Source of the DNA: a virus
Strand: one strand, 5' to 3'
Virus record (IMG/VR): IMGVR_UViG_3300020439_002656
Location: 1 to 31,223 of that record
Length of the DNA stretch: 31,223 nucleotides
Below the pieces are notes generated by a model. The model searched no databases. It was not told the DNA's origin and saw nothing but the letters and a program-made list of their open reading frames with translations. Shown here one piece after another: positions 1 through 31,223 of this stretch (positions are counted from its first letter, which is position 1; every line of letters starts with the position of its first letter). Position numbers and translations under genes: made by a program.

Positions 1-3000
1 TTAAGCAAAGAAGAGAGCAGAACGATGTAGGAACATCGCGAGATTGTGGCTGGACCTATATTCGGGGGTTGACCACCCAGATGTATCAAGATGAAATTTT
101 AGTCCCCCTCCAACGTTGACCCGCCGTTTCTCTACCCCGTCCTTATAGTAGATAATGTCAACACCGTCGTAGACAATCTGAAGCAGGGTGGTGGTTGAAT
201 ACGGCTCATTTGTTCCCAACACATCTCCACTACCACTCTCCCTGATTTGAAGAGTGCCGTCGATATAACAATACCAGGCGTAATCCAGGTTCTCCCAACT
301 GTTGGAGGCTGTCGGATTGCTACCAAGACCGACCATACACCTACCGTTAGTCTGATCAGGAGTAAAACTGATCAGAGCTGATCCCACGTAGAACTCTTCG
401 GTGTAGGCACTATTCGCCCACCCACTGTTCGTCCCGAAGGTTATACGGTTACCAGCAATTGAAGTGCTTCCATCTGTTGTAACCAGGGTCAGGGATGGGA
501 AAGAATTCAACGTCGCTAAATCCCCCGCCCCTAGACCCGGTAGGGTAGTAGCGCCGAGATTGACCGGGTTTCCAGCTCCATCAGTATAAGAGAGTGTCCC
601 GTCTGGGTTAAGAACGATGCCTGAGTTAATAAAATCTGCCCGGTTATCCGCTGTTGCATCAATCATAACGGACCCATCCGGGGCATAAATCTTTAGGGCA
701 TTCCCCTGAATGAGACCACTTTTGTCAAGCTGCCAGCCCTGTTTAGTGATAGAATTCCAATTATCTGATTGGATTATCCCGGCAATACTGGCATTGGTGA
801 TGACACCGTTACCGATCTGAGCCGCATCCGTGATCAACAGGCCTGTTGACAATTGATTGGCCCCGATAGTCCCCGCCAGGATTGTATCACCATCAATCAG
901 GACCTTACCCAGATTGACCTGCATATCTGATCCGCCTTTATAGACGGCCAGAATGCGCTTGCTTTGCCCCGTCGCCGTGGTCAGGTTTGTGGTGGACCTT
1001 AATATGGTCTCACCCTTGTTGTAATAGACATATATCGTGCCGCTCGTCCAGTCGGCTTGACCGGACGTGATGCTTTTTGTGGTGACAGTGGAGCCCTCGG
1101 TGATAATGGCGCTTCCCGCCGTCCACGTGATCCGATCAGCGGTCGGGCTGTTGGCGGCAAAGGTGATCGCCTCAAAATCATATTGTGTCGTATCAAAGAC
1201 CGGCTCCGGGTTCGTCAGCACCCCGATTTCCGCGCCCGCCTGATAATCGTTGTTAAAGGTATCCGTTACCCCGATCCTCAAATAATATTGAGTATTTGGA
1301 TCGGCCGGAATTGTGATCAACGTTTCCCGACCGGAATAAACCAGATCCGCATTCAGATCGACCGGGCTGGTGGTCGATTTCCAGATCAGGACAGAGTCCC
1401 AGTCCGCTTCGCCCGGCCGGTCAAAGCTCACATAAATAAAACTGTCCGTCTTTTCCGTGGTTACCGTTGGCACGGCCGGCAGAGGGTTTGTGACATCAAG
1501 GATTGTCGGCGTCACCGATTCCGCGCCATTGGCGTCCACCTCCACCACGGATATCCGCAGGTCCCGGACCGCTGCGCCGCCGGAATCCGCTTTATTGGAT
1601 TTATAATCATAAGTATAGCCAGGTTCTTTCGGCGTCACGGTCCTGAGCAGGATCGGGCTTGCCGGCGTGGTCGCGTCATAAATTTCGACTTTATAATGAT
1701 CAAAGATCAGATTGCTGGATCCGTCCCAGGCAAAGGAGGGGCTTGGCCCCTCAAATGTCGCGGCGTCAAGTCCTCCCACAAGCCGCAATCCGGTAATATC
1801 GCCCGGAACATCCTGCAAGCCGTCAAGGATCAGGGTCGCGGAGGACGCCAGCCGTTTCGGCAGCTTGATACCCGTGGGGCTCACCGACAGCACGCGGATT
1901 TTAATGCTTTCCCCGGCCACAAGGGGATAGGGGACCTTGTATATTTCGTCGCGGGTTATTCCCAACAGCGTATACAACCCGTTCGGGTCCTCTTCATAAA
2001 CCTCATAAGTTTCCGCCGCGCGACCCGGCGCAGCGCGCCAGGTCACCACTACTTCCGATTTATACTGCCCGGCCTCCACCACAATATTTTCCGTCAGGGT
2101 CAGACCCAGAACGGGCGCCGGGGCGGATGTATCCGGGTTATAGGATATCTGCGGATCAAATGGCGGAATCGAATCGGTATCTGCATCCTGGATCGCTGGC
2201 GCGCGGTCCACGACCGTCATTTCAAACTCCAGGTCGTCAATCGGATTGATCTCCTTGACCACCACGTCCCGAACCTCCTTGTCCGTCTCTCCGAAAGATA
2301 CAAGGTCGCCGACGGCGGGGGAGGACGCGGCGGCGATCGGCGTGACAAACTCAAGTCGCCTGGTCTCCCCGGCAACGGTTTTCACCGCCGCGGTCATGAC
2401 GATGGCGACGGGGATCGGCCGGCGGATCGCGACGCTGTAGGTCTTCCCGGACTCTATCTGGCAATATTCGTCCAGCGTGATTGCCGTCACATCGCCAGAC
2501 CCGTCCGTCTCGATGCCGGCGATCTTGCCCACGGAAAGCCCGTGGCGCGGCACATCGTGATTAAGCACCACATAATCGCCCTTGCGGACATTGTAAGCAT
2601 CAATCCCGGCCCGGAAGCTGATGACCTCGGGCCGCAGTTGCAGGTTGGCGAGATAATATCTGCCGTAAGTCCAGGCCGCCTCCTTGCGGGTAATGCCGGC
2701 CGCGGGCAGGTCCTCAATGACCTTTGCCGTCAATTCGTCATGGCCATCGGCATAGACGATCACGGCCGTCTCTTGATATTCCTGATCCTCATCGCCGTAC
2801 AGGACCCGGAAGGCGTGCGGCATTTCTTTAAGGATAAAGCTGCCGCTCAAACCCCGCGTGTTGCGGGCCGTGAACATGCCGCGCGGCTCCGCCTGCACCA
2901 CATCGCGCACCACGCCCAACTTGCCGCCATACCCGTCTCTGACCGCGCGGCCTACGGAACAGATTTCAGTGAGAAGATCCGCCATGTTCGTTTTTTGTTC

Positions 3001-4701
3001 GATGACTTTGTCATAGTAAAATTTAGCGGCGGCCGTCCGCGAATCTATCGCCTCGCAGTCTTGCCACCAGCTATAAATCGAGGTCATGTCAAGACGATTA
3101 TCCGGCATTTTGTATTTGCTGGGCGCTCCCCGCGCCAGATAACAAAAGGCCGCCGCCGCCGCGCGGGTGCGGTGATTGGCCATCCGCGCGTCCTTCGCCG
3201 GACCCGCCGCCATGTCCCGCGTATCCTTCGGATCGATCCAGACCTGATTGACGTCATCCCAGTACGGATAAAGCCGCTGCACCATGGCGTTGATGTTGGA
3301 AAATGCCCCGCCGGACTGATCCGTCACCCTGATCTTGATCGCCAGGCGTGCCGTGCCTTTTTTCCTGATCGGCGGATCATTCTTGATGCTGCGGATCTCC
3401 AAAAGCTGGGTCTTGTCCTTGATCTTGTCGTCAGTGCTGGCGGCGGTCTGGCGGACGAGCCGGATTTCATATTGCCCGCGCGCGGGGAAAGAAATGGATT
3501 TCTGGAAGGCGCGTGGATAATCGGTCTGCGCCGCAAAGCTGTGCTGCGCGCTGCCGCTCGATGTGATTGGCGATCCAAAATCATCAGGGATATACACATT
3601 TCCCCCGAAAAAATTATACCACGGCCAATAAGTCGTCCCGCCGGTCGAGCTATAGACCGTTGTGATATTGTTCCAAGTCACATTGCCCACTTTCCGCCAC
3701 TGTATTGTCACGGACACGGCTTTCGTGGATTTTTTTCCCTTGTCATTCCGCTTAATCAAACCTTCGGGGAAAAATATATCCAGTTCCGCGGCGTCGATAT
3801 TCGCCTGGGTGGTCACAATCTGCTCCACGCCCGGCTCCAGCGTCAGGCCGTAACTGTCTGTCGTCACGTCATTGCTGTAGAGCTTGGGGTCCGGATCATC
3901 ATCCCAACCCTGCAACACCTCAAGGTCCACGTCCTCATACTCTTTCAGGGGCGTATCGCCGATACGGATATCTGATATCTCCAGAGGGCCATAGCCAAAA
4001 TCCAGCAGCGAGACCTGATAACGGTCGCTGCCCCGGGTCTGCATATAGGACGCCGCCGCCATCGGCGGAAAATAGCGGACCTTGCCCAACACAATCGGCA
4101 CGGGGGATCCGGGCCGCAACTGATTCGACAGCCCGCTGGACGTGGTCGGACTCTCGCCGGCGGAATCAATCTGCGGCGCCTTGACGGGAATCAGCGCATT
4201 GAGCGCCAGGAACCCCACACCCACAATAAGCCCGGCCGCAAGCGCCGTCTGAAGGGCGATACTGGTGCCGACGGAAAGTCCGACGGAAAGACCCGCATTA
4301 ACCAGAGCCGATCCGAAAATCGACGCGCCGAGCGCGGGGGCCGCATAAAAAGCCGCGACCATGATCGCGATACTGAAAACGGTGCGCAAAACCTTGCTTC
4401 CGCCGCCACCTTCTGGGCAAAAATCCAGCAGCACGGTGACGCCCGCGCGGGGTCGGACGCGCGGCCAATGCGCGCGAGGCACGCCCCACTCGCCGCGCGC
4501 CGTTTGCAGCGTGACGCTGACCTTGCCCCGGATTGTGGGCGGCAACCGGTCCACGATCTCCTGCAAAGTGGGCCGGCACCCCATCACCTGAAAATCGAGA
4601 AAATGTCGCCGCGCCGCTTGCGGCATGGATACGGGCTGCAGGACGACGTCCGTCCCGACAGGCGCCGCGTCATCTCGATCTATGGAAACGATTTTGTTCA
4701 T
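1..4701 (-). CDS. Tail tip / host-specificity protein (lambda gpJ-like)
   Basis: A 1566-residue protein, last gene of the tail operon and of gpJ size. It would form the tail tip that contacts the host receptor. An Ala/Gly-rich hydrophobic stretch lies near residues 105-175, as in TipJ proteins. A central baseplate-like region follows (about 190-850), then fibronectin-III-like beta repeats (about 890-1200) containing the strand pattern AETYEVYEEDPNGLYTLLG. The C-terminal ~150 residues resemble a jelly-roll or concanavalin-like domain found at the end of phage tail proteins, with the motifs LDYAWYCYIDGTLQI and IIYYKDGV. Both the start (ATG) and the stop (TAA at base 1) are inside the window. 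The NlpC gene ends 6 bp upstream. The last ~1 kb of coding sequence is visibly poorer in GC than the rest, suggesting an exchanged receptor-binding domain. The family call is confident; the receptor is unknown. Confidence 0.92.
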   Translation of the reverse strand: MNKIVSIDRDDAAPVGTDVVLQPVSMPQAARRHFLDFQVMGCRPTLQEIVDRLPPTIRGKVSVTLQTARGEWGVPRAHWPRVRPRAGVTVLLDFCPEGGGGSKVLRTVFSIAIMVAAFYAAPALGASIFGSALVNAGLSVGLSVGTSIALQTALAAGLIVGVGFLALNALIPVKAPQIDSAGESPTTSSGLSNQLRPGSPVPIVLGKVRYFPPMAAASYMQTRGSDRYQVSLLDFGYGPLEISDIRIGDTPLKEYEDVDLEVLQGWDDDPDPKLYSNDVTTDSYGLTLEPGVEQIVTTQANIDAAELDIFFPEGLIKRNDKGKKSTKAVSVTIQWRKVGNVTWNNITTVYSSTGGTTYWPWYNFFGGNVYIPDDFGSPITSSGSAQHSFAAQTDYPRAFQKSISFPARGQYEIRLVRQTAASTDDKIKDKTQLLEIRSIKNDPPIRKKGTARLAIKIRVTDQSGGAFSNINAMVQRLYPYWDDVNQVWIDPKDTRDMAAGPAKDARMANHRTRAAAAAFCYLARGAPSKYKMPDNRLDMTSIYSWWQDCEAIDSRTAAAKFYYDKVIEQKTNMADLLTEICSVGRAVRDGYGGKLGVVRDVVQAEPRGMFTARNTRGLSGSFILKEMPHAFRVLYGDEDQEYQETAVIVYADGHDELTAKVIEDLPAAGITRKEAAWTYGRYYLANLQLRPEVISFRAGIDAYNVRKGDYVVLNHDVPRHGLSVGKIAGIETDGSGDVTAITLDEYCQIESGKTYSVAIRRPIPVAIVMTAAVKTVAGETRRLEFVTPIAAASSPAVGDLVSFGETDKEVRDVVVKEINPIDDLEFEMTVVDRAPAIQDADTDSIPPFDPQISYNPDTSAPAPVLGLTLTENIVVEAGQYKSEVVVTWRAAPGRAAETYEVYEEDPNGLYTLLGITRDEIYKVPYPLVAGESIKIRVLSVSPTGIKLPKRLASSATLILDGLQDVPGDITGLRLVGGLDAATFEGPSPSFAWDGSSNLIFDHYKVEIYDATTPASPILLRTVTPKEPGYTYDYKSNKADSGGAAVRDLRISVVEVDANGAESVTPTILDVTNPLPAVPTVTTEKTDSFIYVSFDRPGEADWDSVLIWKSTTSPVDLNADLVYSGRETLITIPADPNTQYYLRIGVTDTFNNDYQAGAEIGVLTNPEPVFDTTQYDFEAITFAANSPTADRITWTAGSAIITEGSTVTTKSITSGQADWTSGTIYVYYNKGETILRSTTNLTTATGQSKRILAVYKGGSDMQVNLGKVLIDGDTILAGTIGANQLSTGLLITDAAQIGNGVITNASIAGIIQSDNWNSITKQGWQLDKSGLIQGNALKIYAPDGSVMIDATADNRADFINSGIVLNPDGTLSYTDGAGNPVNLGATTLPGLGAGDLATLNSFPSLTLVTTDGSTSIAGNRITFGTNSGWANSAYTEEFYVGSALISFTPDQTNGRCMVGLGSNPTASNSWENLDYAWYCYIDGTLQIRESGSGDVLGTNEPYSTTTLLQIVYDGVDIIYYKDGVEKRRVNVGGGLKFHLDTSGWSTPEYRSSHNLAMFLHRSALFFA

Positions 4702-4707
4702 GTTTTT

Positions 4708-5139
4708 TCAAATTCCGACAAGACTTTTGTGACAATAAAATCCTTCGATCCGGTGCCGCGGCCAGGCCGCGGACGGATAATCCATCACCTGCACCTCGGC
4801 GCCGCGGATGGTGTGCAGCATTTCTTTTTCCGATAAAAAAATCGCGACATGAAACGGGATCTTCCCGGCGCGCCACAAGATCAGGTCACCACGAACAGGC
4901 CTCGCCGTCCTTACCCAGGCGCCGCCGCGCCGATGCCGGTCAAACACCGGCCCGCTTTGTAACGGACAATGAATATCCCCGACCTCCCCGGCATATGACC
5001 TTATGCCGATCGAATAGACCTCCTGATAAAGGATATAGACCAGCCCCCAGCAATCCGCGCCCGACCGGCTCCGCCCATGCGGCAGGAAGGGGACGCCCAA
5101 ATAATCCTTAACCCGGAAGGATGGCCGGATAATCGACAT
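4708..5139 (-). CDS. NlpC/P60-family tail peptidase (gpK-like)
   Basis: A 143-residue protein with the NlpC/P60 active-site pattern: Cys30 in GADCWGLV and His97 in IPFHVAIFL, with the aspartates and turns expected between them. In siphophages this protein sits in the tail tip and is thought to cut peptidoglycan during DNA entry or to act in tip assembly. I chose the ATG at 5139 (MSIIRPSF...) because it starts right before the conserved fold. An in-frame start at 5184 would add 15 basic residues unlike the family. The gene overlaps the end of the DUF1833 gene by 32 bp and lies 6 bp before the tip gene, the usual L-K-J order. Confidence 0.88.
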   Translation of the reverse strand: MSIIRPSFRVKDYLGVPFLPHGRSRSGADCWGLVYILYQEVYSIGIRSYAGEVGDIHCPLQSGPVFDRHRRGGAWVRTARPVRGDLILWRAGKIPFHVAIFLSEKEMLHTIRGAEVQVMDYPSAAWPRHRIEGFYCHKSLVGI

Positions 5140-5575
5140 TATTAAACGTGTCCGCCGGCACGGATTGCTTGAGAAAATCGCCAATGGTCAGCGTGCCGGA
5201 GACATACATCGCATCCCACTCCACATTCGCAAGTTTCATAAAAATCGGTCCGTACTCGATCACATTCAGGGCCGAGGACCGACAGACAAACATGGTCATA
5301 TCCGCCTCGGACTTATTGATCAGGGTCCTCAGAGTATCCGTGATTGCCCTGTCTACGTTCGGCACCCTGATCGCGCCCTTTCCGCCGCCGCCTTTCGGCA
5401 GGTCGATCTCAAACATGACGCCGGTCCACACTTCCCCACCCTGGGTCACGTCCTCGCCATTGGCGACAAAGCGCAGCGGCTGGGCAAGATCCACATGCTC
5501 GACCAGGACAAAATGCAGCCACACATCTTCCTGCGCGCCCCCGAAAGCATCCTGCAACCCCTCCAAAGTCGTCAT
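5108..5575 (-). CDS. DUF1833-type minor tail protein (gpL-like position)
   Basis: A 155-residue beta-rich protein located where lambda has gpL, between the M-like protein and the NlpC peptidase. The pattern of an early EVWTGVMFEIDLP segment followed by a conserved central strand region fits the DUF1833 tail family as I remember it. No catalytic motif is visible. It probably forms part of the tail tip that docks onto the tube. Its start ATG overlaps the stop of the preceding gene by 4 bp (ATGA), implying translational coupling. Family assignment is from memory; the tail role is secure from context. Confidence 0.75.
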   Translation of the reverse strand: MTTLEGLQDAFGGAQEDVWLHFVLVEHVDLAQPLRFVANGEDVTQGGEVWTGVMFEIDLPKGGGGKGAIRVPNVDRAITDTLRTLINKSEADMTMFVCRSSALNVIEYGPIFMKLANVEWDAMYVSGTLTIGDFLKQSVPADTFNNVDYPAILPG

Positions 5576-5931
5576 TCGCTCACCACCCGCAATTTCATGC
5601 TCAGCCGCCAGCCCCGCACCGCGCGGGTCGCGGCCGTCAAATCGAAATCCATGATTTTAAAAATCACGGCCTCGCCAAGCGGCGTCGAAAGTCCGGAAAA
5701 GGACTTAAGGCCGCCGAAAAGAGTCGTCTTATAAAAAGACTTGAATGTCTGCGCCTGCGCTTCGGTTAGGTCCATTTCGTATGTGGTCTCCCCGCCGGCA
5801 AGGGTGGACCGGCGACGCATCACCGGGTCCCCCACGTCCGGCGTGAAGGTGATCCTGTTGTCCGCAAAGGGCTCATTGGCGCCAAACAACGGCTTTTGCG
5901 GCAATGCCGCGGGCCATATCTCCGCCATCAT
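5572..5931 (-). CDS. Minor tail protein (gpM-like)
   Basis: A 119-residue protein beginning MMAEIWPAALPQKPLFG. The IWPAALPQ type of opening is common in small siphophage tail proteins encoded directly after the tape measure protein. The rest is predicted beta-rich with no enzymatic motif. The start overlaps the tape measure stop by 4 bp (ATGA) and its own stop overlaps the next start in the same way. Position and size match lambda gpM, a tail tip component. The second in-frame ATG, 3 bp further in, is equally possible as the start. Confidence 0.72.
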   Translation of the reverse strand: MMAEIWPAALPQKPLFGANEPFADNRITFTPDVGDPVMRRRSTLAGGETTYEMDLTEAQAQTFKSFYKTTLFGGLKSFSGLSTPLGEAVIFKIMDFDLTAATRAVRGWRLSMKLRVVSE

Positions 5932-8444
5932 CCGATCCTTTTAAGGCCATATGTGGCCTCCAGCGTCTGCGCCATGGGCCCGCGACCGGCCACGTCCCGG
6001 GCGCCCGCCTGACCGATATAGACATCAATCTCCCGCGCGCCGCCGCTTCCGCGCCGCTCCCGGGTTTCGACCTTTTCACCGGACTGATTATAAATATTAA
6101 CGATGACCGGGGACGACGCCATCCGCGCATTGACACCCAGTTTTCCGTCGCTGGCGCGCTCCAGCGGCAGGATTCCTTCCGGCCCCGCCTCGCCCCGAAG
6201 GCCCAGATCTCCGTTCGCCAGGGGAAAATATTCCGGGCCCGTGACCACGCGGCCCCGGTGGACGCCGCCTAGGGCGAAAGGCACGACATTGCCGCGCTCC
6301 ACCACATTGCCTTTGGCGGACGGGACCACGACCGGCAGGCCGAAGGCGGCGCCGATGCCGGAAAATATCTGACCGAAAAGCCCCTTGACCTGATTCATCA
6401 GCAGCGCATCAATCAACATCTGGCTGATTGTCGCTTTAAACGCCCGGCCGATCCGGTCAAAACTGACCTCGCCGTCATCCGCCATTTCGATCATAATAGA
6501 CCGCCAGGTATCCGCAAACTGCTCCCCGGCCTGGCGGCCCTGGTCAATGCTTTTCAGATATTCATCCGTTTCCCGCGCCGCATTGCGGCGAATGAGGGAA
6601 ATCGCCTGTTCCTTTTCTTGTTCCGTGGCGATCCCCGCCGCCGCGCGCGCGCGCCAGATCTCAATCTGCGCCTCGCTTTCCCGGGCAATCGCCGCCGTGA
6701 TATTTCCTTCGGCGCGCAAATGCGCCGTCACCATATCGGCCAGCATTTCTTTCGTCTGCGCCAGGGCTTCCCCGCGGCGCTGTTCCGCCTGATGCCAGGC
6801 GGCGGCATTCCGGGCCGCGGTCTTGACCGGCAGCAATGCCGCCTCGTCCTCAAAGGACAAGGCCGCCGGCGACGCGACGCCCGCGGCCGTCGCCGGGGGT
6901 GCCGCGGCGGCGGGGGAGGCCGCCTCACGAACGACTTTTTTATACCTCTCAATCGTGGCGATGGTTTTTTCAAGATCCTCGCGCACCTGCCTGATCTGAC
7001 CGTCTAGGTGCCCTTGCGCGGCAATTTTGCTTAAATTCGGCGCGAACGCAAAACTTCCCGCCAGATCCTTCTGCTGATCGGCCATCTTCCGGCGATACTC
7101 CAGATCCAGCAGCTGCTGCTCAAGCTCCAGCCGCTTGATATCCAGTCCATTAATTTTTTCGGCGTGCAGGTCTTTAAGGCTCCTGGTCTGCGAATCAAGC
7201 TCCGCATTCAGCTGCTTGAGATATTGCCGATGACTTTCCGCCTCCCGCGCCGCATCGCTTTGCCGCGTGGCCAGAAGATAAAGACCGCCGGCGGCGATGA
7301 CCGCCGCCCCCACCGGGCCGCCCACCAAGGCCAGGGCCGCCGCCGCAGCGCGGCTCGCCACGGCCATGGACGCCATGCCCGCCGCAGCAAGCGGGGAGAC
7401 GGTCGCCATCATGCGCAGGCCCGCGACCGCGCCGGCCGGACCAATTATCGCGGCATTTAAGGCCGTAATCGCGGAGGACGCCGTCCGCGCCACCACCAAG
7501 CCGCCGATCACGGTGACAGCCGTCTGACCGTGCTCCACAAACAGCAGTAGGGCATCCGTGGAGACCCGGATTACGGCGCCAAGATTTTCACCCAAACTTG
7601 TCGCCAAATCATCATTCACCGCCACAAACTCCGTGACCTGTAGACTTGCTGCGCGGATTGCATCATTAAAACCTCCCTCGCCTATTTTTCGCGCAAAGCC
7701 GGACAAATTCTGATCCATATTGCTGATCACACCGTTCAGCGTGTCCATCTGATCAATCATCGCCGTGGAGAAATTTACATTTCCTATCGTCCTCAAATAT
7801 CCTTCAATTTCTTCGGCGTTTTTTCGTACTGTTGTGGTAACGCCCTGAAAGGTAAAGGAAACTTTATCCCCCTCTTGACGTGCCTTGATCCCGAATTCTT
7901 TTAGGCGCTCAAATTCCAGTGTGACCGCATCCGCGACGGCCTCGACAAACTGATCAAGCGTCTTGTTCAGGGCCGAGGCCGTATTGCCATAGGACCTTAA
8001 CGCTTCTTCCGACGGGTCAAGGCCCAGAGCCTTGAGCTTCGTAAAACCCTGAACCACCTCATCAAGCTGGAAGGGCGTATTCGCCGCGAAATTATCAAGA
8101 TCCTGTATAATCCGCCTGGCCTCATCAACGCTGCCCGTCAGAGACTTAAGGCTGGCCTCATAGCTTTCAAAGGCTTTGTTTTCGCGCAAGACAAATCCGG
8201 AAAAGCCTTTAATCCCCTGCAACCCGGCATAGGCGCCGATCAGGGCGGCGGCTTGCCTGAGCATCCCGTTGACATGGTTCCCCGCGGCGTTCAACGCGCG
8301 CAATTCCGCCGTCGCGGGCCTGGTCGCGGACGTGATGCGATTCATGCTGCGTTGTCCCGTCTGCCCGACGGATTCCAAGTCGCGTTTTAATTGCTTATCG
8401 CCTTCCGCGGACAAACGGACCGAGAGTCTTTTTTCAGTCGCCAT
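5928..8444 (-). CDS. Tail tape measure protein
   Basis: An 838-residue protein that sets tail length and is ejected during infection. It has the typical composition: long helical coiled-coil stretches rich in Ala, Glu, Arg and Gln, and a hydrophobic block around residues 315-400 with repeated Ala/Gly/Val segments. The N-terminal part (KRLSVRLSAEGDKQLKRDL, then ALIGAYAGLQGI) matches tape measure proteins of alphaproteobacterial prophages. The C-terminus has the Gly-rich tail FALGGVHRGRVV... with GEAGPEGILPL, a common tape-measure ending. The gene overlaps the frameshift extension of the tail chaperone by 11 bp. The protein is modest in length, so a tail shorter than lambda's is expected. Confidence 0.92.
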   Translation of the reverse strand: MATEKRLSVRLSAEGDKQLKRDLESVGQTGQRSMNRITSATRPATAELRALNAAGNHVNGMLRQAAALIGAYAGLQGIKGFSGFVLRENKAFESYEASLKSLTGSVDEARRIIQDLDNFAANTPFQLDEVVQGFTKLKALGLDPSEEALRSYGNTASALNKTLDQFVEAVADAVTLEFERLKEFGIKARQEGDKVSFTFQGVTTTVRKNAEEIEGYLRTIGNVNFSTAMIDQMDTLNGVISNMDQNLSGFARKIGEGGFNDAIRAASLQVTEFVAVNDDLATSLGENLGAVIRVSTDALLLFVEHGQTAVTVIGGLVVARTASSAITALNAAIIGPAGAVAGLRMMATVSPLAAAGMASMAVASRAAAAALALVGGPVGAAVIAAGGLYLLATRQSDAAREAESHRQYLKQLNAELDSQTRSLKDLHAEKINGLDIKRLELEQQLLDLEYRRKMADQQKDLAGSFAFAPNLSKIAAQGHLDGQIRQVREDLEKTIATIERYKKVVREAASPAAAAPPATAAGVASPAALSFEDEAALLPVKTAARNAAAWHQAEQRRGEALAQTKEMLADMVTAHLRAEGNITAAIARESEAQIEIWRARAAAGIATEQEKEQAISLIRRNAARETDEYLKSIDQGRQAGEQFADTWRSIMIEMADDGEVSFDRIGRAFKATISQMLIDALLMNQVKGLFGQIFSGIGAAFGLPVVVPSAKGNVVERGNVVPFALGGVHRGRVVTGPEYFPLANGDLGLRGEAGPEGILPLERASDGKLGVNARMASSPVIVNIYNQSGEKVETRERRGSGGAREIDVYIGQAGARDVAGRGPMAQTLEATYGLKRIG

Positions 8445-8778
8445 TCTCAGCCTTATCCCTTAAATCGCGAATTGCTTCGCGCCATCCCAACACCGCGCTG
8501 GGCCATAATTCCAGCACGGCGCGGCGGTCATATTGATATTCGTCACACAATTCCATCACATCACGGGTCCCGATCCGGTCGGGATCCGCGCCCAAAAAGC
8601 GATAGACCAGATCAAGCACCTGATGCCCCTCTATCGTCTTGGGCTCGTTTTCGATTTTCGGGCAGAATTCACCGCCTTCGCCCCTTTGTCCCCAGCTGCA
8701 CGGCGCGCCCTCTTCGCGGCAGGCGCGGCAGTATTCGTTTCCGGGGCCGGCATCCCATCTGATGCGGCCCCGGATCCG
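8434..8778 (-). CDS. Tail assembly chaperone -1 frame extension (gpT-like part of a G-T fusion)
   Basis: This frame is open without a stop from the slippery site at 8778-8784 down to 8434 and has no ATG. A GTG at 8619 exists but sits in the middle of the coding-like sequence. I read it as the C-terminal part of a frameshift fusion: 140 codons of the chaperone gene followed by 114 residues, 254 in total. The segment starts RIRGRIRWDAGPGNEYC and carries a Cys pattern C-x2-C-x6-C-x11-C that could bind metal. It then has a helical end, DVMELCDEYQYDRRAVLELW. It overlaps the tape measure start by 11 bp, exactly where lambda's T frame ends. Frameshift chaperones between tail tube and tape measure genes are standard in siphophages. 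Here the site itself is visible. Confidence 0.85.
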   Translation of the reverse strand, partial: RIRGRIRWDAGPGNEYCRACREEGAPCSWGQRGEGGEFCPKIENEPKTIEGHQVLDLVYRFLGADPDRIGTRDVMELCDEYQYDRRAVLELWPSAVLGWREAIRDLRDKAENGD

Positions 8779-9197
8779 TTTTTTTCCGCCGCCAAAAGCT
8801 CCCGCACGCCAAGATATTGGCTATGAAAGGATTTTCGGATCAGGGGCGCCAGGGTAAAGAGATCCTCGATCGCCTGTTCCGTGACCGCCGCGGGGACGTC
8901 ATTTTTATCATAAACGCCGGTCCAGGATATAATCCCGGCGACAGCGCGGCCAACGGCGAAACAATGTTGCGTCAGGGCAAACCGCGAATCCTCGTCCTCA
9001 AGATCCGGCAAACCGTCCAGGGATTCGCCGAAATCTTTCCGCCGGCGGTATTCTTCTCCAATCTCCCGCAGCTTGCGATTTAAATAGGTCTCTGCCAGCA
9101 GGTCCACATGGCCGTCATAAGGCCGCACCTCCACCGTGACGCCATAACCCAGATCAAGGTTGTAGGGCGCGCTTTTTAATCCCAGACGTATCGCCAT
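8631..9197 (-). CDS. Tail assembly chaperone (gpG-like), zero-frame product
   Basis: A 188-residue protein between the tail tube and tape measure genes, the place of the lambda G protein that coats the tape measure during tail assembly. Residues 1-135 look like the structured part. After the slippery Lys-Asn (codons 139-140) the zero frame becomes a low-complexity Ala/Lys/Arg tail (AAPAAKRARRAAGDKGAKAVNS), which is what one expects if a share of ribosomes leaves this frame. It starts 2 bp after the tube gene. It is probably made in excess over the fusion form. Assignment rests on position and the frameshift signal rather than on sequence recognition. Confidence 0.85.
   Translation of the reverse strand: MAIRLGLKSAPYNLDLGYGVTVEVRPYDGHVDLLAETYLNRKLREIGEEYRRRKDFGESLDGLPDLEDEDSRFALTQHCFAVGRAVAGIISWTGVYDKNDVPAAVTEQAIEDLFTLAPLIRKSFHSQYLGVRELLAAEKNGSGAASDGMPAPETNTAAPAAKRARRAAGDKGAKAVNSARKSKTSPRR
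8741..8784 (-). promoter_or_regulatory. Programmed -1 frameshift signal: slippery heptamer plus hairpin
   Basis: On the minus strand the zero frame reads GAA AAA AAC, giving the canonical heptamer A-AAA-AAC (8784-8778) in the correct phase. After a 4-nt spacer comes a hairpin: 5' arm 8773-8761, 6-nt loop 8760-8755, 3' arm 8754-8741. It has 9 GC-rich pairs, one bulged C, then 4 more pairs. Slippage by -1 enters the frame that stays open to 8434. Confidence 0.88.
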
Positions 9198-9199
9198 GA

Positions 9200-10144
9200 T
9201 CAGTAGCTCAGCACGTCATTGATCAGATTGACGGTCATCATCTGACCGGACACGGCGTCATAGGCCGCCTGAAACGCAAAATCGACCTCGATGCCGCCCG
9301 GCCCGGAAACCGGCGTCTTTGGGCGAGGGAGGAAGACCCGGTGAAAAATAAACTCTAGAAGATTGTCATTGTCGATTTTGTGCCGGAAGGTCAGTTCCAC
9401 GGGCGTATTGCTCGTGGCTTTGTCCAAAAGCGTACGGTCGGCAAAGCGGGTGCGGATATTTCCCGTCGCCGTCGCCTGGCCCGGGTCGATCCCGTCGATC
9501 AGGCCGTCCGCGCGGATGGTCTCCACCGGATCCAGGCCGTTGGAAAAACTCACGGACCCGCTCAATACATTCGCCGCCTGGGATCCGTCGATATCGATCT
9601 GCCCCTGGAATGTGCTGAACCGGGTCAATGCGTGATCCGCATCCGGGGTCCCGTGCTGCGATGTGCTGTTCGAGGTCTCGCCCTGCCCCATCACTTCAAG
9701 CTGCGCCTGCGCCTCACCGGTGCGCTGAAAATCCAGCTGCAGGCTGTTGACCAGCGCGCCGAGGGAGACGACATATTCCGGCACCTCCGGCATCACCGTT
9801 TCCAGGGAAAAGCTCGGCAGGCTCTGGGCGCCGGAAAGATAGGTATGCGTGACGACACCCATGTTATCGACGCTCGCGGGAGCGCCCAGCAACATTTTCA
9901 GCCAGAACCCGATATTGCGCAGATCCACGGGGACGACCAGCCGCCCCGATACGGAGACCGCGCCCAGCGAAGGGTCCTGGGCGTCGCGGCCTTGGCCCAA
10001 CAGGGTGCTTTCCTGCAAATCCTGCTGGGCGCGGACGTCCACGCTGTGAAAGGGGAATTTTCGAAACCCGCCGGACGGCTTGGTGCCGTAAACTGATTCT
10101 GCCGCGGCATAAAGTTTTGCGTTCGCGCCGGTCGCACGTGCCAT
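9200..10144 (-). CDS. Major tail tube protein (gpV-like)
   Basis: A 314-residue beta-rich protein beginning MARATGANAKLYAAAESVYGTKPSGGF, a pattern typical of phage tail tube proteins. Repeated VSGRLVVPVDLRNIGFWLKMLLG and VEVDFAF-like strands fit the tube fold. It forms the hexameric rings of the non-contractile tail. A clear Shine-Dalgarno (AGGAG, about 9 nt before the ATG) suggests strong translation, expected for the most abundant tail protein. Neighbours are the tail terminator upstream and the chaperone pair downstream. Confidence 0.88.
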   Translation of the reverse strand: MARATGANAKLYAAAESVYGTKPSGGFRKFPFHSVDVRAQQDLQESTLLGQGRDAQDPSLGAVSVSGRLVVPVDLRNIGFWLKMLLGAPASVDNMGVVTHTYLSGAQSLPSFSLETVMPEVPEYVVSLGALVNSLQLDFQRTGEAQAQLEVMGQGETSNSTSQHGTPDADHALTRFSTFQGQIDIDGSQAANVLSGSVSFSNGLDPVETIRADGLIDGIDPGQATATGNIRTRFADRTLLDKATSNTPVELTFRHKIDNDNLLEFIFHRVFLPRPKTPVSGPGGIEVDFAFQAAYDAVSGQMMTVNLINDVLSY

Positions 10145-10169
10145 TTTCTATTCTCCTGATGGTTGTGTT

Positions 10170-10613
10170 TTATCCGATCGGATTGTCCGATCCATATTCA
10201 AAATAAACACTGATAATCGCCGCCTTGATATTCTCTCCGCCCTCGACGGGCTCAAGCACAAGCCCCACCTCGCCGTCAAGCCGCGCCCAGTCCACCGTGC
10301 CGCCCAGCGTCTCCTGGCCCAGAAGGGCAAGGGGCATTTCCGATAAAATATCGTCCAAAACCTGGTCGCGGGCCGCGCTGTCGGCGGATTGCGCAAATAC
10401 ATTGATCTCTGCAGCCCAGGTGATCACATGATGCGGCGGGCCCAGATAGGATTCGCGCGTCACCTCTTCGCCGTCATGCAAGATCACAAGCCCCCCTTGC
10501 GGAATTTTCCTGCGGCCATCCTGATTGCGCACCACCTCGACGCCCAGCGGCTGAAAATGATCAATCAGCACTTGCGCCAATGCCCCGAGGGCCGCCTCAC
10601 GCCTTGTCGTCAT
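10170..10613 (-). CDS. Tail terminator protein (gpU-like)
   Basis: A 147-residue protein just before the tail tube gene, the position of lambda U. It starts with a helix (MTTRREAALGALAQVLIDHF) followed by beta strands, including HHVITWAAEINVFAQSADSAARDQVLDDILSEM, the same order as phage tail terminators of this gene neighbourhood. The role would be to cap the tail tube and join it to the head. The start lies 17 bp inside the end of the DUF6441 gene. Assignment rests on position and overall pattern. Confidence 0.78.
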   Translation of the reverse strand: MTTRREAALGALAQVLIDHFQPLGVEVVRNQDGRRKIPQGGLVILHDGEEVTRESYLGPPHHVITWAAEINVFAQSADSAARDQVLDDILSEMPLALLGQETLGGTVDWARLDGEVGLVLEPVEGGENIKAAIISVYFEYGSDNPIG

Positions 10614-11274
10614 GATCTTTCCAGTGTCTTAAAATACTGCGCGGCAGCGCCGCCTGCGCGCGGCGGGCATGGGAGAAAAATGAAATCTTCTTGGGAATTT
10701 TTACGCGCGAAACCAACCAGAACATCGGCGCCGTGACCCGGCCGCGCAAATCAGACCGCGCGCCGCGTGTTTTCGTGGCCTTCCGCGCCCGAATCTGCCG
10801 CACCCGGCCAGGATTCTTTCCCCCGGCCGCGCGCATTCCATCTGCGACCAAAAGACTTGCGCCCCGCGGACGATAGACAAAGCGCAACTTAATGCCCGTT
10901 GCTTTTTCAAATGCTGCCGGCGACGCCCGCTTGCCAAAGATTTTTTTCGGCGCATTCGGCGTCGGAATGGCCAGATAAAGCCCGTCGCGGCCCTTGATGG
11001 TCAGGCCTCGCTCAAAACCCTCCATGATGTGCGGGGCTTTAGTGTAGACCGCGCCCGCGGCGCCCAGGGATTGTCCGGATCGCGGGTAAATCTCGCCGCG
11101 CCAGCTGTTGGCGAGGCGTCGCCCAAGCCCCGCGCCCACGACATCGCGGCGGACGGCGGCCTTTAATCTTCCGACCTCGTCGCGGATGCCGGAAGTCACG
11201 GCCTTTTCGGCGCGGCGGACCTCAATCCGCATCTGTTTTTTAAGATCGCCGCGCAGCGCCGCTTTCAGCCTCAC
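10597..11274 (-). CDS. DUF6441-type neck / tail completion protein
   Basis: A 225-residue very basic protein. Its start MRLKAALRGDLKKQMRIEVRRAEKAV, the central LGRRLANSWRGEIYPRSGQSLGAAGAVYTKAPHIM and the DGLYLAIPTPNAPK segment match the DUF6441 family found in alphaproteobacterial prophages. Its place between the head-tail joining protein and the tail terminator corresponds to lambda Z. The start codon is GTG with GGGGGA about 6 nt upstream; it begins 3 bp after the previous stop codon. The codons for RRDVVGAG contain a 24-bp stretch repeated exactly in the non-coding region near the terminase gene. Confidence 0.8.
   Translation of the reverse strand: MRLKAALRGDLKKQMRIEVRRAEKAVTSGIRDEVGRLKAAVRRDVVGAGLGRRLANSWRGEIYPRSGQSLGAAGAVYTKAPHIMEGFERGLTIKGRDGLYLAIPTPNAPKKIFGKRASPAAFEKATGIKLRFVYRPRGASLLVADGMRAAGGKNPGRVRQIRARKATKTRGARSDLRGRVTAPMFWLVSRVKIPKKISFFSHARRAQAALPRSILRHWKDHDDKA
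11129..11152. repeat. 24-bp exact direct repeat, copy 1 (inside the DUF6441 gene)
   Basis: This stretch is identical and in the same orientation to 18479-18502. The flanking bases differ on both sides. Here it encodes RRDVVGAG on the minus strand; the second copy lies in the non-coding block upstream of the terminase genes. Confidence 0.9.
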
Positions 11275-11277
11275 GAA

Positions 11278-11586
11278 TTATCCCCCAAGCTCGATAATCC
11301 ACACGCGACCCCGCGGATCCTTCCGGGGCTCTCCCTTGACCACATGCCGGCGGCCATCAAAATCAAACTGGTCGGCGGGCCGCAGATCCGGAATCGCCTT
11401 GACGGGGACCCGGATGACAATTCCCCCGGTCACAAAATCCTCGCCGAAAATATCCGTCGTCTGATCCGCGACCGACCGGATAAAAAGCACGGACAGACCG
11501 GGCCCGGCGCCACCCTGATACCAGGTCGCAGGCTCCGTGAAATCCGGATTGCTGTAGACCCGGTCTGTCAGATCGTCGAATATCAT
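11278..11586 (-). CDS. Head-tail joining protein (gpFII-like)
   Basis: A 102-residue beta-rich protein (MIFDDLTDRVYSNPDFTEPATW...). Its size, position after the decoration protein and the ending RRHVVKGEPRKDPRGRVWIIELG fit the phage head-tail attachment family that closes the head and receives the tail. I place the start at the ATG at 11586, whose A is the last base of the preceding TGA stop (TGATG). An upstream TTG at 11589 would add one residue. No enzymatic function is expected. Confidence 0.75.
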   Translation of the reverse strand: MIFDDLTDRVYSNPDFTEPATWYQGGAGPGLSVLFIRSVADQTTDIFGEDFVTGGIVIRVPVKAIPDLRPADQFDFDGRRHVVKGEPRKDPRGRVWIIELGG

Positions 11587-11909
11587 CAAAGGTTAAGCCA
11601 CACCCGACCCACCGTATCGCTGGCCGCCGCGGCCCGGGCGGCGCAGCCGATCAGGGTATTCCCCGTCGCCGTGGTGGTGCAGTTTTTTGCCGCATCATCC
11701 CAATAGACCTTGGCCCCCTGGGCCCAGGCCTGGGCGCCGACCTTGGTAAGATCGAAAACCCCCTCGGTCATCACCTCCACCTCGTCGCCATTATCCGCAT
11801 CGCCCGTGGCCACGCCAAAAATGGAGCCTACAAGGACCCCGGCTCCGGACACAATCGCCGCGGGCGCGATCAGGGTCAGGGTCTTGCCCATCTGAATATA
11901 ATTTTTCAT
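11586..11909 (-). CDS. DUF2190-type capsid decoration protein
   Basis: A 107-residue small beta protein starting MKNYIQMGKTLTLIAPAAIVSGAGVLVG and containing WAQGAKVYWDDAAKNCTT. This matches the DUF2190 family, found beside major capsid genes and thought to act as capsid decoration or cement protein, like lambda gpD. A good GAGG ribosome site lies 8 nt before the ATG. A strong hairpin between this gene and the capsid gene (11944-11967) may adjust the ratio of the two products. Confidence 0.86.
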   Translation of the reverse strand: MKNYIQMGKTLTLIAPAAIVSGAGVLVGSIFGVATGDADNGDEVEVMTEGVFDLTKVGAQAWAQGAKVYWDDAAKNCTTTATGNTLIGCAARAAAASDTVGRVWLNL

Positions 11910-11943
11910 TTCAAAACCTCATTTTTTCAATTTCCACAAAATC

Positions 11944-11967
11944 AGGGCGGCCCCGAGGGGCCGCCCC
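11944..11967 (-). terminator. Hairpin between capsid and decoration genes
   Basis: A perfect 10-bp GC-rich stem with a CTCG tetraloop on the minus strand, 22 nt after the capsid stop codon. It is followed only by GATTTTG, so it is a weak terminator or an RNA-stabilising structure rather than a full stop. Confidence 0.6.
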
Positions 11968-11988
11968 TCAAGGCCGTTAAGGCGGGGA

Positions 11989-13995
11989 TCAGGCCCCCGC
12001 GTTTTTAAACATGCCGCGCCAATCGATCGCCGCCGCCGCGAAATCGTCGCGCACTTTAAGCTCGACGCCATCCACGTCAAAACCCACGCGGCTCTCCGTG
12101 TAAACGCCGGACTGCCCCTCCAAATAAGCATACTCGATTGTATCGATCATGGCCGGGTCGGCGACAAGATACCAGGCCGTCTCGCTGGCCGCGTCAAGAC
12201 GCGGATCGACCAACAACTCTAGGCTGCCCTTGAACGGGTTCTCATCGGCCGCCTTGGCCGGGACAATCTGGGTGGACAGGAATTTTTCCGCCTCCGTCTC
12301 CAGCGCCGCAGGCGTCAAAAGGAACCTCGGGCGGACCATGACCGGCGTCTTGCCGTCCAGGCCCTTTTGCGTGCGCATCTTCTTGCGCCCCTCGGAAAGG
12401 CTTGCCACCGAAATCGCGGCGGCCGTGCCCAGATTTTTATGATTGGCGTGGAACAACGCCGAGCCATCACCCATCAACGGATTGCCGGTGATGATGCCCA
12501 TCACGATACTGCCCTCAAGCTCCGCGGCCTGCCGTCCGAACATCATTGGCAGGCGACTGAAGGCGTCCAGATCGTCATTGATGATGGTCTGGCGCGTGAT
12601 GCCGATGATCTTGCCATAGGTCGCGAGCTTGTAGCTCTCTTTCGCTTCGCCGACGCTGCCGCGCTTGAATTCACCGGATTCATTGACTTTTTCAAGGCTC
12701 GGCGCTTCGCCCAGCTGCACCCGGGTGACTTCGCGGAAATCCGCCACGGTGACGCGCCGGGCAAAACGGGCATAGACCTGCTCCACGGCCTCATAACTGC
12801 GCCGCAGGGTCCGATTGACCGTATTGCCCAGGATGATCGGAAAATCGCTGGTGGTCATCATCCCCGCGCGCTCCATCCCCAACGCAATGGCCGCGACCTC
12901 GTTCCGGGTCATGCCGCGCGTCCGCACGCCGTTGACCTCGATACATTCCCGCGCCATGTCAATAAGCGACATGCCGCGATATTGCCGCGCCGCATCGCTC
13001 AACTCCACGGCGCCGGGGTTCGCGCGGTGCAGGAGCGCGGTCTCCATTCCGGCGCGACGCGTCTGAACTTCGTCCTGACCGCCGACCGGCATGGACACAT
13101 GCGTGCGCTGCTGATCTTCTTCCTGATCCGCGGCCCGCTCATCAAACATCCTGACCTTCGCCTCATCGACGCTCAGGCCCTCATTGATGTATCTGCCGGC
13201 GGCAGACTCCTCCAGCCCGAAGGACCGGACGGCGGCCATGATCCCCTGGATCCGCGTCCGCTCGGCGGCCCTGATTTCACCCTCATCAACCGCCGCAACG
13301 GGTTCGGGCGGAGACTCGCGGCCCTCATCCCGGGAAACATCGTCATTATGAGACCGATTTTCATCATGATCGGCGGCCCCGTCCGCTTTTTTGACATTCT
13401 TAGGCATCTCGTCAACCTCTTCTTTTGGGGCCTGGGCCCTCACCAATTCGCAGGGCATGCTCACATCTTCGCGCCGGCGGACCCCCGCGTCCACATCTGC
13501 CGGCACCGTCACAAAGGAGACCTCAAAGGGCTCCCAGTCCACGGCCCGATATTCATCGGGCTTGTCGTCATGTTCTGTAATTTCATATTTTCGGACCGAA
13601 TATCCGACCGAAATATTGCGCAAAACGCCGTCGGAAATATCTCGCCAGATGCCGTCCACCTCTTCGCGACCGGAGATCTTTAACCGCGCCATGGCCTCAT
13701 CGCCATCAATCCAGGCGTCCTCCACCACCCCGATCTGATCGCCGATGCGCCAGAAAGAATGGCTGTTCAGGACCGGCGCGCCCTTTTTAAGCCGCGCGAG
13801 GTCAAGATGTTGCGGGTCCAAGGATAATTCCTCGTAATATTTGCCCCGGCTCCAATTGTGCCGCAGCACCCGGGCCCCGGTGGAAAACACCACATCCACT
13901 GTCCGCTTTTCCGCGTCCATTGTCGCCGGCACAAAATTCGCTTCCCGCGTCTGCGCAGGCAGATCAATCGTCTGATTTTGATGTTTTTTCGGCAT
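11989..13995 (-). CDS. Prohead protease - major capsid protein fusion
   Basis: A 668-residue polyprotein. Residues 1-190 are an HK97-type (U35-like) prohead protease with the likely catalytic His79 in VLNSHSF and Ser129 in RNISVGYS, followed by WEPFEVSFVTVPAD. A charged linker (about 190-245) and helical delta-domain-like region (to about 300) follow, which may act as scaffold. Residues ~300-668 are the HK97-fold capsid protein (RGMSLIDMARECIE, PIILGNTVNRTLRRSYE, GDGSALFHANHKNLG, LLVDPRLD). The ATG at 13995 has GGAG 9 nt upstream; a GTG at 14016 without such a site would add 7 residues. The start overlaps the portal gene by 32 bp. Fused protease-capsid genes are known in alphaproteobacterial phages; maturation would need self-cleavage near residue 300. 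Confidence 0.93.
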   Translation of the reverse strand: MPKKHQNQTIDLPAQTREANFVPATMDAEKRTVDVVFSTGARVLRHNWSRGKYYEELSLDPQHLDLARLKKGAPVLNSHSFWRIGDQIGVVEDAWIDGDEAMARLKISGREEVDGIWRDISDGVLRNISVGYSVRKYEITEHDDKPDEYRAVDWEPFEVSFVTVPADVDAGVRRREDVSMPCELVRAQAPKEEVDEMPKNVKKADGAADHDENRSHNDDVSRDEGRESPPEPVAAVDEGEIRAAERTRIQGIMAAVRSFGLEESAAGRYINEGLSVDEAKVRMFDERAADQEEDQQRTHVSMPVGGQDEVQTRRAGMETALLHRANPGAVELSDAARQYRGMSLIDMARECIEVNGVRTRGMTRNEVAAIALGMERAGMMTTSDFPIILGNTVNRTLRRSYEAVEQVYARFARRVTVADFREVTRVQLGEAPSLEKVNESGEFKRGSVGEAKESYKLATYGKIIGITRQTIINDDLDAFSRLPMMFGRQAAELEGSIVMGIITGNPLMGDGSALFHANHKNLGTAAAISVASLSEGRKKMRTQKGLDGKTPVMVRPRFLLTPAALETEAEKFLSTQIVPAKAADENPFKGSLELLVDPRLDAASETAWYLVADPAMIDTIEYAYLEGQSGVYTESRVGFDVDGVELKVRDDFAAAAIDWRGMFKNAGA

Positions 13996-15496
13996 CGTCT
14001 TCTTCTCCCGCGCCACCTGCGGCGGCGACCTTTTCCGTTGATTTCATATCCACCCGTGCATCCGTGGTCAGCTTCAGGCCCTTTTCGTCCAGGATCTGAT
14101 TGATTTCCGCGATTTCCGCCAGATGCTGATCCGGATCCCGGCCGCGGGTGGAAAGCGACTGACGCAAGGTTTTCAGACCAGCGCGGATGGCGTTTTCCTC
14201 GGCCTGTTCGTCCTTCAGCGGATCGACCCACGCCCGGACCGGCGGGGTCCAGTTGGCGCGGGAAAACCCGGGAGGCCTTTTGCCCAAAAAGACCATGTTT
14301 TGATCAATCGCCGACCAGATTCGGCGACAAAGCTGATGCACCATCATATGATTCTGCCACATATCAAGGATCTGCCAGAATTCGACCTTGCCGCCGCGCA
14401 TCGACCCGTAATTGACCGCCTTAAGGTCCCCGGTCAGCTGCTCATAGGTGACGCCGATTCCGGCGGCAATCGCATGCAGCTGCGTATACATATAATCGCT
14501 ATACCCGGAAAATGCCGCCGGCGCCCCGAAGGATACTTCCTGGCCGTCCTTTAAGTTAAAAATCCGGCCGGGCGACAGCCGCTCCTGCAATTCGCCCTGA
14601 CTGTTTTTCGCCGCTTGGCCCGTCAGGCCGCCATGACCCAGCACCCCCTGATTCTTGACGAAAGCCACAAAACAGGCCTCGATTTTCTTGCGCACCAGTT
14701 CCGCGTCGTCATAATCATCCAGGTCGCGCATCTTCATAATGACCGGCGCGACCCACGGAACCCCATGCACCTGACCGGGCCGCAGCACGTCAAAGACCGG
14801 GATGATTTCTTCCGCCGGCACCCGGCGGCTGACAAAATTATTTCGACCGAACCCCGCGATCGCCTCTCCCGGATGCTCCGGGAACATCCAATAGGCGCGC
14901 CGGCGGCCATGGCGGTCAAATTCAACCCCCTGAATGATCACCCCGCCATCTTTCAAGGCTTCATTTTTTTCAAAATCCACGAAATCCGGCTCCAGGACTT
15001 CCAACTGCACCGGCACATCCAGGGCCCACGATGACGGCCGCAGGCGGACGCGCACCAAGGCCTCGCCGGATTCAAAGACCGTATTCATAATCAGCGCCTG
15101 GATGCCGTAAAAATCCAGCATTCCGGCCGGGTCGCAATTCTCCACAAAGGCCTGATATTGATCCATCACCAGTTTTTTATCGTCCGGCGATCCGCTGGAC
15201 AGATAAGGCGTGATGCCGACGCCCACCACATTGGATTTGATCACCCGTCCCGCGCGAGCGCCCCAGGCGCTGTTCCGCACCATGTCCCGCGACCGGGCCC
15301 GCAGGCGCGCGACCCACGGGCCGATTTCCGCATTCGCGGACGTGCCGTGCGCGACCCATCCTTCCGTCCGCCGTCCGGCCTTGCCTCCGTCATAGGCGCG
15401 GGCCATCTCCCGAAACGCCCTGCGATAAGACAACCGGTCCGCCGCCGCCCGGGGCGAAATCACCGACAGCGCGCGTTCAAAAAAATTCGGCTTCAT
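13964..15496 (-). CDS. Portal protein, lambda family
   Basis: A 510-residue protein. The N-terminal RRAFREMARAYDGG and RLRARSRDMVRNSAWGARAGRVIKSNVVGVGI segments are hallmark lambda-family portal sequences. LEPDFVD, GVEFDRHGRRRAYWMF and the region around YEQLTGDLKAVNYGSMRGGKVEFW complete the portal pattern. The dodecameric portal sits at one capsid vertex, and terminase pumps DNA through it. The C-terminal ~60 residues (after about 445) are charged and probably disordered. It follows the gpW-like gene by 9 bp and overlaps the protease-capsid gene. Confidence 0.95.
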   Translation of the reverse strand: MKPNFFERALSVISPRAAADRLSYRRAFREMARAYDGGKAGRRTEGWVAHGTSANAEIGPWVARLRARSRDMVRNSAWGARAGRVIKSNVVGVGITPYLSSGSPDDKKLVMDQYQAFVENCDPAGMLDFYGIQALIMNTVFESGEALVRVRLRPSSWALDVPVQLEVLEPDFVDFEKNEALKDGGVIIQGVEFDRHGRRRAYWMFPEHPGEAIAGFGRNNFVSRRVPAEEIIPVFDVLRPGQVHGVPWVAPVIMKMRDLDDYDDAELVRKKIEACFVAFVKNQGVLGHGGLTGQAAKNSQGELQERLSPGRIFNLKDGQEVSFGAPAAFSGYSDYMYTQLHAIAAGIGVTYEQLTGDLKAVNYGSMRGGKVEFWQILDMWQNHMMVHQLCRRIWSAIDQNMVFLGKRPPGFSRANWTPPVRAWVDPLKDEQAEENAIRAGLKTLRQSLSTRGRDPDQHLAEIAEINQILDEKGLKLTTDARVDMKSTEKVAAAGGAGEEDDAEKTSKSDD

Positions 15497-15505
15497 GTTT
15501 AAAAA

Positions 15506-15703
15506 TCAGTCCCTGCTAAATGACGTGACAATGGCCTGTGCGCCGGAGACGGAGGCGGACAATTCCCCCTCGACAAACTGGACGGCCCGCTTCAGATCGG
15601 ATGTGGAGCGGTACCGCACCCGCCGACCATCCTCTTCCACCTCCAGGACCCCGTTGGCGAGCGCCGTTTTGAGATTATCCAGATGTTCTTGTGTCACAGC
15701 CAT
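15506..15703 (-). CDS. Head-tail joining protein (gpW-like)
   Basis: A 65-residue protein, MAVTQEHLDNLKTALANGVLEVEEDGRRVRYRSTSDLKRAVQFVEGEL. An N-terminal helix, a beta hairpin and a second helix match gpW of lambda. It lies between terminase large subunit and portal genes, which is the lambda order A-W-B. The product stabilises packaged DNA in the head and prepares the portal for FII-type protein binding. It begins 3 bp after the terminase stop codon and has no obvious ribosome site, so coupling is likely. Confidence 0.88.
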   Translation of the reverse strand: MAVTQEHLDNLKTALANGVLEVEEDGRRVRYRSTSDLKRAVQFVEGELSASVSGAQAIVTSFSRD

Positions 15704-15706
15704 TTT

Positions 15707-17695
15707 TTAAATCCAGTTATCGCGGATATTTCCCAGAAAATCGTCCGCCCGCGACGATGGCGCAGTGCGGACATCTTCCGGCTCTTTTTCAACACCCGCC
15801 TCAGCTGAGGCGGGATCTTCGTAAAGACGGGAGGCCGCCAGGAATAAATCGCCCTGATCGTCCGGAATCTCCCGCGTCTGCATCAAATTGCGCCAGTCAT
15901 TTTCATCCATCAGCGACAGCCCCAGATGCTCGGCCGCCGCCATTGCATATATCCGGCAATCCAGAAGATGGTTCGGCCCGGACTGACGCCAGCTATGGAC
16001 TTCCCGGCCGTTCGCCTTGACCGTTTTTTTCAGATATTCGGACGTGATCTGCTTAAAAAAGTCGATTTCGTGGCCTTCGCAAAAAAAACAATAGCCAGGC
16101 GGATTGTCGTGCTCCCCTTCTTTGCAGCCTTTTTTGTCAAGATTCGCATAAAATTCTGATTTCAGGCCCCATGTCCCGACATGCCACAAATTGACGCCGT
16201 TTTTAATCACCTTGCCGTCATAGCCCACGTCCTGCGGGCTGGGCTTGCGGGTGATCGCGGGCGCCTGCCATCCGTCCGCGCCCTTGATCGCCAAGGCGTT
16301 CGGCATCCGCCGCGCCCAGGAATAGACCGCATTGGTGTTAAATCCGGAATCGACCGCGAATTTCTCAATCCCCCAGCTGTTGCCATAGGCGTCCGGATAG
16401 CGCCGCATATAAACCTGCGTCAGGTCCGCCCAGACCGGGCCGGTGCGGTCAGACGTGTCCCCGGTCAGAAAACCGTAATCAATCCCGTAACTGGTCCCGC
16501 CCGGTCCCCAGGCGACGACCTCATAATAAATTCCGTTGGCCTGCACGTCCGCCCCGGCGGTCAGAAACAGGCCGCCGGGCGGGATGGATTTTAGGCGGTA
16601 TTCTTCGCGGCGGGTATAAAGCCGCTGATAATCCGGGGCATCCCCCTTTTCTTCCCACGGCAACCCCAGATAGAGGTTGTAAAAAGCCTTCAGTTTGACC
16701 GGATTGTCCCGGGCCTTGAGGAACTTATCAACAATATCGTCCCACGGCACAAACGGGCTGATAAAAACATCGACGTGAAAACTGGGCTCCCGGCCCGGGC
16801 CGGGATTTGTCGGCACCCACCGCCCGGACGCCACCATGCTTTTTTTCTGATGCTCCTTGATTTCCGACCCGCAATGCGGGCAGCTGAAAAACGGCTCATA
16901 GGGTTTTTTCGTGCGGAAATGGAAAATCTTGTTGTTTTTATCGAAATGGAATCTAAATTCACCGCCGCAATGTGGGCAGGGCACATGATAAAACCGCATG
17001 TCGCCCGCCTCAAAGCCCGCGTCGATCCGCGACACGCCCTTGATCAACGGCGTCGATATTTTAAATTTTTTCCAGTCGCCGGTCTGGCGATACGCCATAA
17101 ACCGCCCGTCCGCCAGTTCTTCCGGATCTCCGTCATCGCCAACTTCCGCGGGCCAGCGGTCCACCTCGTCGTAATAGCCCAGCCGAATTGTCTTTGACGA
17201 CAGGGCGCTCGGCGAATTCGCGCCGGTCAGGATCAGGTAGCCGCCCGGAAAACGCTTGGTCATGGACGTGGATCCCTTGCCCGTCCCCGCCCGCTGATCC
17301 CGCACCAGTTTTTTTAATGGCGGGCTCGCCTCGATCAGGGGCTGGAATTTATCCTGAGCGAAATCCCGGGCATCGCCGTCCGTCGGCTGAATCAGCATTG
17401 AATTCGACGGGTGATACTTGATCGCATATCCGGCAAGGACCATCATTACGGTCGATAGCCCCGTTTGCGCCGATTTCCGAATACAAACCTCGTTGCAGGG
17501 GTGGTCCGGATCGCCGCACTCCAGGATTTCCCCGATATACGGCGTGTGCTCCAGGCTGTATTTATCGCCGGCGAACGGACCGTCGATCACCGTGATATTG
17601 CTTTCGGCCCAGGCGACAATGCCCTCCTTTTCCACCGGCGCGATGGCGGCGGCGGCGGTCCGGCCGACGACAATGGACGCTTCCGCAAAATTCAT
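15707..17695 (-). CDS. Terminase large subunit (gpA family)
   Basis: A 662-residue packaging motor with ATPase and nuclease domains. The Walker A-like loop is RKSAQTGLST at residues 73-82 and the Walker B region is RLGYYDEVDRWP near residue 170. Two CPHC pairs near residues 235 and 270 form the zinc-binding insert typical of the GpA family. The C-terminal half has nuclease-type acidic segments, including KFAVDSGFNTNAVY and the HLLDCRIYAMAAAEHL motif. The start overlaps the small subunit stop by 4 bp (ATGA). GpA-type terminases cut at cos, which supports a cos site upstream of the small subunit gene. Confidence 0.96.
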   Translation of the reverse strand: MNFAEASIVVGRTAAAAIAPVEKEGIVAWAESNITVIDGPFAGDKYSLEHTPYIGEILECGDPDHPCNEVCIRKSAQTGLSTVMMVLAGYAIKYHPSNSMLIQPTDGDARDFAQDKFQPLIEASPPLKKLVRDQRAGTGKGSTSMTKRFPGGYLILTGANSPSALSSKTIRLGYYDEVDRWPAEVGDDGDPEELADGRFMAYRQTGDWKKFKISTPLIKGVSRIDAGFEAGDMRFYHVPCPHCGGEFRFHFDKNNKIFHFRTKKPYEPFFSCPHCGSEIKEHQKKSMVASGRWVPTNPGPGREPSFHVDVFISPFVPWDDIVDKFLKARDNPVKLKAFYNLYLGLPWEEKGDAPDYQRLYTRREEYRLKSIPPGGLFLTAGADVQANGIYYEVVAWGPGGTSYGIDYGFLTGDTSDRTGPVWADLTQVYMRRYPDAYGNSWGIEKFAVDSGFNTNAVYSWARRMPNALAIKGADGWQAPAITRKPSPQDVGYDGKVIKNGVNLWHVGTWGLKSEFYANLDKKGCKEGEHDNPPGYCFFCEGHEIDFFKQITSEYLKKTVKANGREVHSWRQSGPNHLLDCRIYAMAAAEHLGLSLMDENDWRNLMQTREIPDDQGDLFLAASRLYEDPASAEAGVEKEPEDVRTAPSSRADDFLGNIRDNWI

Positions 17696-18375
17696 TCGTC
17701 AGATTCCGACATTTTTTCAAGACGCTCGGCCAAGGCCGTCCGCATGGCGCCAAGCCTCTCCTGCAAATAGACCTGTATCTCGCGGCGGTCCGTCATCGTC
17801 GCCAGATCCCCGGACACCGTTTTCGGCAACCGGTCAAGCCGGCTGGCGACCTCGCCAAAGGCCATCGCGATATGCTCTTGAACCCGCGTGACCTCGACAA
17901 GCTCGCCGGCATCCCGCGCCAACTGCAATTCCTTCCGCCGGGCGGACGCCTCGATATCCCGCGCGCGCCATTCCTGCAGCGGGCTGAGGGCGGCGGGCTC
18001 CAGCGGTAAATCTTCACCGACCGCCGGGTCCTGAATCGACGCCGCCTGAACATCATCCCGGGAGGACAGATCACCATCACATCCAATCATCTGGTCCTTG
18101 GCTTCAAGGCCGGCATGATTTCCTACTTTTACCGGATCCAGGTGGCTTTGGCGGTAGAGGCGATATTCGGTCATGCTGATCATCACGGACCGGCCCTTGC
18201 GGCCCTTGATCAGCGCCGGGTTCTTGTCCACGTCCCGTTTTACCGTTGACCGGTTGAGGCTCAGAATTTCGGCGGCACGGGACATGCTGACGATATCCCC
18301 GTCCGCAAGCGGCAACTCAGGCGCCGAACGATTATTTTGTCCCGGGCAATTGCCTTGCGTTGCCGACTGTTGCAT
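17692..18375 (-). CDS. Terminase small subunit (Nu1-like)
   Basis: A 227-residue DNA-binding packaging protein. A winged-helix type HTH is visible at about residues 27-60 (DIVSMSRAAEILSLNRSTVKRDVDKNP...). It is followed by an acidic linker and a helical C-terminal half (KELQLARDAGELVEVTRVQEHIAMAFGEVASRLDRLPKT), the usual Nu1 layout with a C-terminal large-subunit-binding end. The ATG at 18375 lacks a clear ribosome site. The ATG at 18288 is an alternative but would cut into the HTH. Three TGTTGCA boxes overlap its 5' end, as cosB sites do in lambda. Confidence 0.85.
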   Translation of the reverse strand: MQQSATQGNCPGQNNRSAPELPLADGDIVSMSRAAEILSLNRSTVKRDVDKNPALIKGRKGRSVMISMTEYRLYRQSHLDPVKVGNHAGLEAKDQMIGCDGDLSSRDDVQAASIQDPAVGEDLPLEPAALSPLQEWRARDIEASARRKELQLARDAGELVEVTRVQEHIAMAFGEVASRLDRLPKTVSGDLATMTDRREIQVYLQERLGAMRTALAERLEKMSESDE

Positions 18376-18405
18376 TTGGATGTTGCACCATAACTGATTG
18401 TTGCA
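18368..18405. repeat. Three TGTTGCA boxes at the terminase small subunit start
   Basis: TGTTGCA occurs at 18368-18374, 18381-18387 and 18399-18405, all in the same direction, spaced 13 and 18 bp apart. The place and number match the R sites of lambda cosB, which bind Nu1. That function here is inference. Confidence 0.5.
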
Positions 18406-18674
18406 TCACATTTTTTACCCCCCGCCGAGAAAACCCTTGGGCCCCGTCCACCCGTATAGCGCTGGTCGCTGGGAAGGACCCGCGCCCACGACATCGCGGC
18501 GGCTTGCTCTCAACTCACTGATTATGCAGAGTTTTTTCCTGCCGGCCCCAAAAAAAGCCCAGCGCCTGTGAGACGGCGGCCCCGCACTCAGAAGAGCATG
18601 GGGCTGCGCCCCACCGGCGCTGGTAGGCCACTCCCACCCAAATGAACGGAGACGTAAAAACATGACATGAGAAT
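18376..18674. other. Non-coding block: candidate cos region and late promoter
   Basis: About 300 bp without a credible gene lie between the early terminator and the terminase operon. It contains an 8-bp inverted repeat (CCAGCGCC at 18559-18566, GGCGCTGG at 18616-18623) enclosing a tight hairpin GGGGC-TGC-GCCCC at 18600-18612. It also holds copy 2 of the 24-bp repeat (18479-18502) and, on the minus strand, a T7 run near 18550-18556. I could not identify a nicking site or a convincing -35/-10 pair. Because a terminator closes the upstream operon, a late promoter or antitermination site must act here or upstream. The call rests on position next to a GpA/Nu1 terminase. Confidence 0.45.
18479..18502. 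repeat. 24-bp exact direct repeat, copy 2 (non-coding)
   Basis: Identical to 11129-11152 in the DUF6441 gene, same orientation. Here it lies in the block between the early terminator and the terminase operon. Confidence 0.9.
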
Positions 18675-18709
18675 AAAAAAACACCGCCACCGGAAACCAC
18701 CCGGGGCGG
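18675..18709 (-). terminator. Rho-independent terminator of the early operon
   Basis: On the minus strand there is a 9-bp GC-rich stem with one bulged T (arms 18709-18701 and 18693-18684) and a 7-nt loop. It is followed by TG and seven T (18681-18675). It lies 22 bp after the stop of the 18732-19355 gene, so it would stop early leftward transcription before the terminase genes. Confidence 0.8.
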
Positions 18710-18731
18710 GTCTCTTAGCCTGGACACAATC

Positions 18732-19355
18732 CTAGGCTTCGGAAAGCATGTCAAACTTTATCCCACATGTCAAGCCATCTAGTGAGACGTAATTAACATC
18801 TTCTGTCCACGGCGCGCGGGAATGATCAATCCCAGACACGACAAAGGACCGCAAGGCCCCGGGATTCTTGGCGAAATGATCATGGACGGCGGAAAGCCCA
18901 GCCCAGAAATCACCATACATCCGTCGGGCGAAGTCGATATTCTCCTGCGACAGCAATGACTTCACCAGGCAAGCATAAGGCCGCCGCCGGTTGATTTCAT
19001 CCCGATACAACACGACCGGACGGCCGCGATGATCCCGTACCGGCCCCAATTGCGGCCGCGCGGCTGGCATCCAATTCGGCGCGACGCCACCATGGCCGTA
19101 GTTGATCAGAGCCCCTATTTGAAAATGAGACAACTGCCGCACAACCTGGTCCACGGCTTCGGCGTCCGGATGCAGCGCCCCTTTGTCCGCACCAAAATAA
19201 TCCACAACTGCCCGCAATTCTAAAATTCGGCAGACACGGAATGTGCTTGTGGTCGCCCTTTGTGACCCCTCCACATCATCGGTGCTGCCGGCGTCTGCGC
19301 GCTGAACGCCATAAGTCCATTTAATCAATTCTTCGACCGTGACCTTGTTTTTCAT
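18732..19355 (-). CDS. Uncharacterised early phage protein
   Basis: A 207-residue protein, MKNKVTVEELIKWTYGVQRADAG..., that I do not recognise. It is soluble, with no signal peptide or membrane segment. It looks mixed alpha/beta, with a helical N-terminal part (FRVCRILELRAVVDYFG) and a Trp/Arg/Pro-rich middle. I chose the ATG at 19355 because GAGG lies 5 nt upstream. A GTG at 19394 would extend the protein into the TGTCCCA box array and is unlikely. It is the last gene before the early terminator and the first gene after the box array. A role in late control or packaging would fit the position, but nothing in the sequence shows it. Confidence 0.78.
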   Translation of the reverse strand: MKNKVTVEELIKWTYGVQRADAGSTDDVEGSQRATTSTFRVCRILELRAVVDYFGADKGALHPDAEAVDQVVRQLSHFQIGALINYGHGGVAPNWMPAARPQLGPVRDHRGRPVVLYRDEINRRRPYACLVKSLLSQENIDFARRMYGDFWAGLSAVHDHFAKNPGALRSFVVSGIDHSRAPWTEDVNYVSLDGLTCGIKFDMLSEA

Positions 19356-19377
19356 ATCCTCACCCGTATTAATTGTG

Positions 19378-19611
19378 TGTCCCACCTGTCCCACTTACTT
19401 TTTACTGCTGGGACACCCCTAACTGATTGATTCTATTATTACTGTCCCACCTGTCCCAGCTGTCCCAGTATAAAATGATATATATACGCGCGGGGCTGCG
19501 CGCGTGTGCGGGGTTTTTGCTGGGACAGCTGGGACAGGTGGGACACTCGATTTAAATTCAATGGCTTACGCCTCTCGCATACTGGGACACTGGTGGGACA
19601 CTGGTGGGACA
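19378..19611. repeat. Iteron-like array of 12 TGTCCCA / TGGGACA boxes
   Basis: The 7-mer TGTCCCA occurs at 19378, 19387, 19443, 19452 and 19461. Its complement TGGGACA occurs at 19409, 19521, 19530, 19539, 19583, 19594 and 19605 (first base given). Spacing is 9 bp in the left and central groups and 11 bp in the right group. I noticed no other copy in the window. An 18-bp A/T-only stretch but for one G (19469-19486) lies in the centre. Regular spacing, an AT-rich core and the adjacent helicase gene suggest a replication origin. A regulator-binding array is the alternative. Confidence 0.85.
19443..19545. repeat. 26-bp perfect inverted repeat with structured centre
   Basis: Positions 19443-19468 are the exact reverse complement of 19520-19545; each arm has three 7-mer boxes at 9-bp period. 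The 51-nt centre holds the AT-rich run and then a GC hairpin (ACGCGC at 19486-19491, GCGCGT at 19500-19505). A large cruciform or RNA hairpin is possible. Confidence 0.9.
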
Positions 19612-19622
19612 CTTGCCCGCTT

Positions 19623-21077
19623 TTACGCCGTCTCATCACACCCCCAATCCATCGGGTGCCCGATCATATCTTCAAAATGCGCCCGACACTCATCCAGACC
19701 CGGCATGGTATAGCCCCACGCGCGGCTATGCACGCCGTCCTCCATCACCGTCCGCCGCACCCTGGCGGACCCCGGCGCGAGCTTATTTTTTATCATCTGC
19801 GCCAACTGGTTGTCCGGCAGCGGGAAGCGGATCCCCGTCTTTTCGCAATGTATTTGATAGGACGTCAAGGCCGTCCGCGTTTTGACGAAAGGGTACCAAT
19901 CCGCCCCGGAAATATGCACAGACCCCCTGCGCAAGCACTCAAACCACCATTGATAAACAGGGTCAAGGCTGTTCAGCTTCTGCTCCAACAGCGCCTCGGT
20001 CTTCGGGATATGCGCCAAGTCCACACTGTCCAGATCAAAGTCCATCAGCCAGGCCAGCAGCGCCTCATAACCCCCCGCCTCCATCTCATCATACAGCTTC
20101 CCGAAATACTCCCGATCCTGCTTTTTCTCTTCGCCGATGTCAAGGACGCAGAATCGCCGCTCGTCCATGCCCGCCGGCACGACAAAGTTGTGGTTTGAGG
20201 AAATCATCAAATGGATCCGGTTCTTGACCATGATCGGGTCCACACCTTTTTTCTCCACATACTGCCGGTCGGCCGTGACCAGACCCTTCAGCCGCCCCTC
20301 GGCTTTTTTATCCCCCGCCCAAAAACCCTCATCCGCCTGTAATAAAAGGCAACTTTGCATATGCGCGTTGAATTGCCCCAGAAGATATCGCGGATCGTCC
20401 GCCAGGCTGTAATGCCGGCCCAGAAGATGGCCCATCACCTTGCCCACCGTGGTCTTGCCCGATCCCTGCCCGCCCCGGATCACCAGCGCGGTGCCCAGCC
20501 TCTCTTCCGGGTGCTGCACCATATGCGCGAACCACCCCATCACCCAATCATATATGTGCGGATCGCCGCTGGCGACATTGTTAAGGATATGGTCAATAAA
20601 GGTCGGGCACTTGCGCTGAAAGTTTCCGGGATCGGGGTCCGGGGTAACGGTAAAGCCGCCCCACATATTATAAAACCGCCCCGGATCACTGCTGGGATTG
20701 AACACCAACCCCATATACTGCCGGCGGTCCTTGGCCGACAGCCAAAGCTTGGTATAGGGGATACGGACCTCTTTCATTTCCTCACCGTTGCGACCGGCAG
20801 GCTCTTGGGTGACATAGACCTTGTTGGCCATCCACTTGACGAAACTATCCACCGACAGAAAGCGGATATCCTTGTCCCCGTCCGAATCCTCGAATTCTTG
20901 CAGGATCATGGTCTTGTCACCGACAATGATCATGGCAAATTCCTCGTTCATCCGTTCGATGATCGATCCATAATCACCGCCACCGGGAAAAACGGTGACA
21001 TTGTTCTGAAACCGGGCGGCTATATCCTGTTCACCGCTGGATGTGTCCGGCCCTGATTTCGTCTTTTTGGTCGCCAC
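19623..21077 (-). CDS. Primase-associated helicase (DUF5906 / VapE-like, SF3 type)
   Basis: A 484-residue protein with a Walker A motif GGQGSGKTT at 202-210, a Walker B region LLLQADEGFW near 255 and a sensor-like motif HLMISSNHN near 295. This order fits the superfamily-3-like ATPase of phage primase-helicases (DUF5906, related to VapE). The N-terminal ~150 residues lack primase metal motifs, but the separate CHC2 primase is encoded two genes upstream. It probably unwinds DNA at the phage origin. The start is GTG with AGGGAG about 10 nt upstream, and the G of GTG is the last base of a TAG stop in the frame described at 21077-21303. The iteron-like array begins 12 bp after its stop codon. Confidence 0.88.
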   Translation of the reverse strand: MATKKTKSGPDTSSGEQDIAARFQNNVTVFPGGGDYGSIIERMNEEFAMIIVGDKTMILQEFEDSDGDKDIRFLSVDSFVKWMANKVYVTQEPAGRNGEEMKEVRIPYTKLWLSAKDRRQYMGLVFNPSSDPGRFYNMWGGFTVTPDPDPGNFQRKCPTFIDHILNNVASGDPHIYDWVMGWFAHMVQHPEERLGTALVIRGGQGSGKTTVGKVMGHLLGRHYSLADDPRYLLGQFNAHMQSCLLLQADEGFWAGDKKAEGRLKGLVTADRQYVEKKGVDPIMVKNRIHLMISSNHNFVVPAGMDERRFCVLDIGEEKKQDREYFGKLYDEMEAGGYEALLAWLMDFDLDSVDLAHIPKTEALLEQKLNSLDPVYQWWFECLRRGSVHISGADWYPFVKTRTALTSYQIHCEKTGIRFPLPDNQLAQMIKNKLAPGSARVRRTVMEDGVHSRAWGYTMPGLDECRAHFEDMIGHPMDWGCDETA

Positions 21078-21303
21078 TAAAACAATACTCCCTGTGGATC
21101 CTTTTTCTTTTTATGGCCCGCCGGCGGTATGGATGGCGGCGGGGTGAATTTTTTGGCGGGGCGCTCCCAGTCGTCTAAGTCCGGGTGGTTTTCACTAACC
21201 ACCAAAATCCCGGTTTCCTTCCAGCCGTCCCGGGCAACCTGATCCGGATCCCGTCGCGTTGTATGACATCTGGACAGGCTGCTGCGGACAGTGATTTTTT
21301 TGG
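21077..21303 (-). CDS. Coding-like -1 frame overlapping the methyltransferase 3' end
   Basis: In the -1 frame relative to the methyltransferase, about 74 codons are open from the A7 run (21301-21295) to a TAG at 21079-21077. That stop overlaps the GTG start of the helicase gene (TAGTG), the coupling seen elsewhere in this operon. The sequence (KKITVRSSLSRCHTTRRDPD, then ARDGWKETGILVVSENHPDL, then a Pro/Lys tail) looks more protein-like than the zero-frame end of the methyltransferase. It has no ATG, GTG or TTG near its beginning and a stop 7 codons before the run. It is therefore either a -1 frameshift extension of the methyltransferase (352 residues in all), a gene broken by a lost A, or a separate gene with an unusual start. 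Confidence 0.5.
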
Positions 21304-22134
21304 CCGCCTTTGCTTTTTCAGGTTTTCAAACATCGGGATCTGTTCCGGCCCGGGATCCGGCACAAACATATCTTCATAAGCCCGCCGGATCCGGTCACAG
21401 GCCACATCGAAATAGTCCGGGTTTTGCTCGATGCCGATAAACCGCCGACCGGACTTTACACAGGCCACGCCAGTGGTCCCGGACCCCATGAATGGATCAA
21501 TGATCACCTGGCCCTTGTTTGTGAAATCTTCCAAAATTTCAAACATCAACCGCCAGGGCTTTTCAGTCGGGTGCCGACCATCACGATCCGGCGGGTTAAC
21601 CAAATGACTGTAAACCCCCCGCTTGCCGCCGGCGTTCCAGGTGGAATATCCCCGACCCGCCCAGCCGCAGACAAAATTTTCGTATCCCATGGCCGGGCCC
21701 TGCCCATTAAGCTGCGGGGTGCTGTCCGGCTTGACCCAAATACAGGCGCGCTTGTATTTTATGGGGGAGATATTTATCACATCAGCCCAGCGTCCGACCC
21801 CTTCCGGGGTGCAAAAAGCAATAAACCAGCCGCGGCAAAGATCGCCGACCTGGCTCGTCACATCTTCCCGGATTTCATCAATGGCGGCAAAGTCAAGTCC
21901 CTTGACCGGTGCCCGACCGTCAGTCCTGGTCCGCTGCATGGCCCTTGACTTGGCGTTGTGCATAAAAGCCTCGTATGGCGGATCAAAAATCGCATGGTCC
22001 ACAGGGTCCAGGCCGGACATCACTTCCAGGCAGTCGCCCAGGATCAAAATACAATCCCCGATCACCTCGATGCGCAGCGCGCCGGGGATCCGGTATTCTT
22101 CAGACTGGCCGGGACATGGGGCAATACAGGTCAT
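21175..22134 (-). CDS. DNA methyltransferase, beta class (N6-adenine or N4-cytosine)
   Basis: A 319-residue enzyme. Catalytic motif IV is DPPY at 51-54 and the AdoMet-binding motif I is DPFMGSGTTG at 213-222. The order IV before I defines the beta class, to which CcrM-type adenine enzymes belong. A second-half TEKPWRL motif (190-196) matches the family. It may protect phage DNA from restriction or alter regulation. The start overlaps the primase stop by 4 bp (ATGA). The last ~40 residues in this frame (from about 280, IQRDGIRIRLPGTAGRKPGF) look unlike a natural C-terminus, and a better frame opens at an A7 run. The recognition sequence cannot be told from the protein. Confidence 0.92.
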   Translation of the reverse strand: MTCIAPCPGQSEEYRIPGALRIEVIGDCILILGDCLEVMSGLDPVDHAIFDPPYEAFMHNAKSRAMQRTRTDGRAPVKGLDFAAIDEIREDVTSQVGDLCRGWFIAFCTPEGVGRWADVINISPIKYKRACIWVKPDSTPQLNGQGPAMGYENFVCGWAGRGYSTWNAGGKRGVYSHLVNPPDRDGRHPTEKPWRLMFEILEDFTNKGQVIIDPFMGSGTTGVACVKSGRRFIGIEQNPDYFDVACDRIRRAYEDMFVPDPGPEQIPMFENLKKQRRPKKSLSAAACPDVIQRDGIRIRLPGTAGRKPGFWWLVKTTRT

Positions 22135-23360
22135 GCGGCGGTCTCCCTGTCGTCATGGGTCAAAAGCATATCGTTAAAGTCCTTGCCCTGGGCCGGTGGA
22201 ACAATCACCACATCCAGCCCCAGGCGCTGAAACCGGGCCCGCGACCGCGCCAGCAAACAACGCGCCACTTCCGGATCCTTGTTATCTCCGTCCGGGCATA
22301 GCCAGACTTTGGTCACATCATCCGGCAAAACAATACCGGGGCGGGCCATGTCGGGCTTGATGGACGGCAGGCGTTTTTTACCATCCGGACGGAAAGCCAG
22401 CCGCCCCTTGCCCTTGCCAGATCCGGCCATATTGCCAAAAGACAAGGCGGCCCAGACCGGCATCCCGCCACCCTTTTCCGGCGGCACGTCGGCCATGGCC
22501 TGCATAATGGAAAGCCCGGTTTCAATGCCTTCGCAGATCGCTATTTCCTTGCCGGGCTTCCCGTCAATCCGGTCGCGGGGATCCGCCAACCGGGCCGCGC
22601 CCTGGAAACAGGCCCCCATCATCTTCTTGGCGGATTTCATACGGTCGGACTTGACCATAACCATGGGAATATCTTCTCGCCGCGCGGCAGTTAGCGCCGC
22701 TTCCCGCGGATAGTCATCAACGGGCCGGCAGGCCAGAAAGGTCCGATGCAATCCGGAAATTTTGCCATCCGGCCCGGTAACGGCCGTCACCATGCAGGGA
22801 TGATGGTGACCGGTTTCCCCGTCATACTGCTTGGCCTGATAGCGGATGCACCAGGGCAGTCCCCCGAACCGCCGCACATCGATGCCGCGGCCCAGCAGAT
22901 ACATTTCCACCGGCGCCAGGTGGCTGTCTGACGCCTTGTAAAATCCGGTTTCCGCCCGGGCGCGCTGGCGGACTTTTTCCGCCTCCACGTCTTCCGCCGC
23001 TTGCCGCGCGATAATCGGCTGCGCCCGCCGCGCGGGCAATCTGTCCGGCGATGCGGCGGCGTCCGGATGCACGAGACCCGCCATATCCGCCAGCGCGCTG
23101 AGCGACCGCATGAAGTCCCAACCCTCGTAATTCCTCAGGAAATCAATCTGATCCCCATGCGCACCGCAGCCGAAACAATGATAAAAGCCCTTGCGGTCAT
23201 TGACGGTGAAGCTGGGCGTTTTTTCCGTATGGAACGGACACAAGCCCATATGCTCCACCCCCTCACGGCGCAGCGGCACATAGCGACCGATCACCTCCAC
23301 CAGGCTGGTCCGGCTCTTTACATTCCGGATAAAATGAGAATCAAAGTGGTGACTTGACAT
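22131..23360 (-). CDS. DNA primase with CHC2 zinc finger and Toprim domain
   Basis: A 409-residue DnaG-type primase. The CHC2 zinc ligands are Cys41, His44, Cys62 and Cys65 (CPFH ... CFGC). A Toprim-like region follows at about 265-365, with the acidic motif AICEGIETGLSI and the later VWLCPDGDNKD carrying the DxD pair. The protein is shorter than bacterial DnaG and lacks a DnaB-binding C-terminal domain, common in phages that encode a separate helicase, here two genes downstream. AAGGA lies 9 nt before the ATG. It overlaps its upstream neighbour by 20 bp. Confidence 0.92.
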   Translation of the reverse strand: MSSHHFDSHFIRNVKSRTSLVEVIGRYVPLRREGVEHMGLCPFHTEKTPSFTVNDRKGFYHCFGCGAHGDQIDFLRNYEGWDFMRSLSALADMAGLVHPDAAASPDRLPARRAQPIIARQAAEDVEAEKVRQRARAETGFYKASDSHLAPVEMYLLGRGIDVRRFGGLPWCIRYQAKQYDGETGHHHPCMVTAVTGPDGKISGLHRTFLACRPVDDYPREAALTAARREDIPMVMVKSDRMKSAKKMMGACFQGAARLADPRDRIDGKPGKEIAICEGIETGLSIMQAMADVPPEKGGGMPVWAALSFGNMAGSGKGKGRLAFRPDGKKRLPSIKPDMARPGIVLPDDVTKVWLCPDGDNKDPEVARCLLARSRARFQRLGLDVVIVPPAQGKDFNDMLLTHDDRETAA

Positions 23361-23844
23361 GCCCCATTCCTTCCCCTGATATTTGCCGCAACCGCCCCTT
23401 GGCGTGTGCCAAAACCCCCATCAAGTCATCAATTTCTTTTTCAACCCCAGAAACTTCTGGTTTATCCACCCTGTTATTATCTTCCAGCGCACCATTAATC
23501 CTCTCAAACACATCTCCAATTTCCCGGCCCATTCGGGCCATAATTTGGTGCCATTCCGTATCATTGCCGCGGAAATCGGTCGGGATCAGGATATAGCCCA
23601 GCATTTCTGCCAGCTGGGCAGTCACAACGGGCGTTTCAATTTCCGCTTCTAGGTCGGCGACCACATCGATGGCGGCGAATACATCCGCCCGGTCCAGATC
23701 CTGGTAATCCCTTAATGTGGATTGCCCAACCCGGGTAACGTCTGCCGACGGCCGGTATCCGCCGCCCAGTTTGATCAGCTTGCGCATGGCGGCCTTTAGG
23801 GCGTGGTAATCGGTGCTCGGCAACTGGCGTGGATTATAAGGCAT
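23341..23844 (-). CDS. Small HTH-like early regulator (CII-like position)
   Basis: A 167-residue protein. Residues ~12-60 (ALKAAMRKLIKLGGGYRPSADVTRVGQSTLRDYQD) have the spacing of a helix-turn-helix, followed by FAAIDVVADLEAE and TAQLAEMLGYILIP. Similar proteins stand in early operons of alphaproteobacterial prophages next to primase genes, and the place after Cro is that of lambda CII. The C-terminal third is helical and charged, perhaps for oligomerisation. GGGAGG lies 8 nt before the ATG. The DNA-binding role is inferred; I see no proof of activator function. Confidence 0.72.
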   Translation of the reverse strand: MPYNPRQLPSTDYHALKAAMRKLIKLGGGYRPSADVTRVGQSTLRDYQDLDRADVFAAIDVVADLEAEIETPVVTAQLAEMLGYILIPTDFRGNDTEWHQIMARMGREIGDVFERINGALEDNNRVDKPEVSGVEKEIDDLMGVLAHAKGRLRQISGEGMGHVKSPL

Positions 23845-24094
23845 CGCAAAAACCTCCCTTTTTTGCGGGGGAAACAGTGACCTGCTTCAGGCAACTTTTG
23901 GTCTTGTGATCAGGAATTAAGGAAAAACAACCATGCAAAGAGACAGTTTGACGGGAACCCAGCTTGGGGATCTCAGCGCCGGGGATCTCACCAGCAGAAT
24001 GACCCGACTGGCCCGGGAGAACAGCCCCGCCGGCAGACTGGCCAGACGACAGCTTCGCGAACGGAAGAGGTTGGAAGACCGGGGCCATCGTCAT
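23834..24094 (-). CDS. Doubtful small ORF in the early operon
   Basis: An 86-codon frame that overlaps the Cro stop by 4 bp (ATGA) and the next gene by 11 bp, the packing expected for a real operon member. Against it, the protein (rich in Gly, Ser and Pro), the weak ribosome site and the many T-ending codons look unlike the neighbours. A plus-strand frame at 23933-24142 competes for the same DNA. I recognise no domain. Confidence 0.3.
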   Translation of the reverse strand: MTMAPVFQPLPFAKLSSGQSAGGAVLPGQSGHSAGEIPGAEIPKLGSRQTVSLHGCFSLIPDHKTKSCLKQVTVSPAKKGGFCDAL

Positions 24095-24142
24095 GCGCCG
24101 TCTCGTAAAAGGTCGCCGGGAACCAGGGCCAGGCCGTTATAG
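23933..24142 (+). CDS. Doubtful small Arg-rich ORF antisense to the early operon
   Basis: A 69-codon frame with AAGGA about 9 nt before the ATG. The product has a helical, Arg-rich centre (ARENSPAGRLARRQLRERKR) that looks protein-like. Against it are its orientation inside a leftward operon, the overlap with cro, and frequent AGA/AGG codons, which the neighbours avoid. Either this or the minus-strand frame at 23834-24094, or neither, is a gene. Confidence 0.3.
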   Translation: MQRDSLTGTQLGDLSAGDLTSRMTRLARENSPAGRLARRQLRERKRLEDRGHRHAPSRKRSPGTRARPL

Positions 24143-24309
24143 TCTACAGCCCCGTCCAGCTTACGGATGATCTCAAAGCCGATGTTTTTCCGGGGCAGGC
24201 TTTCGCCGCGCTCATACTTTCGGTAGGTAACAATATTGAGTTCCAGTTCAGCAGCGAGGGCTTCCTGGGTAAGACCACGGGATTTACGATATGCGCGTAG
24301 TGTTTTCAT
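24091..24309 (-). CDS. Cro-like XRE-family repressor
   Basis: A 72-residue protein that is a single XRE helix-turn-helix domain: LRAYRKSRGLTQEALAAELELNIVTYRKYERGESLP, residues 4-39, with the recognition helix around 25-35. It lies divergent from cI and is the first gene of the early leftward operon, so it is the Cro equivalent that turns on lytic growth by repressing cI. The repeated operator element begins 5 bp upstream of its ATG, so autoregulation is likely. The AGG of that element may serve as ribosome site. Confidence 0.88.
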   Translation of the reverse strand: MKTLRAYRKSRGLTQEALAAELELNIVTYRKYERGESLPRKNIGFEIIRKLDGAVDYNGLALVPGDLLRDGA

Positions 24310-24313
24310 TTAA

Positions 24314-24363
24314 AACTAACCTGTTTCATATCACTTTTAATTTTTTATAGCTATGAAACGGGT
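24314..24363. promoter_or_regulatory. cro/cI operator region with inverted half-sites
   Basis: ACCTGTTTCATA at 24319-24330 faces TATGAAACGGGT at 24352-24363, a 12-bp inverted pair with one mismatch and a 21-bp centre. The left site lies in a 25-bp element (24314-24338) that recurs exactly at 26026-26050 and with one change at 26060-26084. CI and Cro are the obvious candidate binders. Confidence 0.8.
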
Positions 24364-24373
24364 CTTATTGCAA
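24345..24373 (-). promoter_or_regulatory. Early leftward promoter (PR-like) for cro
   Basis: On the minus strand TTGCAA (24373-24368) is followed after 17 bp by CTATAA (24350-24345), a good sigma70-type pair 36 bp before the cro start. The operator half-site at 24352-24363 lies inside the spacer, so repressor binding would block it. Confidence 0.7.
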
Positions 24374-24400
24374 GCAAAAACTTTCCTGTAAGGTATCACC

Positions 24401-24970
24401 ATGAAGAACAGGTTGAAAATTTTACGAAAAAAAGCGGGCTTGACCCAGCAACAGCTGGCCGACCGGATCGGCGCGGCTGTGACCACCGTCCGCAAGTGGG
24501 AAAATGGGGAGAATAATATCCGCCCCAACTGGTATGACCCCCTGGCCGAGGCCCTACACTGCCACCCTGCGGAAATCTACACCGAGATATACCCCACTAT
24601 TGAAGCTCCCATATTATCCTGGGTGCAGGCCGGCGAATTTTCAGAAGAGCTTTTGCAAGATACCGACATCGAGGCGGAAAAAGTTATCACAACTTGGCAT
24701 CGCCCCAGCGTATTTGCCCTGCGGGTCAAGGGCAGCAGCATGAACCGGGTCGCGCCCGACGGATCCGTCATCATAGTCGACTACCATGACCAAGAACTGG
24801 TGGACGGAAAATATTACATCATCCGCAACGGCACTGGCGCCAGTTTTAAACGATATCGTAACAATCCGATTCGTTTTGAACCGCAAAGCACTGAAGAACA
24901 TGATACCATCTTCCCCCATGAGGGCCTGCACGTGGTCGGCCGGGTGGTACAGGTCCTGACAGAACTATAG
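24401..24970 (+). CDS. CI-like lysogeny repressor (XRE HTH plus S24/LexA peptidase)
   Basis: A 189-residue protein. Residues 3-37 are an XRE helix-turn-helix (RLKILRKKAGLTQQQLADRIGAAVTTVRKWENG). The C-terminal half is an S24 autopeptidase with the cleavage dipeptide Ala77-Gly78 in WVQAGEF, the nucleophile Ser113 in KGSSM, and Lys150 in TGASFKRY. All parts for RecA-stimulated self-cleavage are present, so the prophage should be SOS-inducible. AAGG lies about 7 nt before the ATG. It is divergent from cro, with shared operators between them. An 8-bp hairpin follows its stop codon. Confidence 0.93.
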   Translation: MKNRLKILRKKAGLTQQQLADRIGAAVTTVRKWENGENNIRPNWYDPLAEALHCHPAEIYTEIYPTIEAPILSWVQAGEFSEELLQDTDIEAEKVITTWHRPSVFALRVKGSSMNRVAPDGSVIIVDYHDQELVDGKYYIIRNGTGASFKRYRNNPIRFEPQSTEEHDTIFPHEGLHVVGRVVQVLTEL

Positions 24971-25282
24971 ATTATCCTAATAAGATTAGGATTAACTATA
25001 AGGTGATAATACCTCCATTCCCGCCTTAAATATTTTAGGTTGCATTTTGACTTTTTATATGAATTATTAGTAAGGCCTCTGGAGCAGTGGAGGCCGCAGG
25101 TCTGCAAACCTGCGACAGTGGTGATACGCCCCACTTTGCCGGAATTGGCCAAACTCCGCCAACTCCACACCGCGCGCAACGGCCTTTACAGGCTAGCGAT
25201 TATAAGTTTAATAAAATCTTACCCGCACTGCTTTTTACCATATTACAGGAAAAACTGACGGATAGGATCGGGGGCTATAGCA
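24971..25282. other. Gene-poor gap with three consecutive hairpins
   Basis: Three hairpins follow each other at 25074-25135: a 6-bp GGCCTC/GAGGCC stem, a 6-bp GCAGGT/ACCTGC stem whose loop reads CTGCAA, and a 5-bp AGTGG/CCACT stem with a 9-nt loop. The layout recalls the arms of a tRNA with a Cys-type (GCA) anticodon, but the loops have wrong sizes and no acceptor stem closes it. It may be a small structured RNA or a decayed tRNA. I see no convincing gene; a 72-codon frame at 25040-25258 has no recognisable features. Confidence 0.35.
24974..24992 (+). terminator. Short hairpin after cI
   Basis: ATCCTAAT-AAG-ATTAGGAT forms a perfect 8-bp stem 3 nt after the cI stop codon. There is no T run, so it is a weak terminator at best; an operator-like palindrome is the alternative. 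Confidence 0.4.
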
Positions 25283-25432
25283 ATGAAAAAAAATCATACA
25301 ACAATCATCATTCGCAATCCGGACAACAAGAATTCCTTTTTGGTGGTCGCCACATCCGACAAAACCAAAAATCAGGTGAAGATCTCAGGCCGTGAAATCG
25401 GCCGAAAAAAAATGATTATTTTCGAACTATAG
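25283..25432 (+). CDS. Small basic protein, unknown function
   Basis: A 49-residue frame, MKKNHTTIIIRNPDNKNSFLVV..., with GGGGG about 8 nt before the ATG. The alternation of hydrophobic and polar residues (TTIIIRN, FLVVATSD, QVKISGRE, KKMIIFEL) suggests a small beta protein. Its stop TAG lies within CTATAG, which also supplies the stop of the convergent lipoprotein gene. Function unknown; it could be co-expressed with cI in the lysogen. Confidence 0.55.
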   Translation: MKKNHTTIIIRNPDNKNSFLVVATSDKTKNQVKISGREIGRKKMIIFEL

Positions 25433-25969
25433 ATATTCCAGAAAATAGCGCACATACCGCGGCGGCAGGGCGGCTACTATTTCACCATGCCCCGGGCGGG
25501 TAAAGACCACTTCCAGACTGCGGTCCCCATACCCGGATAGTTGATTGACAGGAATCGCCACCTGTATCATTTCAAATATCTTGCAGCCGTCAATGGTTTG
25601 GATACAGTTGCCATTGCCAGACCCCAGCAGCTTCCAGTCTGCCGGCGTCCCATCCCGGAATCTGGCGCCGGTAACGCCATCCAGATCCCCTTTATACCGG
25701 CTGTTCACAAACATATAAAATCGGCGGGATCCGTCGGCCGACTTTTCCGCCCGCAGGACCTGCACCAAGTCAATATAGGCATAAGCCTGGAAACTGGGCC
25801 CAACCACCACCTGCCCGCCGCCCTGTTCCGGCCTCGCCATTAGACTGGAAAAATCTGCCGGCGTCATTTCCCACAGCTGATCCAGCGTCAAATTATCAGT
25901 TTCCATATCCAACGGCGTCCGGCTGCATCCAGCCAGCAAAATACACCCTAAAATAATCAGCTTTTTCAC
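25427..25969 (-). CDS. Prophage lipoprotein (moron candidate)
   Basis: A 180-residue protein with a signal peptide and lipobox, MKKLIILGCILLAGC, giving lipid-modified Cys15. The mature part is mixed alpha/beta, with two cysteines (NCIQTIDGC) that could form a disulfide in the periplasm, and no domain I know. The start is GTG with GGGGG nearby. It is transcribed against both cI and the rightward operon and has its own upstream gap. Such isolated genes in the lysogeny region are usually expressed from the prophage. Surface lipoproteins there often alter the host envelope or exclude other phages, but that role is inference only. Confidence 0.82.
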   Translation of the reverse strand: MKKLIILGCILLAGCSRTPLDMETDNLTLDQLWEMTPADFSSLMARPEQGGGQVVVGPSFQAYAYIDLVQVLRAEKSADGSRRFYMFVNSRYKGDLDGVTGARFRDGTPADWKLLGSGNGNCIQTIDGCKIFEMIQVAIPVNQLSGYGDRSLEVVFTRPGHGEIVAALPPRYVRYFLEYL

Positions 25970-26017
25970 AGCGACCCCCTATGTTGCCAGCAACTTCCAG
26001 CAGCGTACCACAATCGT

Positions 26018-26084
26018 TTCTTGACAACTAACCTGTTTCATATCACTTTTTTTCTTGACAACTAACCTGTTTCATATCACTTTC
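26018..26084 (+). promoter_or_regulatory. Tandem operator/promoter repeat before the rightward operon
   Basis: Two copies of a ~33-bp unit stand in tandem at a 34-bp period, each with TTGACA (26021-26026 and 26055-26060) followed by the 25-bp element also found upstream of cro. TTGACA is a perfect -35 box; no good -10 is visible at 16-18 bp (CACTTT at 17). Repressor control of the int/xis operon is implied. Confidence 0.78.
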
Positions 26085-26116
26085 ATCCTTGCCAGTACCG
26101 ATTTGGACAGAACGGC

Positions 26117-26158
26117 GCCGGCGGGATCTCGGATCCCCCCAAGTCTGACCCCGCCGGC
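26117..26158 (+). promoter_or_regulatory. Structured leader before the HD-hydrolase gene
   Basis: GCCGGCGGG (26117-26125) can pair fully with CCCGCCGGC (26150-26158). GGGATC-TCG-GATCCC (26123-26137) forms a second stem that competes for three of the same bases. It ends 22 bp before the ATG at 26181, with the ribosome site AAGGGA between. Confidence 0.5.
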
Positions 26159-26180
26159 ACTCACAAGGGATCATGGGAAA

Positions 26181-26897
26181 ATGGACAGCACAAAAAACAT
26201 CTCGGAAAAGGCCTTGCAGGCGGATAAAAAGGACGTCTTTTCCGAAGTCAAGGCGACAGGCTTTGACACCAACATCATGACCGACAATCAGGAAATCCCC
26301 GAATTGCCGGCCAATCTATCGGAATGCCGACGGATCACCGCAACGGGAAAGATGATCGACCTGCTGGATCCCCAGCCGGAAGACATTGATTTTAACGTGA
26401 TCGCCCATTCCCTGGCCAAACAATGCCGCTGGACCGGGCACACCAACCTGTTTTACTCAGTGGCCCAGCACAGCTTCTTGATGGCCCAGCATATGCCGCA
26501 GCCGCTGCAAGCTTACGCCCTGCTGCACGATGCTCATGAAGCCTATATTGGTGACATCCCCCACCCCCTGAAAGCGATAATGGGGCCACATCTGAACACA
26601 GTCACCGAACGGCTGGACGCCGCCATCCATGCCGCCGCCGGCCTCGACTGGCCGCTGTCACCTCACCATAAAAATATGATCCACATGGCCGACAGGGCCA
26701 TGGCGCGCGCCGAAGCGGAAGACCTACTGCGCACCGATCCTGCGGAAGACAATCATTTTGACAGCCTGCCCAGCCGTCTGGTCCCGCATATTCGCCCTGT
26801 GGCATGGGACCGGGCGCTGGACATCTTCCTTGACCACCTTCAGCGGTATGTCTTTTGCCGCACATCAAACAAAGGGGCCGCCAATGGCATCTGTTAA
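26181..26897 (+). CDS. HD-domain phosphohydrolase (YfbR/5'-nucleotidase-like)
   Basis: A 238-residue protein. The HD metal-binding set is visible as His97 in FYSVAQHS, His116-Asp117 in LLHDAHEAYIGD and a later Asp near MADRAMARAEAEDL. This spacing fits the small-molecule nucleotidase branch of HD enzymes (YfbR-like), which remove phosphate from deoxynucleotides. A role in shaping the dNTP pool during phage replication is plausible. The N-terminal ~50 residues are polar and extra. I chose the ATG at 26181 (AAGGGA upstream). A TTG frame start at 26055 would begin inside the operator repeat. First gene of the rightward operon; it overlaps the next gene by 14 bp. Confidence 0.85.
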   Translation: MDSTKNISEKALQADKKDVFSEVKATGFDTNIMTDNQEIPELPANLSECRRITATGKMIDLLDPQPEDIDFNVIAHSLAKQCRWTGHTNLFYSVAQHSFLMAQHMPQPLQAYALLHDAHEAYIGDIPHPLKAIMGPHLNTVTERLDAAIHAAAGLDWPLSPHHKNMIHMADRAMARAEAEDLLRTDPAEDNHFDSLPSRLVPHIRPVAWDRALDIFLDHLQRYVFCRTSNKGAANGIC

Positions 26898-27231
26898 TCT
26901 GGAAACACAGACCCTGAATTATTTCATTGCCTGCAACTGGCTGCGGGATCCTGACAAACCCCGGCACAACAAAGACCATGCCGTGGCGATACTTCACGCC
27001 ATTGAAGCCCGCCGTGATCTTGGGCACCTGCCCCTGCGGGCCCGGCAGGCCTTGGTCCGCCATTACAAACAGACCGGACAGGAACAGAAAGCCCGTGCCA
27101 TTTCCGGCAACTTGATCACTTTCGGCCTGCCCAGCGGTCCCGTTTCTGGGATCATGCAGAAAATATACAGCTTCCGCCGGCCGGATACTGATCCGGCCAA
27201 AGACAATCCAACAGGGGACGGTGCCGCATGA
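26884..27231 (+). CDS. Uncharacterised small phage protein
   Basis: A 115-residue soluble protein, MASVNLETQTLNYFIACNWL..., mostly helical with conserved-looking Trp, His and Arg residues (NKDHAVAILHAIEARRDLGHLPLRARQALVRHYKQ). Not recognised. The start (AAAGGGG upstream) lies 14 bp inside the HD gene, and the stop overlaps the next ATG (ATGA). Tight coupling suggests it works with, or is dosed with, the HD hydrolase. Confidence 0.72.
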   Translation: MASVNLETQTLNYFIACNWLRDPDKPRHNKDHAVAILHAIEARRDLGHLPLRARQALVRHYKQTGQEQKARAISGNLITFGLPSGPVSGIMQKIYSFRRPDTDPAKDNPTGDGAA

Positions 27232-27356
27232 CCCGGATTAATTTCAACAGCAGGCGGACCCTGCGGGCCGTTTCCAAACATCTGGAAACCATCGGCGCGC
27301 GGGGCAACCTGCACCACATCGGGGATCAATATGAAGGGGGTTATATCTCATGGTAA
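27228..27356 (+). CDS. Very small phage protein (42 aa)
   Basis: A 42-residue frame, MTRINFNSRRTLRAVSKHL..., that begins at an ATGA overlap with the preceding stop and ends 7 bp inside the next gene. The gap-free chaining on both sides is the main support. The product is basic and soluble, with no known domain. Confidence 0.55.
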   Translation: MTRINFNSRRTLRAVSKHLETIGARGNLHHIGDQYEGGYISW

Positions 27357-27532
27357 CGACCGACACGAATTTTATTTTATCTGCAAAATCGCAATCACGT
27401 TGGCGCGGGTATAGCGCGAAACACCACCTGCCACTGGATCAGGATCCTGTCATAGGTTTCCTGGTCGGCTTTGCCGCCGGCGGCACCATATTTAGCCTGA
27501 TCGGCTTTGGCCTCTATCTATTGCTTGGGTGA
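27350..27532 (+). CDS. Small single-pass membrane protein
   Basis: A 60-residue protein with a polar basic N-terminus (about 1-32) and one strong hydrophobic segment, VIGFLVGFAAGGTIFSLIGF, running to the C-terminus (about 34-59). The Gly-rich helix suggests packing with another membrane helix. Holin-like size is noted, but no endolysin is present near it, so a holin call is not supported. It overlaps the upstream small frame by 7 bp. Confidence 0.6.
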   Translation: MVTTDTNFILSAKSQSRWRGYSAKHHLPLDQDPVIGFLVGFAAGGTIFSLIGFGLYLLLG

Positions 27533-27542
27533 GAAAAATATA

Positions 27543-28268
27543 ATGCCGCCGCCTTATGCAATATTCCTTTGTGATGAAACGGGCATCATGGCCGCCCCTT
27601 GGGCCGCGGCAGGGGTGATCTGCTACCTTGTGGATCCTGCACACCCCCCCGGGATTACCCGCAAAGGAAACATCATTCAGCTGGGTGGCGTTATCGCGCC
27701 GGATCTCAATTTACCGGAATATGATCATTGCCTTGATTTTATCGGCAACCTGATCCGCAGTGGCCGCGTGATATTTGTCGGCGGCTTTCCACCCTGCACA
27801 GATCTAGCCGGATCCGGGGCAAGGCACTGGCAGGGAAAGTTTACCAGGGATCGGTATTTTCAGGCCAAGGCTGCCTTGATCCTAGAACAATGCAGAACTA
27901 TCGGGACCCTGTCCGGTGCCCCATGGTTTTTTGAAAACCCACGGGGCGCCGCATCCGGCATCATGGGTCCGCCTAATTTCAGCTTTAACCCCTGTGATTT
28001 TGGCGGATATCTCCCGGAAGATGACGAACATCCGCTATGGCCCGACTATCTGCCCCCACGGGACGCCTACCCCAAAGAAACTTTTATCTGGGCAGGCGGT
28101 GGTTTCATTCGCCCGGATCCGAAGCCCGTGGATGCTCTGGATTATTACCCGGGCTGGAAAAAGCTGGGCGGAAAATCGCGCCGCACAAAAAAAATCAGAT
28201 CCGCCACACCGCGCGGCTGGGCGCAGGCCGTTTTTGAAGCAAACTATAAATTAAGGATTGCCGCATGA
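27543..28268 (+). CDS. Phage C5-cytosine DNA methyltransferase-like protein
   Basis: A 241-residue protein. The catalytic motif is GFPPCTDLAGSG with Cys85, followed by the ENP variant of motif VI (PWFFENPRG, 128-134). The ending SATPRGWAQAVFEANY matches the C-terminus of short phage cytosine methylases. The usual FxGxG motif I is altered (LCDETGIMAAPWAAAG), as is common in this phage subgroup, so activity is likely but not certain. The ATG at 27543 follows GGTGAG by about 8 nt. It could modify phage DNA against restriction, adding to the adenine-type enzyme encoded on the other strand. Its stop overlaps the next ATG (ATGA). Confidence 0.8.
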   Translation: MPPPYAIFLCDETGIMAAPWAAAGVICYLVDPAHPPGITRKGNIIQLGGVIAPDLNLPEYDHCLDFIGNLIRSGRVIFVGGFPPCTDLAGSGARHWQGKFTRDRYFQAKAALILEQCRTIGTLSGAPWFFENPRGAASGIMGPPNFSFNPCDFGGYLPEDDEHPLWPDYLPPRDAYPKETFIWAGGGFIRPDPKPVDALDYYPGWKKLGGKSRRTKKIRSATPRGWAQAVFEANYKLRIAA

Positions 28269-28405
28269 ATCCCCATGAAGAAGAAAGACCGGCATGGCTG
28301 GAAAGCCAGACCCCCGAAGCCATCCGCAGGCAGAAAATTAAATGGATCATCTCCCCGGTGATCATGATCATTCTGGCCGCTTGCGCCGCATACTGGCTTA
28401 GATAA
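28265..28405 (+). CDS. Very small single-pass membrane protein (46 aa)
   Basis: A 46-residue frame, MNPHEEERPAWLESQTPEAIRR..., with an acidic N-terminus, a basic turn (RRQKIK) and one hydrophobic helix, WIISPVIMIILAACAAYWL, near residues 26-44. The basic turn before the helix predicts N-terminus inside. It is coupled to the methylase gene by ATGA and is the second tiny membrane protein in this operon. Not recognised. Confidence 0.6.
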   Translation: MNPHEEERPAWLESQTPEAIRRQKIKWIISPVIMIILAACAAYWLR

Positions 28406-28415
28406 GGATCCAGCC

Positions 28416-29450
28416 ATGACCAAGATCCAGTGGACAGACAAAACCTGGAACCCTATCGCCGGCTGCAGCAAGGTGTCAGAAGGCTGCCGCAACTGCTACG
28501 CCATGCATCTGGCTTGGCGACTGGGTCACAATCCAAAGGTTGCCGACAAATACGCCGGCACCGCCTTCCGGGACAAGCACGGGGAAAATAAAAGCAAGGT
28601 CCGCTGGACCGGCTACATCACTTTTGATGAAAAAGCTTTGCAGATCCCGCTGAAGGAAAAAAAGCCCACCCGCTATTTTGCCAACAGCATGTCCGACCTG
28701 TTCCACCAGAACGTCACGGATGACGTGATTGATCAGATCTTTGCGGTTATGTCCCTGTGCCCGCATCACACTTTCCAGATCCTGACCAAGCGGCCGGGAC
28801 GCATGCAGGACTACCTGAAAAATTATCACCGCAAGGTTGAATGGCTGAAAGCAGCCCAGCAACTTGATGGCCAAGGGAAGCTCAAAAAAGGTATCCTGTT
28901 CACATTAAAAGAACCCCTGCCCAACGTCTGGCTGGGCGTCAGCGTGGAAGACCAGAAAACGGCAAACGAACGGATCCCCATCCTGCTGGACACCCAGGCC
29001 GCCATTCGATGGATTTCCGCCGAACCGCTGCTGGGACCGGTCGATCTAACAAAAATAACTTGGGGGGATGATTTTATCTGGGCGTGCACAGACGCCTTAT
29101 CAGGTGTCGATACATGCCTGGAATTTCCTGGGGAGCCACGCCCCTCCAAAAGTAAACTTGATTGGGTGGTAGCTGGCGGCGAAAGCGGCAAGGATGCCCG
29201 CCCCATGCATCCGGATTGGGCTCGGTCCCTGCGGGATCAGTGCCAAGCGGCAGGGGTGCCCTTTTTCTTCAAGCAGTGGGGTGGGTGGGCTCCCATCATA
29301 AAAGACAACCGGCACTTACTTCTACTTCTCACCAAAAAAAGATGCCGACACTTTGGCGATGGAACAACAATGTATCTGGCCGGCAAAAAAGCAGCTGGAA
29401 GTCTGCTGGACGGCCGCACCCATCTTGAATTTCCGGAGACTGATCAATGA
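28416..29450 (+). CDS. Phage Gp37/Gp68 family protein (DUF5131)
   Basis: A 344-residue protein. It begins MTKIQWTDKTWNPIAGCSKVSEGC with Cys17, Cys24 and Cys27 in a C-x6-C-x2-C pattern, then has RYFANSMSDLFH, TFQILTKRPGRM, PNVWLGVSVE, RWISAEPLLGP and DWVVAGGESGKDARPM. These are all signatures of the Gp37/Gp68 family. The three-cysteine cluster has led to suggestions of an iron-sulfur, radical-SAM-like enzyme, but the substrate is unknown. A non-conserved insert around residues 210-245 is noted. It is followed by an ATGA-type overlap with a 43-residue CxxC protein. Family is secure, function open. Confidence 0.9.
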   Translation: MTKIQWTDKTWNPIAGCSKVSEGCRNCYAMHLAWRLGHNPKVADKYAGTAFRDKHGENKSKVRWTGYITFDEKALQIPLKEKKPTRYFANSMSDLFHQNVTDDVIDQIFAVMSLCPHHTFQILTKRPGRMQDYLKNYHRKVEWLKAAQQLDGQGKLKKGILFTLKEPLPNVWLGVSVEDQKTANERIPILLDTQAAIRWISAEPLLGPVDLTKITWGDDFIWACTDALSGVDTCLEFPGEPRPSKSKLDWVVAGGESGKDARPMHPDWARSLRDQCQAAGVPFFFKQWGGWAPIIKDNRHLLLLLTKKRCRHFGDGTTMYLAGKKAAGSLLDGRTHLEFPETDQ

Positions 29451-29578
29451 CCGACACCCCTGACGGCGAACCCTGCCACTGGAGCCGTCTGGACAAAAAT
29501 TTACCCGTTGGCCTGTGCAGCAAATGCATCCGCCTTTTGAACTGGTGGGATGACCAGCAAGAGAAATCGGGGCAGTAA
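29447..29578 (+). CDS. Very small Cys/Trp-rich protein (43 aa)
   Basis: A 43-residue frame, MTDTPDGEPCHWSRLDKNLPV..., with Cys10-His11 and a CSKC pair at 29-32, a possible single zinc-binding unit, and WW near the end. It overlaps the DUF5131 stop by 4 bp and ends 1 bp before the next ATG. The chaining and the paired cysteines support it. Confidence 0.6.
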   Translation: MTDTPDGEPCHWSRLDKNLPVGLCSKCIRLLNWWDDQQEKSGQ

Positions 29579-29579
29579 A

Positions 29580-29816
29580 ATGACCAGATCCTGGCCGGCC
29601 TATATGCGCAAAGATACCGTTATGGAGTACCTGGATATCAGGTCCGAAACGGACTGGACGCGCTGCACTAAAGGCTGGCCGGGCTTTCCCCAAAAGGACC
29701 CCGCAACAAAGCGCTGGTTAAAAAAGGAAATTGACATCTGGCTGGATCGCCGCCACCATCTGACAGGAAATACGGTAAATGACATGGACGCAATCATCCG
29801 CGCGGCAAATGGTTAA
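29580..29816 (+). CDS. AlpA/excisionase-like DNA-binding protein
   Basis: A 78-residue protein, MTRSWPAYMRKDTVMEYLDIRS..., followed by GFPQKDPATKRWLKKEIDIWLDRR. A MerR/AlpA-type helix-turn-helix near residues 10-25, a wing with GFP, then a Trp-containing helix is the layout of phage excisionases and AlpA regulators. It lies directly before and overlaps (8 bp) the integrase gene, the classic xis-int arrangement. I chose the ATG at 29580 (GGGG upstream) rather than an in-frame ATG at 29550 inside the preceding gene. Confidence 0.78.
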   Translation: MTRSWPAYMRKDTVMEYLDIRSETDWTRCTKGWPGFPQKDPATKRWLKKEIDIWLDRRHHLTGNTVNDMDAIIRAANG

Positions 29817-31044
29817 ACTCAAAGACCTGAATTATGTTAAACGGGTCATCCGCCATAACAAGAAAAAGGCGGACGCGATATATTATTACTCAGTCCCGCC
29901 GGGGATGCCCCGGGCAAAAATTCCTTACCCCATTGGCTCAGAAGAAAACTGCGCCGCCCGCTTTGTCAATTATGTCCTGACTAGGAACGAACTCAGCCCG
30001 AAAAAGAAACGCGACAACCAGCTGGGCAAACAGCCCCCAGAACCGGGCAGCATGTCCCACCTGGTGGCCATCTATCGCGGTGATCGGGATCTGGATATCA
30101 TGCCACATATTTTCTGGGCGCGGCTGAAGGAAAAAACCCGCAAGGATTACACCCGTTACCTAGATATTATTAACGAACGGTTCGGGCCCTTCCAGGTCCG
30201 GGATTTCACACCGGAAGCCATCGCAAAATTCAGGGATAGCTTGGCCCAGGTTGATGATACCGGCTTGCCTAAAAAACCCTATGCCGGCAACAACGCCCTG
30301 GCCGTCATGAAGGCCCTGTTTAAAGTGGCCATCCTGAAAACTTCGATTTTTAACATGACCGTCAATCCAGCCCGGGACGTCGGTAAGTTCGGCAAAAAGG
30401 ATGGCGTCCGCGCCCGCCGGCAATTTTGGACCTATGAACAGCAAGAAACCTTCTGTCAGGTCGCGGACAAACTGGATCCGCAGATCGGGACAGCCATCCG
30501 CCTGCTGGCCTATTTTGGACAGCGCCCGGGCGACACCCTCGCCATGAAGGACACCGCATACGACGGGGAAAAAGTGGATGTGGTCCAAGAAAAAACCGAT
30601 GAACGGGTCCGCATCCCGCCGCACCAGGATATCAAGCCCCTGCTGGATAGGATCCGCCAGCAAGCCCGGGACAGGGGACGGATCGGCGGACCTATGATCG
30701 ACTTTGGCTTTAAAGGCGCTGATCTATATTCCCACTTTTCCAAACGCTGGGATCTGGTCAAGGCCGAAGCTGTAAAGCTGGATCCGGACCTGGCCGATCT
30801 GCGCCGGCAAGATCTGCGCCGCACGGCCGTGATCCGCCTGTCCGAAGCCGGCTGCGAAGTCCCCCAGATCAGCGCCATCACCGGCCACACTCTGGCATCA
30901 GTCACCCATATTCTGGAAACCTACTTTGTCCGCACCGAAGTCATGGCCGAATCCGCTATCACCAAGCTGCAGGACTGGCAGCAGGCGCAGAAAAAAAAAG
31001 AGGGATTAATATGCCAGGGGAAAAATCTGAAATTAGAAACCTAA
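29809..31044 (+). CDS. int: Tyrosine-family phage integrase
   Basis: A 411-residue recombinase. Catalytic residues are Arg239 in FGQRPGD, Arg337 in DLRRTAV, His360 in ITGHTL and the nucleophile Tyr372 in ILETYFV. The first position of the HxxR box is Gln (RQDLRR) instead of His, a known variation. Residues ~90-195 form the core-binding domain (HIFWARLKEKTRKDYTRYLDIINERFG). It would join attP to the host attB. The start ATG at 29809 lies in the end of the xis-like gene. The gene is in an operon with metabolic genes behind repressor operators, so it may be expressed mainly after induction. No attP core was identified. Confidence 0.93.
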   Translation: MVKLKDLNYVKRVIRHNKKKADAIYYYSVPPGMPRAKIPYPIGSEENCAARFVNYVLTRNELSPKKKRDNQLGKQPPEPGSMSHLVAIYRGDRDLDIMPHIFWARLKEKTRKDYTRYLDIINERFGPFQVRDFTPEAIAKFRDSLAQVDDTGLPKKPYAGNNALAVMKALFKVAILKTSIFNMTVNPARDVGKFGKKDGVRARRQFWTYEQQETFCQVADKLDPQIGTAIRLLAYFGQRPGDTLAMKDTAYDGEKVDVVQEKTDERVRIPPHQDIKPLLDRIRQQARDRGRIGGPMIDFGFKGADLYSHFSKRWDLVKAEAVKLDPDLADLRRQDLRRTAVIRLSEAGCEVPQISAITGHTLASVTHILETYFVRTEVMAESAITKLQDWQQAQKKKEGLICQGKNLKLET

Positions 31045-31223
31045 TTGCAAACGCGGTCACAAAGGTGAGGCAGCAAGAAATAGACCAAGCATGGGTGCAG
31101 GTGGATATCCTCCATCCCTTGGCCAAGAATCTAATTTTGGAAGAGAATATGATCACTGGCAGACGCCGACATTGCACCCTTGATGACATGGTTTATACAC
31201 CAGGATGGCCGAAAGGACTGTGA
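31011..31223 (+). CDS. Small protein after the integrase, unknown
   Basis: A 70-residue protein, MPGEKSEIRNLIANAVTKVRQQ..., helical at first and then polar with Trp/Tyr (TLDDMVYTPGWPKG) at the end. GAGG lies 8 nt before the ATG, within the last codons of int, and the frames overlap by 34 bp. No domain recognised. Its stop codon is the last codon of the window, so what follows is unknown. Confidence 0.65.
   Translation: MPGEKSEIRNLIANAVTKVRQQEIDQAWVQVDILHPLAKNLILEENMITGRRRHCTLDDMVYTPGWPKGL

Follow-up and report, generated by a model that had tools for sequence, protein, structure and literature searches.

A twelve-box TGTCCCA array 3' of a DUF5906 helicase gene as the likely replication origin of a temperate tailed phage

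Introduction

What is the function of a dense cluster of one 7-mer beside the helicase gene of a phage, and which protein reads it? The question is raised by the window, by which is meant the whole stretch of DNA analyzed here, an IMG/VR virus record of 31,223 bases, in which copies of TGTCCCA are crowded at 19378-19611. The original prediction regarded this array as a candidate iteron-like phage origin, perhaps bound by the neighboring helicase or by an adjoining 207-residue protein. The comparative evidence presented below supports the candidate well, and we infer from it that the array would start replication. The open-access literature searched (subscription papers being outside its scope) contained no prior description of such phage origins, and TGTCCCA was found there in unrelated text or primers only.

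Results

Genomic context of the array

The window reads as a temperate tailed phage. The genes recognized encode an integrase, an S24/CI-like repressor, a CII-like activator, a CHC2/Toprim primase, a DNA methyltransferase, a DUF5906 helicase and both terminase subunits, and portal-, capsid- and tail-like ORFs were identified by inspection on the minus strand at 1-17695. A PICI satellite identity was rejected for the window because a large terminase and portal-, capsid- and tail-like ORFs are present. The CHC2 zinc-finger/Toprim primase (22131-23360), the proposed partner of the helicase, the N6/N4 DNA methyltransferase (21175-22134), which lies between the primase and helicase genes, and the DUF5906 helicase of 484 aa (19623-21077), the proposed self-loading initiator, are all encoded on the minus strand. 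The first gene past the array, also on the minus strand, encodes the 207-residue protein (18732-19355), which has a weak match to PHROG 9306; the small and large terminase genes are located at 17692-18375 and 15707-17695. No Rep_3-like initiator family was detected among the ten window proteins scanned, and no DnaA box was found near the array, the nearest TTWTNCACA being 2.3 kb off.

Organization of the array

Thirteen exact copies of TGTCCCA occur in the window, and twelve of them lie in both directions within the 234 bp at 19378-19611, as originally predicted. The mean for shuffled sequence was 3.5 copies per whole window, 13 copies were reached by no shuffle, and no 6- to 8-mer was repeated as densely anywhere else in the window. 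The remaining copy is a lone box at 30053, and no second TGTCCCA array was found within the window, which may be an incomplete record. The claim that the array adjoins the helicase gene was borne out, with the added detail that it sits on the 3' side of this gene (gene end 19623), 11-12 bp from the helicase stop and before the start of the 207-residue gene.

Read on the plus strand, the box orientations are ++ - +++ / --- ---. The half distal to the helicase (19378-19467, plus strand) carries boxes at 19378+, 19387+, 19409-, 19443+, 19452+ and 19461+ in the canonical order ++-+++, and the proximal half (19521-19611, minus strand) carries boxes at 19521-, 19530- and 19539- with a 9-bp period and at 19583-, 19594- and 19605- with an 11-bp period. 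The box spacing shows both predicted periods, one of 9 bp within each triple and one of 11 bp between the boxes at 19583, 19594 and 19605. A 26-bp perfect inverted repeat (19443-19545) spans the inner triples, and its arms at 19443-19468 and 19520-19545 proved to be exact reverse complements that together hold six boxes, as had been claimed. The predicted A/T-rich core was also found: the 51 bp between the arms start with an A/T-rich 18-mer, TATAAAATGATATATATA (19469-19486), which lies beside the inner triple and is a candidate unwinding element, and then contain a G/C-rich palindrome read from the sequence as ACGCGCG-GGGCTG-CGCGCGT (19486-19505). The GC skew of the window showed no switch at the array, a result that was counted against an origin and is uninformative.

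Box arrays lie 3' of helicase genes in other phages

Among the matches listed, viral contigs with paired boxes (TGTCCCANNTGTCCCA) indicated that TGTCCCA is not special to the phage in the window, and at least about 60 loci with four or more boxes inside 400 bp were obtained. The symmetric core was present in 14 bacterial-genome contigs labeled with several phyla, some of these contigs being metagenome bins whose phylum labels may be misassigned. Genomes with TGTCCCA arrays were labeled Proteobacteria, Bacteroidales, Oscillospiraceae, Microbacterium and Sandaracinus, and a reversed control pattern gave zero matches in the 13 genomes checked. TGTCCCA pairs were observed on five contigs (C4, C5, C27, C32 and C41) of one Bacteroidales genome, G003, perhaps representing several related prophages that share an origin box. 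Searched by blastn, phages and E. coli genomes yielded matches to the array at chance level only, and one E. coli match (L126) was rejected, as no replication gene adjoined it. Single-protein queries with the helicase and the 207-residue protein found no relatives in viral contigs; an alignment query did succeed.

Clustering of the neighboring proteins placed TGTCCCA arrays 3' of replicative helicases of the VapE, AAA_25 prim-pol, DUF927 and DUF5906 groups, and in the TGTCCCA-selected set the array was 3' of a VapE-cluster protein in 51 of 51 cases. In a box-blind search, 80 VapE and 80 DUF5906 relatives were taken from IMG/VR by protein, and repeated 7-mers were sought de novo, an array being defined as five or more copies of a 7-mer within 600 bp of the helicase gene. 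The search beside other DUF5906 genes that the original prediction had proposed thus revealed arrays 3' of the helicase in 65/80 DUF5906 and 43/72 VapE relatives, sets that may include close kin because just near-identical pairs were removed. Arrays were found 5' of the helicase in only 4/69 DUF5906 and 1/67 VapE relatives, and shuffled sequence hardly ever attained five copies.

About 40% of the VapE relatives (L217-L226, L233-L240 and others) had no array 3' of the helicase, with a conserved C-terminal domain, and their origin may lie elsewhere; these and some array-less DUF5906 relatives were counted against the origin reading. No array was detected at the YuA-like helicase relatives L127-L129. 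Four loci (L033, L050, L113 and L121) were left out as origins because their boxes lie within a long reading frame and are probably coding repeats. An array of CTGTTCAC/GTGAACA boxes was observed near a VapE gene at L207 (2582-2918); we take these boxes to resemble the P4 iteron.

The layout is conserved and the box sequence varies

With a motif model, on which the box calls in relatives hinge, the modal copy number in DUF5906 arrays was 12 (34/68), and 57/68 arrays were within one copy of 12. In the de novo search, the exact copies of any 7-mer never exceeded 12. The commonest box order in relatives, ++-+++---+--, is a mirror image of six plus six, from which the proximal half of the window's array (--- --- with an 11-bp period, instead of --- + --) differs, a point counted against the origin reading. 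The gaps are near-constant at 9, 21 or 31, 34, 9 and 9 bp, mirrored about a center of 46-135 bp, and roughly one helical turn separates the alternative gaps of 21 and 31 bp. The helicase-distal fifth of the central spacer averaged 57% A+T across 69 related arrays, versus 34% in the flank; the A/T-rich part is thus at the helicase-distal end of the center, likewise in the window. The box variants in relatives included TGTCCCA, TGTCCAA, TGTCCGA, TGTCCTA, TGCCCCA, TGTCAGA, TGGCAGA and others.

The box covaries with the C-terminal domain of the helicase

In a non-redundant set of 42 DUF5906 phages, every box base was compared against all 437 helicase columns. For the three box bases with useful variation, the best column was always in the helicase C-terminal domain. 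Arginine at residue 439 was found with C6 in 17/18 phages and otherwise in 4/24 (p = 7 × 10−7; next column, 2 × 10−3), and T, S, E, D or K at this residue occurred mostly with A6. Lysine at residue 441 was found with C3 in 9/9 and otherwise in 4/33 (p = 1.6 × 10−6), and threonine at residue 423 with C8 in 30/33 and otherwise in 0/9 (p = 5 × 10−7; next column, 1 × 10−3). Between L346 and L358, whose motors are 89% identical, R439 changed to S together with C6 to A6, and between L320 and L329, R441 changed to K together with T3 to C3. Among independent sister pairs, residue 439 had switched in 7/10 pairs differing at base 6 and in 0/11 not differing. More conservative sister-pair swap tests gave p = 0.008 for residue 439, p = 0.03 for residue 423 (modest) and p = 0.06 for residue 441 (not significant), and given this uneven support part of the association may reflect shared ancestry.

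The rule was fixed before the proteins of new loci were read, and scans for TGTCCAA and TGCCCCA arrays were then carried out. Both R439 and K441 were found in 5/5 held-out TGCCCCA phages and K439 in the single held-out TGTCCAA phage, and base 8 agreed with residue 423 in 6/6 held-out DUF5906 phages. The same trend was seen at the W-x-R/K-x motif of VapE helicases, with R accompanying TGTCCCA and K accompanying TGTCCAA. Profile comparison of the DUF5906 and VapE C-terminal domains detected no similarity beyond the wing motif, and the VapE trend is only suggestive because the two domains are not alignable as homologues.

The covarying residues map to a predicted winged helix. The proposed box reader is the C-terminal domain at residues about 396-460 (19698-19892, minus strand), delimited by predicted secondary structure, within which residues 423, 439 and 441 are encoded on the minus strand at 19809-19811, 19761-19763 and 19755-19757, respectively. 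In the AlphaFold model of the helicase (pLDDT 88), residue 423 starts helix 422-433, the probable recognition helix. The hairpin 438-446/449-457 forms the wing of the winged helix, and its first strand carries residues 439 and 441. Among solved structures, the NrS-1 PrimPol helicase region and SaPI5 PriRep1 have the most similar folds.

A helicase that reads the boxes with its own C-terminal end would change together with them, and the covariation of the box with three C-terminal residues therefore indicates that the DUF5906 helicase is very probably the binder. Of the two binders originally proposed, the helicase is thus supported by the covariation and the held-out phages. The 207-residue protein is not: it has no detectable relative beside the other TGTCCCA arrays compared, nor in 50,697 phage records, and is unlikely to be the binder. 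No common accessory gene that could take this role emerged from clustering of the array neighbors.

Other readings of the array

Iterons often serve in copy-number control, and P4 replication requires crr, which is distant from ori. The array might by analogy be a replication-control, incompatibility or partition site, comparable to plasmid iteron control loci or P4 crr, instead of a start point. However, a 12-box mirror layout round an A/T-rich element 3' of the initiator is the layout of SaPI/PICI origins, and the window has no second array, so a control site is considered quite improbable. The 207-residue gene and the packaging genes are all minus-strand genes with the array upstream of them, and repressor arrays with inverted boxes exist; an operator for the 207-residue gene and the downstream late genes, bound by a phage regulator, would suit this position. 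Such an operator is nevertheless distinctly unlikely, as the box changes with three helicase C-terminal residues and the gene on the far side varies between phages while the helicase is constant. Helicase binding could also repress transcription as a side effect.

TGTCCCA was also found beside helicases with the unrelated motors AAA_25, DUF927 and DUF3987 (L009, L017, L028, L044, L047, L115 and others). No reader common to these helicases emerged, and their arrays were counted against the origin reading; they point to either converging C-terminal domains or exchanged origin modules. Recognition of TGTCCCA by a host DNA-binding protein would account for one box with VapE, DUF5906, AAA_25, DUF927 and DUF3987 helicases across several phyla, but there is very little to recommend it, since related phages differ in their box, the box covaries with the helicase, and one host genome carries two different boxes. 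This Gemmobacter genome (G012) has two helicase-origin units, L213 (G012:C35) and L211 (G012:C9), in which a CCGTCTA array and a TGTCCCA array, respectively, each lie 3' of their own helicase, an arrangement consistent with co-resident elements having private origins. The small terminase gene is about 1 kb from the array, but recognition of the array by its product as a packaging (pac-like) site is scarcely credible, as the array accompanies and covaries with the helicase in relatives and the large-terminase cluster of this phage was near only 8/111 array loci. The covariation is left unexplained by the control-site, operator and packaging readings alike, which are disfavored for this reason.

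Discussion

Sequence comparison supports the presence of the array, its 3' position in most relatives, its tendency to twelve copies in mirror order and its covariation with the C-terminal domain. It is highly likely on these grounds that the array serves this temperate tailed phage as replication origin and that the adjoining DUF5906 helicase is the initiator, reading the boxes by its C-terminal winged helix. Each TGTCCCA(NN) box would be bound by one helicase subunit through its winged helix, in which residue 423 starts the probable recognition helix and residues 439 and 441 lie on the first wing strand. One helicase hexamer would assemble on the six boxes at either side of the dyad, and the full set of twelve would thereby place a double hexamer head to head. 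Opening of the A/T-rich stretch that separates the inner triples and self-loading of the helicases would come next, followed by the phage CHC2/Toprim primase and host polymerase.

The closest parallels are the origins of satellites. SaPI Rep uses its C-terminal domain to bind iterons that immediately follow its own gene, apparently as two hexamers (PMC7581432, which cites Ubeda 2007 for the SaPI origin). Gram-negative PICIs have the same layout, and plasmid maintenance with EcCICFT073 needed both ori and pri-rep (PMC6092414). That 2018 PICI survey knew this origin layout only from satellites (PMC6092414). As in SaPI/PICI origins, two iteron sets flank an A/T-rich region that directly adjoins the 3' end of the gene for a self-loading initiator helicase, with six boxes on each side of 19469-19486 in the window and likewise in relatives; the iteron sequence varies between elements, the helicase fold resembles SaPI5 PriRep1, and the C-terminal domain appears, here from covariation, to be the DNA reader. 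Unlike a satellite, the window is a complete phage with structural and both terminase genes, its DUF5906 helicase stands alone, the CHC2/Toprim primase being a separate protein, and its family has a 6+6 mirror layout with conserved gaps. Judged by this analogy, the array is probably an origin of the SaPI/PICI type, here in a full tailed temperate phage.

P4 alpha, a D5/SF3-like primase-helicase, uses its C-terminal winged helix to bind short repeats (PMC4234260), as is proposed for the helicase in the window. P4 differs in having primase and helicase in one protein, whereas the primase is a separate gene (22131-23360) in the window, and in having a second, distant repeat region (crr), whereas the possibly incomplete record shows one array. 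The SCCmec helicase Cch2 has a D5-type motor, and its isolated C-terminal domain binds direct repeats that closely follow the gene (PMC7581432), but only three iterons are present there, compared with twelve in mirror order in the window. Of the proteins with solved structures, the NrS-1 PrimPol helicase region, compared on the protein alone, is closest in sequence and fold, and it is fused to a primase-polymerase, unlike the helicase in the window. The RepA/RepE (Rep_3) iteron plasmids share multiple short repeats beside an A/T-rich stretch, but the window has no Rep_3 initiator or nearby DnaA box and its proposed initiator is the helicase. The noted absence of a RepA-like initiator therefore stands, and the comparison with RepA plasmids is better replaced by one with SaPI/PICI/P4-type origins, in which the initiator is the helicase itself.

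Many phages and prophages that encode DUF5906 or VapE helicases show the SaPI/PICI-like layout, and a likely replication start and initiator are hereby provided for a phage class with a helicase family that Pfam still lists under 'unknown function'. It may tentatively be proposed, as a serious possibility, that the origins of a large class of temperate phages are twelve-place seatings for a double hexamer, with one box per subunit, mirror order, helical-turn spacing and a simple residue-base code, and that their specificity drifts quickly to give private origins. If each of a few residues in the wing and helix specified one base, origin specificity would drift fast and co-resident prophages would keep private origins. 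The covarying residues would then constitute a recognition code that might underlie exclusion or crosstalk among phages and satellites sharing a host.
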